In this document: positions 1 through 64,000 of the stretch, in pieces
Layout: the number at the start of each line of letters is the position of its first letter
Numbering within the stretch: position 1 is the stretch's first letter
DNA from: Actinomycetota bacterium
GTDB lineage: Bacteria; Actinomycetota; Acidimicrobiia; Acidimicrobiales; Iamiaceae
Direction: 5' to 3'
Length of the DNA stretch: 64,000 nt
Assembly (NCBI GenBank): GCA_016185275.1
Contig: JACPNX010000023.1
Coordinates: 1-64,000, forward strand
Translations under genes and position numbers: made by a program
The notes under the pieces: model-generated
Database searches by the model: none
What the model was told of the DNA's origin: nothing
What the model saw: the letters and a program-made list of their open reading frames with translations, nothing else

Positions 1-1
1 A

Positions 2-196
2 TGGCCCGTCGACACGCTCAAGGACATGATGCGCGGCCACCTCGACCAGACCCTCGCCGAGGCCACCGCCCAGCTGACCGGCGACTTCGAAGCCAGCGTC
101 GCCGAGTACGCCCACATCACCACCCACATCCTGCAGATGGCGGACGCTCTCGCCGACGGGATCATCACCCAGTTCCCCGACCGGTTCCTGGCCTAG
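2..196 (+). CDS. C-terminal fragment of an unidentified protein
   Basis: The frame is open from the window edge for 64 codons and stops at TAG 194-196. The visible tail is probably helical and ends in ITQFPDRFLA. I do not recognise the family. A strong hairpin (203-248) lies directly behind the stop, which supports this as a real gene end. The ATG at base 1 belongs to another frame and is probably not a gene start. Confidence 0.6.
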   Translation, partial: WPVDTLKDMMRGHLDQTLAEATAQLTGDFEASVAEYAHITTHILQMADALADGIITQFPDRFLA

Positions 197-202
197 TTCC
201 CT

Positions 203-248
203 GGCCCGGACACTCGACCGCCAAGGTCGTCGGTCGAGTGCCCGGGCC
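203..248 (+). terminator. Strong intrinsic hairpin terminator
   Basis: Arms 203-220 and 231-248 pair over 18 bases with one mismatch around a 10-base loop, starting 7 bases after the stop of the upstream gene. There is no long T run, as is common for terminators in GC-rich actinomycetes. Confidence 0.75.
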
Positions 249-280
249 TGGTTCATGCCTCCTTTCCCGAGGTGGCTCCG

Positions 281-886
281 ATGGTTGCTCCCACGCTCGT
301 CGCCCCCGGCCCGACAAGGTCGATGACACCCGCCGCCGACCGGGGTCGACTGGCGTCAGTGGTCGTGGCGACGCTGGCCTTCGCCGGTGGGCTGATCCAC
401 GCGGCCGTCATCCGCCATCACCTCGCGTACTTCGCGCTGGCGACCGGCTTCGCCGCGATGGCAGCGGCGCAATGGTGGTTCGCCTTCCGGATGCTGGGCC
501 GCCCCACCAACCGAGTGCGGCTGCTCGGCGTAGCTCTGCACAGCGTGATCGTCGCGACGTGGCTTCTGTCGCGCACTGTCGGGCTCGCAAGCGTCGCCGG
601 TGCCGAAGAGCCGGCCCCGGTGGGCGTTGCCGACGTCACCGCCAACCTCTACTCGATCCTTGTCGTCGCGATGCTGGCCAAGACCTGGTGGTCGACGCGG
701 CGCGGTCGCCGGCCGCTGGTATTGCTACGACTCGCTGGACCGATCACCGCACTCGTCGCGGTCGGCGTGCTCGTTGGCGCCGTGCCTGCTGTGCTGGCGG
801 ACCATGACCACGGCCACCACGAGCCTCCCGCTGGACACCAGCCCGTTGACGACGGCCACGACGACGACGGCCACGACCATGGTTGA
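281..886 (+). CDS. Polytopic membrane protein with His/Asp-rich tail
   Basis: This is a 201-residue protein with about four hydrophobic segments and a C-terminal tail rich in His and Asp (HDHGHHEPP, then DGHDDDGHDHG). Such tails often bind divalent metals, but no family was recognised. I chose ATG 281 because GAGGTGG at 269-275 is a fitting ribosome binding site; GTG 272 and ATG 323 are alternatives. It is followed closely by another small membrane protein and a GH15 enzyme, probably in one transcript. Metal handling is inference from the tail only. Confidence 0.65.
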   Translation: MVAPTLVAPGPTRSMTPAADRGRLASVVVATLAFAGGLIHAAVIRHHLAYFALATGFAAMAAAQWWFAFRMLGRPTNRVRLLGVALHSVIVATWLLSRTVGLASVAGAEEPAPVGVADVTANLYSILVVAMLAKTWWSTRRGRRPLVLLRLAGPITALVAVGVLVGAVPAVLADHDHGHHEPPAGHQPVDDGHDDDGHDHG

Positions 887-907
887 CCGTCGCACAAGGG
901 GAGCGTG

Positions 908-1384
908 ATGGACTGGGGAGGTTGGGCGGTGTTCGGGCTGGTCGCCACGACGATGCTCACCGCCGTGCTGATCTTGGTCCAGCTCGCCGGGCGCACTCGG
1001 CTCGACCTGCCCCTGCTCCTCGGTTCTGCACTCGCCGCCGACCCCGATCGGGCCCGGTTCGTCGGGTTCGCCGTGCACCTCGTCTTCGGCCAAGTATTCG
1101 CCGCCTTCTACGGCGCGGGGTTCACAACCCTTGACCGAACGGGGTGGTGGCTGGGAGCGCTGTTCGGTCTCGTTCACGCGGTGGTCGCGCTCACCGTCTT
1201 GGTGCCATTGCTCCCCGCCGTCCACCCGCGCATGGCGAGCGACCGCGCCGGTCCCGACTCGACCGCGGTTCTCGAGCCCCCCGGCCCGTTCGCCGTCAAC
1301 TACGGGATCGCGACACCCCTGGTCACCATCGCCGCGCACGTCGTGTACGGCGCCGTGCTCGGCCTCGCGTTGCACCCGACATGA
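908..1384 (+). CDS. Small integral membrane protein
   Basis: This 158-residue protein has about four hydrophobic segments (for example WAVFGLVATTMLTAVLILVQ near the start and IATPLVTIAAHVVYGAVLGL near the end). ATG 908 is preceded by AAGGGGAG at 896-903; GTG 905 is too close to that site. Its stop overlaps the ATG of the GH15 gene by 4 bp, so the two are probably translationally coupled. I do not recognise the family. Confidence 0.65.
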   Translation: MDWGGWAVFGLVATTMLTAVLILVQLAGRTRLDLPLLLGSALAADPDRARFVGFAVHLVFGQVFAAFYGAGFTTLDRTGWWLGALFGLVHAVVALTVLVPLLPAVHPRMASDRAGPDSTAVLEPPGPFAVNYGIATPLVTIAAHVVYGAVLGLALHPT

Positions 1385-3192
1385 GCGAGACCCGTCGGGT
1401 CCCGATCGGCGAGTACGGCCTGATCGGTGACACGCGGACCGCCGCGCTCGTCGCGCCCGACGGCGCCATCGACTGGTGGTGCCTCCCGCGCTTCGACTCG
1501 CCTCCGGTGTTCGGCCGGCTGGTCGGAGGCGACGACGCCGGCAGCTTCGAGGCGGGACCGGCCGAGCCGGCGGTGCTCGAGCGTCGCCGCTATCGCGACG
1601 CCACCGCGACGCTGGAGACGACGTGGTCGGTCGACGGTGGCGAGCTCACGCTGGCCGACTCGATGATCGCCGAGGTTTCCGGCCGGCTCCTGCCCACGAC
1701 CACGCTGGTGCGTCGACTCACCAGCCGCGGCCGACCGGTCGAGGTGGTGGTTCGGCTGTCACCTCGCTTCGGCGAGCATCGGGTCGCGCCAGTGCGGGTG
1801 AGGCGGCGGCCTGGCGTGTTGGTTATCGAGCACGACGGCCTCGGTTTGGCGGTCCTCTCCGACGCGCCCGTCCCGCTCGTCGTCGACGAGGTGGTCGTCT
1901 TCGCCGTCGAGCCGGCGCGGCCGCTGACCATCGTCGTCGGCGTGACCGACCGATCACCGCTCGTGTTCGTGCCACCCCCGGTCGCCCGTGCTGAGGCCGA
2001 GCGCGACGAGCGCGGGTGGCGCCGATGGGCCGACGGCATCGCAACCGCGCCGGACCACCGCACCGCGGTGGTGCGGAGCCTGCTCACGCTGCAGCTGCTG
2101 ACCTACTCGCCCTCTGGCGCGCCCGTCGCCGCGCCGACGACGTCGCTGCCCGAGCTGCTCGGAGGAGAACGGAACTGGGACTACCGCTACGCCTGGCCCC
2201 GCGACGCCTCCATCGGCATCGCCGCGTTCCTCGCCGCCGGCAAGCACCGCGAGGCGCAGGCATTCCACGCGTGGCTGCTGCACGCCAGCCGGCTCGCGAG
2301 ACCACGCCTTCCGGCGCTGTTCACCCTCCACGGCCGGCCGGGCCCCGCCGAGCGGGAGCTGCACGGCTGGCCCGGCTACGCCAACAGCCGGCCAGTTCGC
2401 GTCGGCAACGGCGCCGCCGGCCAGCACCAACTCGACGGCTACGGCTGGGTCCTCGACGCCGCCTGTCTGCTCACCGACGCCGGCCACCACCTCGACGGCG
2501 AGACCTGGCGGACGATGCGCGGCTTCGCCGACCACGTCGCCGCCACCTGGGAACAGCCAGACGCCGGGATCTGGGAGCGGCGTGACGAGCCCCGCCACCA
2601 CGTGCACTCCAAGCTCATGGCCTGGCTGGCGCTCGACCGCGCCGCCCGCATCGCGCACCTGCGCGGCGGGCGCGCCGCGAAGCGGGCGACCGCGTGGCGC
2701 GCGGCACGCGACCGAGTCGCGGCCGACGTGCAGGCCAACGGGTTCGACGACGACCTCGGCGCCTACACCGCCGCCTACGGGTCGGGCGACCTCGACGCCG
2801 CCGTGCTCTTGCTGCCGGTCCTGGGCATCGAAGCGCACGACTCGCGCCGGGTCGTGGGCACCGTCGATGCCATCCGGAGCCGACTCGGCGCGGGCGGACC
2901 GCTCGTGTACCGATACCTGGGCGACGACGGGCTGCCGGGGCGGGAGGGCGCGTTCCTGCCGTGCTCGTTCTGGTTGGTCCAGGCGCTCGCCGCCATCGGC
3001 CGTCGTGCCGAGGCCAGCGCGATGTTCGACGAGTTGGTGGCGCTCGGCGGGCCGCTCGGGTTGTTCGCCGAGGAGATGGAACCCCGCACGGGCGAGCACC
3101 TGGGGAACTTCCCGCAGGCGCTGACCCACGCCTCGCTGCTGCAGGCCGCTGCGGCGCTCAACGCGGCTACGACGAGGGCAGCGCCGACCTGA
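1381..3192 (+). CDS. Glycoside hydrolase family 15 protein (glucoamylase/trehalase type)
   Basis: The protein of 603 residues matches the actinobacterial GH15 layout. It has an N-terminal beta domain beginning GEYGLIGDTRTAALV and an (alpha/alpha)6 catalytic domain with ERNWDYRYAWPRDAS near residue 263. The general acid glutamate is in DAGIWER (E399), and the second acidic cluster plus LGNFPQALTH lies near residues 564-580. The family hydrolyses alpha-glucosidic bonds of trehalose, maltodextrins or related glucans from the non-reducing end. No signal peptide is evident, so it is probably cytosolic. Its 3' end overlaps the convergent DUF3565 gene by 26 bp. Substrate (trehalose or glucan) cannot be decided from sequence alone. 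Confidence 0.9.
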   Translation: MSETRRVPIGEYGLIGDTRTAALVAPDGAIDWWCLPRFDSPPVFGRLVGGDDAGSFEAGPAEPAVLERRRYRDATATLETTWSVDGGELTLADSMIAEVSGRLLPTTTLVRRLTSRGRPVEVVVRLSPRFGEHRVAPVRVRRRPGVLVIEHDGLGLAVLSDAPVPLVVDEVVVFAVEPARPLTIVVGVTDRSPLVFVPPPVARAEAERDERGWRRWADGIATAPDHRTAVVRSLLTLQLLTYSPSGAPVAAPTTSLPELLGGERNWDYRYAWPRDASIGIAAFLAAGKHREAQAFHAWLLHASRLARPRLPALFTLHGRPGPAERELHGWPGYANSRPVRVGNGAAGQHQLDGYGWVLDAACLLTDAGHHLDGETWRTMRGFADHVAATWEQPDAGIWERRDEPRHHVHSKLMAWLALDRAARIAHLRGGRAAKRATAWRAARDRVAADVQANGFDDDLGAYTAAYGSGDLDAAVLLLPVLGIEAHDSRRVVGTVDAIRSRLGAGGPLVYRYLGDDGLPGREGAFLPCSFWLVQALAAIGRRAEASAMFDELVALGGPLGLFAEEMEPRTGEHLGNFPQALTHASLLQAAAALNAATTRAAPT

Positions 3193-3643
3193 CCAGGAAG
3201 TCGATCGTGAGCCGCACCGGTGCGTCGACGCGCAGGAGGTGGGCCAAGGCCGGCGGGATGGGCTGCTCGTCGCCCGCATCGAGGCGCGCACTGAGGGTCG
3301 GGGTCGTCTCGATGGCGAACACGACCTCGCCTTCGAGCACCCGGAGCAGGCCCCAGGTCCGGTCGGCGACGAAGTGAGCGCGTCGCAGGGCGGCCGGCAG
3401 CCTGTCCGCGTCGAAGGGTCCGGCCGTGCGCACGAGCTCGAGCGCTGCTGGCAGCTCCAACCGGTCGCACAGCGGGCAGTCGAGCTGGGCACCGAGGTGC
3501 GCGGCTCGTCCGGCCTCCGATGCCACCCAGGGCCGTTCCTGAAGCGGAGGCTGGTGGCGGACGTGCTGGTTGTGTAGGCAGGAGAGCTCCGCGACCCAGT
3601 CGCCCTCGTCGTCCTGGTGGAACCCGTCGATTGTGCGGATCAC
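3167..3643 (-). CDS. DUF3565 and DUF1971 (TehB-like) fusion protein
   Basis: The N-terminal half is a clear DUF3565 domain (GFHQDDEGDWVAELSC, HNQHVRHQPP, LDCPLCDR), with Cys/His residues suited to metal binding. The C-terminal half resembles DUF1971, a small cupin-like domain linked to tellurite resistance protein TehB (LPAALRRAH, TWGLLRVLEGEVVF). The start overlaps the stop of the nitronate monooxygenase by 4 bp, and it is the last gene of the operon that begins at 9277. Neither domain has a firmly established reaction. Confidence 0.8.
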   Translation of the reverse strand: MIRTIDGFHQDDEGDWVAELSCLHNQHVRHQPPLQERPWVASEAGRAAHLGAQLDCPLCDRLELPAALELVRTAGPFDADRLPAALRRAHFVADRTWGLLRVLEGEVVFAIETTPTLSARLDAGDEQPIPPALAHLLRVDAPVRLTIDFLVRSALPSS

Positions 3644-4587
3644 CCGCCGTGCTCCCGGCGGCCGACCGCTGCTCGTTGCAGTACCGCTTCAGCGTCGCGG
3701 ATCAGCTCGCGCACCACCGCCGCGGCGGGAAGGACGCCGGTCACGGCGCCGACCGACTCCCCCGCGTACAGCGCCGCGGAAGCCACCTCGCCGTCGAAGG
3801 CGCGGGTGGGCGGCAGCGGTGAACGCATCGCTGGCTCGAGCGTGGACGCGTCGACGCACTGGCGGAGAACGCGGTGCGGCGCGTGCGGCCAGCCCATCGA
3901 GAACGCCTCGGCGAGCACCGTGTCACCGGCGCCGGAAGCGAGCAGCGCATCACGGTACGCGGGATGGACGTCGGCTTCGCTCGTGGCGACGAAGCGCGTG
4001 CCGACCCGCACCGCGTCGGCACCCGCGAGCAGCACTTCCGCCATCGCCGCGCCGGTCCCGACGCCGCCGGCCGCGACCAGAGGAACCCGTGTCGCGCCAC
4101 GGACCTCTTCTAGAAGCGGCAGGAGCGGGCTCGTACCGCGGACGTGACCGCCGGCCTCGACGCCCTGCGCGACGATCACATCGCAGCCGGCGTCGACGGC
4201 GGCACGGGCTTCGTCCCGCGAGCCGACCTGCCATGCGGCAAGCGCGCCGCCGCCGTGGACACGCTCGACGATCGCCGCGTCAGGATCGCCGTAGAAGCAC
4301 TCGACGAGGGCGGCGACCTGGCTGGCGGCTTCGAGCGCCTGGTCGTCGAGGAACGGCACGAGGAAGTTCACGCCGACCCTTGCGTCATTGCCGGCGAGTT
4401 CGAGCGCCGCAGCGACCTGAGCACAGACCTGGTCGGAGGTGAGACCGGCGGCCGCGACCATGCCGAGTCCGCCTTCGGCGGCGACCGCTGCCGCCAACGC
4501 GGGGGTGGTGACGCCACCCATGCCCGCCTGTTGGAGCGGGAGCCGGCAGTCGACGATGCGGGTGAAGGGGGTGGGCGGCAGTGTCAT
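3640..4587 (-). CDS. Nitronate monooxygenase (2-nitropropane dioxygenase family)
   Basis: This is a 315-residue FMN-dependent TIM-barrel protein. Visible family marks are LQQAGMGGVTTPALAAAVA at the N terminus, VGVNFLVPF, the flavin-site stretch AQGVEAGGH and the phosphate-binding region LVAAGGVGTG followed by LLAGADAVRVGTRF. The family oxidises alkyl nitronates such as propionate-3-nitronate, using oxygen, to carbonyl compounds and nitrite. It lies 22 bp behind the ArsC-like gene and overlaps the next gene by 4 bp. Confidence 0.88.
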   Translation of the reverse strand: MTLPPTPFTRIVDCRLPLQQAGMGGVTTPALAAAVAAEGGLGMVAAAGLTSDQVCAQVAAALELAGNDARVGVNFLVPFLDDQALEAASQVAALVECFYGDPDAAIVERVHGGGALAAWQVGSRDEARAAVDAGCDVIVAQGVEAGGHVRGTSPLLPLLEEVRGATRVPLVAAGGVGTGAAMAEVLLAGADAVRVGTRFVATSEADVHPAYRDALLASGAGDTVLAEAFSMGWPHAPHRVLRQCVDASTLEPAMRSPLPPTRAFDGEVASAALYAGESVGAVTGVLPAAAVVRELIRDAEAVLQRAAVGRREHGG

Positions 4588-4609
4588 GGTGGATCGCCAG
4601 CCAGTCTGC

Positions 4610-4975
4610 TCAGCCGCGCTGCGCGTCGCCGATCACCTCGAGCACGCGCTCGGGTGGGCGAGCGACGACGGCCCGATCTCCGACGATGACGATCGGCCGT
4701 TCGATCAGGCTGGGATGTGCCGCCAGAGCGGCGACGATCTCGTCGCCGGTGGCATCGTCGAGCTGTAGCTCCCGCCAGAGCGGCTCGCCGGTACGGGCGA
4801 TGGCGCGGGGATCGGTGGCGCCGAGCATCTCCAGAACGCGCTGCAGCTCCTCGACGGCTGGCGGATCGTGGAGGTAGTCGAGGTACGTCGCGTCGATGCC
4901 ATGGTCCGTGAGGATGCCCTGCGCGGTCCGGCACTTGGAGCACGACGGGTTGAACCAGACGACGGGGTCAGGCAT
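4610..4975 (-). CDS. ArsC/Spx-like arsenate reductase family protein
   Basis: The 121-residue protein has a thioredoxin fold of the glutaredoxin-dependent ArsC family. The N-terminal motif NPSCSKCRTAQG carries C12 and C15. RPIVIVGDRAVVARPPE near the C terminus is the expected arsenate-binding region. Members reduce arsenate to arsenite or act as related redox proteins (YffB, Spx), and which role applies here is open because no arsenite pump or ArsR is adjacent. The start overlaps the transaldolase stop by 8 bp. Confidence 0.82.
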   Translation of the reverse strand: MPDPVVWFNPSCSKCRTAQGILTDHGIDATYLDYLHDPPAVEELQRVLEMLGATDPRAIARTGEPLWRELQLDDATGDEIVAALAAHPSLIERPIVIVGDRAVVARPPERVLEVIGDAQRG

Positions 4976-6062
4976 TGGCGACGACCTTGGCTTGAAGGCT
5001 GGCCAGCACCTCGGCGAAGGACCGGGTGAAGGCTGCAACGCCTTGGTCTTCCAGGGTGCTGCCGACGTCGGCGAGGTCGACGCCGAGGTCAGCGGCGCGG
5101 GTGAGGATTGCGGCTGCGCCGACGGCGCTCTCGTCGATCGTGCGGGCCACGGTGCCGTGGTCCTCGAAGGCGTCGATCGTCGGCTCGGGCAGCGTGTTGA
5201 CGGTGTCGGGCCCGATGAGCTGGTCGACGTACAGGGTGTCGGGCAGGGTCGGGTCCTTCGTCGAGGTCGAGGCCCACAACGGACGCTGCACCGTGGCTCC
5301 CCGTGCGGCAAGCGCGTCCCAACGAGGGCCTCGGAAGGCGTCGCGGAACATGGCGTAGGCGCGGCGGGCCTGGGCCACCGCGACCGTGCCCTTGACCGCG
5401 TGCCCCGTGGCGGTGGCGGGAAGGCGGCGGTCGACTTCGGTGTCGACCCGGCTGACGAAGAACGAGGCGACGCTGTGAACCGTGGAGACGTCGCCGCCGC
5501 TGGCGGCGAAGGTCTCGAGGCCGGTGAGGTAGGCGTCGATGACCTGGTCGTAGCGGTCGAGGGAGAAGATGAGGGTGACGTTGATGTTGTTACCGGCGCT
5601 GGTCGCTTGACGGATGGCATCGATGCCCTCGCTGGTGGCGGGGATCTTCACGAGCAGGTTGGGCCGGTCGATGCACTGGTGCAGGTCCGCCGCCGCGGCG
5701 GCGCTGGCGTCGGCGTCGTGGGCGAGCGCGGGTGCGACCTCGAGAGAGACGAACCCATCGCCGCCGTTGCTCGCCTCGTGCAGCGGCGCGAGCAGGTCGA
5801 GTGCCTCGACGACGTCGGCGATCACGAGCTCCCAGTAGGCGTCCTCGACGGTCGCGCCGCCGCCGACGAGCTCGGCGAACTGGTCGTCGTAGGCGTCGGA
5901 TCCGGCGATGGCATTGGCCAGGATGGTCGGGTTGGCGGTCACCCCGCGTACCCCGCGATTCACGAGCCGTTCGAGGTGCCCGCTGCGCAGGTGGTCACGG
6001 GTCAGGTTGTCGAGCCAGGGGCTCTGGCCCTGCTCGTCGTGCAGCCGGCGCAGCTTCGTCAT
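4968..6062 (-). CDS. tal: Transaldolase
   Basis: This 364-residue enzyme is of the long mycobacterial/cyanobacterial type. It transfers a dihydroxyacetone unit between sugar phosphates in the pentose phosphate pathway. The Schiff-base lysine is K139 in NLLVKIPAT; other family marks are GVRGVTANPTILANAI and INVTLIFSLDRY. It overlaps the flavoprotein gene upstream and the ArsC gene downstream by 4 and 8 bp. Its presence in a redox operon suggests a role in NADPH supply under stress, which is inference. Confidence 0.95.
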   Translation of the reverse strand: MTKLRRLHDEQGQSPWLDNLTRDHLRSGHLERLVNRGVRGVTANPTILANAIAGSDAYDDQFAELVGGGATVEDAYWELVIADVVEALDLLAPLHEASNGGDGFVSLEVAPALAHDADASAAAAADLHQCIDRPNLLVKIPATSEGIDAIRQATSAGNNINVTLIFSLDRYDQVIDAYLTGLETFAASGGDVSTVHSVASFFVSRVDTEVDRRLPATATGHAVKGTVAVAQARRAYAMFRDAFRGPRWDALAARGATVQRPLWASTSTKDPTLPDTLYVDQLIGPDTVNTLPEPTIDAFEDHGTVARTIDESAVGAAAILTRAADLGVDLADVGSTLEDQGVAAFTRSFAEVLASLQAKVVANA

Positions 6063-7279
6063 CGGACCAGGTCTCCGAGAGGGACATCGGCGTCAGCGAG
6101 GCGTACGGGGTCGACCGCGGTCCGGGCTTCGATGATCGCCTTGAGGTCGTCGCCGACGTCCCAGACGTTGACGTTCATGGCGGCGGTGACGATGCCGTCT
6201 CGGTGCCAGAAAGCGATGAACTCGCGTGTGTCGCGATCGCCGCGCACGACGACGGCGTCGGTGCCGTCGCCGTGGCCGACGTACTCCATACCGAGGTCGT
6301 ACTGGTCGGAGAAGAAGTACGGCAGCCGCGTGTACGCGTCGCTGTTGCCGGCGGCGTTGCGGCCGGCAGTGGTTCCCTGGTTGAGCGCATTGGCCCAGTG
6401 CTCGACGCGCAAGCGCTTCCCGTAGTGCGGGTGGAACGCGTTGGCCACATCCCCGGCGGCGTAGATCCCGGGCGCAGCGGTGGCGAGGTGCTCGTCGACG
6501 ACGATCCCGTTGTCGATGGCGAGTCCTGCCGTGTCCGCGAGCTCGGTGCGAGGCGTGACGCCGACTCCGACGATGACGACGTCAGCGGCCTCGACGCGGC
6601 CGTCGCCGAGGACGACTGCTTCGACGGTCTTGGTGCCGCGCAGCTCGGCGACACCGGTGCCCAGCCGGAGGTGCACGCCGTTGTCGGTGTGGAGGCGGGC
6701 GAACACGGCGCCGATGTCGTCGCCGAGGACGCGCTGCAGGGGGACGGGGGCAGGGTCGACGAGCACGACCTCGGCGCCCATCTGTCTGGCCGACGCTGCG
6801 ACCTCGGAGCCGATCCAGCCGGCGCCGATCACCACGACGCGGGTGGCGGCGCGGATGGCGTCGCGCAGTCGCAGCGAGTCGTCGATGGTGCGGAGGTAGT
6901 GGACACCGGCGAGGTCGGCGCCGGGGATGTCGAGGCGTCGGGGGGCCGCGCCGGTGGCGAGGACAGCGGTGTCGAAGCCGATGTTCTCGCCGCCGGCGAG
7001 GCGGATGGTGCGGGAGGCCGGGTCGAGGGTGTCGGCGCGGTCGTTGACGAGCTCGATGCGACGCTCGTCGTAGAACCCCTCCGGGTGGACGCGCGCGGTG
7101 TCGGCGTCCTTCTCGCCGCGGAGGACGGCCTTGGACAGCGGGGGCCGCTCGTACGGTTGGCCCGGTTCCTCGCCGATGAGCACGATGCGGCCGTCGAAGC
7201 CGGCTTCGCGAGCGGCCTCGGCCGCCTTGGCGCCGGTGAGGCTGGCGCCGATGATCGCCAGTGTGGGTGTGGAGGTCAT
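6059..7279 (-). CDS. FAD/NAD(P)H-dependent ferredoxin/rubredoxin reductase family protein
   Basis: The 406-residue protein has the two-dinucleotide-fold architecture: an N-terminal FAD motif (IIGASLTGAKAAEAAREAG), the stretch PYERPPLSK typical of ferredoxin reductases of oxygenase systems, a central NAD motif (VVIGAGWIGSEVAASAR) and the C-terminal FAD motif GIYAAGDVAN. It passes electrons from NAD(P)H to a small iron-sulfur or rubredoxin partner. No ferredoxin gene is adjacent. It overlaps transaldolase by 4 bp. Confidence 0.9.
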   Translation of the reverse strand: MTSTPTLAIIGASLTGAKAAEAAREAGFDGRIVLIGEEPGQPYERPPLSKAVLRGEKDADTARVHPEGFYDERRIELVNDRADTLDPASRTIRLAGGENIGFDTAVLATGAAPRRLDIPGADLAGVHYLRTIDDSLRLRDAIRAATRVVVIGAGWIGSEVAASARQMGAEVVLVDPAPVPLQRVLGDDIGAVFARLHTDNGVHLRLGTGVAELRGTKTVEAVVLGDGRVEAADVVIVGVGVTPRTELADTAGLAIDNGIVVDEHLATAAPGIYAAGDVANAFHPHYGKRLRVEHWANALNQGTTAGRNAAGNSDAYTRLPYFFSDQYDLGMEYVGHGDGTDAVVVRGDRDTREFIAFWHRDGIVTAAMNVNVWDVGDDLKAIIEARTAVDPVRLADADVPLGDLVR

Positions 7280-7319
7280 TGCTCGTTGCTCCTGTTCGAG
7301 GCGAGGCAGTCGCGTGGTG

Positions 7320-7940
7320 TCACGGCCGCACGCCGGTGAGGGAGAAGAACTCGGCGCGGGACCGGTGGTCGGCGCGGAGCAGCCCGTGGAGGGCGGAGGT
7401 GACGGTGCGGGACCCCTCGGCTCGTACGCCGCGCAGGGACATGCAGAGGTGTTCGGCCTCCATCACGACGCCGACGCCCTTGGGGTCGAGCTGGTCCTGC
7501 AACCAGTCGGCGACCTGCTTGGTCAGCCGCTCCTGCACCTGCAGGCCGCGGGCGAACAGCTCGACGACCCGGGCGAGCTTCGACAGACCGAGGATTCGCT
7601 CGCCCGGGAGGTAGCCCACATGGGCGACGCCCTTGAACGGGAGCATGTGGTGCTGGCAGAGCGAGTGGAAGGGGATGTCTCGCGCCAGGACGAGCTCGTC
7701 GTAGCCCTCGTCGTTGGGGAAGGTCGTCAGGTTGAACGCCCGGGGTGTGAGCATCTCGGCGTAGGCGGCGGCGACGCGGCGTGGGGTGTCGCGGGTGTGC
7801 TCGTCGCTGATGTCCTGGCCGAGCGCGCTGAGAAGCTCGGCGACGGCGCGCTCGGCACGGCCGAGGTCGATGTCGGCACCGCCCCGGATCATCTCGAGAT
7901 GCGGCCGGTGCGCGTCGGCGGTGAGGTCGGCGACGGTCAC
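7320..7940 (-). CDS. folE: GTP cyclohydrolase I
   Basis: This 206-residue FolE opens GTP to 7,8-dihydroneopterin triphosphate, the first step of tetrahydrofolate synthesis. The zinc-site motif SLCQHHMLPF and EHLCMSLRGV are present, along with GYLPGERILGLSKLAR. The GTG start at 7940 overlaps the patatin stop by 4 bp and fits the family length. A patatin and a flavoprotein as neighbours are unusual for folE, so this may be a second, stress-linked copy; that is inference. Confidence 0.95.
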   Translation of the reverse strand: MTVADLTADAHRPHLEMIRGGADIDLGRAERAVAELLSALGQDISDEHTRDTPRRVAAAYAEMLTPRAFNLTTFPNDEGYDELVLARDIPFHSLCQHHMLPFKGVAHVGYLPGERILGLSKLARVVELFARGLQVQERLTKQVADWLQDQLDPKGVGVVMEAEHLCMSLRGVRAEGSRTVTSALHGLLRADHRSRAEFFSLTGVRP

Positions 7941-8827
7941 GCGGCTTGGCCTCCGTGGCAGGGGTTCAGGTTGATGGAGTGGCGGTGCAGCGACAGGAAC
8001 CGCTCGGGGTGCGCAAGACGGGGCCCGCCCTCGTCGAGCCAACGCTCGGTGGCGGCGCGGGCCCGTTCGGCGAGCAGCGCGCCGTGGCGGAAGTCGGTGG
8101 AGCTGACCGAGAGCGGGCACAGCGGCGGAAGGACGCGGATGTCGGTGCGCTCGGCGAAGTGCGCGACCTCGAGGATCAGCCGCTGCTCGATGAGCAATGT
8201 GAGGGCTTGCAGCGCGCTCGACAGAGGACTCGACGGTGCGTCATCGAGCGCGCACGCGTAGCCGGTGGGCAGCACGTAGACCACGTTGGCGCCGAGCGCG
8301 ACCGCCTGGGAGACCGCGGCATTGTCGGCGACCCCGCCGTCGATCAGGTCTCGGCCGTCGATGCGCACTGAGGGGAACACGGCCGGGATGGCGGCGCTGG
8401 CCACGATCGCGTCGACCGGGTCACCGGCAGAGAGGACGACCTCCTCACCGCTGCGCACGTCGGTGGTGACCACGTGCAGCGGGATGGCGGCGTGCTCGAG
8501 GCGGTCGAAGGCGACGTGCTCGGCGACCAGGCGACGCAGCGACCCATTGGGACACAGCGACGGGGCCCGGCCCATCGCGGCGGCGCCGAGGCGCGCAGGT
8601 TGCAGCGGGAACACATCGCGCCGGCGGAGCCCGGCCCAGATGGCGGCGAGCTCGTCGAGCGCCGCGGTGCTGGTACCGCGCCCGGCGACGAAGCCGGCGT
8701 TGAGGGCGCCGGCCGAAGTTCCGATCAGCAGGTCGGGTTCGACCCCTCGGGCGTTGAGGGCCTGGAGCATGCCCACCTGGACCGCTCCGAGGCTCCCCCC
8801 GCCCGACAACACGAACGCCGTGACCAT
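7937..8827 (-). CDS. Patatin-like phospholipase
   Basis: The 296-residue serine hydrolase has the oxyanion loop LSGGGSLGAVQVG at residues 8-20, the nucleophile elbow GTSAG (Ser38) and the catalytic dyad Asp in LIDGGVADNAAV. Family members cleave acyl esters of phospholipids and other lipids. There is no signal peptide. The gene follows the DoxX-like membrane protein by 12 bp and overlaps folE by 4 bp. Confidence 0.9.
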   Translation of the reverse strand: MVTAFVLSGGGSLGAVQVGMLQALNARGVEPDLLIGTSAGALNAGFVAGRGTSTAALDELAAIWAGLRRRDVFPLQPARLGAAAMGRAPSLCPNGSLRRLVAEHVAFDRLEHAAIPLHVVTTDVRSGEEVVLSAGDPVDAIVASAAIPAVFPSVRIDGRDLIDGGVADNAAVSQAVALGANVVYVLPTGYACALDDAPSSPLSSALQALTLLIEQRLILEVAHFAERTDIRVLPPLCPLSVSSTDFRHGALLAERARAATERWLDEGGPRLAHPERFLSLHRHSINLNPCHGGQAA

Positions 8828-8839
8828 GGCCGGAGCCCG

Positions 8840-9277
8840 CTATGCCCGCGTCGGGCGGTCGAACGCGGTGGCCAGGCGGGCCAGGGTCAGAGCGGCGAGC
8901 AGGAGCCCGAAGTCGCGCAGGGCGATGTCGTAGAAGTCGGCCTGTAGCAGCAGGTTGGTGATGATCCCGGCCAGCCAGGCGGCGACGAGGAAGCCGCCGA
9001 ACTTCGGTCGCACCGCGACGACGATGCCGGCGACGATCTCTACGACCCCGATGGCGAGCAGAGCCTGGTGGGCGTTGCCGGGGACGAGGTCGTTGATCTC
9101 GGGTGCGAGGTAGATGCGCCAGTCGACGAGCCAGTCGAGGAACTTGTCGAGCCCGAACAGGATCGGGGCGACCGTAAACCCGATGCGCAGCAGCGTGAAG
9201 GCCTGGAAGGCGGGGTTGTCGAGCCGGTGGGCGGTGACGCCGGGGACGACGGCTCGGTCGGTGGTGACGGTGGACAT
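8840..9277 (-). CDS. DoxX-like four-helix membrane protein
   Basis: The 145-residue protein has four hydrophobic segments in the arrangement of the DoxX/DUF417 group (LLRIGFTVAPILFGLDKF, ALLAIGVVEIVAGIVVAV, GGFLVAAWLAGIITNLLL, FGLLLAALTLARLA). DoxX relatives associate with redox enzymes of the membrane. It is the first gene of the minus-strand operon running to 3167. ATG 9277 is preceded by AGGAGG, and a promoter is visible at 9307-9335. Confidence 0.7.
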   Translation of the reverse strand: MSTVTTDRAVVPGVTAHRLDNPAFQAFTLLRIGFTVAPILFGLDKFLDWLVDWRIYLAPEINDLVPGNAHQALLAIGVVEIVAGIVVAVRPKFGGFLVAAWLAGIITNLLLQADFYDIALRDFGLLLAALTLARLATAFDRPTRA

Positions 9278-9302
9278 CGAACCTCCTCTATAAGTCGTTG
9301 AT

Positions 9303-9336
9303 CTTGACGTTAGAGGTGGAGTGTTGTTTCGTCAAG
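9303..9336 (-). promoter_or_regulatory. Promoter of the 9277-3167 operon, framed by an inverted repeat
   Basis: On the minus strand, TTGACG (9335-9330) and TAACGT (9312-9307) are spaced exactly 17 bases, giving a start near 9300 and a short leader. CTTGACG (9303-9309) and CGTCAAG (9330-9336) form a 7-bp inverted repeat that covers both elements, so a bound repressor would block the promoter. On the plus strand TAGACT at 9349-9354 could be the -10 of the divergent SufR-like gene, which would then be leaderless. Confidence 0.6.
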
Positions 9337-9361
9337 GCGAATCTGTTTTAGACTGGCGCGC

Positions 9362-10072
9362 ATGGAACCTGCGGAGGACCTCGAGCGGCGCATCAGCGGC
9401 ATCGCCGCTCTGGACCAGCCGGTACGACGTGACCTGTATCGGCTGCTGTCTGAGCGCGACGGGTGGGTCACCCGCGACGAGGCGTCCGAAGCGCTGAGCA
9501 TCCCGCGGTCGGTCGCGGCCTTCCACCTCGACAAGCTCGTGGAGGCCGGTGTCGTCGAGATCACCTTCGAACGAATGACGGGCCGCACCGGTCCCGGGGC
9601 GGGACGGCCGGCCAAGCTCTACCGGCGAGGCACACGCGAGGTGTCGGCGTCGGTCCCCGAGCGCCGCTACGACCTCGCGGGGTCGCTGCTGGCGACTGCG
9701 ATCGCCGAGGCGGAACGGACCGGCGCGCCGATCGCTGACTGCCTGAGCGCCAGCGCCCGCGCCGCGGGACGGGTCATCGGCAAGGAGGCGGCCGACGCGA
9801 CGGGTGAGCTCAAGACGCGGGAGGAGCGGCGGCGCGCTGTCCTCGACCTGTTGGCCCGCCACGGCTACGAGCCGACGCTGGGCAAGCGTGGCGAGATCGC
9901 GCTCGTCAACTGCCCCTTCCACCGCCTCGCCGAGGAACACCGCAGCCTCGTATGCGGCATGAACCTCGACTTCCTCGCAGGACTCCTCGAAGGGATGGGC
10001 CCGGCCGATCGCCTCAACGCCAGGCTGGCACCCGAGCCGGGCTACTGCTGTGTGCGCATCAAGGCGGCGTGA
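9362..10072 (+). CDS. SufR-like iron-sulfur transcriptional regulator 1
   Basis: This 236-residue protein has an N-terminal winged helix (LDQPVRRDLYRLLSE, VTRDEASEALSIPRSVAAFHLDKLVEAGVVE, a basic wing TGPGAGRPAKLYRR) and a C-terminal effector domain. C184, C198 and C229/C230 (NCPFH, VCGMN, PGYCCVRI) have the spacing expected of SufR-type Fe-S ligands. Such regulators repress or activate Fe-S and stress genes according to cluster state. It diverges from the 9277 operon, which is its likeliest target; the five TTCTAG sites further right are another. A paralogue lies at 36990. Confidence 0.82.
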   Translation: MEPAEDLERRISGIAALDQPVRRDLYRLLSERDGWVTRDEASEALSIPRSVAAFHLDKLVEAGVVEITFERMTGRTGPGAGRPAKLYRRGTREVSASVPERRYDLAGSLLATAIAEAERTGAPIADCLSASARAAGRVIGKEAADATGELKTREERRRAVLDLLARHGYEPTLGKRGEIALVNCPFHRLAEEHRSLVCGMNLDFLAGLLEGMGPADRLNARLAPEPGYCCVRIKAA

Positions 10073-10104
10073 GCAACGGCGCGACGTCAGCGGACAGGTC
10101 CCGC

Positions 10105-11130
10105 TCAGACCGCCATCAGCTCGGCGAGGTCGACGAGCCGGTTGGCATACCCAAACTCGTTGTCGTACCAGCCGAGAACCTTGACGACTCGTCCGCTGGC
10201 CATAGTGTCGCGCGCCGAGAAGACGCAGGATGCGGCGTTGCCGAGGATGTCGTGCGACACGAGCGGCTTCTCGGTGTACTCGATCACTCCCCGGTAGCTC
10301 TTGTCATGGACGGCGTCCTGGAACGCCTGATTGACCTCGTCGGTGGTCACGTCACGATCGAGGGTGGCGACGAAGTCCACGATCGAGCCGTTGGGAACCG
10401 GCACCCGAAGCGCGATGCCGTCGAGGCGTCCGGCGAGCCGGGGGAGCACGTCACCGACGGCGCGGCTGGCCCCAGTCGAGGTTGGAACAATCGATACTCC
10501 GGCGGCCCGCATCCGCCGCAAGTCCGCCGTCCCCCTGCGCCCGGAGCGCGGCTGGTCGAGCAACGCCTGATCAGTCGTGTAGGCGTGCACCGTCGTCATG
10601 AACCCTTGCTGGACCCCGAAGCGATCGTCGAGGACGCGAGCCATCGGCGCCAGGCAGTTCGTGGTGCACGAGGCATTCGACACAACAGCGTGGTTGGCGG
10701 GCACGTACGCGCCATCGTTGACGCCCATGCACACGGTGAGGTCCATGTCGAGGCCAGGGGCAGAGACGACGACCTTGCGCGCGCCGGCGTCGAGGTGCGC
10801 CGCCGCTTCGGCGCGCGAGCGGAAGTGGCCGCTCGCCTCGACCACGACGTCCACACCGTGATCGGCCCAGGGAATGCTCCTTGGCTCAGCCGAGCTGGTG
10901 ACGGCGATCTTGTGCGGACCGACCCGAAGCACGTCTCCGGACGCCTCGACCCGGTCGCCGAGCCCGCCGGCCACAGAGTCGTGCTCAAGCAGGAAGGCGA
11001 GCGTCTCTGGGTCGGCGTTCGGCTCATTCACCGCCACAACGTCGACCCCGCGCGTATCGCCGTCGACGAGGATCCGCGCGAGGGATCGGCCGATCCGTCC
11101 GAAGCCATTGATCCCGAGCCGTACGGTCAC
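10105..11130 (-). CDS. gap: Glyceraldehyde-3-phosphate dehydrogenase, type I
   Basis: The 341-residue enzyme oxidises glyceraldehyde 3-phosphate with NAD and phosphate in glycolysis. It shows the Rossmann start RLGINGFGRIGRSLAR, the catalytic cysteine C155 in SNASCTTNCLAP and the C-terminal WYDNEFGYANRLVDL. It is not next to pgk or tpi but near sufBCDT, so it may be an accessory copy expressed under stress; that is inference. About 235 bp upstream carry no other gene and should hold its promoter. Confidence 0.95.
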   Translation of the reverse strand: MTVRLGINGFGRIGRSLARILVDGDTRGVDVVAVNEPNADPETLAFLLEHDSVAGGLGDRVEASGDVLRVGPHKIAVTSSAEPRSIPWADHGVDVVVEASGHFRSRAEAAAHLDAGARKVVVSAPGLDMDLTVCMGVNDGAYVPANHAVVSNASCTTNCLAPMARVLDDRFGVQQGFMTTVHAYTTDQALLDQPRSGRRGTADLRRMRAAGVSIVPTSTGASRAVGDVLPRLAGRLDGIALRVPVPNGSIVDFVATLDRDVTTDEVNQAFQDAVHDKSYRGVIEYTEKPLVSHDILGNAASCVFSARDTMASGRVVKVLGWYDNEFGYANRLVDLAELMAV

Positions 11131-11366
11131 GGTGATCTCCTCTGTGTGTCTCCGGGGGTTTTCACAATCCCTCCTCCACGCTGGTCATCCCTCGTGCCGG
11201 GCATGCTGGGCGCTTGGCTCCTCAGGCGGAGGGCGCATGCCTCGATTGTCTTGCTTCGGTGCCGCCGCCGCACTGGCCGAACCCGACACTCGCCTCCGCC
11301 GTTGGGTGGCCGTTGCTCACACCCGTCGTCGTCCACTTCGGCGAGGGATGTGCCCCCGATCATGTG

Positions 11367-11912
11367 TCAGAGCAGTCCGAGCTGGAGTCGTGCCGCCTCC
11401 GACATGCGGTGGATGGTCCACGGCGGGTCCCAGACGAGGTTGACCTCGACGTCGTCGACGCCGGGCACGGCGAAGACGGCGCGGGCGGCGTCGGCGCGCA
11501 GGACGTCGCCCATCCCGCAACCCGGCGCGGTCATGGACATGTCGATCTCGATGCGGCGGGTGTCGAGCGGGCCGGGGAGCTCCTCGCAGCGGTAGACGAG
11601 CCCGAGCTCCACAATGCTGACGGGGATCTCGGGGTCGTAGACCTGGCCAAGCGCGTCGAGGACGCGGCTCATGTCGAACGGGCGGTCGTCGTCGACCGCC
11701 TCGTCCTCGCCGTCGGGCACCACGAAGCCGACGGCGTCGCCGTCGGCGGCGTCGAGTCGCAGGAGCGTTCCGAGCTCGGTGCGCACGGTGATGCTGGCGC
11801 CGAGCTGCTGGACGATCTCGACCTCGCCGCCTTCGGACAGCAGGACGAGCTCCCCGGCGGGGACGGTGGTTGCCATGCAGTCACGCAGGAGGGCGATCGG
11901 TGACCAGGCCAT
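11367..11912 (-). CDS. sufT: Fe-S assembly factor SufT (MIP18/DUF59)
   Basis: The 181-residue protein has an N-terminal SufT-specific extension (VPAGELVLLSEGGEVEIVQQ) and a C-terminal MIP18 domain (VYDPEIPVSIVELGLVY, MTAPGCGMGDVL, VNLVWDPPWT). SufT acts in maturation of iron-sulfur proteins under high demand. The conserved Cys is in APGCG. It starts 3 bases after the sufD stop and is the last gene of the suf operon. A shorter MIP18 paralogue lies at 24754. Confidence 0.9.
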   Translation of the reverse strand: MAWSPIALLRDCMATTVPAGELVLLSEGGEVEIVQQLGASITVRTELGTLLRLDAADGDAVGFVVPDGEDEAVDDDRPFDMSRVLDALGQVYDPEIPVSIVELGLVYRCEELPGPLDTRRIEIDMSMTAPGCGMGDVLRADAARAVFAVPGVDDVEVNLVWDPPWTIHRMSEAARLQLGLL

Positions 11913-11915
11913 CGG

Positions 11916-13180
11916 TCAACCACCCCTTCCGGCGGCGAAGGCGGCGGCGACCCGGTCGCGCAAGGTCGCCGGGGTGATCGCGTCGATGATCTCGGCGGCG
12001 AACCCGGCGACGAGCATGGCTCGGCCCTGCTCGAGCGGGATGCCTCGGCTGCGCAGGTAGAAGAGGGCGTCGTCGTCGAGGCGTCCCACGGTGGCGCCGT
12101 GGGTGCAACGGACGTCGTCGGCGAGGATCTCGAGCCAGGGTCGGGTGTCGGCCTGGGCGGTCGGGGCGAGGACGAGGTTGCGGTTCGACTGGTGGGCGTC
12201 GGTGCCGGTCGTACCGTGTCGGACCAGGACGTGGCCGCTGAAGGACCCGCGGCCGTGGTCGTCGACGATCCCGGTGAAGCGCTGGGTGCTCGCGCAGTGC
12301 GAGGCGCGGTGGTCGACGGTGACGACGTTGTCGTGGTGTTGGTGGCCGAGGGGCAGGTAGAGCCCGTCGATGTCGGCGCAGGCGTCGGTGCCGTCGAAGC
12401 CGATGGCGAGGGCGCTCCGGGCGATGTGTCCGCCGGTCATGATCGACGTCGCTCGCAGCGTCGAGCGGGCGCCCTGGTCGATGGCGGTGCGTCCGACGTG
12501 GATCGCGGCCGCGGCTTCGTCCTGGACGCGGTGGTGGGTCACGGTCGAGCCGGCGCCGGCGACGATGCGGGTGGACGCGTTCGTGACCGACGGGCCCGGC
12601 AGCCCGACGTAGGACTCGATCAGGTGGACGCGGCTTCCGGGCCCGGCGAGCACGACGGTGCGGGGATGGTTGGCCGTCGTGTCCTCGCCGGGCGCGGCGA
12701 TGTGGACGACGTGGACGGGCTGGTCGAGCTGCGCGCCCGGCTCGACGAGAACCGCGGCGACATCGCGGCCGGCGGCCCAGTTGAGGGCTTGGAAGCCGTC
12801 GGCGGGCTGGTCCTCGGCGGCGCGAGGCGACGGGGGTCGGGCTCGCATGCCGTCACGGTTGCCGAGCCACAGACCGTCCACCGCGCCTCCGGCGTCGGAG
12901 GCTCGCGGCTCGAAGACGCCGTTGACGAACACGAGGCGGGGACCGCCGTGGTCGCCGGCGAGGGCGTCGACGACGGACCGGCTGACCTGGCTGGTCGAGG
13001 CTGGGGCTGGTGCCGCGGCCTCGAGGGCGCCGACGATGTCGTCGACGGGGGTGTAGCGCCATGCCTCGTCGCGGGTGGTGGGCAGGCCGTGGGCGGCGAG
13101 CCAGTCCCGTCCTCGCTCCGCCCGCGGGCTCGGCGGTGACGGCGGGACCAGCCGATCGAGCAGGCCCGCCGGTGTGGCGG

Positions 13181-13184
<4 letters not shown>
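11916..13184 (-). CDS. sufD: Fe-S cluster scaffold subunit SufD
   Basis: The 422-residue protein has the SufD N-terminal segment with DEAWRYTPVDDI and the beta-helix core ending in CTHGATVGRLDDDALFYLRS, where SufD carries its conserved His/Cys region. SufBC2D is the scaffold on which new clusters are built. The start overlaps sufC by 4 bp. Confidence 0.93.
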
Positions 13185-15357
<2,173 letters not shown>

Positions 15358-15386
15358 GTGCTCTCCCTGGTGGACCGGCTCGCCAT

Positions 15387-15410
15387 TAGTTCTAGCATTG
15401 ACTAGAACTA
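15387..15410. promoter_or_regulatory. TTCTAG-N6-CTAGAA operator, site 1 (sufB / globin)
   Basis: The half-sites TAGTTCTAG (15387-15395) and CTAGAACTA (15402-15410) form a perfect 9-bp inverted repeat with a 6-base spacer. It lies between the divergent sufB and truncated haemoglobin genes. For the globin, TATAGT at 15409-15414 is a fitting -10, so a bound protein would cover the promoter. Confidence 0.8.
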
Positions 15411-15438
15411 TAGTCCCGTGACCGGAAGGAGCACCACC

Positions 15439-15855
15439 GTGCGCGACGCCCAGCGCCCGGCGCCGACCCGCGACCTCGACAACCCCGAGGAGATCGCCGA
15501 GATGGTTCGCCGCTTCTACGCCGACGTCGCCATGGACGACCTGCTCGGCCCGATGTTCAACGACGTCGCCCGGGTCGACTGGTCCGAGCACCTCCCCAAG
15601 CTCACGGCGTTCTGGTGCCGGGCGCTGCTCGACCTCCCCGGCTACGTGGGCAACCCCTTCCGCGCCCACGCGCAGGTGCACGACAAGCGGGCGTTCACGC
15701 CCGCACACTTCGAACGGTGGCTCTCGCTGTTCCACGAGACTCTCGACCTCGGCTGGGTCGGGCCGAACGCCGAGCGGGCCCACCAGCTCGCCGACAACGT
15801 CGCCCGAGTGCACAGCCAGCAGCTCGTCGGCGAGGCGGTCACCGTGGCGCGCTGA
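15439..15855 (+). CDS. Group III truncated haemoglobin 1
   Basis: The 138-residue globin resembles Ctb-type truncated haemoglobins: [20 protein letters not shown] (B helix to CD region), then [15 protein letters not shown], the proximal-His region [13 protein letters not shown] and [10 protein letters not shown]. Such proteins bind O2 or NO and often protect against nitrosative stress. I chose GTG 15439 because GGAAGGAG at 15424-15431 is a good ribosome site and the putative -10 at 15409-15414 would put the RNA start near 15420, downstream of GTG 15418. It is controlled by operator site 1. A paralogue is at 34295. Confidence 0.85.
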
Positions 15856-15885
15856 CGGCGCCGTTTCACGGATGGCCCGGGGGCG

Positions 15886-18600
15886 TCACACCTGTCGTGG
15901 ATCAGCGGCGTCGGCGTCGATGCCGTAGAGAGCGACGGCATCGGCGACCGTCTCGGCCTTGAGGTCGCCCCGCTGGGCGAGTCCATGCAGCGCGGCCACC
16001 ACGATGTGGGGGGCGTCGACTTCGAAGTGACGCCGAAGCTCGGCGCGGGTGTCGGACAGGCCGAAGCCGTCTGTTCCGAGCACCTCGAAGGGCTGCGGCA
16101 TCCAGCGCGCGATCTGGTCGGGTACCGCCTTGACGAAGTCGGTGACCGCGACAACCGGACCGTCCACCCCCGCGAAGACCGTCTCGAGGTACGAGCGTCG
16201 CGGCGATTCGGTCGGGTGCAGCCGGTTCCACCGTTCGACGTCGAGGGCGTCGTTGCGGAGCTGCTGGAAGCTCGTGGCGCTCCAGACGTCGGCGCCGACG
16301 TCGTGGTCGTCGGCCAGCATGCGCTGCGCTTCGAGCGCGGCGAGCATGGCGGAGCCGCTGGCGACGATCTGGGCGGCGTGGGTCGTCCCCGCCGGTGCGG
16401 TTCGGAAGCGGTACAGCCCGCGGATGATGCCGTCTTCGACGCCGTCGGGCATCGGCGGCATCGGGTAGGCCTCGTTGTAGACGGTGAGGTAGTAGACGAG
16501 GTCCTCGGGGTCGTCGCCGTACATGCGCTGCATGCCGTCGCGGACGATGGCTGCGAGCTCGTAGGCGAAGGCCGGGTCGTAGGCGCGGCAGTGCGGGACG
16601 ACCGACGCCCAGGCCAGGCTGTGGCCGTCGCAGTGCTGCAGCCCCTCTCCCTGCAGGGTCGTGCGCCCGGCAGTGGCGGCGAGCATGAACCCTCTGCCGC
16701 GCATGTCACCCATCGCCCACAGCAGGTCACCGGCACGGTGCAGGCCGAACATCGAGTAGAAGACGAAGAACGGGATCATCGGCTGGCCCCACGTCGCGTA
16801 CGCGGTCGACGCCGCGATCAGCGACGCCATCGAACCCGCCTCGGTGATCCCCTCCTCCAGCACCTGGCCGTCAGTCGCCTCGTGGTAGCTGAGGAGCAGG
16901 TCGGCGTCGACCGGCTCGTAGCGCTGACCGGTCGGTGCGTAGATGCCGAACTGGCGGAACAGGGCGTCGATGCCGAAGGTGCGGGCCTCGTCGGGGATGA
17001 TGGGCACCACGCAGCGCCCGACCTCGGGGTCCCGCATCAGGTTGCGGAGCAGGCGGGTGAACGCCGAGGTGGTCGACACCGCCACCTTCTCGCCCGAGCC
17101 GGTGAGCAGCTCGCTGTACGGATCCGTGCGCGGCGTCACGGGTCGTACGTGCACCAGCCGCCGTGGGAGCGCGCCGCCCAGCCGGCGTCGGCAGGCCATG
17201 AGGTACTCGTACTCGTCGGAGTCGAAGCCGGGATGGACGTAGGGCGGCAGGTCGCTGGCGAGCGCCGCGTCCGAGATCGGCAGCTCGAGCCGGTCGCGGA
17301 AGGTCCTGAGCTCGGCCTCGCTCATCTTCTTCATCTGGTGGGTGGCGTTGCGGGCCTCGAAGTCCCGGCCCAGCGCCCAGCCCTTGACGGTCTTGGCCAG
17401 GATCACCGTCGGGGCGCCGCGGTGGTCGAGCGCGGCGCGGTAGGCGGCGTGCACCTTGCGAGGGTCGTGGCCGCCGCGACGCAGCCGGCGCAGGTCGTCA
17501 TCGCTGAGATGGGCGACGAGCTCGCGCAGCGCCGGCTCGGGGCCGAAGAAGTGGTCGCGGATGTAGGAGCCAGACTCGACCCGGAGCTTCTGGTACTCGC
17601 CGTCGACGGTCGCGTTCATTCGCGCGACGAGGTCGCCGCCGACGTCGCGGGCGAGGAGGTCGTCCCACTCCCGGCCCCAGACGACCTTGACGACGTTCCA
17701 GCCGGCGCCACGGAAGAGGCCCTCGAGCTCCTGGATGACCTTGCCGTTGCCGCGCACCGGCCCGTCGAGACGCTGGAGGTTGCAGTTGACGACGAAGACG
17801 AGGTTGTCGAGCTTCTCCCGGCCGGCCAGCGCGATCGCCGCCAGGCTCTCGGGTTCGTCCATCTCGCCGTCCCCGGCGAAGCACCACACGGTGGCGTCGT
17901 TGGTGTCGACGATGCCGCGGTCGTGGAGGTAGCGGTTGAAGCGGGCCTGGTAGGCGGCGTTGATGAGCCCGAGGCCCATCGATACCGTCGGGAACTCCCA
18001 GAAGTCGCTGCGCCGGGGATGGGGGTAGCTGGGCAGTCCGCCGGCGACCTCCCGGCGGAACCCGTCGAGGTCCGTCTCGTGGAGCCGACCCTCGAGGAAG
18101 GCGCGGGCGTAGATGCCGGGGGATGCGTGCCCTTGGATGAACACCTGATCGCCGGGACCGTCGTCCTTGCCGCGGAAGAAGTGGTTGAAACCGACCTCGT
18201 AGAGCGTGGCGGCCGAGGCGTAGGTGGCGAGGTGGCCGCCGAGACCGTCGCTGCGGCGGTTGGCCCGGGCGACCATCACCGCGGCGTTCCAGCGGATGTA
18301 GTGGCGGAGGCGTCGTTCCACCGCCTCGTCGCCCGGATAGGGGGGCTCGTCGGCGGCCGGGATCGTGTTGAGGTAGTCGGTGACGCCCGGGCCGGGCACG
18401 TCGAGGCCCAGCGACCGCGCCCGGCCCAGCACGTGCAACAGCACACGCTGGGCACGGTCGGCACCGCCCACCTCGACGAGCGCGTCCACCGAGTCGGCCC
18501 ACTCCTCCACCTCGGAGCCGTCGGGTTCGGGGAGCTGACCGAGGTACCGGTACGGGTCGGGAGGGGTTCGGACGGAACGGGAACGCGGAGGACTCGCCAT
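15886..18600 (-). CDS. aceE: Pyruvate dehydrogenase E1 component, homodimeric type
   Basis: The 904-residue single-chain E1 decarboxylates pyruvate with thiamine diphosphate and acetylates lipoyl groups of E2. The ThDP motif begins CFAGDGEMDEPESLAAI and closes at VFVVNCNLQRLDG; other AceE marks are GHASPGIYARAFLEGRL and YLTVYNEAYPMPP. I prefer ATG 18600, with GAGGTGAG 6 bases upstream, over GTG 18606, which would leave no spacing. It has its own operator (18616-18639). No E2 or E3 gene is adjacent, so it must use partners encoded elsewhere. Confidence 0.95.
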   Translation of the reverse strand: MASPPRSRSVRTPPDPYRYLGQLPEPDGSEVEEWADSVDALVEVGGADRAQRVLLHVLGRARSLGLDVPGPGVTDYLNTIPAADEPPYPGDEAVERRLRHYIRWNAAVMVARANRRSDGLGGHLATYASAATLYEVGFNHFFRGKDDGPGDQVFIQGHASPGIYARAFLEGRLHETDLDGFRREVAGGLPSYPHPRRSDFWEFPTVSMGLGLINAAYQARFNRYLHDRGIVDTNDATVWCFAGDGEMDEPESLAAIALAGREKLDNLVFVVNCNLQRLDGPVRGNGKVIQELEGLFRGAGWNVVKVVWGREWDDLLARDVGGDLVARMNATVDGEYQKLRVESGSYIRDHFFGPEPALRELVAHLSDDDLRRLRRGGHDPRKVHAAYRAALDHRGAPTVILAKTVKGWALGRDFEARNATHQMKKMSEAELRTFRDRLELPISDAALASDLPPYVHPGFDSDEYEYLMACRRRLGGALPRRLVHVRPVTPRTDPYSELLTGSGEKVAVSTTSAFTRLLRNLMRDPEVGRCVVPIIPDEARTFGIDALFRQFGIYAPTGQRYEPVDADLLLSYHEATDGQVLEEGITEAGSMASLIAASTAYATWGQPMIPFFVFYSMFGLHRAGDLLWAMGDMRGRGFMLAATAGRTTLQGEGLQHCDGHSLAWASVVPHCRAYDPAFAYELAAIVRDGMQRMYGDDPEDLVYYLTVYNEAYPMPPMPDGVEDGIIRGLYRFRTAPAGTTHAAQIVASGSAMLAALEAQRMLADDHDVGADVWSATSFQQLRNDALDVERWNRLHPTESPRRSYLETVFAGVDGPVVAVTDFVKAVPDQIARWMPQPFEVLGTDGFGLSDTRAELRRHFEVDAPHIVVAALHGLAQRGDLKAETVADAVALYGIDADAADPRQV

Positions 18601-18615
18601 GACCACTCACCTCGG

Positions 18616-18639
18616 TTTCTCTAGTCGATACTAGAGGAA
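18616..18639. promoter_or_regulatory. TTCTAG-type operator, site 2 (aceE)
   Basis: TTTCTCTAG (18616-18624) and CTAGAGGAA (18631-18639) pair at 8 of 9 positions with a 6-base spacer, upstream of aceE and downstream of the NuoF-like stop. On the minus strand TAGTAT (18633-18628) inside the site could be the -10, about 30 bases before ATG 18600. Confidence 0.75.
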
Positions 18640-18662
18640 CTAGATGGCCGAGAGGCGCCGGG

Positions 18663-20048
18663 TCAGTCCGTTTCGTAGGTCCAGTCGGGGCGCTTGCGCC
18701 AGAACGCGTCGTCGTAGGTGGCGGTGCCGTCGGCCAGGTCGAGCAGCTTGGGCATGGGGCGCCGCGTCGGCCGGGGGCAGCGGTGCTGCTCGATGTGCTC
18801 GGCGAACTCGTCGGGGAAGGCGCGCAGCACGCTGCTGACGACGCGCTGTTCCTCGACGGCGAGGTAGCAGCGGTTGCCGTCGGTGACCCGTTCGAGCCAG
18901 TGGGCGATGATGCCGAGGTCGCGGTCGTCGCCGGCGCCGGTCTCGATGCGCTCGAGGCGCTCGGTGATCTCGCCCGAGCCCATCTTGCAGGGCGGGCACT
19001 GGCCGCAGGACTCGACGTACAGGAAGCGAGAGAACCGGTAGGCGGCGTCGACCATGCAGGCGGTGTCGTCGTGCACGATGAACCCGGCCGCACCCATGCC
19101 GCTGCCGATGGCGGCGAAGCCTTCGTAGCTGACCGGGGTGTCGAGCTGGGCGGCGGTGACGACCGGGTTGGCGACGCCGGAGAACACGGCCTTGACGGTG
19201 CGGCCCGGGGCGACGCCGCTGCCGACGGCGTCGATCACCGCGCCGAGGGGGGTGCCGAGCTCGACCTCGCCGACGTCGGGGGCCACGACGTCGCCGACGA
19301 CGGTGGCCACGACGGTGCCGGGCGAGTCGGCGGTTCCGGTCGAGCGGAACCAGTCGGCGCCGCGGGCGAGGATGTGCGGCACGTTGGCCAACGTCTCGAC
19401 GTTGTTCACGAGGGTGGGGTTCGGTTCGTTGCTGCGCCGGTGCGTCCCGTGGGGACCGGCTTCCCATCCCTCCTGCGGTGAGGCGGCGAACAGGCCGTGC
19501 TCGTACGGTGGGAACCAGCGCGGCAGCGGCGGCTTGCCCTCGATGACCTCGAGCATCGCCTTCTCCTCGCCGAAGAGGTACTCGTCGGGGCCGGCGACGA
19601 TGTTGACGGTGCAGTCGGTGCAGACGCCGGCCGCCTGGAGCTCCTGCACGGCGCGAGTCACCGCCGCGATCTCGCGTTCGAAGCTGGCCTTCAGGCAGAT
19701 GAACGCCTCCTCGGCACCGATGGCGAAGGCGGCGACGATCAGGCCTTCGACGACCTGGTAAGGGTTGGCGCGCAGCAGCGCCCGGTCCTTGAACGTGCCG
19801 GGCTCGCCCTCGGCGCCGTTGCACACGAGATAGCGGCGAGTGTCCGTCTGGTCGGCGATGCCGGCCCACTTCCGACCGGTCGGGAAGCCGCCGCCGCCCC
19901 GGCCCCGGAGCCCGGCGGCAGCGATGGTGTCGATGGTGGCTCTCGGTCCGAGGCGCTGCGCGGTGGCCACGCCGACACCGCCCACGTCGGTGGCGAGATA
20001 CTCGTCGAGCGAGGTGATGGGTGTCGTCGGCAGCAGGAAGGTGGTCAT
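18663..20048 (-). CDS. NuoF-like NADH-binding flavoprotein
   Basis: The 461-residue protein has the FMN/NADH-binding region GLRGRGGGGFPTGRKWAG and VCNGAEGEPGTFKDR, an SLBB domain, and the N3-type 4Fe-4S ligands ESCGQCPPCK near residue 345 plus a distal Cys in NRCYLAVEEQ. In complex I and NAD-linked hydrogenases or formate dehydrogenases this subunit takes electrons from NADH. No NuoE- or NuoG-like partner is adjacent. It overlaps the upstream membrane protein gene by 4 bp, so it belongs to the DUF2249/hemerythrin operon. It may feed NADH electrons to the neighbouring membrane or hemerythrin proteins; that is inference. Confidence 0.88.
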   Translation of the reverse strand: MTTFLLPTTPITSLDEYLATDVGGVGVATAQRLGPRATIDTIAAAGLRGRGGGGFPTGRKWAGIADQTDTRRYLVCNGAEGEPGTFKDRALLRANPYQVVEGLIVAAFAIGAEEAFICLKASFEREIAAVTRAVQELQAAGVCTDCTVNIVAGPDEYLFGEEKAMLEVIEGKPPLPRWFPPYEHGLFAASPQEGWEAGPHGTHRRSNEPNPTLVNNVETLANVPHILARGADWFRSTGTADSPGTVVATVVGDVVAPDVGEVELGTPLGAVIDAVGSGVAPGRTVKAVFSGVANPVVTAAQLDTPVSYEGFAAIGSGMGAAGFIVHDDTACMVDAAYRFSRFLYVESCGQCPPCKMGSGEITERLERIETGAGDDRDLGIIAHWLERVTDGNRCYLAVEEQRVVSSVLRAFPDEFAEHIEQHRCPRPTRRPMPKLLDLADGTATYDDAFWRKRPDWTYETD

Positions 20049-21325
20049 GTCGGCTCCTCGGTCGGGCGAGCGGCGCGGGCGGTGCCCACGCGCGCGGCGC
20101 GCCATGCACTGTCGAGCACCCACGCCGCGATCGCCACCGCGGTGAAGATCGGGGGCCGTCCCGTCGCCGCGCCGAGCCCGGCGACGTTGGCCGCCGCGAG
20201 CCCGGGCCACGACCGAGTCGTCGCGACGCCCTCGGCGAGACGCTCGTGGCCGCCGCCGCGCAGCATGGGCAGCAGGTAGGCGAGCGATCCCCACAGGATC
20301 TGGGCGTAGCCGGCCACGACGAGCACGACCAGCCAGCGGTCGCCGAACACGAGCCGGTCGGCGGCAGCGTCGACTGCGGTCGCCGCGACCGCGGTCGCCC
20401 ACCACAGCCCGCCGGCCCACAGGGCGAGGAGGCGGGGCCCTGCCCACTGCAGCTGGCGCCGGGTCGGGCGGGGCAGCGACCCGAGCACGGCCAGCACACC
20501 GAGCGCGTAGCCGCCGAGCCCGATGCCTGCGAGGGCGGCGGCGTCGGCCGACAGGGCGAGCCCGGCCAGCAGCAGCGTCACCGTCTGCCAGGACAGCGAC
20601 AGGACCAGCCGGCGCGCGCTGGCGTGCGGGGCCATCCGGGTGCGGCCGACGGTGGACGCGAAGAACGGCAGCGTGCCGCCCACGACGAGCCCGACCAGGC
20701 CCAGGAGGTTGATCGTCACGTGCGCCGAACGCATCGAGATCGACGGGGAGCCGATCGCCATCCACGCGCCGAGCACCACCCCCGTGGTCCCGAAGGCGAG
20801 CGCGGCCAGGTAGGCGGCCACGGCGGGGTCGAAGCGCCGTTCCACCGCGCGGCGAACCGTGACCAGCAACAACGCGCCGAGGAGGACGAGACCCGCGAGG
20901 TAGGCGGTTGCGGCGACGCCGATCACGCCGTCGCCGAGCTCGGCATGGCGGCCGACGGCGATGCCTGCAGCACCGCCGGCGACGAGCCAGCGCTGCGCCG
21001 CCGCCCACCGGTCGGCCGGGGCCGGCGCGGCCGACCAGGTCACGGTCAGCATGAGCGACACGCCGCTGATGGCGAGCATCACCCCGCCCGCCAGGAAGAG
21101 GTGCAGCGGCAGCCACCGGGCCGAGCCCGCCGCGCCCGCCAGTGCGGCGGTGGCGATGAAGACGAGCGCCAGGCGCAGCGTCGTGCGCGCCTGGGCGTGC
21201 GACAGCCGGACCCGGTCGGCGGCACCCCGCCCGCCGCCGGTCGCCGTCGCCCGCCAACGGCTCGTGGGTCGCTCCGTCACCTGTGCACCAGTGTCGCCCC
21301 GTCGCCGGCTCGGCGCGGGCGTCAC
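20045..21325 (-). CDS. Polytopic membrane protein, NnrS/heme-copper-oxidase-like
   Basis: This protein of up to 426 residues has about eleven to twelve hydrophobic segments. Histidines lie in membrane segments: LPLHLFLAGGVMLAISG and SAHVTINLLGLVGLVVGGTL, followed by PFFASTVGRTR. This pattern recalls NnrS and subunit-I-like proteins that may bind haem, but I could not assign a Pfam family with certainty. GTG 21325 overlaps the hemerythrin stop by 4 bp; GTG 21280 is an alternative start. It is probably an inner-membrane partner of the hemerythrin and NuoF-like proteins in the same operon. Confidence 0.7.
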   Translation of the reverse strand: MTPAPSRRRGDTGAQVTERPTSRWRATATGGGRGAADRVRLSHAQARTTLRLALVFIATAALAGAAGSARWLPLHLFLAGGVMLAISGVSLMLTVTWSAAPAPADRWAAAQRWLVAGGAAGIAVGRHAELGDGVIGVAATAYLAGLVLLGALLLVTVRRAVERRFDPAVAAYLAALAFGTTGVVLGAWMAIGSPSISMRSAHVTINLLGLVGLVVGGTLPFFASTVGRTRMAPHASARRLVLSLSWQTVTLLLAGLALSADAAALAGIGLGGYALGVLAVLGSLPRPTRRQLQWAGPRLLALWAGGLWWATAVAATAVDAAADRLVFGDRWLVVLVVAGYAQILWGSLAYLLPMLRGGGHERLAEGVATTRSWPGLAAANVAGLGAATGRPPIFTAVAIAAWVLDSAWRAARVGTARAARPTEEPT

Positions 21326-21771
21326 GTCACCGCCGCGGCCGCCGTGGCGGCGTCGACGGCGCGGTGGGCGTCGCTCGTCGCTCCCCACTCCTCGTCGTCG
21401 AAGCCGAGCATCGCCGCGGGGAACAGCTCCATCTCCTCGTCCTCGATGTGCGCGGCGAGGGCGTAGAAGTCCCGTCGATCGAAGCCACCATCGGTGAGGG
21501 AGCGACGCAGGTCGCGGTGGTCGGCTTCGAGGTCGCGCACCTCGCCGGCCGAGACGGCGCCGGTCGCGACGAGCGCCGGGTACAGGCCGGTCTCCTCCTT
21601 GGCCACGTGCCGGTCGAGGAGGGCGAGCAGGTCGCGTCGCACGTCGCGGTCGGGCCGGTCCTCGGACCGTGGTGCCTCGGCTAGCGCCCACGCGAGGTCG
21701 AGGATCGTCTCGTGGTCGGCGGTCAGCTCGGCGATCGGCGGGAACGCTCGGCACCCGCAGTGGTCACACAT
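21322..21771 (-). CDS. Hemerythrin-like HHE protein 1
   Basis: The 149-residue four-helix protein has the di-iron pattern of hemerythrin HHE domains: LTADHETILDLAW, LDRHVAKEETGLYPAL, LEADHRDLRRSL and AHIEDEEMELFPAAM. An extra N-terminal CDHCGC cluster could bind metal. Hemerythrins bind O2 or NO at a di-iron site. It overlaps both neighbours (8 bp and 4 bp) in the DUF2249 operon. Confidence 0.85.
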   Translation of the reverse strand: MCDHCGCRAFPPIAELTADHETILDLAWALAEAPRSEDRPDRDVRRDLLALLDRHVAKEETGLYPALVATGAVSAGEVRDLEADHRDLRRSLTDGGFDRRDFYALAAHIEDEEMELFPAAMLGFDDEEWGATSDAHRAVDAATAAAAVT

Positions 21772-22081
21772 CAGGCGTCCGATCCGGTGTGGCGCCGCGG
21801 TGGGTGCAGTGCAGGTCGGCGACGTGGGGATCGAGGGCGACCATGACGTGCTCGGTGGAGGTCGTGTCGTCGGCGTGGAGGCTGGTCCGGACGACAGCAA
21901 GGAGCCGGTCGATCGCCACGTCGTGGTGCTCGACGCGCATGCACTGCCCGGCGATCGACGCGACCACGGAGACGACACCGGGTTCACGGCGCAGCACGTC
22001 GAGCGTGTCGTTGAAGCACCACGGGCAGTTCGCACCCGCGAGGGAGATCTCGGTCGTGACCGTCTTGCCGTGGGCGGTCAC
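21764..22081 (-). CDS. HMA-like small metal-binding protein
   Basis: This 105-residue protein starts with a heavy-metal-associated-like fold: SLAGANCPWCFNDTLDVL then REPGVVSVVASI, where CPWC replaces the usual CxxC. The C-terminal part contains LHCTHRG, another possible ligand pair. GTG 22081 overlaps the ACP-like stop by 4 bp. It could carry a metal or mediate disulfide exchange for the operon. Confidence 0.65.
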   Translation of the reverse strand: MTAHGKTVTTEISLAGANCPWCFNDTLDVLRREPGVVSVVASIAGQCMRVEHHDVAIDRLLAVVRTSLHADDTTSTEHVMVALDPHVADLHCTHRGATPDRTPDV

Positions 22082-22350
22082 GACGAGAGCTCGCGGGTGA
22101 ACAGATCGGCGAGCTCGCCGAGCGTGGTCGGCCGCGTTCCGTCGAGCTCGAGGTCACCCACGCTGCGTTCGCCGTACTCCTCGACGACCGCGTCCCACAG
22201 GTGTAGGATCGAGAGGTCGTCGTCGAGTTCGAGCGCAGCGAGTGGCGCGTCCGCCGCTCGAGGGGCATCGAGGCCGACGACACAGGTGAGGAGGTCGAGC
22301 ACGGCGCCGACGTCGACTGCCTCGCTTCGTTGGTGGGTTTCGGCAGGCAT
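22078..22350 (-). CDS. Acyl-carrier-protein-like protein lacking the pantetheine serine
   Basis: The 90-residue acidic protein aligns by eye with acyl carrier proteins: LELDDDLSILHLWDAVVEEY corresponds to the DSL helix-II region, and TTLGELADLF to helix IV. The Ser that receives phosphopantetheine appears to be Asp (DDL instead of DSL). If the alignment holds it cannot carry acyl groups and may be a structural partner, as the ACP subunit is in complex I. It starts 14 bp after the DUF2249 stop. Confidence 0.55.
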   Translation of the reverse strand: MPAETHQRSEAVDVGAVLDLLTCVVGLDAPRAADAPLAALELDDDLSILHLWDAVVEEYGERSVGDLELDGTRPTTLGELADLFTRELSS

Positions 22351-22364
22351 GGTTCGGTTTCCGG

Positions 22365-22802
22365 TCAGTGCCGCGCGAAGGTGACGCGCCAGTCGCCGCT
22401 GTCGAGCTGGTCGGCGACGTGGGTGAAGCCCTGCTCGCCGAGCACTCCCTCGAGGGGCACGGGCTCGAACGGGGCGTAGACGACGAGGACCTCGCCGTCG
22501 CTGACCTGGCTCGCTGCGTCCATGATCTCGGCGAAGGGCTCGCCGCCGGCGGCCAGTGTCGGGCGGGCGTCGACCACCCGGGCTCGGCTGGTGACGTCGA
22601 CCGCCCACTCCTCGGGGCCCTGCTCCACGTACTCCCAGCGGAACTGGTGGGGGCGGGTCGCGTCGAGCTGGTAGCGCAACGGCAACGGATCGTGGTCGTT
22701 CACCAGGCGGAGCGTCTCGCCGGTGGCGAGCTGGTCGATCCGCTCGAAGATCGTCTCGTGGCGGACCTTGGGGGGCATCGGCCGCACGTCCAGCGTCTGC
22801 AT
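22365..22802 (-). CDS. Double DUF2249 protein
   Basis: Two DUF2249 domains are visible. The first has LDVRPMPPKVRHETIFERID and GETLRLVNDHDPLPLRYQL, closing FRWEYVEQGPEEWAV. The second runs from VVDARP to GDWRVTFARH. DUF2249 proteins accompany hemerythrins and NO-responsive genes in many bacteria; their reaction is unknown. This is the first gene of the operon that runs to 18663, and it diverges from the NnrS-like gene across operator site 3. Confidence 0.85.
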   Translation of the reverse strand: MQTLDVRPMPPKVRHETIFERIDQLATGETLRLVNDHDPLPLRYQLDATRPHQFRWEYVEQGPEEWAVDVTSRARVVDARPTLAAGGEPFAEIMDAASQVSDGEVLVVYAPFEPVPLEGVLGEQGFTHVADQLDSGDWRVTFARH

Positions 22803-22843
22803 CTGTGACCTCCTGCACCTGGAGCGCCGTCCGTCGTCGGTGC

Positions 22844-22871
22844 TATTCTTCTAGTCGAGCCTAGAAGAATA
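22844..22871. promoter_or_regulatory. TTCTAG-type operator, site 3 (DUF2249 / NnrS-like)
   Basis: TATTCTTCTAG (22844-22854) and its exact reverse complement (22861-22871) form a perfect 11-bp inverted repeat around a 6-base spacer, the best of the five sites. TATTCT at each end is a possible -10 for the divergent transcripts, so one protein could close both promoters. Confidence 0.82.
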
Positions 22872-22886
22872 GCGGGGAGACGTCCA

Positions 22887-24266
22887 GTGGCGGTCCCGAG
22901 CGAGCGAACCAAGTCGATGCCGGTGAGCGCCGCGCCGTTCATGCCCGGCGGGGCGGGAACGGTCCCGCCGGCCTCGGTGCCGCTCGGGTTCCTCGCCGCC
23001 GCCGGTGTCGGCCTGTGGGCGTTCGGGCTGGCCGTGTGGTTCGCGGCCGATCGGCTCGTCGAGTCGCCGACGCACTCGGGGGCGGTGTCGGCCGTGCATG
23101 TCGGGATGCTGGCGTTCCTGACCACTGCGGTGCTCGGCGCCGTCCACCAGTTCGCGCCGGTCGTCGGCCGTCGGCCGCTGCGCTCGGTGCTCGCCGCCCG
23201 GCTGACCCTGCTGGGCATGGTCGCCACCGCGTGGCTGCTCCCGTCGGGGTTCGCCCACGGGCCCGAGGCGCTGGTCGCCGCCGGCGGGGTGATCGGCTCG
23301 TGCACCGTGTCACTGGCGGCGTGGAACCTGTCGGCCCCGCTCGCCGCCCGCGGCGGCGGCGTCCCGCTCGCCGGGCTGCGACTCTCGGTCGGGTTCCTCG
23401 TGCTCACCGTCGCGTTCGGTGTCGTCTACGCCTTCGACCGCCAGACCGGCTGGTTCCCGCTCCTCCCCCACCGGGTCCTCGCCCACGCCAACCTGGGCCT
23501 GCTCGGCTGGCTGGGCCTCACCTACGTGGCGGTGGCCGAGAAGCTGTGGCCCATGTTCCTGCTCGCCCACCGGCCCCGGGCACGGGCGGGTGCGTGGGCG
23601 GTGGGTCTGCTCGCGGCGGGGACGCCGGTTCTCGCCGCCGGCCTGCTCTTCGCCGTCCCCGCGCTGGCCTGGGCTGGCGGGGTGAGCGCTGCCGCCGGGC
23701 TCGGGTGCCATCTCGCCTCCCTTGCCGGCGCGGTCCGTCATCGCCGGCGTCCGCTCGAGCTGCTCCACGGGTTCCTGTTCGCCTCGGCCGGGTTTCTCGT
23801 CGTCGGCATCGCTCTGGCGGCGGCCGCCGGCCTCGCCGACGTCGATCCCGGCGACCGGTCCCGCCTGGTCGCCGCCGAGGTCGCCGCCCTGGTGGCCTGG
23901 CTCGGCCTCGCCGTGGTGGGTCACGCCCACAAGATCGTCCCCTTCGTCGGCTACACCGCCCTGCGCGCCCGCGGGGTCACCACCGGTCCGGCCGGCCGCC
24001 CCCTGCTGTTCGGCGACCTGTTCCACCACGGTGTCGCCCGTGCCACGCTCGCCACCGCCACCGTCGGGTTCGCCGCCACCCTCACAGGCATCCTCGCCGC
24101 ATCCCCCGCGGTGCTCGCCGGCGGCGGCGCGCTCGTCTCGGTGACCGGGGCGCTCGCCACCGTCAACCTCGCCGCCGGGCCCCGCCGAGCGGCACGACCC
24201 CATCCCAGCGCCACACCCGCGGTTCCCGCACCGACCGACCTCGTCACCTCCGGGAGGACCTCATGA
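22887..24266 (+). CDS. NnrS-like polytopic membrane protein
   Basis: The 459-residue protein has about twelve membrane segments with histidines in or next to them: SAVHVGMLAFLTTAVLGAVH, VLAHANLGLLGWLGLTYVAV and VVGHAHKIVPFVGY. The layout resembles NnrS and heme-copper oxidase subunit I relatives associated with NO response. GTG 22887 is preceded by GGGGAGA. It overlaps the next hemerythrin gene by 4 bp. Haem or metal binding is inferred from the histidines. Confidence 0.72.
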   Translation: MAVPSERTKSMPVSAAPFMPGGAGTVPPASVPLGFLAAAGVGLWAFGLAVWFAADRLVESPTHSGAVSAVHVGMLAFLTTAVLGAVHQFAPVVGRRPLRSVLAARLTLLGMVATAWLLPSGFAHGPEALVAAGGVIGSCTVSLAAWNLSAPLAARGGGVPLAGLRLSVGFLVLTVAFGVVYAFDRQTGWFPLLPHRVLAHANLGLLGWLGLTYVAVAEKLWPMFLLAHRPRARAGAWAVGLLAAGTPVLAAGLLFAVPALAWAGGVSAAAGLGCHLASLAGAVRHRRRPLELLHGFLFASAGFLVVGIALAAAAGLADVDPGDRSRLVAAEVAALVAWLGLAVVGHAHKIVPFVGYTALRARGVTTGPAGRPLLFGDLFHHGVARATLATATVGFAATLTGILAASPAVLAGGGALVSVTGALATVNLAAGPRRAARPHPSATPAVPAPTDLVTSGRTS

Positions 24267-24757
24267 CCGAGCACCGACCCACCGAACCGCTGCGGTCCGA
24301 GCACCGCGACCTGCTGCCCCACCTGCTCGCCCTCGACACCGCCGCCAACGAAACCGCAGGGTGGGACCGCAACACGGCGGTCGCCACGCTGGGCGACCTC
24401 GTCGGGTTCCTGCGCGGCCACCTCGTGCCCCACGCCACCGCCGAGGAAGCCGTCCTCTACCCGGCGGTCGAGGAGGCCATGGCCGCGCCGGGGGCGACCG
24501 CGACGATGCGCGCCGACCACGTCGAGATCGTCGCCCGCATCGACCGGCTCGCGGAGGCCGCCGCCGCGGTCGAGCAGCGCTGGCCCGACGCCGAGCTCGC
24601 CCGCGACGTCGCCCACCAGCTCGTCGGGCTCTCCGCGATCCTCCAGCTCCACTTCCGCAAGGAGGAAGAGGTGCTGCTGCCGGTGCTCGACGCCAACCTC
24701 GACACCGACGCCGCCGCCGCGCTGTTCACCCGCATGGGCGAGGTCGCCCACCAGTGA
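24263..24757 (+). CDS. Hemerythrin-like HHE protein 2
   Basis: The 164-residue protein repeats the HHE pattern: LRSEHRDLLPHLLAL, GHLVPHATAEEAVLYPAVEE, MRADHVEIVARIDRL and LQLHFRKEEEVLLPVLD. It probably holds a di-iron centre that binds O2 or NO. It is coupled by 4-bp overlaps to the membrane protein before it and the MIP18 protein after it, and shares operator site 3. Confidence 0.88.
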   Translation: MTEHRPTEPLRSEHRDLLPHLLALDTAANETAGWDRNTAVATLGDLVGFLRGHLVPHATAEEAVLYPAVEEAMAAPGATATMRADHVEIVARIDRLAEAAAAVEQRWPDAELARDVAHQLVGLSAILQLHFRKEEEVLLPVLDANLDTDAAAALFTRMGEVAHQ

Positions 24758-25095
24758 TCACCACGCCCACCGTCGACTGGCAGGCCGAGTCGCGCCGCCA
24801 GCGGGTCCTCGTCGCCCTCGGCAACGTCTGGGACCCCGAGCTCGGGCTCGACGTCGTCTCCCTCGGGCTCGTCTACGACGTGCGCGTCGACGGCGACACG
24901 ATCGAGATCGACATGACCCTCACCACCCCCGGCTGCCCGGTCTCCGAACAGCTCCCAGCGGAGGCCGAAGCCGCCGTACGCGCGGCGGTCCCCGACGCGG
25001 ACCTGCACGTGCAGGTCGTGTGGGACCCGCCGTGGACTCCCGAGCGGCTCTCGCCCGTCGCGCTCGACCAGCTCGGCTTCGCCCGCCGGCGGTGA
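24754..25095 (+). CDS. MIP18/DUF59 family Fe-S assembly factor (PaaD-like)
   Basis: The 113-residue protein is a stand-alone MIP18 domain: VWDPELGLDVVSLGLVYDV, TLTTPGCPVSEQL with the conserved Cys, and VVWDPPWTPERL. It resembles the C-terminal half of the SufT at 11367. Its coupling to a hemerythrin suggests metal-centre maturation for this operon; that is inference. Confidence 0.88.
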   Translation: MITTPTVDWQAESRRQRVLVALGNVWDPELGLDVVSLGLVYDVRVDGDTIEIDMTLTTPGCPVSEQLPAEAEAAVRAAVPDADLHVQVVWDPPWTPERLSPVALDQLGFARRR

Positions 25096-25466
25096 GCAGC
25101 ACGTCCGGACACCTCGATCTGCTGGCCATCGCCCGCTGCGTCCGCGACGCGGTCGAGCGCGACGACACCGAGGGGCTCCACGCCCACCTGACCCGGCTAC
25201 GAACGGCGGTCATGGACCACGTTCACGCCGAACGCGCCCAGCTCGATGCGCTCCCTGACCCTGCCGCCGCGGTCGCCCTCGACGGTCAGCGGCGGCTGCT
25301 CCGACTCCTCACCGACGTGCTGTTCGCCCCCGCCGATGGCGATGGACGCGACGACTGCAACTGCGTCGTTCGCGCCGCGGAGATCGAGCTCGCGGTGCGC
25401 CGTCAAGCCAAGCTCGAGGCTGCGCTCTTCCGCCGCCACCCGCACGCCCGACGCGCAGGCACCTGA
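25092..25466 (+). CDS. Small uncharacterised protein, last gene of the NnrS-like operon
   Basis: This 124-residue, mainly helical protein has His/Asp/Glu-rich stretches (HLTRLRTAVMDHVHAERAQL) that recall half a hemerythrin domain, and a DDCNC motif. I could not place it in a family. GTG 25092 overlaps the MIP18 stop by 4 bp, which supports its reality. It converges with the DinB-like gene. Confidence 0.6.
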   Translation: MSSTSGHLDLLAIARCVRDAVERDDTEGLHAHLTRLRTAVMDHVHAERAQLDALPDPAAAVALDGQRRLLRLLTDVLFAPADGDGRDDCNCVVRAAEIELAVRRQAKLEAALFRRHPHARRAGT

Positions 25467-25484
25467 GGTCCTGGTGCGCCCGCA

Positions 25485-26153
25485 TCACGCCGGCGGCGCG
25501 CCGCCCTCCACCTCCATCAGGTCGAGGAGGTCATGGCGAGCCCCGTGGAGGACGTCGTCGATCAACCCGTCCAGTGTGATGACGCCCTCGCCCAGGCGGG
25601 CGACACGTCGCCACTCACCTGGCGTCAACGCGCCGAGCACCTCGACGAGCCGGTCCGAGACGAGATCGAGCTGGTGGAGGACCTGACCCGGCGACAGCAC
25701 CGCGCTCGCCGCCCGGGCGGCGCGCACTCGGACGGCGTCGATCATCGGATCGTCGACGAGCCGGACGCGCTCGACGCGATTGGCAGTGGCGTGCAGCTCG
25801 TCGCGGAGCCGAGCGACCCGCTCGAACCGAGCGCATCCCGCCGGCGGCGGGCGGTCGAGGCCGTCGGCGTTCCGGGCCGCCCCGCCCGGCGCCAGCAGGC
25901 GGCGAGCGAGGGCCACCAGGTCGGCGACCGACCGTGCCGCGGTAGCCGGGGCGGCCGAGGCGTAGCCGCAACCGACACACGCGTCCCGCTCGACGGGCGG
26001 CGGACCGCCGGCCGCGGAGGGATGGCGAGCCCGGCTCGCCGCGAGAACCGCAGGATCGCAGCCGATGCCGCCGCCCGGCGGACGGCCGCAGGAGACCGCC
26101 CGGCGGGTGGGCCGCGGGTCACCGAGCGCACCTCGGCGTGGTCGTGTCGTCAC
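25485..26153 (-). CDS. DinB/maleylpyruvate-isomerase-like protein
   Basis: The 222-residue protein ends in a helical region resembling the DinB_2/mycothiol-dependent isomerase fold (LGALTPGEWRRVARLGEGVI, TLDGLIDDVLHGARHDLLDL) with His/Asp residues. An N-terminal CVGCGYASA may be a metal site. GTG 26153 follows AAGGAG at good spacing; the longer frame to 26258 has no supporting start. The relation to DinB is moderate. Confidence 0.55.
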   Translation of the reverse strand: MTTRPRRGALGDPRPTRRAVSCGRPPGGGIGCDPAVLAASRARHPSAAGGPPPVERDACVGCGYASAAPATAARSVADLVALARRLLAPGGAARNADGLDRPPPAGCARFERVARLRDELHATANRVERVRLVDDPMIDAVRVRAARAASAVLSPGQVLHQLDLVSDRLVEVLGALTPGEWRRVARLGEGVITLDGLIDDVLHGARHDLLDLMEVEGGAPPA

Positions 26154-26267
26154 GTCGATCTCCTTGCCTTCCTGGACGGGACCTGGAGCGGCGGGCAGGC
26201 CCGGCGTCGGCGGGAGACGCCTGGGCTTGCCCGCCGCGACCTGACCCGGGCGCGGCACCGCGCGCCC

Positions 26268-26654
26268 TCAGCGGATGAAACCGCCGGGGCGGGGGCAGGC
26301 GACGCAGTGCCGCGCCTGGGGGATCGCTTCGAGCCGCTCGAACGGGATCGGCCGTCCGCACGTCTCGCACGAGCCGTAGGTTCCGTCGTCGAAGCGGCCC
26401 AGGGCGTGGCTGACGTCGGCCATCGCGTCACGGGCGCGGTCCGCGTTCAGGCGTGCCATCTCCCGGTCGCGTCCGGCGTCGTCGTCGGTGTCCGCCGTGA
26501 GGGAGGTGGCGAGCGCGTCGCTCTGCTCGAAGTGGGTCTGGTGGTCGGCCAGGGCCTCGCTGAGCAGGGCGCGCAACGTGGCCAGCTGGGCGCCAGTGAG
26601 CTGCGAGGGGGCGAAGTGCCGTTGGCGCGCCAGGGGAGTCGATGCGGTGGTCAT
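26268..26654 (-). CDS. DksA/TraR-type C4 zinc-finger protein
   Basis: The 128-residue protein shows the family layout: an N-terminal coiled coil (ALADHQTHFEQSDALA) and a C-terminal zinc finger CETCGRPIPFERLEAIPQAR followed by HCVAC. DksA relatives bind in the secondary channel of RNA polymerase and adjust stress transcription. It is 24 bp from the frameshifted gene upstream, so both may share a transcript. Confidence 0.88.
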   Translation of the reverse strand: MTTASTPLARQRHFAPSQLTGAQLATLRALLSEALADHQTHFEQSDALATSLTADTDDDAGRDREMARLNADRARDAMADVSHALGRFDDGTYGSCETCGRPIPFERLEAIPQARHCVACPRPGGFIR

Positions 26655-26678
26655 GCCGTTCCTTTCCGTTGGGCGGGG

Positions 26679-27741
26679 TCAGCGCAGGATCAAGCCGATG
26701 TGGCCGAGCTCGGCGAGCGCGTCGGGGGCGACGAACTCGACGTTCCCGCCGGCGCGCACCACGTGCTCGACGATCTCGTCGACGGGGTCGTCGAAGACGT
26801 CGGGGCTGGCGTCGTCGGTCCAGACGAGGCGCCCGTCGACCTCGCGTGCCCGGTCGGCGCGGTAGTCCTCCTCGACGACGAGGAGCCGGCCACGCCTCTC
26901 CCGGCCGAGCTGCCAGACCTCGTCGATGCCGGTGACCGCCGACCCGGTTGCTGCCGCCGCCGACAGCTCGACGACGACCGCGGTCCGCCGCGCCTTGAGT
27001 CGGACGCGCATGACCTGCCACGCGGCCTTGCCGAGCTCGCCAGGCGAGGTTCGGTCGTGGGCGCCGCCGACGGTGCCGACGACGAGGCGGGCGTTGTCGC
27101 TGACCTCGCGGAACAGCTGGGTCGAGCGGCGCACACCGACGAGGACGATTGGGAGCTCGTCACCTCGGCCGGCAGCGGTCAGCGCCTGGTCGACCTCTCG
27201 GTAGAAGCGCCGCCGTTGCTCCTTGTCGTCGCGGCCCGGTGGCAGGGCGAACCGACCGGCGACGGCGCGCCGGTCGCGGGGCACGATCCGCGCCGTGGTC
27301 GAGCACCTCGACGAGCTCGTCGCGAACCGCCTCGAACAGCCGGGTGGCACGGTCCGAGACCACCAGCACCCGGTAGCGGGGGCTTCGCCGCAGGCCCTGC
27401 ACGAGGAACCGGGTCGCTGGCGTGGGACCCACCGAGACGCCGTCACGCACCGGGAACGGCAGCGCGCGGACCTCGGTCGACTCCGGCGTGACCACGACGA
27501 CGACGCCCTGGGCCCCGCCACGAAGGTCGACGCTCGCCACGGCATCGTCGAGACGGTCGGCGAGTCGTTGCGCGACGGCTCGATCCGCCAACGCGTCGAT
27601 CTGGGCGCGCGCATCGGCCAGCAGGTTCCGCACCCGGATCCGGTCCTCGCCGGCACCGGCGCGGGTCCGGTCGAGCGCGGCGGTCACCGTCACGACCGGA
27701 GCTGCACCGGTGTGCAGCAGTGAGTCCACGAATGCCCGCAT
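26679..27741 (-). pseudogene. baeRF3-like release-factor-fold protein, frameshifted
   Basis: Two frames together make one protein. The first starts at ATG 27741 (with AGGAGG upstream: MRAFVDSLLHTGAAPVVTVT) and is sensible to RDELVEVLDHGA. The second continues from RIVPRDRRAVAGRFALPPG, one base out of phase, to the stop at 26679. The switch is near 27296. The joined sequence resembles bacterial archaeo-eukaryotic release-factor-like proteins (baeRF), which are thought to act on ribosomes under stress. It could be a real mutation, a sequencing error or less likely programmed frameshifting. No homopolymer run marks the spot. Confidence 0.6.
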
Positions 27742-27997
27742 CTCGCCTCCTCGACGTGGGATCAGGCAACGGGTCCCGACAGGCGAACAGGTCGCTCATC
27801 GAGACCCTCCCTCGGACGGGTCAACCCTCTGGGTGGCACGGTACGGACGGCCTCGGCCGGGGGCATTGGCCGAACTCGACGTGGTTGACGCGGTCCCGAT
27901 GTCGGTTGTCGACAGGGTCACGCCCGCGCGCCGTCGGTACGGTCGATCGCACCGCCGCGAACCGCGCTCGGCACGCGGCCAGTGAGAGGAGAAGACC

Positions 27998-28321
27998 GTG
28001 TCCGTGCCCGCGCCCGTACACCAGGACGGCGTCGCCGCGCTGCACCGCGCGCTCGCGGACCGTGCGCTGGCGCCGGCCCACACACCCGAGGACCGCGAGC
28101 GCGCCATCGCCGACCTCCTCGACCTGGCCGGCGCCCGGCGCGAGCCGCTGGAGGCGGTGCGGGGCGAGTTCCAACGCCGCCTCTCGCGCCGCAGCGACGA
28201 CTTCGACGCCACGCATGCCCTGCGTCTCGTCGAGGGCGCGCTGGTGCAGGCGACCCGGCCGGACGGGCCGTGGGGATGGGCCGGCAGCGAGCGGCGCGGT
28301 CGGCGTCGGCGCGGGCGATGA
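27998..28321 (+). CDS. Small helical protein of unknown function
   Basis: The 107-residue protein starts at GTG 27998 after GAGGAGAA. It is charged and probably all-helical (ALHRALADRALAPAHTPEDR, FQRRLSRRSDDFDATHALRL) with a basic tail. No family recognised. About 256 bp of non-coding DNA separate it from the divergent frameshifted gene. It heads a run of small genes up to 29556. Confidence 0.6.
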   Translation: MSVPAPVHQDGVAALHRALADRALAPAHTPEDRERAIADLLDLAGARREPLEAVRGEFQRRLSRRSDDFDATHALRLVEGALVQATRPDGPWGWAGSERRGRRRRGR

Positions 28322-28343
28322 GCTCGACCGCTGGAGGGTGACG

Positions 28344-28592
28344 ATGGCCGAAGCGGAGCTACCGATCCCCGAGCCCAAGCCGATCGACGAGCAGAACTGG
28401 CTCCGGCTCCGCGACCTGGCCGAGCGCGCCGTCCTGCGGGGCCACCCGTACCAGGGAAGTGAGCGGTGCCGGAACTGCCTCTACTACCTCAACCCCGACG
28501 ACGACCTGTCGTACTGCTGGCACCCCCAGCTGCGGATCCTCGTCGGAGCCGACTGGTGGTGCCAGTGGTGGGAAGCGATACCCGGCGAGTGA
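28344..28592 (+). CDS. Small four-cysteine protein, HiPIP-like
   Basis: This 82-residue protein contains ERCRNCLYYLNPDDDLSYCW and, 15 residues after the third Cys, GADWWCQWWE. The C-x2-C...C...C order with an aromatic-rich end recalls high-potential iron-sulfur proteins, where four Cys hold a 4Fe-4S cluster. No signal peptide. ATG 28344 follows GGAGGG. Its stop overlaps the DUF488 start by 4 bp. An electron-carrier role is inference. Confidence 0.6.
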   Translation: MAEAELPIPEPKPIDEQNWLRLRDLAERAVLRGHPYQGSERCRNCLYYLNPDDDLSYCWHPQLRILVGADWWCQWWEAIPGE

Positions 28593-28978
28593 GCCCGATC
28601 GATCACTCGTCGCCCGTCGCGGTCGTGCGTGTCTACGACGAGTCTCGCGAGCCGGGCGCCCACCGGGTCCTGGTGGACAGGCTCTGGCCGCGAGGCGTCA
28701 CCAGGGACGCGGCCGCGCTCGACGAATGGTGCGCCGACCTGGCACCGTCCACTGGCCTACGCCGCTGGTACGGACACGACCCCGCCAGGTTCGCCGAGTT
28801 CAGCCGGCGCTACCGCGCCGAGCTGGCCCGATCGCCCGCATCCGACGTCGTCACTCGCCTGCTCGCCATCGCCGCCACCCGACCCGTCGCCCTGGTGACG
28901 GCAACCCGCGACGTCGAGCACTCCGGCGCCCGGGTTCTCCGCGACCATCTCGTGCAACGGCTCGGGGCGCACCGGTGA
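28589..28978 (+). CDS. DUF488 family protein (short form)
   Basis: The 129-residue protein has the typical DUF488 short-form sequence VLVDRLWPRGVTRDAAALDE, WCADLAPSTGLRRWYGHDP and FAEFSRRYRAEL. Function is unknown; the family is common near stress genes. GTG 28589 overlaps the four-Cys protein stop by 4 bp. A longer DUF488-type protein is at 35362. Confidence 0.88.
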   Translation: MSPIDHSSPVAVVRVYDESREPGAHRVLVDRLWPRGVTRDAAALDEWCADLAPSTGLRRWYGHDPARFAEFSRRYRAELARSPASDVVTRLLAIAATRPVALVTATRDVEHSGARVLRDHLVQRLGAHR

Positions 28979-29013
28979 CGTGCCCATGGCGTTCGCCAAC
29001 AAGGAGGTCCACC

Positions 29014-29556
29014 ATGGAGCTCGTCGTCTACGGCGACTTCAACTGCCCGTACAGCTGCCTGGCGAGCGCCCGCGCCGACGCCCTCGTCGAGCGCGGCGTC
29101 GCCGCGGTCGAGTGGCGGGCCGTCGAGCACGACCCGTCCATCCCGGCGCCGAGCGAACCGGTCGACGGTGACCTCGCGACGATGCTCGACCGCGAAGTCG
29201 CCGAGGTGCGCGGTCTCCTGCGTCCCGGGGAGGTGTTCCCCATCAGCCGGCCGCCCGTCCACCCCAACAGCGCCGCGTCGGTGGCCGCCTTCGCTTCCTC
29301 CCCGCCGGACCGCTCGCATGCGCTCAGGCGGCGGGTGTTCGAAGCGCTGTGGTTCGACGGGCGCGACATCGGCGACCGAACGGTGCTCGCCGAGCTCGGC
29401 GCCGGCGAGGCCACCGACGCCGTCGAACGGGCCGCGGCATGGCGGGACGAGTGGCTGCGCTTCGACCGGCGCGTGGTGCCGATGCTGGTGCTGCCCGACG
29501 GCTACGTGTCACGGGGGCTGGGCGCGCTGGGACGCCTCGCCGACCTCGCATCCTGA
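29014..29556 (+). CDS. DsbA-family thioredoxin-like protein
   Basis: The 180-residue protein starts like FrnE/DsbA proteins (LVVYGDFNCPYSCLASARAD), with C-P-Y-S in place of a CxxC active site and a further Cys directly after. A helical insertion and a C-terminal cis-Pro-type stretch (FDRRVVPMLVLPDGY) complete the fold. It may be a cytosolic oxidoreductase or glutathione/mycothiol-type transferase. ATG 29014 has AAGGAGG upstream. Confidence 0.75.
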   Translation: MELVVYGDFNCPYSCLASARADALVERGVAAVEWRAVEHDPSIPAPSEPVDGDLATMLDREVAEVRGLLRPGEVFPISRPPVHPNSAASVAAFASSPPDRSHALRRRVFEALWFDGRDIGDRTVLAELGAGEATDAVERAAAWRDEWLRFDRRVVPMLVLPDGYVSRGLGALGRLADLAS

Positions 29557-29610
29557 TCGTCGCCGTCACCTGCATGGGCGCCGACGCGCAACCCGGACAA
29601 GAGTGGGGCC

Positions 29611-31170
29611 ATGTGGCGATCCTTCGACGTCCGGGCCGTCGTGCGGGCGATCCCGCTCGACGACGCCCGAGTCGTCGCCGGCGCTGACGGGCTGAACCGT
29701 CCCGTCACCCGGGCCCGGCTCGCCGCGACGCCCGAGCACCTGCGTCGTGTCGCCGCCGGCGACCTCGTGGTCACCACCGCCGCCGCCGTCGCAGCGACCG
29801 CTGAGCCGTGGGAGCAGGTCGTCGCCCGGCTCGACGCCGCCCAGGTGGCGGCCCTGGCGCTGCGCCTCGACGACACAGCCACCGTCCCCGCCTCGCTGGT
29901 CGACGCCGCCGACCGCCTCGGGCTGCCGGTGATCACGTTTCCCGCGGATGCGGCGCTGGCCGACGTCACCTCGGCCATCCTCGACGCCCTCCTCGACGCG
30001 CAACGCCAGCGGCTGGAGCGGATGCTCGAGGTCCACCAGCGCTTCGGCCGGATCGTCCTCGCCGGCGGTGGGCCGGCCGAGATCGCAGCCGCACTGCACG
30101 ACCTGCTCGGCTGCACGGTTGCGGTCGTTGACCCCGACGGTGACCCGATCGTCGTGGTGCCGTCCGACGCGCCCGACGCCGCGCTCGTGCGCGACGAGCA
30201 TGGAGCCGGGCGCGTCAGCCATCCCATCCGGGCCGGCGACCAGGACTACGGGGCGATCGTGGCGCTGTGCGCCGGTCGAGACCTGCGCGAAGACGCCACG
30301 ATGGCGTTGGAACGGGCGGCCATGGCCGTCGCCATGCGCCAGGCGCAGGCCGCCGCGGTGGCCGAAGCCGAGGAGCGGTTCGCGGCGATCAGCCTCGAAG
30401 AGCTCATCTCCGGCCACGCCACCGGGGTGGTCGAGATCGCCGAGCGCGCCGCCAGCTTCGGCTGGGACCTCGGTCGGCCCCGCGCCGTGTTGCTCGCCTC
30501 GGTCGACCCCCCGACCGAGCCACGCGTGCTGGCGGCGGCGCTGGCCACCATCGCGGCCGCCGCCCGCGCCACGCTCGGCCGCGACGCGATCGTGTGGCGG
30601 CGCAGCGCGACCATCGCCGCGCTCGTCGCACCGGAGGGCGACGATCCCGGCGAGCGGCGCCGCATCGCCGAGGGGTTGCGCCACGAGCTCGACGAGCGGC
30701 TCCGCACCGTCACGGTCAGCATCGGCGTCGGCCGTCGCGTCGCCGATGCCAGCGAGCTCGCCGACAGCTTCGTCGAGGCCAGCCGCGCCGTCGACGTGGG
30801 CCGCTGGGCCAAGGGGCGCCACGTCACCGAGGTGTTCGACGAGCTCGGCCTCGAACGGCTGCTCTCCTCGGTCCCCCAGGAGGAGCTCGCCGACTTCGTC
30901 CGCCACGCCATCGGCGCCCTCCACGACCACGACCGCGACCACGGAGCGGAGCTGGTCGACACGCTCGCCATGTGGCTCGAGACCCGCAACATGGCCGAAG
31001 CCGCCCGCCGCATGCACGTGCACTACAACACGCTGAAGAACCGCCTCGAACGGGTCGAGGCGATCCTCGGCCCCGTCCTCGACGACCCGGCCCGCGCCCT
31101 CGAGTGCGAGGTGGCCATCCACGTGGCCCGCCACTACGACGTCCCCTGGAGCGACGACCCGACGGTGTGA
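29611..31170 (+). CDS. PucR-family transcriptional regulator
   Basis: The 519-residue regulator has a PucR N-terminal sensory domain (DARVVAGADGLNRPVTRAR), a degenerate GGDEF-like middle (VSIGVGRRVADASELADSF) and a C-terminal helix-turn-helix of the HTH_30 type (ETRNMAEAARRMHVHYNTLK). PucR regulators activate purine or other catabolic genes. The target here is unknown; Dps follows 105 bp downstream. Confidence 0.9.
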   Translation: MWRSFDVRAVVRAIPLDDARVVAGADGLNRPVTRARLAATPEHLRRVAAGDLVVTTAAAVAATAEPWEQVVARLDAAQVAALALRLDDTATVPASLVDAADRLGLPVITFPADAALADVTSAILDALLDAQRQRLERMLEVHQRFGRIVLAGGGPAEIAAALHDLLGCTVAVVDPDGDPIVVVPSDAPDAALVRDEHGAGRVSHPIRAGDQDYGAIVALCAGRDLREDATMALERAAMAVAMRQAQAAAVAEAEERFAAISLEELISGHATGVVEIAERAASFGWDLGRPRAVLLASVDPPTEPRVLAAALATIAAAARATLGRDAIVWRRSATIAALVAPEGDDPGERRRIAEGLRHELDERLRTVTVSIGVGRRVADASELADSFVEASRAVDVGRWAKGRHVTEVFDELGLERLLSSVPQEELADFVRHAIGALHDHDRDHGAELVDTLAMWLETRNMAEAARRMHVHYNTLKNRLERVEAILGPVLDDPARALECEVAIHVARHYDVPWSDDPTV

Positions 31171-31275
31171 CAACCCCACACCGCCGACCGGTGCGCATCG
31201 TCCACAGTCCCCATCGGCCCGGCCGGGCGCAGCGGGGACACTGGGCATCGAGAGAACCCAGACCAAGGAGTCCCG

Positions 31276-31740
31276 ATGCCCTCCACCCTCGAGGCCGCCC
31301 CCGACACCGCCGCCTTCACCGCCGCCGCCGCCCTCCAGAAGGTGCTCCCCGAGCTCGTCGCGCTGTCGCTCGACGCCAAGCAGGCCCACTGGAACGTGAC
31401 CGGAGCGCGCTTCCTCGCCCTCCACGAGCTCACCGACCGGATCGCCGCCGACGCCCGCGCCTGGGCCGACCGGGTCGCCGAGCGCGCCGTCGCCCTCGGG
31501 TTTGCCGTCGACGCCCGGGCCCGCACCGTCGCCGCCAGCGACGGGCAGTTCCCGGCCGGGCGCCTCGGCGATCGGGAGGCCATCGCCGAGCTGACCGCGG
31601 TGATCGACCGTGTCGCCGCGGCCACCAACGTCGCCCTGGGCGATCTCACCGACGCCGATCCCGTGGCCCACGACGCGCTGGTCGCCGTCGTCGAAGGCCT
31701 CGACAAGTACCGCTGGATGCTCGCCGCGCAGGCGGGCTGA
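31276..31740 (+). CDS. dps: Dps-family ferritin-like protein
   Basis: The 154-residue protein has the Dps ferroxidase signature AKQAHWNVTGARFLALHELT and DRIAADARAWADRVAERAV. Dps dodecamers oxidise Fe(II) with peroxide and protect DNA. ATG 31276 follows AAGGAG. It starts a cluster of short stress genes on the plus strand. Confidence 0.92.
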   Translation: MPSTLEAAPDTAAFTAAAALQKVLPELVALSLDAKQAHWNVTGARFLALHELTDRIAADARAWADRVAERAVALGFAVDARARTVAASDGQFPAGRLGDREAIAELTAVIDRVAAATNVALGDLTDADPVAHDALVAVVEGLDKYRWMLAAQAG

Positions 31741-31743
31741 CCG

Positions 31744-31908
31744 ATGACCAACTTCGACATCCGCGTCGCCACCGGCGACGACGTCGACCGCCGTGTCGAT
31801 GACGCCGGGCGTGACTCGTTCCCCGCCAGTGACCCGCCCACCTGGTGGGCGGGCACCGACCGCCAGCGCCACGCCCAGGAGGAGAGAGGCGAAGTGCCGT
31901 GCCCGTGA
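31744..31908 (+). CDS. 54-residue protein with SFPASDPP motif
   Basis: A short frame starts at ATG 31744, three bases after the Dps stop, and ends at TGA 31906-31908. It contains DDAGRDSFPASDPPTWWAG, a motif that recurs in small, poorly studied bacterial proteins. It overlaps the next gene by 10 bp. Reality is supported by the motif and the tight spacing; function unknown. Confidence 0.6.
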   Translation: MTNFDIRVATGDDVDRRVDDAGRDSFPASDPPTWWAGTDRQRHAQEERGEVPCP

Positions 31909-32354
31909 CACCCATCGAAGCCCGCTGCCGACGCTGCGGCGACGACTTCCACCTGTTCGAGGTGCGCGACCATCGGCGCGGCACCTGCCCGCGCTGCGGC
32001 TGGATCCTCACACCCGACTGGACCGCCAAGCTGCTCGAGGACGCCGCACGCGCCGACATCGCCCAGCGACACCTCGTCGGGGCGCTGCGGAGCCTGCGCA
32101 ACCTGCCCGGCAACGTCGCCGTGCGACCCCACACCGTCCTGCGCAACCTCTTCGAGGAGGTCGGCTGGCAACGCGACCTCGTCGAGGACCCGGTGCTCCT
32201 GCGCGAGGAGCTCCGCGAGCTGCGCCGCCTCCTGGCGGCATGGGAACGGCTCGAGCCCGCAGCCACCGGTGCCGCACCCGAGCCCGGCTGGCTCCGCCGA
32301 GCGGCGCGAGCCGCCACCGGACGCAGCCCCCGGCCCGCGCCGGTTGCCGCCTGA
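31899..32354 (+). CDS. Zinc-ribbon protein
   Basis: The 151-residue protein opens with a two-CxxC zinc ribbon (ARCRRCGDDFHLFEVRD, then RGTCPRCGW), followed by helices rich in Arg, Leu and Glu (REELRELRRLLAAWERLEPA). GTG 31899 or GTG 31905 may be the start; GAGAGG at 31883-31888 favours the first. Possible nucleic-acid or protein binding; no family recognised. Confidence 0.65.
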   Translation: MPVTPIEARCRRCGDDFHLFEVRDHRRGTCPRCGWILTPDWTAKLLEDAARADIAQRHLVGALRSLRNLPGNVAVRPHTVLRNLFEEVGWQRDLVEDPVLLREELRELRRLLAAWERLEPAATGAAPEPGWLRRAARAATGRSPRPAPVAA

Positions 32355-32382
32355 CAGGATGACCCACGAGAGAGGATCGACC

Positions 32383-32535
32383 ATGCCGCTGTTCGTCGCC
32401 GCGCTCGTCGTCGCCCGCCGGCGACGCACCGCAACCGTCCCCGTTCCCGTGCCCGTCCCGCTGTGGTGGCTGCTCGTCGACGAGCTGATCGCCGCCCTGC
32501 GCTCGGCATGGGCGCGCGTCGCCGGCCGCCGATGA
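32383..32535 (+). CDS. Small single-helix protein
   Basis: A 50-residue frame with one hydrophobic stretch (MPLFVAALVVARRRR, then VPVPVPLWWLLVDELIAALR) and basic ends. It may be a membrane-associated peptide. It sits between the zinc-ribbon and Usp genes with an AGAGGA upstream. Support is positional only. Confidence 0.4.
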   Translation: MPLFVAALVVARRRRTATVPVPVPVPLWWLLVDELIAALRSAWARVAGRR

Positions 32536-32554
32536 CCAAGGAGATGACCGAACC

Positions 32555-33391
32555 ATGACGAGGATCGTCGTCGGCACCGACGGCTCCGCGCATGCCACCA
32601 CGGCCATGCGCTGGGCCGCGGACGAAGCCGAGCTCCACGGCTCGACCTTGGAGGTCGTGCTGGCGTGGAGCTTCCTCGACCAGCACCACCCCGACCACGC
32701 CGACCGCTTCGACAACGACTACAACGAAGCCGGCGCTCGCGCCGCGCTCGCCGCGTGGGTCACCGAGGCGCTCGGCGCCGACGCCGTCGTCGAGCAACGC
32801 GTGGTCTGCGACCTGCCGGCCCGGGCGCTGCTCGAGGCCAGTGACGCCGCCGACCTCCTCGTCCTCGGCGCCCGGGGCACCGGCGGCTTCGAAGGACTGC
32901 TCCTCGGGTCGGTGAGCGAACGGGTCGCGCAGCTCGCCACCCGGCCCGTCGCCGTCGTGCGCACCAGCGCGCCCGTGCGAGGCGGACGAGTGGTCGTCGG
33001 CATCGACGGCTCGGCCCGGTCCCTCACCGCGCTGCGATGGGCCGCCGCCGAGGCTCGCATCCGCGACGCCGACCTCGACGTCGTCCACGCCTGGCGGCTG
33101 CCGATGATGGCCGCACCGCCGGCGGTGGCGGTCCTGCCCGACTATTCGGCCCTGGAGGACACCGGCCGCGCCGTCCTCGACGCCGCCCTGTCCGATCCGG
33201 CTCTCGCCGACGTGCGGGCCCGCCCGCACTTCGTCCACGACAGCCCCGCCCGCGCGCTGATCGAGCGGGCCGCCGGCGCCGGGCTCGTCGTGGCCGGCAC
33301 CCGCGGCCTCGGCCGCGTGAGCGGGACCCTCCTCGGATCGGTGAGCCGCCAGTTGCTCCACCACGCCCCCTGCCCCGTCGTGGTCATCTGA
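32555..33391 (+). CDS. Tandem universal stress protein (UspA)
   Basis: The 278-residue protein consists of two Usp domains. Each starts with a strand ending in DGS (VVGTDGSAHATTAMRWAADE; VVGIDGSARSLTALRWAA) and ends with the ATP-binding motif (GARGTGGFEGLLLGSVSERV; GTRGLGRVSGTLLGSVSRQL). Such proteins are typical of actinobacterial hypoxia and NO regulons. A single-domain Usp is at 40812. Confidence 0.93.
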   Translation: MTRIVVGTDGSAHATTAMRWAADEAELHGSTLEVVLAWSFLDQHHPDHADRFDNDYNEAGARAALAAWVTEALGADAVVEQRVVCDLPARALLEASDAADLLVLGARGTGGFEGLLLGSVSERVAQLATRPVAVVRTSAPVRGGRVVVGIDGSARSLTALRWAAAEARIRDADLDVVHAWRLPMMAAPPAVAVLPDYSALEDTGRAVLDAALSDPALADVRARPHFVHDSPARALIERAAGAGLVVAGTRGLGRVSGTLLGSVSRQLLHHAPCPVVVI

Positions 33392-33397
33392 CGGGAC

Positions 33398-33830
33398 CTA
33401 CGGCACGAGCGCCGTCGCGAAGACGACGATGGCGAGCGACGAGACCAGCCCGGCGATGGCGAGCGGGCGCGCCAGCTGGGGTCTGGCCATGGCGATCGTG
33501 CCGTGCGCCGCTGCCAGGGCGATCGAGACGACCACGAGCACGAGCTTGATCCCCAGCAGTCGCCCGTAGCCCGGGTCGTCGAAGCTGCCGAAGGTCACAC
33601 CCCGGTGCCAGGCGAGCGCGATGCCCGTGGCCACGAGCGCCGGCAACAGGCCGACGTTCGCGACGAGCGCGAAGCGCCGTCTGCCGAACCAACGGCACCC
33701 GCTCGGCTGGGGGGAGCTGTGAGCGGAGCACGGGCAGCACCACCGCGCTGAGCAGGAGCTGACCACCGACCCAGCCCATCGCCGCGACGACGTGGACGAA
33801 CCGCACCAGGCTCCACGCGTTCACGCTCAC
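33398..33830 (-). pseudogene. CopD/DUF2269-like membrane protein, frameshifted
   Basis: The N-terminal part (MSVNAWSLVRFVHVVAAMGW, VGGQLLLSAVVLPVLRSQLP) is in the frame starting at 33830. The remainder (RRFALVANVGLLPALVATG, YGRLLGIKLVLVVVSIALAA) is one base out of phase and stops at 33398. The switch lies near 33680. Together they look like a four-helix membrane protein of the CopD or DUF2269 group. It diverges from the cupredoxin gene across operator site 4. A sequencing error is as likely as a mutation; a C6 run lies nearby at about 33705-33711. Confidence 0.55.
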
Positions 33831-33873
33831 CCGACACCTCCTTCGACTGGCCTTCCCGCGGCAGTCAACCTAG

Positions 33874-33897
33874 TATTTCGAGTATCCACTAGAACTA
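33874..33897. promoter_or_regulatory. TTCTAG-type operator, site 4 (CopD-like / cupredoxin)
   Basis: TATTTCGAG (33874-33882) and CTAGAACTA (33889-33897) flank a 6-base spacer. The right half equals that of site 1 and the left half matches the consensus at 7 of 9. TAGTAT at 33871-33876 is a plausible -10 for the cupredoxin operon. Confidence 0.72.
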
Positions 33898-33914
33898 ATC
33901 GTTGGAGGTCCCCG

Positions 33915-34295
33915 GTGCGTCGTCCCCTCGTGCTCCTGCCCGTTGCCGCCGTCGTGGTCATCGCCCTCGGGAGCTGCGGCGGTGACGACGACGGCGGCGG
34001 CGCCGCACCCGAGGACCGCGGCAACGGTGGCGTCGAGGTCGTCGCCCGCGACATCGAGCTCGGCGAGAGCGAGTACGACACGACCGCCGGCGACGTCCAG
34101 CTCCACTACGTCAACGAGGGCAGCATCGCCCACACCCTGCTCATCGAGGACGTCGACGGCTTCAAGCTCGAGGTGACCGGCAACGGCGACGAGGACCAGG
34201 GCAGCGTCGAGCTCGAAGCGGGGACCTACACCCTCTACTGCGACGTGCCCGGCCACCGCGAGGCGGGCATGGAAGCCACCCTCCAGGTCAGCTGA
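33915..34295 (+). CDS. Cupredoxin lipoprotein (plastocyanin-like)
   Basis: The 126-residue protein has a signal peptide with lipobox ([10 protein letters not shown]) and an acidic linker. It then has a cupredoxin fold with the type-1 copper ligands His in [11 protein letters not shown] and Cys, His and Met in [12 protein letters not shown]. It is probably a membrane-anchored electron carrier outside the cell. GTG 33915 follows GGAGGT. Its stop overlaps the second haemoglobin by 1 base. Confidence 0.9.
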
Positions 34296-34744
34296 TGCCG
34301 GCCCATGCCACGTCGTCGACGGTCGACATCACCAGCCGGGGCGACGTGCACGACCTCGTCGTCGGCTTCTACCGGGAGATCGTCTTCGACGACGTGCTGG
34401 CACCGGTGTTCGCCGAGGTCGCCGAGACCGACTGGACCGTCCACATCCCGAGGCTCATCGACTACTGGTGCCGCATCCTGCTCGGCGAGCCCGGCTACCA
34501 CGGCGCCATCGTCGCCGCCCACCGCCACGTGCACGACCTCGACGCCTTCCGCGTCGAGCACTTCGACCGCTGGTACGAGCTGTGGGCGCGCAGCATCGAC
34601 GCCACCTGGCAGGGCCCCGTCGCCGAGAACGCCAAGCGCCATGCCGCCCGCGTCGGCGCCTCGTTGACCCGCCGGCTGCTCGACACCGACTGGCAACCCG
34701 TCGCGCTCGCCCCGACCCCGACCACCGAGAGGACCCGACCGTGA
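34295..34744 (+). CDS. Group III truncated haemoglobin 2
   Basis: The 149-residue globin is related to the one at 15439: [55 protein letters not shown]. It lies between cupredoxin and SOD with 1- and 4-base overlaps and probably deals with O2 or NO. Confidence 0.85.
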
Positions 34745-35358
34745 CCGACACCGTGTACACGCTCCCCGACCTGCCCTACGACCCGGGCGCGCTGGAACCG
34801 CACATCAGCGCCCGCATCATGGCGCTGCACCACGACAAGCACCACGCCGCGTACGTCAAGGGCGCCAACACCGCGCTCGACAAGCTCTCCGACATCCGCG
34901 AGAAGGGCGACTTCTCCACCATCGCCATGCTCGAGAAGAACCTCGCCTTCCACGTCTCGGGTCACGTGCTCCACTCGCTGTTCTGGACGAACCTGAGCCC
35001 CGACGGCGGCGGTGTGCCCGAGGGTCCCCTCGCCGACGTGCTCGACGAGACCTTCGGCGGATTCCCGGCGTTCCGCCAGCAGATGACCGAGGCGGCGGCG
35101 ACGATCCAGGGCTCCGGCTGGGCGCTGGCGTCGTGGGAACCGGTCGCCGGCCGGCTCGTGGTGCAACAGGTGCACGACCACCAGGGCAACCACGGGCAGG
35201 GCACCGTCCCCCTCCTCGCCATCGACGCCTGGGAGCACGCCTACTACCTGCAGTACGAGAACCGGAAGACCGAGTTCTTCGACGCCGTGTGGAACGTCGT
35301 CAACTGGGTCGACGTCGCCCGCCGGCTCGCCGAAGCCAGGGGAACGGCGACGGCCTGA
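34741..35358 (+). CDS. sod: Superoxide dismutase, Fe/Mn family
   Basis: The 205-residue enzyme converts superoxide to oxygen and peroxide. Metal ligands are in [30 protein letters not shown] and [16 protein letters not shown]. Iron versus manganese cannot be decided. GTG 34741 overlaps the globin stop by 4 bp, so it belongs to the cupredoxin operon under operator site 4. Confidence 0.95.
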
Positions 35359-35361
35359 CCG

Positions 35362-35892
35362 TCACACCGCGTCGTAGACGACGCCGCGGGCCACCCGTCG
35401 CGCGCTCGGCGTGACCGGATGGGCCGCGATCCGGCCGTCGTGGAAGACGTGCGCGACCTCGACCCCTGCGACGAGGACCAGATGGTCGGCGAGGAGCCGA
35501 CGGTGGCACCTCCACCACACCGACTCCGAGCACATCACCGCCGACGGCGACCCACCGGCGACGTGGAGCAGCTCGTCGACCGCAGCGGTGAACTCCGAGG
35601 ACGACATGTGGTCGGCGTAGGCACGGAACTGCAGGTTGCGCAAGGCGACGTTCGGCGACTCGGTGCGCACGCGTCGGCGACCACCCAGGGCCTCCATCCA
35701 CCGGTAGTCGAGCCCGGCAGCCGCCAGCCACGCCGCCATCGCGTCGCCCCCGAAGTGCGGATGCCGGCGACTACCCGGATAGCGCCGCACGTCGACCACG
35801 GTCCCGATGCCGGCGGCTATCAGCAACTCCACGAAGTCGTCCGCCGACGCCGTGCCGTGCCCGACCGTCCAGATCCGCGTTCCACTTGCCAT
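35362..35892 (-). CDS. DUF488 family protein (long form)
   Basis: The 176-residue protein has IWTVGHGTASADDFVELL, VVDVRRYPGSRRHPHF and MCSESVWWRCHRRLLADHL, the Cys/His region of the family. Function unknown. ATG 35892 or GTG 35895 is the start, a few bases from operator site 5, which it shares with the divergent peroxiredoxin unit. Its 3' end meets SOD. Confidence 0.88.
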   Translation of the reverse strand: MASGTRIWTVGHGTASADDFVELLIAAGIGTVVDVRRYPGSRRHPHFGGDAMAAWLAAAGLDYRWMEALGGRRRVRTESPNVALRNLQFRAYADHMSSSEFTAAVDELLHVAGGSPSAVMCSESVWWRCHRRLLADHLVLVAGVEVAHVFHDGRIAAHPVTPSARRVARGVVYDAV

Positions 35893-35899
35893 CACCGTT

Positions 35900-35923
35900 T
35901 ATTTCTACTATCTACTAGAGTAA
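35900..35923. promoter_or_regulatory. TTCTAG-type operator, site 5 (DUF488 / peroxiredoxin unit)
   Basis: TATTTCTAC (35900-35908) and CTAGAGTAA (35915-35923) flank a 6-base spacer. TACTAT at 35906-35911 on the plus strand and TACTCT at 35922-35917 on the minus strand are plausible -10 elements of the two divergent genes. Confidence 0.7.
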
Positions 35924-35944
35924 TCGACTGTAGAAGGGACCTCG

Positions 35945-36319
35945 ATGGCAGAGACCGCCCGCATCCACGAACCCGAACCTTCCGTCCTCGAACCGAAGCC
36001 GGCGCTGCAGCTGGTGCACGGCACGGCCGGCGCCGGGGCCTCTTCCGAGGCGGCGATGCCGAACGTCGGGCGCACCGCCATGATCGGGTACCTGGTCGGC
36101 TTCGTCGCCGCCACCGTCGTGATCACCGTCGCCGGAACCCTCGGCGGGCTCGGCTTCGGCGCCTCCCTCGGCCTCGGTGCCTTCGTCGGCATCTGGGGCG
36201 GCGGCGGCTTCGGCTTCATGATGGGCGGCACCGTGCCCCTTGCCCGTCACCTCGACGCCCAGTCGGCCCGTTCGACCCACCACGGACAAGGAGAGACCCA
36301 TGGCACTGCAGCTCGGTGA
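35945..36319 (+). CDS. Small glycine-rich membrane protein
   Basis: The 124-residue protein has a hydrophilic N terminus and two Gly-rich hydrophobic segments (MIGYLVGFVAATVVITVAG and GLGAFVGIWGGGGFGFMMGG). No family recognised. It overlaps the peroxiredoxin start by 20 bp and is the first gene behind operator site 5. Confidence 0.65.
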   Translation: MAETARIHEPEPSVLEPKPALQLVHGTAGAGASSEAAMPNVGRTAMIGYLVGFVAATVVITVAGTLGGLGFGASLGLGAFVGIWGGGGFGFMMGGTVPLARHLDAQSARSTHHGQGETHGTAAR

Positions 36320-36935
36320 CACCGCACCGGACTTCACCGCGGAGACGACCGAAGGACCCGTCAGCCTCCACGAGTACCTCGGCGACAGCTGGGGGATCCT
36401 GTTCTCCCACCCGGCCGACTTCACGCCGGTGTGCACCACCGAGCTCGGCGAGTTCGCCCGGCGCAAGAAGGAGTTCGACGACCGCAACACCAAGATCGTC
36501 GGCGTCAGCGTCGACTCGGTCGACTCCCACCGGGGCTGGTCCGACGACATCGCCGAGACCCAGGGGACCGGCCTCAACTTCCCGCTCGTCGGCGACGAGG
36601 ACCGCACCGTCGCCCAGCTCTACGGGATGATCCACCCGAAGGCGCTCGAGACGGCGACCGTCCGCACGGTCTTCGTGATCGGGCCCGACAAGAAGGTGAA
36701 GCTCACGCTCACCTATCCCGCGGCAATCGGCCGCAACGTCGACGAGATCGTGCGGGTCCTCGACGCCCTCCAGCTCTCGGCCACCCACGCCGTGTCGACA
36801 CCGGTGAACTGGAACGACGGCGACGACGTGATCATCTCGCCTGCAATCTCCGACGAGGAGGCCACCACGCGGTTCCCCAAGGGCTTCACCACCCTCAAGC
36901 CCTACCTCCGCCTCACGCCACAACCGAACCGATGA
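36300..36935 (+). CDS. 1-Cys peroxiredoxin (Prx6 type)
   Basis: The 211-residue enzyme reduces peroxides or peroxynitrite. The peroxidatic cysteine is C45 in SHPADFTPVCTTELGEF, and the long C-terminal region (VNWNDGDDVIISP, FPKGFTTLKPYLR) is typical of the Prx6 subgroup. It probably shares a transcript with the preceding membrane protein and perhaps the SufR-like gene 54 bp downstream. Confidence 0.93.
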   Translation: MALQLGDTAPDFTAETTEGPVSLHEYLGDSWGILFSHPADFTPVCTTELGEFARRKKEFDDRNTKIVGVSVDSVDSHRGWSDDIAETQGTGLNFPLVGDEDRTVAQLYGMIHPKALETATVRTVFVIGPDKKVKLTLTYPAAIGRNVDEIVRVLDALQLSATHAVSTPVNWNDGDDVIISPAISDEEATTRFPKGFTTLKPYLRLTPQPNR

Positions 36936-36989
36936 ACCGGCCACCCCGATGACCGACGGCGCGGCCGGGCACACTGGACGGAGCACGCC

Positions 36990-37691
36990 ATGAACCCCAC
37001 CACGCTCCAGGAACAGGCCAAGGCGCTCGGCGACCCGACGCGCCACGCCATCTTCCGCCACATCGCCCAGGCCGGCCGCGCCGTCGGCATCGCCGAGCTC
37101 AACGACCAGTTCCCCTTCAACCACAACGCCATCCGCCAACACCTGGCCAAGCTCGTCTCCGCCGGCCTCGTGGTCGAGACCACGGCCCCCGCCGCCGGGC
37201 GCGGCCGGCCCCGCCTCGTCTACGAGGTCAACCCCGCCGTCGAGGGCCAGTGGGGAACTACCGGCCCCTACGAGCGACTCAGCCGGCTGCTCGTCGAGAT
37301 CATCCGCACCGGACTCGACCCCGAAGAGGTCGGCCGCCGCGCCGCGGGTCTGTTCCGCGTGCCGTCGCCATCCGGTGACGTCGTCGCCGACGTCAGCGCC
37401 GCCATGGCCCGCCAGGGCTTCGAGCCCGAGGTCCGGGCCCTGCGGGGCGGCGCCGAGATCGTCCTGCACAGCTGCCCGTTCGCCACCACGGCCCTCGCCG
37501 ACCGCGAGACGATCTGCGCCCTGCACCTCGGCATCGCCGAAGGGCTCACCGACCCCACCGCGATGGTCGCCGAGCTCGTCGCGTACGACCCCCGCAAGGC
37601 CGGCTGCAAGCTCCGCATCCGACTCGCCCCCGACGACGACGAAGACGCGAGCGGGACGCTCACCCTGCGCGGCAAGGCCGGCGCCCGATGA
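36990..37691 (+). CDS. SufR-like iron-sulfur transcriptional regulator 2
   Basis: The 233-residue regulator has an N-terminal winged helix (LGDPTRHAIFRHIAQ, FNHNAIRQHLAKLVSAGLV, GRGRPRLVYEV). The C-terminal domain has C162 (HSCPF), C176 (ETICALH) and C206 (KAGCKLRI), the same C-x13-C-x29 spacing as its paralogue at 9362. It lies downstream of operator site 5, suggesting autoregulation. It is the best positional candidate for binding the TTCTAG sites. Confidence 0.82.
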   Translation: MNPTTLQEQAKALGDPTRHAIFRHIAQAGRAVGIAELNDQFPFNHNAIRQHLAKLVSAGLVVETTAPAAGRGRPRLVYEVNPAVEGQWGTTGPYERLSRLLVEIIRTGLDPEEVGRRAAGLFRVPSPSGDVVADVSAAMARQGFEPEVRALRGGAEIVLHSCPFATTALADRETICALHLGIAEGLTDPTAMVAELVAYDPRKAGCKLRIRLAPDDDEDASGTLTLRGKAGAR

Positions 37692-38215
37692 CGCCCCCCG
37701 AGGAGGGGGGCGAGGCCCCCTGCTTCGCCCACCTACTCGACGAACCGCCGCAGCACACCGACGAGGCGCTCGCCGAGCTCCTCCGGCAGCTGGCCGACGC
37801 CGTCGTGATCGCCGACGCCGAGGGCACCATCACGTTCTGGAACGACGCCGCCACCCGGCTCTTCGGCTGGCCGGCCGAGGAAGCGCTCGGCCGCAGCCTC
37901 GACCTCATCATCCCCGAGCGCCTCCGCGCCCGGCACTGGGCGGGCTACCGCCAGACCATGGCCACCGGCCACACCAGCTACGGCGACCGGCTGCTCGAGG
38001 TGCCAGCGCTGCACCGCGACGGGCGCAGCCTCTCGATCGCGTTCACGGTGTCGCTGATGCACGACCGCAGCCGCGGCACGCCCACCGCGATCGCAGCGGT
38101 CCTGCGCGACGACACCGAACGGTGGCAGGAACGGCGACGGCTGCGCGCCGAGCTCACCGCCCTTCGCGACGGTGGCGCCACCAGGCCGGCGGAACCCTCC
38201 GCGGACACGCGCTGA
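37688..38215 (+). CDS. PAS-domain protein
   Basis: The 175-residue protein has one PAS domain (LADAVVIADAEGTITFWNDA, FGWPAEEALGRSLDLI) ending in the typical AAVLRDDTERWQERRRL helix. No kinase or output domain follows. ATG 37688 overlaps the SufR-like stop by 4 bp, so it may tune that regulator; that is inference. Confidence 0.85.
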   Translation: MTPPEEGGEAPCFAHLLDEPPQHTDEALAELLRQLADAVVIADAEGTITFWNDAATRLFGWPAEEALGRSLDLIIPERLRARHWAGYRQTMATGHTSYGDRLLEVPALHRDGRSLSIAFTVSLMHDRSRGTPTAIAAVLRDDTERWQERRRLRAELTALRDGGATRPAEPSADTR

Positions 38216-38219
38216 CGCC

Positions 38220-38585
38220 ATGGCGAGAGCGACCGAGCTGGCCGGCTTCGTCGGCGCAGCGCTGGCCGGTCTCGCCTACATCCCACAGATCTGGCACCTG
38301 ATCCACGAGCGCTGCTCCGCGGGCCTCAGCCGACTCGCCTTCAGCCTCTGGCTCACCGCGTCGATCCTCGTCACCAGCCACGCCGTCGCCATCGGCGAGG
38401 CCGTCTTCGTCGCGCTCGGCGCCGTGCAACTTGCGGCGACCACCCTCATCCTCGCCTACACGACGAGATACGCCGGCTCGTACTGCGCCAGCCACCTGCC
38501 GGCGAGCCTCGCCCCCGTGGTTCGCCTCGACTACCCGACGGCCTCTCTCGAAGCCGACCATCCGCTACCGCCCACGGTCGCGTGA
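38220..38585 (+). CDS. PQ-loop (SemiSWEET-like) membrane protein
   Basis: The 121-residue protein has three hydrophobic segments and the PQ-loop signature GLAYIPQIWHLIHERCSAGL. Family members form dimeric sugar or amino-acid facilitators. It starts 4 bases after the PAS gene stop. Confidence 0.8.
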   Translation: MARATELAGFVGAALAGLAYIPQIWHLIHERCSAGLSRLAFSLWLTASILVTSHAVAIGEAVFVALGAVQLAATTLILAYTTRYAGSYCASHLPASLAPVVRLDYPTASLEADHPLPPTVA

Positions 38586-38592
38586 CTCGATC

Positions 38593-39012
38593 TCAGACCG
38601 CCGGTTCCGGCAGATCGTCCCAGAGGCCCGCTAACTGCGACCGAAGGCGCGACAGCTCCTCGAGGTGCGCGCCAGCGAGTGCCTCCACCTTGCGAACGCC
38701 GGAGTCGCTCAGCCGGACGCGGACGACGCGCTGGTCGTCGACGTCGTGGATCCGCTCGACCAGACCTGCGGCGACGGCTCGATCCACGAGCTCGACGACG
38801 CTGTGGTGTCGGAGCAACAGGTGCTGGGCCACCTCGCCGATCGACGGCGGCCCACGGTGACCGCGGACGGCGAGCAGCAACTGGTGCTGGGTGCCCGTCA
38901 ACCCGACCGCCTTGGCCTGGTCCTCGCTCCAACGCAGGAACCGTCGTAGCCCGTCGCGGAACATCAGCAGGCGCTCGAAGTCCGCATCCGTCAATCGACT
39001 TCGCCGTGCCAT
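38593..39012 (-). CDS. MarR-family transcriptional regulator
   Basis: The 139-residue regulator has the winged-helix core IGEVAQHLLLRHHSVVELVD and the wing DDQRVVRVRLSDSG. It diverges from the ClC channel gene; two ATCGT-N3-ACGAT palindromes fill the 27 bases between the start codons. The start codon abuts the first palindrome, so the mRNA is probably leaderless and autoregulated. Confidence 0.9.
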   Translation of the reverse strand: MARRSRLTDADFERLLMFRDGLRRFLRWSEDQAKAVGLTGTQHQLLLAVRGHRGPPSIGEVAQHLLLRHHSVVELVDRAVAAGLVERIHDVDDQRVVRVRLSDSGVRKVEALAGAHLEELSRLRSQLAGLWDDLPEPAV

Positions 39013-39041
39013 ATCGTCCCACGATAGTATCGTGTCACGAT
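39013..39041. promoter_or_regulatory. Double MarR operator and shared divergent promoter
   Basis: ATCGT-N3-ACGAT occurs at 39013-39025 and 39029-39041, 16 bases centre to centre. ATAGTAT between them offers TAGTAT (39025-39030) as a plus-strand -10 and TACTAT on the minus strand, placing both RNA starts at or next to the two start codons. Confidence 0.75.
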
Positions 39042-40815
39042 GATTGTGCGGACCCCGACCAAGCGACTCGTCCTGCTCGCCGGGATCGCCGCCCTCCTCG
39101 GTGTCGCCGGCGGCGGTGCCGCATGGGTCCTTGTGCATCTCATCGAGCTGCTGACGACCGTCGCGTTGTTCCACGAGCTCACGACCGAGGGCCGCTCGCT
39201 GGCCGAGCTCGACCCGGGCTTGCCGCTGTTTGCGGCGGCCGCGACCGGCGCACTTCTGATCAGCGCCTTGGCGAAGTGGGCGCCGGTCATCCGCGGTCAC
39301 GGCATCCCCGAGGCCATGGAGGCGATCCTCACCAAGCAGAGCCGCATCGCTCCGCGCACCGCCATCGCCAAGCCGATCTCCGCGGCGATCGCCATCGGCA
39401 CCGGCGCGCCCTTCGGCGCCGAAGGCCCGATCATCGTCACGGGCGGCGCGATCGGGTCCCTGCTCGGTCAGGTCATCCCGGTTACGCCCTCGGAGCGCAA
39501 GATCCTGCTGGCCGCCGGCGCGGCGGCCGGCATGTCCGCCACCTTCGGCGCGCCGCTGGCCGCCGTGGTGCTCGCCATCGAGCTGTTGCTGTTCGAGTTC
39601 TCCGTGCGCGCCTTCATCCCCCTAGTCGTCGCCACCTCGATCGCCGGCGGCATGCACTCCGCGCTCTTCGATGACGGTCCCCTCTTCCGGGTGCCCGTCC
39701 ACGACTATGCCGGGCTCGACGTCCTGCCCGCCTTCGTGCTCCTCGGCCTCGCCTGTGGCGTGCTGGCGATCGTCATCAGCCGAGGGCTGTTCCTCGTCGA
39801 GGACCTCTACCGGCGCCTCCCGGTCGGCGAGTTCTGGCATCCGGCGATCGGGGCGATCGGCTTCGCCACCGTCGGCCTGTTCGTCCCCCGAGTCCTCGGC
39901 GTCGGCTACGACGCCATTGGTGACGTCCTCGACGCCCGTCTCGCGGTCGGCACCGTCGCCGCGCTCGCCGCCGGCAAGCTCGTCGCCTGGTGGCTCGCCC
40001 TCGGCTCGGGCACGTCCGGGGGCACCCTCGCACCGATCCTGCTGATCAGCGCCTCCTTCGGCACCGTCGTCGGCTCAGCCTTGAACGAGGTGCTGCCCGG
40101 TCCCGACGTCGCTCTCGGCGGCTACGCAGTTGTCGCCATGGCCGCCACCTTCGGCGCCGCCACCCAGGCCACGTTCACCGCCATCGTGTTCGTGTTCGAG
40201 CTCACCCGTGACTACGAGGTGATCCTGCCCCTCATGCTCGCCACCGTCATCGCCGACCTCGTGTACTCGGCCGTCAACGAGGACAGCCTCATGACCGAGA
40301 AGCTCCGCCGCCGCGGCCTGCGCATCGGCCGTCACTACGGCATCGACCCCTTCACGCACGCACGAGTCGTCGACATCATGACCGTGGACGTGGAAACGCT
40401 CCCCGAGGGTGCAACCGTGGGCACCGCCCGTGCGCGCTTCGCCGACGGCGGCCACGGCGCCTACCCGATCGTCGACGGCGACCGCGGCATCGTCGGCATC
40501 ATCGCCCGAGGCGACATCCTGCGCGACGACTCCCCCGACGAGCACCGGCTCCTCGACCACGCCGCCCGCCAGGTCGTCACCGTCCGAGCCAGCGACCCAA
40601 CCCAGACCGCCCTTCGAGTGATGATCGACGAGCACGTCGAGCACGTCCCGGTCGTCGACGACAGCAACCGCCTCGTCGGCATCTGCACCCGCACCGACCT
40701 GCTCAAAGTCCGGCGCCGCCAGCTCGACCTCGAGCGCGTCCAAGCCGGCGCCACCCGCCTCCGACGCAACGGACGGCGCCCGACCGAACCCGCCGAACAG
40801 GAGATCACGCCATGA
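39040..40815 (+). CDS. ClC-type chloride channel/antiporter with CBS domains
   Basis: The 591-residue protein has a ClC membrane domain: GTGAPFGAEGPIIVTGG with the gating glutamate E128, and the region LGSGTSGGTLAPILL. Two CBS domains follow after residue ~445 (VDIMTVDVETLPEGA; VTVRASDPTQTALRV). It moves chloride or a similar anion, possibly against protons. It overlaps the Usp gene by 4 bp and is likely under MarR control. Confidence 0.93.
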   Translation: MIVRTPTKRLVLLAGIAALLGVAGGGAAWVLVHLIELLTTVALFHELTTEGRSLAELDPGLPLFAAAATGALLISALAKWAPVIRGHGIPEAMEAILTKQSRIAPRTAIAKPISAAIAIGTGAPFGAEGPIIVTGGAIGSLLGQVIPVTPSERKILLAAGAAAGMSATFGAPLAAVVLAIELLLFEFSVRAFIPLVVATSIAGGMHSALFDDGPLFRVPVHDYAGLDVLPAFVLLGLACGVLAIVISRGLFLVEDLYRRLPVGEFWHPAIGAIGFATVGLFVPRVLGVGYDAIGDVLDARLAVGTVAALAAGKLVAWWLALGSGTSGGTLAPILLISASFGTVVGSALNEVLPGPDVALGGYAVVAMAATFGAATQATFTAIVFVFELTRDYEVILPLMLATVIADLVYSAVNEDSLMTEKLRRRGLRIGRHYGIDPFTHARVVDIMTVDVETLPEGATVGTARARFADGGHGAYPIVDGDRGIVGIIARGDILRDDSPDEHRLLDHAARQVVTVRASDPTQTALRVMIDEHVEHVPVVDDSNRLVGICTRTDLLKVRRRQLDLERVQAGATRLRRNGRRPTEPAEQEITP

Positions 40816-41273
40816 ACGACGCCGTTCCCCTCCGCACCATCCTCGTCGGCACGGACAACTCGACCGCCGCGCAACGCGCCCTCACCTGGGCCGCCGCCCG
40901 CAGCCGCGAGTCCGACGCCCAGCTTGTCGCCGTGCACGTCCTCACCTACACACACGAGTTCGCCACCGACCTGTCACCCGCCACCATGACCACCTGGCGC
41001 CGCGACCTCGAACGAGACCTGGCCGGACCGTGGACGGACGCAGCCCGAGAGATCGGGGCGACGGTGCGCACCCTCGTCGTCGAGGACGAGACCACAGCCG
41101 CCGGGATCCTCAACACGGCACACCGTGAGCATGCCGACCTCGTCGTGCTCGGCGCACACGGCCGCGGGAACCTTGCCGACCGACTCCTCGGCGCGACCAC
41201 CTACACCGTCACCCACCGGGCCAACACGCCCGTCGTCATCATCCCGCCGGACTGGCAACCGGCCGCTGCATGA
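40812..41273 (+). CDS. Universal stress protein, single domain
   Basis: The 153-residue Usp has ILVGTDNSTAAQRALTWAA at the N terminus and the nucleotide motif GAHGRGNLADRLLGATTYTV near the C terminus. It is translationally coupled to the ClC channel gene and probably acts in the same response. Confidence 0.9.
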   Translation: MNDAVPLRTILVGTDNSTAAQRALTWAAARSRESDAQLVAVHVLTYTHEFATDLSPATMTTWRRDLERDLAGPWTDAAREIGATVRTLVVEDETTAAGILNTAHREHADLVVLGAHGRGNLADRLLGATTYTVTHRANTPVVIIPPDWQPAAA

Positions 41274-41362
41274 CCAGACGCGGCGCGCTCACGCCATCGC
41301 CGCGTGAGTTGTGCCGCCCGTGTGGCCATGTGCCGGGCCGCCAGGCGACACGCCTCGCCTAG

Positions 41363-41779
41363 TCAGTCCACGGCTGGGATAACGGCGAAGGAGCCCGATG
41401 CGATCGCGACGAGCTCGCCCGATTCATCGCGCACCCGGCCCTCGAGCTGCACCACTCGGCGCCCGCCCTTGACGACGTTGGTCTCGGCTGAGAGACGGCC
41501 AGCCGTTGCGGGGCGCAGGAAGCGGAGATGAACCTCGATCGACGCGCACGCGAGCCCTGGGTCGAGGCTGCTCATCGTGGCTGCGCCCATCGCCGTGTCG
41601 ACCATGGCGAAGAGCACCGCGCCGTGGACGACGCCATTCGGGTTGTGCAGTGCCGGCGTGACCTCGAGCGCAGCCGTCCCCAGCCCGCGCTCGGTCGACA
41701 CGACCACCATGCCGAGGTGGTCCTGGAGGGGAAACGCGGCCGGCTCGAAGGGCACCGGGAGACCGTAACGGGCAACCAC
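41363..41779 (-). CDS. PaaI-type hotdog thioesterase
   Basis: The 138-residue protein has the hotdog helix HNPNGVVHGAVLFAMVDTAM and SIEVHLRFLRPATAGRLSAE. Relatives hydrolyse acyl-CoA thioesters. GTG 41779 starts the frame. The next gene upstream on the same strand ends 24 bp away. Confidence 0.85.
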   Translation of the reverse strand: MVARYGLPVPFEPAAFPLQDHLGMVVVSTERGLGTAALEVTPALHNPNGVVHGAVLFAMVDTAMGAATMSSLDPGLACASIEVHLRFLRPATAGRLSAETNVVKGGRRVVQLEGRVRDESGELVAIASGSFAVIPAVD

Positions 41780-41803
41780 CCTTCGGCCTGGTGAACGCGC
41801 TTC

Positions 41804-42088
41804 CTACAGGAGCTTGGTCAACCCCTCTGGCCCGTACATCTCGAAGAAGCTCCGGGGCAGCATGCCTAGACGGTGCCACGGTGTGCCCCGCTCGTCGTCG
41901 AGATCGGTGCGAGCCGCCCACGGATAGCCGCTCGTGCCGACTCCAGTGGCGAGCTTCCATCCCTCTTGTCGGGCGGCGGCCTTGATCCGCCGGCGCCACT
42001 CCTCTGCTTCGAGCGGCGGGCCGACGACCCAGCCTTCGGTCGCAAGGCGTTCGACCGAGGCGACGACGAGTTCCTCGTAGCGACCCAC
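41804..42088 (-). CDS. Small uncharacterised protein
   Basis: The 94-residue protein (GRYEELVVASVERLATEGWV, EEWRRRIKAAARQEGWKLAT) has a helix-rich N-terminal half and a Trp/Arg-rich end. No family recognised, though the second motif recalls DNA-associated proteins. It may be the last chromosomal-type gene before the mobile region. Confidence 0.55.
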   Translation of the reverse strand: MGRYEELVVASVERLATEGWVVGPPLEAEEWRRRIKAAARQEGWKLATGVGTSGYPWAARTDLDDERGTPWHRLGMLPRSFFEMYGPEGLTKLL

Positions 42089-42113
42089 GCACCACGTCTA
42101 CCACCGCGTTCGG

Positions 42114-42827
42114 TCAGCTCGCTTTGGCCAGCTGTCGCTCCGCGCGCTGGCGGCGGCGCTGGAGGGTGCGCACGTCGACGCCGAGCTCAGCTGCGACCTC
42201 CGCGTCGTCGTGCTGCTGGACCCGGGTCCGCCACACGACGGCCGCGCTCGTCGCCGTGATCTTCCCTCGGTCGACGGCGGTGGCGAGACGCTCATGGGCT
42301 CGACGGAGGCTGGGACCGAAGGCGTCGAGCGCCTCGTGCTCGGCCGACGGGGCGCTCGGCCACATCTCGGCGGGGATGTGCTCGAGGCGGATCCGGTCCG
42401 GTTCCACCACCGTCCGCACGTAGTGCTTGCGGACGTCCAGGAGGATGTTGGCAGCGACCGCTGTTGGCCGGCGGTCCACCCGGTACGTGCGGATCCGTTC
42501 CCAGGCGAGCGCCAGGAGGTCGTGGTCGACGTCCTCGAAGGCGCCTCCCAGTGCCAGCCGCCGGCCGAGGCTCCGCAACCCGGGACGCAGGACCTGGAGC
42601 AGGACCCGGGCGGCCACGGGGTCGGACGGCGCCCGGGCGGCGAGCGCTGCATGGGCCCGGTCGGCATCGGCCTTGCCGGCGGACCAGACACGGTCGACGA
42701 GCGTGTCGAGATCGGGTGCGTCGAGCGCCGGGTCGGTGCGCCAGCGCTCGAGGGCGACGGCGGCGTCGGGGCTGCTGGCAACCCTGGCCCAGGTGCGGTC
42801 CAGGGCGTCGAAGACGGAACGGCTCAC
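42114..42827 (-). CDS. Sigma-like helix-turn-helix protein
   Basis: The 237-residue protein shows features of sigma-70-like proteins: LGGAFEDVDHDLLALAWERI in the region-2 position and a C-terminal helix-turn-helix HDDAEVAAELGVDVRTLQRR with a basic end. GTG 42827 follows GAGGAG at good spacing; upstream starts to 42881 lack this. It diverges from the CTCACG repeat region and may control the mobile element. Confidence 0.65.
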   Translation of the reverse strand: MSRSVFDALDRTWARVASSPDAAVALERWRTDPALDAPDLDTLVDRVWSAGKADADRAHAALAARAPSDPVAARVLLQVLRPGLRSLGRRLALGGAFEDVDHDLLALAWERIRTYRVDRRPTAVAANILLDVRKHYVRTVVEPDRIRLEHIPAEMWPSAPSAEHEALDAFGPSLRRAHERLATAVDRGKITATSAAVVWRTRVQQHDDAEVAAELGVDVRTLQRRRQRAERQLAKAS

Positions 42828-42880
42828 GGGGCGGCTCCTCAGAGAGGCGGATCGGGACACCGCCACCGTCCGGGAGACCA

Positions 42881-42985
42881 CTCACGCGCGCGCTCACGCG
42901 GTCACTCACGTTTTCCCCCTTGACCAGGGATTTCTTCGGGTCGCGCTCACGAACGTGAGTGGCGCCACTCACGTTCGCGCTCACG
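42881..42985. repeat. CTCACG iteron-like repeat cluster with 28-bp palindrome
   Basis: Six direct CTCACG copies (42881, 42893, 42905, 42946, 42968, 42980) and one inverted copy (42954-42959) lie within 105 bases. The central 42950-42977 is a perfect palindrome built from GAACGTGAGT and its complement around GGCGCC. Such arrays bind replication initiators, partition or transfer regulators. Two further CTCACGTT copies follow at 43703-43743. Confidence 0.75.
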
Positions 42986-43093
42986 TTTCCGGATCTGTGT
43001 CGCCGAACGGGCCCGGCGGGGGCTTGCAGAAGGGTCCACCCGGCCGCGCCGGGTGCACCGCGCCGGCGCGGCCCTGACCTCAGGAGGTCTGCC

Positions 43094-43669
43094 GTGCCCG
43101 CTTCCGTCGAGCTGTCCCCGCTGTTCGACCCGACCCTGGAACGAGTCGGGTTTCCGCTCGACCATCCCTACGTCGAGCGCGTCTACTGCTCGGTCCTCGG
43201 CCCGAGCTCCGTGCTGTTGCTGCGCCGCGCCGGCGAGCTGTTCGCCGAGCACCCCGAAGGCCTTCGAGTCGACGTCGTCGATTTGTCCCGGTCGCTCGGC
43301 CTCGGCGTCCGCCCCGACGCCGACGACATCGGCCACAACGCTCCCCTGCGCCGCACGATGGAGCGCCTCGTGCGGTTCCGCATGGCCGCCTGGCGAGGCG
43401 AGGATCGCCTTGGCATCCACCCGAAGCTGCCGGCGCTCGAGCGCCACCGCGTCGCCCGGCTCCCCGAACCGGTCCAGGCCACCCACCGCCAGCTGCTCAC
43501 CGAGCACCTCGACGGCCTCGTCGCCCGGGCCGAGGGGCGCACCATCGAACCCGCCGGCGTCGAGCGGGCGTCGGCGCCGGGTGTGGCCCGTCAGGAGTCG
43601 CCGGTCGCCGCCCGCCTGCGCGCCTTCGGCACCCCCGCCGCCATCGAGCCCCGGATCGTCGCCCGATGA
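43094..43669 (+). CDS. Uncharacterised protein of the mobile region
   Basis: The 191-residue protein starts at GTG 43094 after AGGAGG. It contains VDVVDLSRSLGLGVRPD and APLRRTMERLVRFRMAAWRG, which look like a winged-helix DNA-binding core, then HPKLPALERHRVARLPEPV. It lies between two groups of CTCACG repeats, so it may be the protein that binds them. No family was assigned. Confidence 0.65.
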   Translation: MPASVELSPLFDPTLERVGFPLDHPYVERVYCSVLGPSSVLLLRRAGELFAEHPEGLRVDVVDLSRSLGLGVRPDADDIGHNAPLRRTMERLVRFRMAAWRGEDRLGIHPKLPALERHRVARLPEPVQATHRQLLTEHLDGLVARAEGRTIEPAGVERASAPGVARQESPVAARLRAFGTPAAIEPRIVAR

Positions 43670-43702
43670 ACGCGAACAACCTCCACACGCGCTCGATCCG
43701 CG

Positions 43703-43743
43703 CTCACGTTCCCGACTCCACCGCCGCCCGCACCACTCACGTT
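43703..43743. repeat. Second CTCACGTT repeat pair
   Basis: CTCACGTT occurs at 43703-43710 and 43736-43743, downstream of the 43094 gene and upstream of the relaxase hairpin. They extend the cluster at 42881-42985. Confidence 0.6.
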
Positions 43744-43794
43744 TTCGACCCCACCCTCGTCGCCGCGAGCGCCCCCACCCTCAGATACACGCTT

Positions 43795-43819
43795 GCAGGT
43801 TTCCCTTCGGGAAACCTGC
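43795..43819. promoter_or_regulatory. Perfect 11-bp hairpin upstream of relaxase, candidate oriT
   Basis: GCAGGTTTCCC (43795-43805) pairs exactly with GGGAAACCTGC (43809-43819) around a TTC loop, 10 bases before the relaxase start. MobF relaxases recognise hairpins next to nic and often lie beside oriT. A terminator or attenuator is the alternative; no T run follows. Confidence 0.5.
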
Positions 43820-43829
43820 GGGCCGGTCG

Positions 43830-46800
43830 GTGCGCGCCGTGCGCCTGAACGTCACGCCGATCGGGTCGGGGCGCCTGTCCGCCGGGCAGGTGGCCAAGGC
43901 GGTCGTCGAGTACCTGGCCGGCGTCGCCCAGCAGCTGCGCCCGCCAGGCGTCACCGATCCGCCGCAGGTGGAGCCGCCGACACCGGATGTCGACCGGACG
44001 ACCGGCTACTACGCCGACTCGATCGAGGGACCGGGGACGTGGTTGGGCACCGGCGCTGCCACGCTCGGTCTCGGCGGGGTGGTGGAGCACAGCGCGTTCG
44101 CGCGGGTGCTCGAGGGCCGCCACCCGGTGACGGGCGAGCGGCTGCTGCGCGCCCAGGGCTCGGCCGACCGGGAGCATCTCGCCGTCGGTCAGGCAACGCG
44201 GCGAGCCGATGACGGGTCATGGCTGTACGGGCTCGACGACGCGGCCAAGGCGCTCGGGCTGCCGCGCAGCGAACTGGACGCACTGGTCGAGGAGGGTGAC
44301 GGCCGCGACGTCGCCGACGACAGCGAGAGCGCGCCGTGGGTCCGTGCGCTCACGGATGAGACGGGCGAGCGATGGGTCGCCGAGGCCGAGCTCGACCGCC
44401 TCGCGGCGCGATCGGTAGCGGTCGACGCTGCCGCGGTGCTCGGCGACGGCGACCCTGAGGAAGTGCTGTCGGTGACGCAGGCGGCGCGGCTGCTTGGCGT
44501 CAGCAGGCAGTACGTGCGCGGTTGCTGCAAGTACTGGGAGGACCACCGCACCTCCATCGAGGCACTGGAGGCGTCAGGGCTGCGACCCGGTCGCGCGTGG
44601 ATCGTCGCGACGCGCGCCAGCGATGCGCCGACTGCGGCCTATGAGATCACCAGGAGCGAGGTCGCCGCCTTTGCGGAGCGGCGACAGCGTCCGGTGGTCC
44701 GGGTCGGCTACGACTTGACGCTGTCGACGGAGAAGTCGATCGCAGTGCTGGCGTTGTTGAGCCGCGGTGCCCGGCAGCGCCAGGTCCTCGACGCGATCGA
44801 CGAGGCGAACCGCACCGCGCTCGCCTTCCTCGAGGACCACGCCGCGGTCGGCCGTCGGCTCGGTCGGCGGGTCGGCACCGAGGGACTCGTCGTGGCCTCG
44901 TTCCTCCACGCGACCTCGCGAGCGCTCGACCCGTTCCCTCACCGGCACAACGTCGTCGCCAACGCGGTAGTCGACGAGTTCGGCGAGCGACGCGCCCTCG
45001 ACGGTCGCGCGCTGTACCGGCACGCGCCAGCTGCCGCGGCGCTCGCCACCGCCGCCATGCGGTGGCGGTTGTCGACCGAGCTCGGTGTGCGCTGGCGCCG
45101 CTCGGCACGCGGGGTGTGGGAAGCCGACGGCGTGCCCGACGCGACCATCCGCGAGTTCTCCACCCGCCGCGACGAGGTCGATGCTGCGCTCGCCGAGCTG
45201 TCCGAGGCGCTCGGCCGACCGCTCGGCCCTGGCGACACCGACAAGGTGGTGCTCGCCACCCGCGCCGCGAAGGCCCGCACCCCGGTCGAGGAGCTACGCG
45301 CCGGCTGGGTTCGGCGCGCCCGCGACACCGGGCTCGGCCGGCGCGCGCTCGCCGGATGCTTCGGACGACGCCACGCGCACGTGCACGCCCGGGTTGCTGA
45401 CGAGCAGGAGGAGGCCCTCGCCGCGTGGCTCGACGACGCGGTCGTCGCCGAGTCGCCAACCTTCGCTCGGGGCGAGGTGATCGAGGCGATCTGCCGATGG
45501 ACGATCGGCGACGAGCTCGTCGTGCTGCCACCGGAGGAGGTCGTCCGCCTCGCCGATCGATTCCTCGCCTCCGAGCGGGTGATCGAGCTGGACGGGCGGG
45601 GCCGGCGCGCACGCGACTCCATCACCCGAAGCGACGGCGTCCGTGTCGACGCGACCGGCGGTGAGCCGACCTTCACGACGGTCACGCACGCGCGGCTCGA
45701 GGATCGGGTGCGCCGCGCCTTCGACGCCAGGCTCGCTGCCCGTGTCGCCGTCGTGCCAGGGGCTGCGCTCGAGGACGCGCCGGGTTGGGCGGAGCTGTCC
45801 GAGGAGCAACAGACCTTCGTCCGGCACCTGTGCACGTCGGGGATGGGCGTGCAGTGCGCGGTCGGCCGACCTGGAAGCGGCAAGACCCACAGCCTCGCCG
45901 TCGCCGGACAGGCGTGGCAGGCGCTCGGCTATCGGGTCGTGGGCGCCGCGGTGAAGGGCGAGGCCGCTCGGCTGCTCGGCGAGGCCACCGGCGTCCACGC
46001 CGAGACGGTCGCCTGGTGGCTCACCGCACTCGGCGCCGGCCACGAGCGTCTCGACGACAGAACGGTGGTGCTCGTCGACGAGGCGTCGACGCTCGGCACA
46101 CGCGACATGGCCGACCTCCTCGGCCACGCAGCGTCCACCGGTGCCGCCGTGCGGCTCGTCGGCGACCCTGCCCAGCACGGCGCGGTCGCCGCAGGCGGCA
46201 TGTTCGCCGCGCTCTGCCGCCGCCGACCGGACGCGGTGCCGGTGCTGAAGGAGAACCGGCGGCAGACGACCGCCGTCGACCGCTACGTCGTCGACGCGGT
46301 CCGCGCCGGCCGGGTCGCCGAGGCGATCGCCGCGCTGCGCACCGCCGGGCAGCTGACCGAGGTGCGCGACGCGGACGGCCTGTACGCGGCGATGGTCACT
46401 CGGTGGCTCGAGGCCCGCCACGCCGGCGAGGCGCACCCGATGATCGATCGCCGCAACCGGACCCGCCGCATCCTCAACGCCGTCGCCCACCGGGTGCTGC
46501 AGAGCGAAGGCGACGTCGAGGGGACGGGGTTGTGGACCAACGACGGACGCGAGTTCTGCGTCGGTGACGAGGTCGTCGCCCGCCGCCCCGCACGCGACCT
46601 CCACCCGCCCGGAGACTCGCGCGCCTACGTGCGCAACGGCTCCCGAGGGCGCGTCGTCGCGGTCGGCGAGGACACCCTCACCGTCGAGTTCGAGGTCCTC
46701 GGCCGCGTCGACATCCCCCGCTGGTTCGTCGAAGAGCACGCCGACCGGCGGGGTCGCGCCGGGATGGGGCTCGACTACGGGTACGCGCTCACGAGCTATG

Positions 46801-47789
46801 CCGTCCAGGGCGCCACGCTGCCGGCCTCGACCAGCGCGGTCACCGCGGGAGCGCGGCGGCGTGAGCTGTACGTCAACCTCACCCGCGGCCGCCATGACAA
46901 CCACCTCTTCGTCGCGGCACCGTCGGACTCGCTGAGCGGTGAGGGGCACCTGCCGCGGCCTCCCGAGGACGACGTCATCGCCGAGGTCCTCGCCGCGGTC
47001 GGACGCCCCGACGAGGACCGCAGCGCGCTGGAGATCGACCCGATGGCCTTGGCCATCGCCGAGATGCGCGGGGGACGAACCGCGGCCGAGGTGCGCCGCC
47101 TGGGCGACGCCATAGATAGAGAGGACAAGCGGGCGCTCGCCGTCGCCCGCCGCGCCCAGCAGGTCACTGGCAACGCAGCCGCGCGGCTGGCGGTCGCGGA
47201 GCCGCCGCCGTGGACCAGCGCTCTCCTGCCGTCCCGGCCGGAGGTGCCGTGGCGGGCGGCGCGCTGGGACGCGGCCGTCGGCGCCGTTGCCGCCTACCGG
47301 GCGCGATGGGAACCGGCACCGATCCCCGGCGTATCGATCACCGGTCGCGTGCTCGGGTCGCCGGGCAGCGAAGCGCAGGGGGCAGAGCGGTCGGAGGCGC
47401 TGTGGCTGGTCGGCGACGTGTGGGCCGGCGTCGCGACGCGAGCGTTGCGGGACCATGCCCGTGGCGATGACACCCTCACCGCCGAGCACCGGGCGCTGCT
47501 GTCCGCCCCACCAACCTGGCTGCGGCAGCACCTGCGCGAGGTGGGCGCCGCCGGCGGCTTCGCCGCCGGCATCCCGGTGGGCGGCCTGGCTCGCCTGTAC
47601 GCCGAGGTCGCCGAGCTCCGGGCGCGCTCTGCCCAGCCGGTCGATGACGACGCGCCTCGTCGCGGGCTTCGTTCCCTGCTCGGCGATCGACCCGAGGACC
47701 CGCTCGGGCGACGCCAGTGGGACCTGCTCGCGGCGCGTGCCGGGAAGCTGCACGAGCCGAGGTCCGTCGCCCGGGCCCGGGTCCGCTGA
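43830..47789 (+). CDS. MobF (TrwC/TraI-type) conjugative relaxase-helicase
   Basis: The 1319-residue protein has a relaxase domain with tyrosines Y60/Y61 (RTTGYYADSIEGPGTWLG), motif YDLTLSTEKS (residue 294) and the metal-binding histidines H371/H373 (DPFPHRHNVVANAV). It also has a RecD-like helicase with Walker A GRPGSGKT (679-686), Walker B VLVDEASTL and ALTSYAVQGATLP. It nicks oriT and unwinds the transferred strand. Between the tyrosines and the histidine triad are two inserted helix-turn-helix segments (near 135-155 and 213-232). GTG 43830 or 43839 is the start. Confidence 0.92.
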   Translation: MRAVRLNVTPIGSGRLSAGQVAKAVVEYLAGVAQQLRPPGVTDPPQVEPPTPDVDRTTGYYADSIEGPGTWLGTGAATLGLGGVVEHSAFARVLEGRHPVTGERLLRAQGSADREHLAVGQATRRADDGSWLYGLDDAAKALGLPRSELDALVEEGDGRDVADDSESAPWVRALTDETGERWVAEAELDRLAARSVAVDAAAVLGDGDPEEVLSVTQAARLLGVSRQYVRGCCKYWEDHRTSIEALEASGLRPGRAWIVATRASDAPTAAYEITRSEVAAFAERRQRPVVRVGYDLTLSTEKSIAVLALLSRGARQRQVLDAIDEANRTALAFLEDHAAVGRRLGRRVGTEGLVVASFLHATSRALDPFPHRHNVVANAVVDEFGERRALDGRALYRHAPAAAALATAAMRWRLSTELGVRWRRSARGVWEADGVPDATIREFSTRRDEVDAALAELSEALGRPLGPGDTDKVVLATRAAKARTPVEELRAGWVRRARDTGLGRRALAGCFGRRHAHVHARVADEQEEALAAWLDDAVVAESPTFARGEVIEAICRWTIGDELVVLPPEEVVRLADRFLASERVIELDGRGRRARDSITRSDGVRVDATGGEPTFTTVTHARLEDRVRRAFDARLAARVAVVPGAALEDAPGWAELSEEQQTFVRHLCTSGMGVQCAVGRPGSGKTHSLAVAGQAWQALGYRVVGAAVKGEAARLLGEATGVHAETVAWWLTALGAGHERLDDRTVVLVDEASTLGTRDMADLLGHAASTGAAVRLVGDPAQHGAVAAGGMFAALCRRRPDAVPVLKENRRQTTAVDRYVVDAVRAGRVAEAIAALRTAGQLTEVRDADGLYAAMVTRWLEARHAGEAHPMIDRRNRTRRILNAVAHRVLQSEGDVEGTGLWTNDGREFCVGDEVVARRPARDLHPPGDSRAYVRNGSRGRVVAVGEDTLTVEFEVLGRVDIPRWFVEEHADRRGRAGMGLDYGYALTSYAVQGATLPASTSAVTAGARRRELYVNLTRGRHDNHLFVAAPSDSLSGEGHLPRPPEDDVIAEVLAAVGRPDEDRSALEIDPMALAIAEMRGGRTAAEVRRLGDAIDREDKRALAVARRAQQVTGNAAARLAVAEPPPWTSALLPSRPEVPWRAARWDAAVGAVAAYRARWEPAPIPGVSITGRVLGSPGSEAQGAERSEALWLVGDVWAGVATRALRDHARGDDTLTAEHRALLSAPPTWLRQHLREVGAAGGFAAGIPVGGLARLYAEVAELRARSAQPVDDDAPRRGLRSLLGDRPEDPLGRRQWDLLAARAGKLHEPRSVARARVR

Positions 47790-47796
47790 GGCGCGG

Positions 47797-48156
47797 TCAG
47801 TCGAGCCAGTGCACCCAGTCGCGTGTGCCGGCCGGCGCGTCATCCAGGAGGGCGGCGAGTGCGCGAACCAGGTTGGCCGGATAGGCCTTGCTGCCGCGGT
47901 GGAAGCGGCGCGGCGACGTGAAGATCACGCCGTTGTGGTGCTCGCCGAGGGCGCTCCAGTCGCGGACGATCCGGTCGAAGTCACGGGCGTTCTCCGTCAC
48001 GACGGTCCGGCGGTCACGCGTGGCGGCGCGCAGAAGCTCCTCGTCATCGAGCCCCGCCAACGCCGGATCGTCCGCCGCGGCGGCCACGTCGTGGCCGAGC
48101 TCTCCAAGGCGACGTGCTGCCTGCGGGGAGTGGTGCACGTCGAGCAGCAGCTTCAC
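47797..48156 (-). CDS. DUF5615 PIN-like toxin
   Basis: The 119-residue protein has the DUF5615 pattern VKLLLDVHHSPQAARRLGEL, GLDDEELLRAATRDRRTVVT and ENARDFDRIV, with the acidic residues of a PIN-like ribonuclease. It is coupled to the DUF433-like gene by a 4-bp overlap, as in toxin-antitoxin pairs. Confidence 0.85.
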   Translation of the reverse strand: MKLLLDVHHSPQAARRLGELGHDVAAAADDPALAGLDDEELLRAATRDRRTVVTENARDFDRIVRDWSALGEHHNGVIFTSPRRFHRGSKAYPANLVRALAALLDDAPAGTRDWVHWLD

Positions 48157-48578
48157 CGAGCGAGAAGATCGCGCTGCCGCCGCCACAGCTCCTCCGCCTC
48201 GTCGGCAGCGGCACGGTTCGCCGTGATCTGGGCGTCGATCTCCTCGGTGAACTCGGCGTAGTAGCCGAGGGCGGCTTCGACCTGCTCGGGCCGCAGCCCG
48301 AAGAGGTCGACAGCACGCTGCACCCGCTTCGCCGGTGCCACGTCGCCTCCGACCACGCCAGCCACGACTTCCCACACGTCCGGGCCGCCGACGAGCCCCG
48401 CCCGGCGACCGGCCGGCCCGGCTCGGAACACCACGAGCGGATGGCGGCGCATCCGAAGTCCTTCGTCGATCAGCTCCTCGGCCAACGCCGACGCCGACCG
48501 GGCGCTGGCCTCGGCTTCGGCCTTCAGCCGTGCCGCCACCCGGCTCTCGCGGAACCTCACCGACATCGGGTGCGTCAT
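48153..48578 (-). CDS. DUF433-like antitoxin
   Basis: The 141-residue protein starts with a ribbon-helix-helix-like segment (MSVRFRESRVAARLKAEAEA) and ends with a DUF433-type region (PAKRVQRAVDLFGLRPEQVE). It precedes the toxin gene. The palindrome at 48579-48593 directly before its ATG suggests autoregulation. Confidence 0.78.
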   Translation of the reverse strand: MTHPMSVRFRESRVAARLKAEAEASARSASALAEELIDEGLRMRRHPLVVFRAGPAGRRAGLVGGPDVWEVVAGVVGGDVAPAKRVQRAVDLFGLRPEQVEAALGYYAEFTEEIDAQITANRAAADEAEELWRRQRDLLAR

Positions 48579-48593
48579 GACTACAGTGTAGTC
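48579..48593. promoter_or_regulatory. Antitoxin operator
   Basis: GACTACA and TGTAGTC form a 7-bp inverted repeat around one G, directly upstream of the antitoxin ATG at 48578. TACACT inside it on the minus strand (48590-48585) can serve as -10, giving a leaderless or nearly leaderless mRNA. Confidence 0.6.
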
Positions 48594-48601
48594 GCCAAGC
48601 C

Positions 48602-49141
48602 TCACCGTGCCCGCACCGCCGGCTCCGCCCGGACGGCGGCGAGACGGTCGGCGACCGACGGCGGCTCGGCCACGGGTGGTTCCGCGGGCAGTTCCGGGGC
48701 CAGTAGCCGTTCGAGCTCGGCCTGACGCTCCGTGAGCTTCGCCAGCCGGTCGGCGTGCTCGAACGGCCGGTCGAGTCGGGCTCCGGCGCGCTCGGCTTCG
48801 CCGCGTGCGACATCGGCTCCACTGCGGGCGTCGTCGAGGTCGCGCTCGAGGCGGGCCAAGCGGTGCTCGAGCCGCTGCATGAGGCGGCTCGGGTCGATCT
48901 CGGCCAGCTCGGCGATGTCCAGCTCGACGGTGATGGGGCTGGGCTCGAGGGTGATGGTCACCAGCCCGGCGTGGCGGTCGGCGCGGGCATGCAGGTCGAA
49001 GCCGGCGAACGATCCAGCGACCTCGCGTTCGGTCGTGAGGAGCTGCCGGAGGTGGGCGCCGGCGTCGGCGCGCGAGTCGTGCGGTGTCCCGGCGATGGTG
49101 GCGTGGAACCGGTCGCCCCGGGTGTCGACGCGCCGGGCCAA
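48602..49141 (-). pseudogene. C-terminal remnant of a large DNA helicase
   Basis: The frame encodes GDRFHATIAGTPHDSRADAG, then LMQRLEHRLARLERDLDDAR and PFEHADRLAKLTERQAELER. This is the coiled C terminus found on large DEAD/DEAH helicases of actinobacterial integrative elements. The helicase core is missing: upstream lies a lipoprotein gene in another frame. It is probably a fragment left by a deletion. Confidence 0.55.
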
Positions 49142-49692
49142 GGCCGCTTCGCACAGCTCGGCCTCGGCGGTGAGTCGACACGCCGCATCGCAGCCCGCGC
49201 CTGCACAGTGAAGAGGCCGTGGGCGATCACCTCGCCCGACGAGGCGACCACGGTCTCACCGTCGTCGACGACGCAGACCACGAATCGGGCGACATCGTCG
49301 TCTATCTCGACGTCCGTCACCTCGATGCGGTACTGCGAGTTCGGCGGATACCGGATCACGCGTCCGTCCGTCTGCAGCCCGAGAAGCACCTCACGGCGCT
49401 GCTCCAGCATCGGGCCGGTGTGGGTAGCAGCGAGGGCTGGGAAGTTCGGATCGGGGATCGCGGCCGCGTCGATGAAGGCGCGGCTCGACGTGACGTAGGC
49501 GGCTTCGACTTCGGCCTCGGCGGCCTCGGTCGGATCAGCCGTCGTGGTTGTGGTCGACCGGCGAACCGTCGTCGTCGTCGTGGAGTCGCTCGCGACCGCG
49601 CCGTCGTTGCCGTCGTCCGAGCACGACGCGGCGAGAACCGCCACCGCGAGCAACACGAGGAGCCGGACAAACGCGGGCGTTCGACGAGTCAT
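48958..49692 (-). CDS. Lipoprotein with foreign C-terminal tail
   Basis: The first ~170 residues look genuine: a signal peptide with lipobox (LLVLLAVAVLAASCSDD), a Thr-rich linker and a folded domain (FIDAAAIPDPNFPALAATHT, RIEVTDVEIDDDVARFVVCV). From about base 49180 the frame runs through the helicase remnant out of phase and yields a Pro/Ser/Thr-rich tail, so the true C terminus seems replaced. ATG 49692 is the likely start. Confidence 0.6.
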   Translation of the reverse strand: MTRRTPAFVRLLVLLAVAVLAASCSDDGNDGAVASDSTTTTTVRRSTTTTTADPTEAAEAEVEAAYVTSSRAFIDAAAIPDPNFPALAATHTGPMLEQRREVLLGLQTDGRVIRYPPNSQYRIEVTDVEIDDDVARFVVCVVDDGETVVASSGEVIAHGLFTVQARAAMRRVDSPPRPSCAKRPWPGASTPGATGSTPPSPGHRTTRAPTPAPTSGSSSRPNARSLDRSPASTCMPAPTATPGW

Positions 49693-50054
49693 GACCACTG
49701 CAAGCCTCCAAGGGCGCCGCGCGGCGACATGGGGAGGCCCGAAATCGTCTGAGTTCGGGATGCGAAGCGGCCGTCAGCCACCGCGTTCCTCCATGCGTCG
49801 CAGCGCGTGGGGTACGTGCGGCCGAGCGAATCGTCCGGCGGCGGTCGAGGCGCAGCGGGCTCAGCGATCCGCTACGAACCGACGAACGGCTCTGTCGACA
49901 GTACTACGGACTCCCGGCGCCTCGGTTCTCTGTTGTGGGTCGTTGCAGTGTGTGGCCCAAACCGTACACACAGCGCGACTCGGTCTGCTCGGTGTAATCC
50001 GGCATGTCGCCGATCGGGCTTCGCGAGGGCTTGCAGGTGCCGGAGGTGTGCCCG
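49693..50054. other. Intergenic region without a recognised gene
   Basis: About 360 bases separate the divergent lipoprotein and excisionase-like genes. GC content seems slightly lower around 49900-50000 than in the flanks. TGTAAT at 49993-49998 could be a -10 on the plus strand. I see no repeat or RNA gene. Confidence 0.5.
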
Positions 50055-50276
50055 GTGAGCCCGACCAGCCAGCCCCGCGTGACCATGAGCGTGAACGAGA
50101 CCGCCGATCTGCTCGGCATCTCCCGCTGGCTCGCCTACGAGCAGATCCAGCGCGGCGAGCTGCCGGTCATCCGGATGGGCCGTCGCCTGCGGGTCCCGGT
50201 CCGGCCGGTGCTTGCGCTGGTCGGGATGAGCTGGGAGGACTGGCTTGCCACCGCACACGCTCCGCGGCCCGCCTGA
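50055..50276 (+). CDS. Excisionase-like helix-turn-helix protein
   Basis: The 73-residue protein is a MerR/excisionase-type domain: MSVNETADLLGISRWLAYEQ, IQRGELPVIRMGRRLRVPV. Such proteins regulate excision or transfer. GTG 50055 has GGAGGTG 6 bases upstream; ATG 50004 is an alternative and might be leaderless. Confidence 0.82.
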   Translation: MSPTSQPRVTMSVNETADLLGISRWLAYEQIQRGELPVIRMGRRLRVPVRPVLALVGMSWEDWLATAHAPRPA

Positions 50277-50308
50277 GTCCAACCGACTCTGAACGGAAGG
50301 AGCGTCAA

Positions 50309-51052
50309 ATGAATGATCGTGGTGGAGATGTCGTGCTCGACGGCACCTGGATGTGCTCGGGGTGGCAGTACGTCCTGCCCCAGCAGGCCACCGCACTGCA
50401 CATGCTGGTCGCGACGGCCACAGACCGCGACCTCGACGGCTCGCTCGACGCGCTGGTCGAGGAGCTCGGCTACGCGTGGTTCGAGTACCTCACCGACGGC
50501 TTGGACTGCGCGGTCCGATGGACGCATCCGCTCGATCTCCCAGACGAGATCGAGGTCGACGCCGGTGAACAGGCGCGACGCGAATGCCTGGCGGCGTTCT
50601 CGCTGGCGGGGATGGTGCTGCCATCGACGGTGCGCGAGCTGGCGACGACGATGGCCGAACTGGGCATCTTCATCGTGAGCGAGGACGGTTTGCGATGGCG
50701 CACGGTGGCGTGGCCGCCGATGCCGGAGGACGCGCTGCCGGTGTCGCAGGAGTTCCGCGACCAGGAGAACCGGCGGCGGTGGTTCAAGCTGCAAGAGCCG
50801 CACGCGCTGCAGCTGCTCCAGGTTCTCCCGGAGGACGATCTGGCGAAGACGTCGATCGAGGAGCTGCAACGGTTGACCGATCTTCCCGAGATTGCCGTGC
50901 GGGGCGGACTCGAGCTCCTCGTGCATGACCGCGCGCTCGATCTCTGGCAGCCCAACGGCGACGACGCGGACCCCGAGCGCGTGCCCGCGGACATGCTCCT
51001 CGATGTCTTCCTCGCCTTCGATCCCTTCGCCGCGGTCTCGGATCTCGACTAG
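50309..51052 (+). CDS. Uncharacterised acidic protein of the mobile region
   Basis: The 247-residue protein starts at ATG 50309 after GGAAGGA. Its C-terminal half resembles a winged helix (LPEDDLAKTSIEELQRLTDL, EIAVRGGLELLVHDRALDLW). No family recognised. It lies between an excisionase-like and an XRE gene, so a role in element control is possible. Confidence 0.65.
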   Translation: MNDRGGDVVLDGTWMCSGWQYVLPQQATALHMLVATATDRDLDGSLDALVEELGYAWFEYLTDGLDCAVRWTHPLDLPDEIEVDAGEQARRECLAAFSLAGMVLPSTVRELATTMAELGIFIVSEDGLRWRTVAWPPMPEDALPVSQEFRDQENRRRWFKLQEPHALQLLQVLPEDDLAKTSIEELQRLTDLPEIAVRGGLELLVHDRALDLWQPNGDDADPERVPADMLLDVFLAFDPFAAVSDLD

Positions 51053-51054
51053 CG

Positions 51055-51684
51055 ATGCTCACCGAAGCGAGCCGCGACGCGCTTGGAGGCGCGGATTCGA
51101 CGTCGACGAGCGACCTCGACAAGCCGCCGCCGCTCGATCTCAACGCCATCGTCGCGTACAACATCAAGTCGATCCGCCTGACACGCAGACTGACGCAAGA
51201 TCAGGTCGCCGATCGCCTGGCGGACTTCACCGGCCGTCGCTTACCGCAGGCATCCATCTCTCAGATGGAGAAGGCGTACGACGGCGGGCGTCGGCGCCTG
51301 TTCAACGCCCACGACCTGTACCTGCTGGCGAAGGTGTTCGAGGTTCCGATCGTCTATTTCTTCCTCCCGCCACCGCCGTGTTTGGACCGACAGCTCGCCA
51401 GCACGGGCGAAGCCGTGGCTGACTTGCTCGAGACGCTGTTCGGAGCGCCGACCTCGTTACGTGTTGTCGACAGCCGGCTGGTCGAGATCGCGGACACCCA
51501 GGGGCTTGGCATCGCGGCCTCGGAGAAGGCGTCCTCCTGCAGCGTCGGTAGTCGGCATCTCCACGGCAACAAGCTGTGGGAGTTCGACTGCAACGCCCGG
51601 CTCCGAGAGATCGCGAAGCTCCTCAACGAGCTCATTGACCGTCATCGCGCCGATTGCGACGCGGTCGCACCGGTTCCGCGCTAG
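51055..51684 (+). CDS. XRE-family helix-turn-helix regulator
   Basis: The 209-residue protein has a Cro/CI-type domain (IKSIRLTRRLTQDQVADRLA, LPQASISQMEKAYDGGRRRL, FNAHDLYLLAKVFEVPIVYF) and a C-terminal domain with several Cys of unknown role. It follows the previous gene by 2 bases and is probably the main regulator of the element. Confidence 0.88.
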   Translation: MLTEASRDALGGADSTSTSDLDKPPPLDLNAIVAYNIKSIRLTRRLTQDQVADRLADFTGRRLPQASISQMEKAYDGGRRRLFNAHDLYLLAKVFEVPIVYFFLPPPPCLDRQLASTGEAVADLLETLFGAPTSLRVVDSRLVEIADTQGLGIAASEKASSCSVGSRHLHGNKLWEFDCNARLREIAKLLNELIDRHRADCDAVAPVPR

Positions 51685-51782
51685 CCCCGCGCGCTCTGCG
51701 CACGGGAGTAAGACTTCGACAGGTGCGGTCGCCCTCGCCGATCGTCCTGGCGTGCCATGTCACTCAGATGCCGTTGACCCGG

Positions 51783-51820
51783 AACGCCGATTGTTCCGAG
51801 GTCGTGATTGTTCCGAGGTG
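51783..51820 (+). repeat. RIT left terminal inverted repeat
   Basis: The 38 bases contain two tandem copies of GATTGTTCCGAGGT (from 51789 and 51806) preceded by AACGCC. They are the exact reverse complement of 54788-54825. Confidence 0.9.
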
Positions 51821-51860
51821 AGCGCGGATCTGCCTGATCGATGGGCGATCTGGCGCGCGT

Positions 51861-51874
51861 AGGTCGGAACAATC
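51861..51874 (-). repeat. RIT inner inverted repeat, left
   Basis: AGGTCGGAACAATC, the exact complement of 54733-54746, carries the same GTTCCGA core in opposite orientation to the outer repeat. It is a probable recombinase binding site. Confidence 0.75.
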
Positions 51875-51928
51875 CGACGGCTGGGGGTCACGCTTCCTTC
51901 TTCGATGTCGAGCGAAGGAGGCAGTGCC

Positions 51929-52834
51929 ATGTCCAGTTTGAGCGCGAGCGAGACGGATCGGATGTTGGAGGGGTTCGCCGGCTACCTGCGCCGCGAGCGG
52001 GGCGTGTCGATGTTCACCGTCGAGCTGTATGTGGCCGACGTGCGCAGGTTCCTCGCCGAGCTCGGGAACGGTGGTCTGAGCGAGCTGAGCCCGGCGGAGG
52101 TGTCGCACGCGGTGCTCGGTCAGGTCGGCGGGTGGTCGCCGGCGTCGGTGCGGCGCTTTGGGTGCGCGCTGCGCTCGTTCCTCCGCTACTGCTTTGTCAC
52201 CGGGCTGGTCGAGCGCGACCTGTCGGGGGCGGCGTTGCCGGTGTCGGGTCGGCGCCGATCGTTGTTGCCCCAAGGCATCACACCCGCGCAGGAGAAGGCG
52301 TTGCTGCGAGCGTGCGATCGGCGACGTTCCATTGGTCGACGCGACTACGCGGTGATCTTGTTGATCCTGCGGCTCGGGCTGCGGGCGAATGAGGTCGCGA
52401 CGCTGCGCCTCGACGACCTCGACTGGCGAGCCGGGCAGCTCACGGTGCACGGCAAGGGCGACCGCGTCGATCAGCTGCCGCTCCCGGTGGATGTCGGCGA
52501 GGCGATCGCCGCCTACTTGTTGCGTGGCCGCCCTCGTTCGGCCACGACGCGGGAGGTGTTCCTGCGTGTGCAGCCGCCGCTCGTTGGTTTGACCCGTGTC
52601 GGGGTGAGCTCCCTCGTCGCGGCTGCAGCGCGCCGCGCCGAGCTGGGCGTGGTGCGGCCCCGTCGGCTGCGCCATACCGCGGCCACCGACATGTTGCGGG
52701 CAGGCGCGTCGCTGCCAGAGATCGGCCAGGTGCTGCGCCACCGCTCGCTCGGCACCACCGCCATCTACGCGCGGGTCGATGTCGATCGGCTCCGCGTCAT
52801 CGCCCGTCGCTGGCCGTCGGCGGCGACGTCATGA
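51929..52834 (+). CDS. RIT tyrosine recombinase A
   Basis: The 301-residue recombinase has the N-terminal SAM-like domain (GFAGYLRRERGVSMFTVELY) and the catalytic domain with Arg in LGLRANEVATLRLDD, RRLRHTAATDML, and Tyr in LGTTAIYARVD. In the box-II motif the first His of HxxR appears to be Arg. ATG 51929 has AAGGAGG at 51915-51921; ATG 51905 does not. It overlaps the next gene by 4 bp. Confidence 0.9.
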   Translation: MSSLSASETDRMLEGFAGYLRRERGVSMFTVELYVADVRRFLAELGNGGLSELSPAEVSHAVLGQVGGWSPASVRRFGCALRSFLRYCFVTGLVERDLSGAALPVSGRRRSLLPQGITPAQEKALLRACDRRRSIGRRDYAVILLILRLGLRANEVATLRLDDLDWRAGQLTVHGKGDRVDQLPLPVDVGEAIAAYLLRGRPRSATTREVFLRVQPPLVGLTRVGVSSLVAAAARRAELGVVRPRRLRHTAATDMLRAGASLPEIGQVLRHRSLGTTAIYARVDVDRLRVIARRWPSAATS

Positions 52835-53748
52835 GCGCGCTCGGAGATCATCTCGATGACTACCTGCGGTTGCGTCGTGCGCTGGGGTTCCAGCTCGGAC
52901 GCCACGGCGAATCTCTGCCCGGCTTCGTGGCGTTCGTCGACGCCAGCGGCGCCGGGGCGATCACCGTCGAGCTGGCGGTCGCGTGGGCGCGCCTGCCGCA
53001 AAGGATCAAGCCGATCACCATTGACTTCCGGCTCAGCGCGGTGCGCGGCTTCGCCCGTTACCTACACGCCCTCGATCCGGCCCATCAGATCCCACCCGCC
53101 GGGCTGCTGTCGGTGCCGCGTCGGCGGCCGACGCCCTACATCTACACGCCGCGCGAAATCGTCGAGGTACTGGCCGCGGCGCGCCGGCTCCGGCCACCGC
53201 TGCGGGCCGCAACCCAGACGGCGCTGCTCGGGCTGTTGGCTGCGACCGGGATGCGCAGCGGCGAGGCGATGGCGTTGACCCGCGCCGATGTCGACCTGGT
53301 CGAGGGCTTGATCACGGTCCGCCACGCCAAGTTCGACCGCATGCGCCTCGTCCCCCTGCACCCGTCGGTCACCACCGAACTGCGCGACTACGCCGCGACA
53401 CGCGACCGGCTCTGCCGAGCGCCAAGCGTCGATCGGTTCTTCGTCTCGGTCACCGGGCGGGCTCTGCGTCGAGGCGAGACCGACGCCGTCTTCCGCGGCA
53501 TCACCGCGTCGATCGGGTTGCGCACCGACACCGTCCACCCCCGCGTCCACGACTTGCGCCATGCGTTCGCTGTTCGCACGCTCATCGACGCCCACCGCGA
53601 CGGCGCGGACATCTCCGCTGTGCTGCCGGTGCTGTCCACCTACCTCGGCCACGTCGAGCCGGCCAACACCTACTGGTACTTGTCCGCTGTCCCCGAGCTC
53701 ATGCAGCTCGCCGCAGCGCGACTCGAGCCCGAGGACGGCCAGCCATGA
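52831..53748 (+). CDS. RIT tyrosine recombinase B
   Basis: The 305-residue recombinase has Arg in LAATGMRSGEAMALTRAD, HDLRHAFAVRTL (HxxR), LGHVEPANTYWYLS with Tyr. The long insert AHRDGADISAVLPVLSTYLG is typical of the second RIT member. It overlaps both neighbours by 4 bp. Confidence 0.92.
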   Translation: MSALGDHLDDYLRLRRALGFQLGRHGESLPGFVAFVDASGAGAITVELAVAWARLPQRIKPITIDFRLSAVRGFARYLHALDPAHQIPPAGLLSVPRRRPTPYIYTPREIVEVLAAARRLRPPLRAATQTALLGLLAATGMRSGEAMALTRADVDLVEGLITVRHAKFDRMRLVPLHPSVTTELRDYAATRDRLCRAPSVDRFFVSVTGRALRRGETDAVFRGITASIGLRTDTVHPRVHDLRHAFAVRTLIDAHRDGADISAVLPVLSTYLGHVEPANTYWYLSAVPELMQLAAARLEPEDGQP

Positions 53749-54734
53749 CCGCGCTCGCCCCAGTGCTACAGGCCTTCTTCACCGACCGGCTCATTGCGCA
53801 ACGCCGAGCCTCGCCGCACACGATCGCCGGCTACCGAACCACGTTCCGACTGCTGGTCCGCTTCGCGACCACCACGACGGGCAAGACCCCATCGGCGCTC
53901 GACATCGCCGATCTCGACGCGCCGCTGATCAGCGCGTTCTTGGACCACCTCGAGGCTGACCGGCACAACGCGGTCCGCACACGCAACTGGCGGCTCGCCG
54001 CCATCCACTCCCTGTTCGGCTACGCCGCGCTCAGCCACCCCGAACACGCCGCCACCATCCAGCGCGTGCTCGCCATCCCCACCAAGCGACACGACCGGCG
54101 AGCCGTCACCTGGCTCACCGACGTCGAGGTCGACGCCCTCCTCGCCGCACCCGACCGCGACACCTGGGCCGGCCGGCGCGATCACGCCATGCTCGTCCTC
54201 GCTGTCCAGACCGGGCTGCGCATCTCCGAGCTCATCGGCCTCTCCCGCGACGACGTCGTGCTCGAACGCGGCGCCCACGTGCGCTGCATGGGCAAAGGCC
54301 GCAAGGAACGAGCCACGCCCCTCACTCAGCTCACCGTCGCGGTGCTACGAGAATGGCTGGCAGAGCGCGGCGGTCAGCCCAGCGATCCGTTGTTCCCGAC
54401 CCGGACGGGAACGCGGCTCAGCCACGACGCCATCGAAGACCGCCTCGCCGGCCATCTCGACGCCGCCCGCCTCAGCTGCCGATCGTTCCGCGGCAAGCAC
54501 GTCACCATGCACACCCTCCGGCACACCGCGGCCATGCGCCTCCTCCACGCCGGCACCGATATCGCCGTCATCGCGCTCTGGCTCGGACACGAGCAGCTCG
54601 CCACCGCCCACATCTACCTGCATGCCGACATGAACCAGAAGGAGAGGGCCATCGACCGCGTCACGCCACCCGGCACCGCGGCCGGCCGCTATCAGCCGCC
54701 CGACCCGCTCCTCGCCTTCCTCGACAGCCTCTGA
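53745..54734 (+). CDS. RIT tyrosine recombinase C
   Basis: The 329-residue recombinase keeps the full set of catalytic residues: Arg in TGLRISELIGLSRDD, Lys in GKGRKERATPL, HTLRHTAAMRLL, WLGHEQLATAHIYLH. It is similar in layout to TnpA-type recombinases of Tn554. The inner inverted repeat begins within its stop region. Confidence 0.92.
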   Translation: MTALAPVLQAFFTDRLIAQRRASPHTIAGYRTTFRLLVRFATTTTGKTPSALDIADLDAPLISAFLDHLEADRHNAVRTRNWRLAAIHSLFGYAALSHPEHAATIQRVLAIPTKRHDRRAVTWLTDVEVDALLAAPDRDTWAGRRDHAMLVLAVQTGLRISELIGLSRDDVVLERGAHVRCMGKGRKERATPLTQLTVAVLREWLAERGGQPSDPLFPTRTGTRLSHDAIEDRLAGHLDAARLSCRSFRGKHVTMHTLRHTAAMRLLHAGTDIAVIALWLGHEQLATAHIYLHADMNQKERAIDRVTPPGTAAGRYQPPDPLLAFLDSL

Positions 54735-54746
54735 TTGTTCCGACCT
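54733..54746 (+). repeat. RIT inner inverted repeat, right
   Basis: GATTGTTCCGACCT, complement of 51861-51874, starts 2 bases before the end of recombinase C. Confidence 0.75.
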
Positions 54747-54787
54747 CGCCACTGCCTGTCCGCCCGCTCCACCGACCGAACGACGAC

Positions 54788-54825
54788 CACCTCGGAACAA
54801 TCACGACCTCGGAACAATCGGCGTT
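54788..54825 (-). repeat. RIT right terminal inverted repeat
   Basis: The 38 bases are the exact reverse complement of 51783-51820. The last eight run into the 32-bp palindrome at 54818-54849. Confidence 0.9.
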
Positions 54826-54849
54826 GTTCCGAGCTCGGAACAACGCCGA
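54818..54849. repeat. 32-bp perfect palindrome at the RIT right end
   Basis: The arms TCGGCGTTGTTCCGAG (54818-54833) and CTCGGAACAACGCCGA (54834-54849) are exact complements with no spacer. Each arm contains the outer GCGTT edge of the terminal repeat joined to GTTCCGAG. The left end has no such extension. Confidence 0.85.
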
Positions 54850-55180
54850 ATCAGGACGCCGTCAAGCGCGCTTGCGGCGCCTCGTGCTCGCGGGAGTTGC
54901 TGGCCTCTACCGGCACCTCGGGTCATGCTCACTTCCGATGTGGCCGCGCGTTTGGGACACGGGCGCTCGTCTGGCCGCGCCCACCCCCGTCGATCGGGCG
55001 CGGTGAGACGACGGCTGCAGCGCTGTCGCCGTGGCCGCCCTCTCAGTGACGGTCAGGGCCGCGCCCAGGTGCTGGAGCCCCTCGCCGCCCTCGGTGGACC
55101 TTCGATCCAGCGGACGAGCTCGCCGCTGGGGCGCGGCCAGACGCCGGGAGAACTGGCGACGGGGTGAGACGGAATCCGGT
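54850..55180. other. Intergenic region without a recognised gene
   Basis: About 330 bases between the RIT right end and the secDF unit. Short frames occur here but show no recognisable protein or ribosome site. It may hold the promoter of the downstream unit and debris of the site that the element entered. Confidence 0.5.
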
Positions 55181-55202
55181 CCAGGGTTGGGCATTACCCT
55201 GG
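55181..55202. promoter_or_regulatory. Inverted repeat before the small membrane protein gene
   Basis: CCAGGGT (55181-55187) and ACCCTGG (55196-55202) are exact complements around an 8-base loop, 8 bases before ATG 55211. It could be an operator or RNA hairpin. No ribosome site is visible, so the gene may be leaderless. Confidence 0.4.
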
Positions 55203-55210
55203 TTGTTGAC

Positions 55211-55582
55211 ATGCTCCGTCGCCTGCGTCTCCTCGGTGTAGTTCTCGGAGTCGCGCTGGCGGCGTTGACGCTGTCCGGGGCGGTCGATGCGGGCCGGCAC
55301 GAGCTGTCGTCGGGTGAGAAGGTCGGCGATGGGGCTTTCGCCGTGCGTGCGTCGCGGATCGATGGTGCAGCCCTCCGCCTGACAGGCGAGGATCGGCGTG
55401 ACGCGAGCGTGTCCGAGCGTGCGCTGAAGCAGCGCTTCGTCTTGTTCGCCGTGGCGGCGGCACTTGTCGGCGTTCCCGCGCTGTGGCGTCGCCGCGCCGC
55501 CGAGCTGGCGCTGGTCGGGTCCGCGCAGTTGTCGCGGTGGTCGCCTCGGTCTGGTCGGGCTCCCCCTCTTCTCAGTTCCTGA
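55211..55582 (+). CDS. Small membrane protein upstream of secDF
   Basis: The 123-residue protein has an N-terminal signal-like helix (LLGVVLGVALAALTLSGAV), an extracytoplasmic stretch of about 50 residues and a second helix (RFVLFAVAAALVGVPALW). No family recognised. The secDF gene starts 53 bp downstream. Confidence 0.55.
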   Translation: MLRRLRLLGVVLGVALAALTLSGAVDAGRHELSSGEKVGDGAFAVRASRIDGAALRLTGEDRRDASVSERALKQRFVLFAVAAALVGVPALWRRRAAELALVGSAQLSRWSPRSGRAPPLLSS

Positions 55583-55635
55583 TCGTCTGATTCGGGAGCC
55601 GGCGTCGCCCGCCGGCCTTAGCTGAGAGGAAGCAC

Positions 55636-58050
55636 ATGTCGAGTGCGTCTCGATGGCGCGCCCTCGCTGTCCTTGTCGCAGTCGCGGGCGCGACTGTGCT
55701 TGCGTTCACCAAGCCGGTCCGCCTTGGTCTGGATCTGAAGGGCGGAACGCAGATCGTCTTGGAGGCGCAGGACACCGAACGGGTGACCGTCGACGGTGAT
55801 GTCGCGTCGCGCACCTTGGAGGTGCTCAGGCGGCGCGTGGACGCGCTTGGCGTCGCGGAGCCGACGCTGCAGCGCTCCGGGGAGCGGCGAATCATCATCG
55901 AGTTGCCGGGTGTCACCGACCCCGACGAGGCCGTCGAGGTGGTGGGCCGGACGGCGCAGCTCGAGTTCCGCCAGGTGGTGGGCGTGGAGGGCCCAGTCGT
56001 CGACGAGTCCTCTGACGGCGTCTCGGGCGCGGAGGCGGACGACGGCGTCTTCGAGAGCGAGGACGGGGAACGGCTCCGCCTGGCGCCCCCGGCGGTGACG
56101 GGCGAGGCAGTCAGCTCGGCGCGAGCAACCTTGGGCGGCAGCCTCGGGGGGCAGTGGCAGGTGCAGGTCACGTTCCGCGGCGACGGCGGCCGACAGTGGG
56201 CTGAACTGACGGGCGAGGCAGCGTGCGCTTCGCCCGGCGACCCGCGCCGCCGGGTGGCGATCGTCCTGGATCGCGACGTGATCTCAAGTCCGCAGGTGGG
56301 CGTAGAGGTCGCGTGCGGGCAGGGCATCACCGGCGGTGACACGGTCATCACCGGCCAGTTCAGCGAGCGCGAAGCCAAGGATCTGGCGTTGTTGATCCGT
56401 GCCGGGTCGCTGCCGGTGCCGGTCGAGGTCGTGGAACAACGGACGGTGGGCCCGACGTTGGGCGACGCGGCGATCCGGGCAAGCGTCCAAGCGGCGATCA
56501 TCGGCGCCGCCCTGACGATCGTCTACATGATCGCCTACTACCGCCTCCTCGGCGTGCTCGCTGCGCTCGCCCTGCTCGTGTACGGGCTGTTGTCCTACGC
56601 CGGGCTGCTCGCGATCGGCGCGACGCTCACACTTCCCGGCATCGCTGGCTTCATCCTCGCGATCGGCATGGCTGTCGATGCCAACGTGTTGGTGTTCGAG
56701 CGAGCGAAGGACGAACATGCCGCCGGGCGCAGCGTCCGATCCGCGGCCAACTTGGGTTTCCGCAAGGCGTGGTCGGCGATCGCCGATTCGAACGCCACCA
56801 CGCTGCTCGCCGCGGTGCTCTTGTTCTTCTACGCGTCGGGGGCGGTCCGAGGTTTCGGGATCACGCTGTCGATCGGCGTGGTGGTGTCGATGTTCACCGC
56901 TCTCGTCGTCACGCGGACGCTGGTCGAGCTCCTGCTTCGCTCCCGCCGTCTCGCGCAGAGACCGCGAACGCTCGGCTTGCAGGTCGGCGAGCGCTTGCGG
57001 ACGTGGTTGAGCGAGCGCGGCCCCGACATCCTCGGGCGGCGTCGCCTCTGGTTCACGATCTCCGCGGTGGTGCTGGCGTTGGCGGCCGGTGGGCTCGTGA
57101 GCCGCGGCCTCACCTACGGGATCGAGTTCTCCGGGGGACGTCTGCTCGAGTTCGAGACCGAGCGCGCCGCGCACCTCGACGTGGTGCGGGCCGAGCTGGC
57201 GGATCGGGGGCTGCCTCGGGCCGTGGTGCAGACATCCGGTGACGGCAACGTTGCGGTTCGCACTGGCGCGCTCAGCGCCGAGCAGGAACAGGACGTCGTC
57301 AGCGCGGTCGAGACGGCCGCCGGTGAAGTGACCGAGGTGCGTGACGAGTTCGTCGGGCCCACCATCGGCGACGAGCTACGCCGGAAGGCGTTCATCGCAC
57401 TCGGCGTGGCGCTCGCCGCGCAGCTCACGTACCTGGCGATCCGTTTCCGCTGGACGTATGGCGCGGCGGCGGTCGCTGCCATGTTCCACGACGTCACAAT
57501 CCTGCTCGGCATCTTCGCCTGGCTCGGCAAGGAACTCGACGGCGTGTTCCTCGCCGCTCTACTCACGGTGATCGGCTACTCGATCAATGACTCGGTCGTG
57601 GTCTTCGATCGCATCCGAGAGCAGCGTCGGGCAAGAGCGAACGAGCCGCTCGTAACGGTCGCCAACGACGCCTGCCTCGAGACCATCCCGAGGACGGTCA
57701 ACACCGGCCTCGGCGCGTTGTTCATCCTCGTCGCCCTCTACGTCCTGGGCGGCGAGACGCTGACGGACTTCGCGCTGGCCCTGCTGATCGGCATCGTCGT
57801 CGGCACCTACTCATCGGTGTTCACGGCGGCGCCGCTCGCCGTCGCGCTCGAACGCCCCGGACCGCCGCCTGCGCGCCGACCAGCTCTGAAACCTGACGCC
57901 TCGCCGCCCGCCGAACTCGAACCGGATAGCCAGGCGGAACCCACGGTGGTCGTGCGCTCGGACGCTGCGGTCGCTCGGACTCCGAAGGTGTCGACGGGGA
58001 CACGGCCGGCGGTGCCGCGTCCCCGTAAGAAGAAGAGCAGAAGACGGTGA
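55636..58050 (+). CDS. secDF: Fused preprotein translocase SecDF
   Basis: The 804-residue fusion contains SecD (LGLDLKGGTQIVLEA, ERRIIIELPGV, then six membrane segments with GMAVDANVLVFERAKDE) and SecF (SRGLTYGIEFSGGRLLEFE, IGYSINDSVVVFDRIREQRR). It uses the proton gradient to aid protein export through SecYEG. A fused form is uncommon in actinobacteria, and it lies in a mobile context far from yajC, so it is probably an additional copy. The basic C terminus PRKKKSRRR is cytosolic. AGAGGA precedes ATG 55636. Confidence 0.93.
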   Translation: MSSASRWRALAVLVAVAGATVLAFTKPVRLGLDLKGGTQIVLEAQDTERVTVDGDVASRTLEVLRRRVDALGVAEPTLQRSGERRIIIELPGVTDPDEAVEVVGRTAQLEFRQVVGVEGPVVDESSDGVSGAEADDGVFESEDGERLRLAPPAVTGEAVSSARATLGGSLGGQWQVQVTFRGDGGRQWAELTGEAACASPGDPRRRVAIVLDRDVISSPQVGVEVACGQGITGGDTVITGQFSEREAKDLALLIRAGSLPVPVEVVEQRTVGPTLGDAAIRASVQAAIIGAALTIVYMIAYYRLLGVLAALALLVYGLLSYAGLLAIGATLTLPGIAGFILAIGMAVDANVLVFERAKDEHAAGRSVRSAANLGFRKAWSAIADSNATTLLAAVLLFFYASGAVRGFGITLSIGVVVSMFTALVVTRTLVELLLRSRRLAQRPRTLGLQVGERLRTWLSERGPDILGRRRLWFTISAVVLALAAGGLVSRGLTYGIEFSGGRLLEFETERAAHLDVVRAELADRGLPRAVVQTSGDGNVAVRTGALSAEQEQDVVSAVETAAGEVTEVRDEFVGPTIGDELRRKAFIALGVALAAQLTYLAIRFRWTYGAAAVAAMFHDVTILLGIFAWLGKELDGVFLAALLTVIGYSINDSVVVFDRIREQRRARANEPLVTVANDACLETIPRTVNTGLGALFILVALYVLGGETLTDFALALLIGIVVGTYSSVFTAAPLAVALERPGPPPARRPALKPDASPPAELEPDSQAEPTVVVRSDAAVARTPKVSTGTRPAVPRPRKKKSRRR

Positions 58051-58077
58051 CTGGGCGTCTTCTGCCGCTTCGATCGG

Positions 58078-59556
58078 ATGCCGGCCGTGGGTGACGCTGG
58101 CGGGGTCATGGCAGCCGCGGCCGGCCTGGTGCTGCTTGGTGTGGTGGCGAGCAAGATCTCGGCCCGGCTGGGGGTGCCCGCCCTGCTGCTGTTCCTGATG
58201 CTCGGCATGCTGGCTGGAAGCGAAGGCGTCGGCGGCATCGACTTCGCCGACTTCGAAGCCGCCCAGACCGTCGGTGTGGTCGCGCTGGCCGTGATCCTCT
58301 TCGCCGGCGGGCTGGACACCGAGTGGTCGACGGTTCGACCCGTCGTGGGACGCGGCGTGCTGCTCGCCACGTTCGGCGTGCTCATGACCGCGGCGGTTGC
58401 CGGGGTGTTCGCGGCGTGGATCCTGGGCGTGTCGCTCACCGCCGGGTTGTTGCTGGGCGCCATCATCTCCTCGACCGACGCCGCCGCGGTGTTCTCCGTC
58501 CTTCGTTCCCGCAGCGTCGGCTTGAAGGGCCAGCTCCGGCCTCTGCTCGAGCTCGAGTCGGGCAGCAACGACCCGATGGCGGTGTTCCTGACCCTCGGGT
58601 TCCTCGAGCTCCTCACCGACGACACCACCGCGGTGATCGACCTGGTGCCGATCTTCGTCGCGCAGATGGCGGTGGGCGGCCTGATCGGGTTCCTGGTGGC
58701 CAAGGGCGCGGTGGTGGCCATTAACCGGGTCCGGCTCGAGTACGAGGGCCTGTACCCGGTGGTGCTGATGGCGCTGGTGCTGCTCATCTACGGCGTCACC
58801 GCCACGCTTGGCGGTAGCGGCTTCCTCGCCGTCTACGTGGCCGGTCTGGTCATGGGCAACGCCCGGTTCCTCCACAAGAAGAGCCTGGTCCGCTTTGCCG
58901 ACGGGCTCGCCTGGCTCATGCAGATCGCCATGTTCCTCGTGCTCGGTCTGCTCGTCTTTCCCTCCGACGTCGTATCGGTCGCCGGGCGGGCACTGCTGGT
59001 CTCGCTCGTGCTCATCTTCCTGGCCCGTCCACTGGCCACCGGAACGCTGCTGCTGTTGACCCGCTTCGGCCTGCGCGAGACCGCCATGGTGTCCTGGGTC
59101 GGCCTGCGCGGCGCGGTACCGATCATCTTGGCGACCTTCCCGCTGGTGGAGGGTGTGCCTCGGGGCGACCTGATCTTCAACGTGGTGTTCTTCACCGTCC
59201 TCACGTCGGTGCTCCTCCAAGGCACCACCATCCCCCTCGTGGCGCGGTGGCTGCGCGTCGACGCGCCCCTCGAGCAACGCCCCGCGTACCTCTTCGACGT
59301 GGTCGACTCCGGAGGCGGGGAAGCAGACCTGCACGAGATCGTGGTCGCTGACGGATCTCCAGCCGCCGACAATCAGATCGTCGACCTTCACCTACCGGAC
59401 GGCGCGCTCATCGTGCTCATCAGCCGCAATGGCGAGTTCGTCGTCCCCAAAGGGTCGACGGTGCTTCGCTCGGGCGACACGGTCCTCGTGCTAGCTGCTG
59501 GTCAAGACCTGACCGACGCGCAGGCACTCATCTCGGGAACGAGCGAGCTGTCGTGA
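58078..59556 (+). CDS. CPA1-type K+/H+ (Na+/H+) antiporter with TrkA-C tail
   Basis: The 492-residue protein is of the NhaP2/CvrA type. It has about twelve membrane segments with ISSTDAAAVFSVLRSR and LLELESGSNDPMAVFLTLGF holding the ion-binding Asp. The C-terminal TrkA-C-like region is ADLHEIVVADGSPAADNQIV, then VLRSGDTVLVLAAGQD. It exchanges K+ or Na+ for protons. ATG 58078 or 58108 is the start. It overlaps the next gene by 4 bp. Confidence 0.9.
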   Translation: MPAVGDAGGVMAAAAGLVLLGVVASKISARLGVPALLLFLMLGMLAGSEGVGGIDFADFEAAQTVGVVALAVILFAGGLDTEWSTVRPVVGRGVLLATFGVLMTAAVAGVFAAWILGVSLTAGLLLGAIISSTDAAAVFSVLRSRSVGLKGQLRPLLELESGSNDPMAVFLTLGFLELLTDDTTAVIDLVPIFVAQMAVGGLIGFLVAKGAVVAINRVRLEYEGLYPVVLMALVLLIYGVTATLGGSGFLAVYVAGLVMGNARFLHKKSLVRFADGLAWLMQIAMFLVLGLLVFPSDVVSVAGRALLVSLVLIFLARPLATGTLLLLTRFGLRETAMVSWVGLRGAVPIILATFPLVEGVPRGDLIFNVVFFTVLTSVLLQGTTIPLVARWLRVDAPLEQRPAYLFDVVDSGGGEADLHEIVVADGSPAADNQIVDLHLPDGALIVLISRNGEFVVPKGSTVLRSGDTVLVLAAGQDLTDAQALISGTSELS

Positions 59557-60410
59557 TCAGAGTCGGCCCCGTCGCCATGGCCGCGCCCCTCGCCACTGGC
59601 GGTGCCGTTCTCGCGGCGCGCAACGACATCTGGCTGCCTGTCATCGCGCTCGTTGCTGGAGCTGCGGTCCTGGCGCGCCGTCACATCGCTGAGCAGAGAC
59701 GGTGGCTGCCGGCTCTGCTCGCGGCGAAAGCCCTCCCGACGGATGGCGCGGCGCCCGAGTGGGCCGAGGTTGCGCCAGTGGAGTTGGCGATCCTGTCGAA
59801 GGGCCTGCCGGCGAGTCTCGATCGGGCCGTGCAGCTGGGACACGACGAGCCCGACCTGCGGCGGTGGGCGCGCTCGATCGACCGCTTGACGACGGCCAGC
59901 CACCTCCTGCACACGGAGACCGTGCCGGGCGTGCAGCCCAGGCGTGGCGCATCCCCCAAGGCAATCGCCTTGTTGGTGGCGGCAGCGGGTGCGGCGTTGA
60001 TCGCCGGCACGGCTACCGGTTCGCGGTGGTGGCTCGTCCCGATGACCGTTGGATACGCAGCGGCGTTGGCCGTGTGGACCGACTGGCAATACGAGCACCG
60101 AGCCGGCCCCGCGTTGCTGGCCCGACGGGCGTCCAGCGACCAACCACCCATCGCTGATGATGACACCGCGGTGGCCGTGTGGCTCGCTGCCGTCTCCGCC
60201 GGACGCCTCGGTCCCCTGCAGCGCAGCGTCGGCCTGATCGAGACGAGCGACCGCCTCGCCGAGCACAAGGTCCGCGCACGCCGGCGTTTGGCCATGGCCA
60301 GGGTCCTCCTCGAACGGTGCGGGCTCGCCCGGTCGCGGCGCGCGGGTGACGCGCTCGCAGGGGCCGCCGCAGTCGCTTCGGCCGGCGCCGCGTGGTGGTT
60401 GACGATGTGA
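59553..60410 (+). CDS. Membrane protein of the antiporter cluster
   Basis: The 285-residue protein has hydrophobic segments at the N terminus (IWLPVIALVAGAAVLARRH), in the middle (AIALLVAAAGAALIAGTA, WWLVPMTVGYAAALAVW) and at the end. No family recognised. It is coupled to the antiporter by a 4-bp overlap and followed by a KhtT-like gene. Confidence 0.65.
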   Translation: MIRVGPVAMAAPLATGGAVLAARNDIWLPVIALVAGAAVLARRHIAEQRRWLPALLAAKALPTDGAAPEWAEVAPVELAILSKGLPASLDRAVQLGHDEPDLRRWARSIDRLTTASHLLHTETVPGVQPRRGASPKAIALLVAAAGAALIAGTATGSRWWLVPMTVGYAAALAVWTDWQYEHRAGPALLARRASSDQPPIADDDTAVAVWLAAVSAGRLGPLQRSVGLIETSDRLAEHKVRARRRLAMARVLLERCGLARSRRAGDALAGAAAVASAGAAWWLTM

Positions 60411-60466
60411 GCACGGGCCGGGATCGCGACAACGACTGGACACTCGACGCACAGGAGGCACGACAG

Positions 60467-60955
60467 ATGGATGTACGAGTACGAGAGCTACGTCTGCCCG
60501 GCATCGGGCACCGCTACGAACTGTCACTCGACAACGGCCGTCGCCTGATCATCGTCGTCCAGGGCAACGGCCGACGCGAGATCAGCATCCTCAGTGGCGT
60601 CCGAGACGAACCCGACGTGGCGGCCAGCCTCACCCAGGACCAGGCGGTCGCCGTCGCCGCCATCCTCACCGGCGCCCGGTACTCCATCGACACGAGCGAC
60701 GACGAGCGCACCTCGACATCCGAAGTGGGTGTCGAGACCGTCACCCTGAACGAACGCTCTCCCGCGGTCGGCCGCGTCGCGCGTGACGTCCCACTCCTGC
60801 GAGACAGCGAAGCGGCCATCCTCGCGGTGATCCGCGACGAGACCCCAGAGCTCGTCGAGGACGACGCAACGCAGCCGTGTAAGGCCGGTGACCGCATCGT
60901 GGTCGCCGCCCGCCGCGACCGCCTCGACGATGTCATCCGTCAGCTCGTCGGATGA
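60467..60955 (+). CDS. KhtT-like antiporter regulatory subunit (TrkA-C)
   Basis: The 162-residue protein matches cation:proton antiporter regulatory subunits: VRVRELRLPGIGHRYELSLD at the N terminus and a TrkA-C domain (VARDVPLLRDSEAAILAVIR, CKAGDRIVVAARRDRLDDVI). In Bacillus, KhtT binds cyclic di-AMP and regulates KhtU. ATG 60467 has ACAGGAGG at 60451-60458; the frame upstream to 60392 overlaps the previous gene. Confidence 0.85.
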   Translation: MDVRVRELRLPGIGHRYELSLDNGRRLIIVVQGNGRREISILSGVRDEPDVAASLTQDQAVAVAAILTGARYSIDTSDDERTSTSEVGVETVTLNERSPAVGRVARDVPLLRDSEAAILAVIRDETPELVEDDATQPCKAGDRIVVAARRDRLDDVIRQLVG

Positions 60956-61067
60956 GTGTAAGAGGTGCCGCCATCGATGAGTTGGCGGAGCCGACCAACA
61001 CCGGGCTCTCCTCAATTGCAGCAGTCTCCGCGAGACTGTCCCAAGCCACACGAAAGGCGCGACGTCG

Positions 61068-61508
61068 ATGACTGGAACGACGACAGCCACCCGACCCAAC
61101 GGCGGGACGCCCGCCGCCTTCTATCGGCGAATCAACCTGGTGGGCGTCGTCCTGGTGATCGTTCTCGCCGCCGCCGCCGTCCCACTGATGGGCTTGCTCG
61201 AAGGTCCCTCGTTCGTCGATCGCATCTCGGTGGAGAACCCGACTCGCTATGACATCGGCATCGACGTGACGGATGCCGACCGGGACGGATGGATGGCGAT
61301 CGGCACAGCTCGCCGCGCCACGAGCTCGACCTTCCAGGAGATCATCGACCAAGGCGATGTGTGGATCTTTCGATTCCGCGCCCAAGGCGAAGATGGGGGC
61401 GAGCTCCGGGTCACACGCCAGGAGCTCGAACGAGACGGATGGAAGTTGACGATCCCTGACTCGGTGGGGTACGACCTCCAATCCAAGGGAGCTGCGTTCC
61501 CGCCGTGA
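61068..61508 (+). CDS. Single-span membrane-anchored protein
   Basis: The 146-residue protein has one N-terminal helix (LVGVVLVIVLAAAAVPLMGL) and a folded exterior domain (VENPTRYDIGIDVTDADRDG, GELRVTRQELERDGWKLTIP). No family recognised. AAAGG precedes ATG 61068. The 270 bases behind it, up to the integrase, hold no clear gene. Confidence 0.6.
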   Translation: MTGTTTATRPNGGTPAAFYRRINLVGVVLVIVLAAAAVPLMGLLEGPSFVDRISVENPTRYDIGIDVTDADRDGWMAIGTARRATSSTFQEIIDQGDVWIFRFRAQGEDGGELRVTRQELERDGWKLTIPDSVGYDLQSKGAAFPP

Positions 61509-61778
61509 GGCGAACGCTCTCGCCGCCCGCACCTACACTCTTGACCGCCCCCAGAATCCCACCGGAACCGGCAACGATCTGCTCCGACGGAACGGTGCCC
61601 CAGAACGTGCTGCGGGTAGTACGAACGCCGGCTCGGCGACAGGTCACCGTCACAGCCGGTGCCGACTGCTTCCTGCCGCGAGCGCAACGAAACGACGGCT
61701 CGGGGCCGCCTATGAGGCGACTCGGCCGCGCCATAACGAGCGCGCCGAACGCGCTGCCAATCGTCCACCAGGCCCGGA

Positions 61779-62918
61779 CTAGTCGAGAAGCTCTCCGAGA
61801 GCTGTGGCCGCGGATCGATCCGCTGCGGGCAGGCTGTGGCTGTAGACGTTGAGGGTCGTGGCCACGTCACGATGACCCAGGCGCGCGCTGATCGTCGCTA
61901 TGGGGGTGCCGGCTGCGCCGAGGTTGGTGGCGACGAAGTGGCGGAGGTCGTGCAGCCGCACGCCCGACACGCCGGCCTTGCGGCAGAGCCGGATGAACCG
62001 GTTGGTCACGACGTCGGGCCGCCACGGCTTCTGCCGGTAGTCGTCTGACGAGAACAGGAGCGACTCGCTCCCGAGCACGATCCCGAGGTGCTGCGCGCGC
62101 TCCTCGAGCTGCAGCCGGTGCGTCTCGAGCGCGGCCAGCGTGGCCGGGTCGATGGCGATGCGCCGCGCCTGGTGTGTCTTCGTGTCCTTCTCGATCACCT
62201 TGCTGTCCACGATGGCGAGGGCACGGCGGATGCGCAGCTCGCCCGTCGCGAGCTCGACGTCAGTCCACCGCAGCGCGAGCACTTCCGACCGGCGACACCC
62301 GGTCGCAGCGAGTACGCGTAGGTAGAGCGCGAACTCCGCATCGACCGCGACGGCCGTCACGAGCAGGTGCCGGAGCGTGTCGACCGAGGGCGGCACGATC
62401 TCGCCCTTGCGCGACTTCGGCACCGTCGCATCGGCGGCGACGTTGCGGGCGACGAGCCCCCACCGGCGCGCCTGGTCGAGAGTCTGGCTCACGACGGTGT
62501 GGCACAGCCGGACCGTCCGGGGCGACAACTCCCCGCCCGTACCCGAGCCGCCCGCCCGCAACCGCGCGTACAACCGGTCGAGGTCGAGCGCCCGGATCTT
62601 GTCCAGAGGAAGGGACCCGAGCGCCGGTGCGACGTAGGTCTTGGCGATCCAGCGGTAGCTGGCAAGCGTAGTCGGCTCGACGACGGTGGCCTTGATCTCG
62701 AGCCACCGGTCGAGGACCTCACCGAACCGGGTCGAGGCGGCCGCCACGTGTCGACCCTCGTCGACCTCGGTCACGAGGCGGGCCATGACCCGCTGGGCCT
62801 CGCGCTTGGTGCCGCGCACCGTGCGCTCGAGGTAGCGCTTCTTACCGGCCTCATCGCGACCGACGAACACGCGGATGCGCCAGCTCGACGGACCTCGCTG
62901 CTGCAGATTGCCTTGCAC
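61779..62918 (-). CDS. int: Tyrosine integrase of the tRNA-Arg element
   Basis: The 379-residue integrase has an N-terminal arm-binding domain (WRIRVFVGRDEAGKKRYLER), a SAM-like core-binding domain (PTTLASYRWIAKTYVAPALG) and a complete catalytic domain: LAATGCRRSEVLALRWTD, KTHQARRIAIDPA, HDLRHFVATNLG, LGHRDVATTLNVYSHSL. GTG 62918 is preceded by GGGAGG; the longer frame to 62990 lacks support. It sits 116 bp from the 3' end of tRNA-Arg, its likely attachment site. Confidence 0.92.
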   Translation of the reverse strand: MQGNLQQRGPSSWRIRVFVGRDEAGKKRYLERTVRGTKREAQRVMARLVTEVDEGRHVAAASTRFGEVLDRWLEIKATVVEPTTLASYRWIAKTYVAPALGSLPLDKIRALDLDRLYARLRAGGSGTGGELSPRTVRLCHTVVSQTLDQARRWGLVARNVAADATVPKSRKGEIVPPSVDTLRHLLVTAVAVDAEFALYLRVLAATGCRRSEVLALRWTDVELATGELRIRRALAIVDSKVIEKDTKTHQARRIAIDPATLAALETHRLQLEERAQHLGIVLGSESLLFSSDDYRQKPWRPDVVTNRFIRLCRKAGVSGVRLHDLRHFVATNLGAAGTPIATISARLGHRDVATTLNVYSHSLPAADRSAATALGELLD

Positions 62919-62956
62919 AGGAACCTCCCGGGTCGGTGCCCGTCGGGCGACTCCGG

Positions 62957-62975
62957 ATGGCCAAGAGATGGCCAA
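62957..62975. repeat. ATGGCCAA direct repeats, possible integrase arm sites
   Basis: ATGGCCAA occurs at 62957-62964 and 62968-62975, 11 bases apart, between the integrase start and the tRNA. One helical turn spacing fits arm-type sites. GCAAGCC repeats near 62986-63002 follow. Confidence 0.45.
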
Positions 62976-63034
62976 TGTCGGTTCCTGCAAGCCTCAGCAA
63001 GCCCCGATCAGCGACATGACCAGGGCTTTCTTGC

Positions 63035-63107
63035 GCGCTCGGAGGGACTCGAACCCCCAACCTTCTGATCCGTAGTCAGATGCTCTCTCCAATTGAGCTA
63101 CGAGCGC
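63035..63107 (-). tRNA. tRNA-Arg(ACG)
   Basis: The 73-base minus-strand gene folds into a full cloverleaf: acceptor GCGCTCG/CGAGCGC, D stem GCTC/GAGC, anticodon stem TCTGA/TCAGA with loop CTACGGA (anticodon ACG) and T arm with TTCGAGT. CCA is not encoded. Its 3' end faces the integrase and is the probable attachment core. Confidence 0.95.
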
Positions 63108-63174
63108 TGGAGAGGCCTGGGACCCTACCGGCCGGGCACGCGACGGGTCCAGATCACAGCGGCGCCGGGCGCGC

Positions 63175-63204
63175 CTCGGGCGGCGGCCGAAGCCGCCGCC
63201 CGAG
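63175..63204 (-). terminator. Hairpin terminator of the lysozyme-like gene
   Basis: CTCGGGCGGCGG (63175-63186) and CCGCCGCCCGAG (63193-63204) pair perfectly around CCGAAG, 23 bases beyond the stop of the minus-strand gene. It lies between that gene and tRNA-Arg. Confidence 0.75.
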
Positions 63205-63227
63205 AGCCGACCGTTGAGGCGCGCCCG

Positions 63228-63584
63228 TCAGGCGCCGCCGCAGCTCCAAGGCCGCCAGCCGCCGGAGGAGTTGTAGATCTGGCGGGCGACTCGGGCGTTC
63301 ACGTACGGATCGAGGATCTTGTCCCAGCTGTAGCCCATCGATGCGACGAGGCCCTTGTGCACCGAGTTGATCTGGAACAGCCCCCAGTTAGCGCCACCGG
63401 GGCTGACCGCACGCGGGTTCAGGCCGGACTCGCACGAGGCGACGCGCACGGCCTTGTCGTACTGCTCGGGGAAGTTCTGGCGGATCGCATCGCGCACCGG
63501 GTCCGCCGAGCGGACCTGTGCGCAGCCTCCTGCGCCGAGAGAGACGACGAGGAGCACGCTTGCGATCGTCAGGAAGCGCTTCAC
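63228..63584 (-). CDS. Lysozyme-fold (transglycosylase-like) lipoprotein
   Basis: The 118-residue protein has a signal peptide with lipobox (LLVVSLGAGGCAQV) and a small lysozyme-like domain: ASCESGLNPRAVSPGGANWG, then LFQINSVH, the Glu of CESG being the catalytic acid, and a C-terminal GGWRPWSCGG forming a likely disulfide. It probably cleaves peptidoglycan at the cell surface. GTG 63584 with AGGAG upstream fits the signal peptide. Confidence 0.85.
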   Translation of the reverse strand: MKRFLTIASVLLVVSLGAGGCAQVRSADPVRDAIRQNFPEQYDKAVRVASCESGLNPRAVSPGGANWGLFQINSVHKGLVASMGYSWDKILDPYVNARVARQIYNSSGGWRPWSCGGA

Positions 63585-64000
63585 GGGTGGGGGGTCTCCT
63601 TGATCGGGGATCCGCAGGGAGGCGAGTGGGACCCGTAGATGCGCTCGGTTCTGGTGAGCGGTGCGGGTCCGTCGGGTGTGGCTCCGGACGACAAGCTCCA
63701 TCTGAACCCGTTCAGACGTCCGGCGCGCACCGACCCTCTTGGCGGCTGGCGGCCGGCACCCTATGACGGTTCCGTGACGAACCGCAACCCCCAGAGCTCG
63801 TGAGAAGAGTCACGACAGCAATTGCTTGAGATCTGCCGGCCGCGACCGACGCGAGCCGTGACGACTCCGGAACGACGGTTCGGTGACGAGCCGATCGCCG
63901 TTACATGACCGGCCGCCGTGAGCCGGCCGAGGGACCGGCAGAGGGACCGGCACAGGCACCGGCCAGGGCACCGCTCGCGGGGCTCGCCGCGACCACCGGA
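63585..64000. other. Window end without a recognised gene
   Basis: About 415 bases hold the upstream region of the lipoprotein gene. Near 63930-63972 there are imperfect 12-base repeats around GGGACCGGCA. No coding frame with a recognisable product was found; it may be promoter DNA of a gene beyond the window. Confidence 0.5.

Follow-up and report, generated by a model that had tools for sequence, protein, structure and literature searches.

Background

The closest described counterparts of the locus analysed here are three groups of regulons. In Corynebacterium, ArnR, the regulator of narKGHJI and hmp, is a proven [4Fe-4S] NO sensor with C179, C193 and C223 as ligands (PMC12343034). SufR of mycobacteria, Streptomyces and cyanobacteria is an Fe-S ArsR-type repressor which controls suf genes, SufT included, as well as its own gene; the cyanobacterial and mycobacterial proteins respond to iron, oxidants and NO (PMC6034842, PMC9045647), and the [4Fe-4S] repressor of M. 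tuberculosis loses its activity with NO/ROS (PMC9045647). In the NsrR/NnrR/DNR nitrogen-oxide regulons a hemerythrin repair protein (DnrN/YtfE), NnrS and a globin are coregulated (PMC1274295).

The present locus, from an Actinomycetota bacterium of the Iamiaceae (Acidimicrobiia), shares features with each of these. As in the ArnR regulon, there is an Actinomycetota host, a globin-type NO defence and a putative ArsR/MarR-type [4Fe-4S] repressor with a conserved His near the cluster and three Cys at identical spacing, on which the likeness rests (PMC12343034); the putative targets differ, being suf, hemerythrins, DUF2249, haem-copper-oxidase (HCO)-fold proteins, aceE and a NuoF-like protein. Predicted suf control and autoregulation, along with SufT, are shared with the SufR systems, but the Cys spacing is 14/30 here and 13/28 in M. 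tuberculosis, the target set is far wider, and the operator is TCTAG-N6-CTAGA. Compared with the NsrR/NnrR/DNR regulons, the regulator family and operator are different, the membrane proteins are not Pfam NnrS, and SUF and pyruvate dehydrogenase E1 are included. Networks of this kind are known; the present version and its operator appear to be undescribed.

Pei et al. in 2014 are said to have described HCO-homology (HCOH) proteins, NnrS among them, as having the 12-TM HCO/NO reductase (NOR) fold with few His and a predicted single haem, and reportedly found them to be genomically linked to DUF2249 and nitrogen oxides. The membrane proteins Mem1 and Mem2 of this locus resemble them in predicted fold, in the scarcity of His, in a probable single haem and in their genomic linkage to DUF2249 and nitrogen oxides, but match no Pfam model. 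The NuoF-like protein resembles the NuoF, HoxF and HydB subunits in its FMN, NADH and 4Fe-4S residues, the likeness in fold being predicted from sequence; it differs in having neither a NuoE-type partner nor a larger complex, in scoring below the NuoF equivalog cut-off (307 bits against 559), and in being mostly solitary.

Gene organization

The window (the whole stretch of 64,000 nucleotides that was analysed) covers positions 1 to 64,000 of contig JACPNX010000023.1 (assembly GCA_016185275.1). All ten open reading frames of the original prediction, six on the minus and four on the plus strand, were found (Table 1), together with the perfect operator proposed for them, an inverted repeat between the divergent starts. 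The overlaps of 4-8 bp that had been claimed hold, at 4 or 8 bp, for every junction on either strand but one: the minus-strand DUF2249 and 'ACP' genes are separated by a 14 bp gap. We propose, with a probability of roughly 0.6, that this block is the central divergent operon pair of a local regulon of NO/redox stress in Acidimicrobiia, governed by an Fe-S-cluster ArsR-type repressor. Elsewhere in the window, sufB matched SufBD_core (3e-82) and the globin at 34295-34744 matched the group III truncated haemoglobin 2ig3 (9e-8).

Table 1. Features of the divergent block and of the other putative regulon members in the window
Feature	Position	Strand	Evidence
suf operon part: sufB, ABC ATPase (sufC position), sufD, SufT/MIP18	11367-15366	-	gene order, sequences, relatives
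Operator before suf operon	15387-15410		36.6 bits (PWM)
aceE, pyruvate dehydrogenase E1	15886-18606	-	PDH_E1_M 1e-82; operator at 18620
Operator before aceE	18616-18639		34.9 bits (PWM)
NuoF-like NADH/FMN/4Fe-4S flavoprotein, solitary type, 461 aa	18663-20048	-	Complex1_51K 9e-41, NADH_4Fe-4S 4e-19
Mem1, predicted 12-TM HCO-fold protein	20045-21325	-	GTG start overlaps upstream TGA
Hr1, hemerythrin with MCDxCGCR N-terminus	21322-21771	-	Hemerythrin 3.7e-12
HMA-like CPWC domain protein	21764-22081	-	homologue fused to RIC repair protein
Small MPAETHQ-family protein ('ACP')	22078-22350	-	16 homologues
Tandem DUF2249 protein	22365-22802	-	PF10006 3e-46, two stretches
Operator between divergent starts	about 22842-22873		sequence; PWM from other genomes 32.3 bits
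Mem2, predicted 12-TM HCO-fold protein, core of cluster	22887-24266	+	AF2 model and structure match
Hr2, hemerythrin	24263-24757	+	Hemerythrin 9e-22
MIP18/SufT-like Fe-S assembly factor	24754-25095	+	PF01883 2.5e-22
Small hemerythrin-like helical protein	25092-25466	+	8 homologues
Operator before cupredoxin and globin	33874-33897		29.1 bits (PWM)
Cupredoxin, then group III truncated globin (34295-34744)	33894-34744	+	Copper-bind 3.5e-5 for cupredoxin
Operator between DUF488 and membrane/peroxiredoxin/SufR2/PAS genes	35900-35923		33.3 bits (PWM)
Peroxiredoxin (AhpC/TSA) in SufR2 operon	36300-36935	+	match 1.4e-35
SufR2, ArsR-type regulator, candidate repressor	36990-37691	+	HTH_20 8e-7; C162/C176/C206

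Operator and candidate regulator

The two 13 bp arms of the operator, GCTATTCTTCTAG-N6-CTAGAAGAATAGC, form a perfect inverted repeat separated by 6 bp, with the core TCTAG-N6-CTAGA; the copy between the divergent genes reads GCTATTCTTCTAG-TCGAGC-CTAGAAGAATAGC. In the 3.44 Mb genome the exact core occurs three times and the extended pattern, allowing up to two mismatches, five times, always inside the window. Since searching with the reversed pattern as a control returned the same numbers (3 and 5), the number of sites alone proves little, and the case for the operator is carried by their clustering and by an independent PWM. The five sites lie within 20.5 kb, the chance of which is about 6e-9 if uniform placement is assumed. 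A PWM built from other genomes recovered exactly these five in the window (29-37 bits; next best -7.6), and a genome-wide search showed them to be the sole ones in the genome. Within 1.14 Mb surrounding Mem2 relatives, 46 exact operators were counted, where permuted arms gave 1.45 on average; in these relatives they precede sufB, SufR2, DUF2249/Mem2, hemerythrin and globin genes.

SufR2 carries an N-terminal ArsR-type winged HTH, which matched ArsR structures to 6e-9 in a profile search. Its C162, C176 and C206 are invariant in 22 sequences, H179 is nearly so, and the spacing of 14 and 30 is identical to that of the ArnR ligands. Against the cyanobacterial SufR equivalog TIGR02702 it scored 20.5 bits, the curated cut-off being 178.8. 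The operator also stands before SufR2 relatives. SufR2 is most likely the repressor acting at TCTAG-N6-CTAGA; a second Fe-S regulator (9362-10072) could bind the operator in its place.

Conservation in related genomes

The core common to relatives comprises DUF2249, MIP18, the membrane protein and SufR2, often with a hemerythrin, and these families occur together under one operator in dozens of genomes, travelling with suf, globin, RIC-type repair proteins and an ArnR/SufR-like regulator. Across 72 loci, Mem2 is accompanied by MIP18 in 59, a SufR2-like protein in 45, DUF2249 in 42 and an Hr2-type hemerythrin in 33. This check of gene neighbourhoods bears out the co-occurrence of the core families, near which the NuoF-like gene lies in just 3 of the 72 loci. 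In L201 (identical with L231), which belongs to a different class, NuoF-like, Hr1, Hr2, SufR-like, DUF2249, Mem2 and MIP18 genes are again found together. The cluster is also present in a cultured relative, Acidiferrimicrobium sp. (L240). The NO part of the original prediction is supported, as a link of the block to NO/Fe-S stress, by the co-occurrence, by the common operator and by the suf, globin, RIC and ArnR/SufR-like company.

Proteins of the block

The AF2 models of the mutually homologous Mem1 (pLDDT 89.6, pTM 0.87) and Mem2 (pLDDT 85, pTM 0.84) matched CcoN with VIA Z 35.2 (370 aligned, rmsd 2.9) and 34.9 (391 aligned, rmsd 3.1), and cNOR with Z 32.1 and 32.7, respectively. According to these models, both proteins have the 12-TM HCO/NOR fold; their profiles yielded nothing useful against PDB sequences. 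Only two His, H75 and H202, are invariant in Mem1, while H71, H346 and three further His are conserved in Mem2 (87 sequences). Going by sequence and by the positions of the helices, TM7 of Mem2 contains no His pair, and both proteins apparently lack the non-haem Fe/Cu site of three His (TM6, TM7) that characterizes NO/O2 reductases. Relatives of Mem1 carry fusions to NirK-type multicopper domains. Mem2 had been called NnrS-like; Pfam NnrS (PF05940) was unmatched in the window proteins and their relatives, the structure model gave the HCO fold, and the label was dropped. A genome search with PF05940 gave no match either, a weak result since control genomes were equally blank.

Among the small soluble proteins, the N-terminal Cys motif of Hr1 is conserved in relatives. 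The window hemerythrins score below the RIC cut-off of TIGR03652, which is exceeded by a protein of a relative (L034) whose N-terminal domain is an HMA-like homologue, fused to ScdA_N and hemerythrin; by this fusion, the HMA-like protein probably takes part in RIC-type repair of iron-sulfur centres. The supposed ACP has a conserved MPAETH start but no Ser at the expected phosphopantetheine position in its 16 homologues, and matched no Pfam or NCBIfam family, so that the carrier label does not stand. The product of 25092-25466 matched no family and is at best a hemerythrin-like fragment.

The FMN/NADH motifs and four N3-cluster Cys of the NuoF-like protein are invariant, also in the genuine complex I NuoF, which this genome encodes elsewhere (at C22) among nuo genes; the solved structures nearest to the NuoF-like protein are HydB/HoxF/NuoF. 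The block holds no NuoE/NuoG/HoxU-like docking partner and no quinone-site partner. The gene is solitary in most genomes carrying it and is an occasional guest at the core locus. Solitary copies elsewhere have no exact operator in front, the best having 2-3 mismatches. Placement near the core as the property of one clade was considered and rejected: it requires 10 changes on the tree, the same as shuffled labels, and is scattered.

Proposed function

The regulon is probably activated when NO or oxidants damage iron-sulfur proteins. SufR2 with an intact cluster would occupy TCTAG-N6-CTAGA; upon nitrosylation or loss of the cluster, by NO first and oxidants second, it would leave the operator. 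The set then derepressed would comprise SUF assembly with SufT/MIP18 maturation; hemerythrin/RIC-type di-iron repair (Hr1 with the HMA-like protein, and Hr2); the group III globin with cupredoxin, peroxiredoxin and an Fe-S-free pyruvate dehydrogenase; and Mem1 and Mem2, probably with one haem each. The NuoF-like protein may pass electrons from NADH to the soluble globin, hemerythrins or Fe-S assembly and not to a membrane complex. No settled function exists for DUF2249, for small HCO-fold proteins without the reductase metal site or for stand-alone NuoF-like proteins; a single conserved operator, joining them to SUF, RIC-type repair and globin, gives them a testable physiological setting. It also predicts which genes an ArnR-like sensor would control, and through which DNA site, in an actinobacterial class that is mostly uncultured.

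The same regulon might answer to general iron-sulfur demand (iron limitation, O2, peroxide) instead of NO, its hemerythrins, globin and membrane proteins handling O2 or iron. We regard this as somewhat unlikely: suf, peroxiredoxin and aceE are among the members, and SufR elsewhere answers to iron and oxidants too (PMC6034842, PMC9045647), yet the Cys spacing of SufR2 is that of an NO sensor, and nitrogen-oxide regulons typically include HCO/NOR-fold proteins, DUF2249 and RIC-type hemerythrins (PMC1274295, PMC11218638). No gene of the genome scored over the nirK cut-off, which gives no support to an internal source of NO; this counts against the favoured reading and for general demand, while the NirK-type fusions of Mem1 relatives speak against it. 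Both observations bear the opposite way on a third possibility, an accessory or maturation cluster for nitrate/nitrite respiration, in which DUF2249 would sense nitrogen oxides, MIP18 and SUF would build the respiratory enzymes, and the membrane proteins would deliver haem or copper. In Thermus (DrpA) and in Haloferax mediterranei (four proteins), DUF2249 proteins have been connected with nitrate respiration (PMC6282519, PMC11218638), but this regulon holds repair and detoxification genes and not respiratory enzymes, which leaves the explanation rather improbable.

The membrane-bound, NADH-driven NO or O2 reductase of the original prediction, composed of the NuoF-like, ACP-like, HMA-like and membrane proteins, is very improbable. 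Translational coupling within one operon, the retained NADH, FMN and 4Fe-4S residues, the HCO/NOR fold of both membrane proteins and the joint recurrence in L201 of the NuoF-like gene with two hemerythrins, DUF2249, Mem2 and MIP18 would suit it. However, such a complex is not supported because the NuoF-like gene is usually solitary and only an occasional guest; moreover, the metal site is apparently missing, the 'ACP' has no Ser, the HMA-like protein probably goes with RIC repair, and no NuoE/NuoG-like linker is present. Within the NO/Fe-S-stress regulon favoured here, with its own operator and ArnR-like sensor, the stand-alone NuoF-like protein might be the NADH reductase of the di-iron hemerythrins or the group III globin, amounting to NADH-driven NO removal without a membrane complex, an undescribed arrangement that we put forward as speculative and unlikely in full. 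Among 40 genomes, 5 have the NuoF-like gene near suf/SufR2 where 0.46 would be expected by chance; the probability of about 1e-4 is a rough value that assumes uniform placement.

Gene arrangement and operator

All ten genes of the original prediction were found, with overlaps of 4 or 8 bp at every junction but one; the membrane protein gene mem1 has its GTG start at 21325, overlapping the stop of the hemerythrin gene hr1. The divergent first genes are separated by a perfect inverted repeat, GCTATTCTTCTAG-TCGAGC-CTAGAAGAATAGC. The window belongs to contig 15; the genome, of 3.44 Mb, has Acidimicrobiia/Actinomycetota metagenome-assembled genomes as its closest named relatives.

Coordinates of features in the window
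Feature	Position	Strand
DoxX-like gene	8840-9277	
SufR1, ArsR-type regulator	9362-10072	
aceE, pyruvate dehydrogenase E1	15886-18606	
NuoF-like	18663-20048	-
Mem1, membrane protein	20045-21325	-
Hr1, hemerythrin	21322-21771	-
HMA-like	21764-22081	
'ACP'	22078-22350	
Mem2, membrane protein	22887-24266	+
Hr2, hemerythrin	24263-24757	+
DUF488 protein	35362-35895	
Operator	35904	
Small membrane protein	35945-36319	
SufR2, ArsR-type regulator	36990-37691	+
Relaxase-like ORF	43053-47789	
Three tyrosine-recombinase-like genes	51905-54734	
Integrase-like gene	61779-62990	

This operator defines a regulon. Its core (TCTAG-N6-CTAGA) occurs in three exact copies genome-wide, and an extended pattern (up to two mismatches) has five sites, all within the window. 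Since a reversed-pattern control gave equal counts, site number alone is weak evidence; the clustering is free of that weakness, the five sites being packed into 20.5 kb of the genome (chance ~6e-9). Using a weight matrix trained on other genomes only, these sites scored 29–37 bits and the next window position -7.6, while shuffled windows never exceeded 4. The sites lie upstream of the suf (iron-sulfur assembly) operon, aceE, the divergent pair of the block, genes for a cupredoxin and a group III truncated globin, and the operon encoding a peroxiredoxin, SufR2 and a PAS protein, from which the DUF488 gene diverges. The DUF488 and small membrane protein genes share this last operator, and both adjoin SufR2 again in locus L169. 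aceE adjoins the cluster here and a Mem2/DUF2249/MIP18 cluster in L205 (12077–14698); in L101 and L105 it lies ~7 kb from NuoF-like genes.

Conservation in relatives

A search of 84,980 species genomes with Mem2 gave 149 relatives, from which 80 loci were taken; co-occurrence was counted in the 72 of at least 6 kb. Identical records from separate searches (e.g. L201 and L231) were not counted as independent. Across these loci Mem2 is accompanied by MIP18 (at least 59), a SufR2-like regulator (at least 45), DUF2249 (at least 42) and an Hr2-type hemerythrin (at least 33), and also by Mem1 and the ACP-like family (at least 9 each), sufB (at least 4) and a NuoF-like gene (at least 3); these are lower bounds, because fused DUF2249-hemerythrin proteins scored once and contig ends cut many loci. 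The operator was present in 46 copies in 1.14 Mb of Mem2 loci versus a mean of 1.45 (60 arm permutations); in relatives it stands upstream of sufB, SufR2, DUF2249/Mem2, hemerythrin and globin genes.

An ArsR-type HTH is common to SufR2, 20 relatives and a second regulator in the window, as are three invariant cysteines (C162, C176 and C206 in SufR2). Their spacing, 14 and 30 residues, is identical to that in Corynebacterium glutamicum ArnR (C179, C193, C223), a [4Fe-4S] repressor freed from DNA by nitrosylation (PMC12343034), whereas Mycobacterium tuberculosis SufR (C203, C216, C244; PMC6034842) has 13 and 28. The latter is derepressed by NO and ROS (PMC9045647). From its recurrent position beside the operator, we infer that SufR2 is the candidate repressor binding it. 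SufR1, the second Fe-S ArsR-type regulator, is divergent from a DoxX-like gene; L098 has this pair too, and L183 has it together with FolE and a ferredoxin-reductase-like gene.

Protein analysis

Neither Mem1 nor Mem2 matched any Pfam family, not even NnrS, after which Mem2 was first labelled 'NnrS-like'. The two are homologous (hhalign probability 96.6, E 5e-10), and their AlphaFold2 models are confident 12-TM structures (pLDDT 90 and 85, respectively). The top structural matches of both, far over helical-bundle background, were cbb3 oxidase CcoN (Z 35) and bacterial NO reductase (Z 32–33). Mem1 keeps two histidines, H75 (TM2) and H202 (TM6), and Mem2 keeps H71, H87, H228, H275 and H346 and has no histidine pair in TM7. 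Judged by sequence and helix position, both appear to lack the three-His metal site of a reductase, which makes a single-haem role in sensing, storage or transfer more likely. In other Actinomycetota, distant Mem1 relatives are fused, as the N-terminal portion, to cupredoxin and NirK-type domains (152 bits to copper nitrite reductase, under its cut-off). These fusions tie the haem-copper oxidase (HCO) fold to nitrogen oxides. The Mem1-type 12-TM domain is N-terminal in 850–885 aa proteins in L040, L045, L048, L049 and L051; cupredoxin and NirK-type multicopper domains occur in all four scanned (L040, L048, L049, L051).

In L034 the HMA-like homologue makes up the N-terminal domain of a larger protein, the rest of which exceeds the cut-off for the iron-sulfur-repair protein RIC, so HMA-like and Hr1 together resemble a repair protein split in two. 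The 'ACP' protein is a member of a family starting MPAETHQ that has no carrier serine; its earlier name does not hold.

The NuoF-like protein keeps all FMN, NADH and 4Fe-4S residues common to its clade and the genome's true NuoF; among solved structures, HydB, HoxF and NuoF are closest to it. A separate nuo operon lies on contig 22, and a solitary paralogue, 47% identical, on contig 48 (L102, 9430–10857) in an unrelated neighbourhood. NuoF-like genes lie beside suf or SufR2 in 5 of 40 genomes versus ~0.5 expected, a rough figure assuming uniform placement, and L201, from another class, combines one with Hr1, Hr2, a SufR-like regulator, DUF2249, Mem2 and MIP18. Close relatives within the class are mostly single genes with unrelated neighbours, no operator was found at these solitary genes, and placements near suf, SufR2 or the core are scattered on the tree. 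The NuoF-like protein is therefore a recurrent guest, not the structural subunit originally envisaged.

Interpretation

An Fe-S-sensing stress regulon, with NO as the first signal, is the most economical reading of these data. It would rebuild clusters through SUF, MIP18 and RIC-type hemerythrins, remove NO or O2 by globin and peroxiredoxin, and sustain pyruvate oxidation by an Fe-S-free dehydrogenase; NADH electrons plausibly pass from the NuoF-like protein to one of the regulon's soluble proteins. Regulons of like sort are already known (NsrR, NnrR, DNR, ArnR, SufR; PMC1274295, PMC12343034, PMC9045647). As far as the surveyed literature shows, that on DUF2249 being sparse, this combination, its operator and its HCO-fold partners are apparently undescribed.

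Elsewhere in the window, three tyrosine-recombinase-like genes follow one another with their ends overlapping. Together with a fourth gene of integrase type and a very long ORF resembling a relaxase, they suggest, on sequence alone, a putative integrative element.
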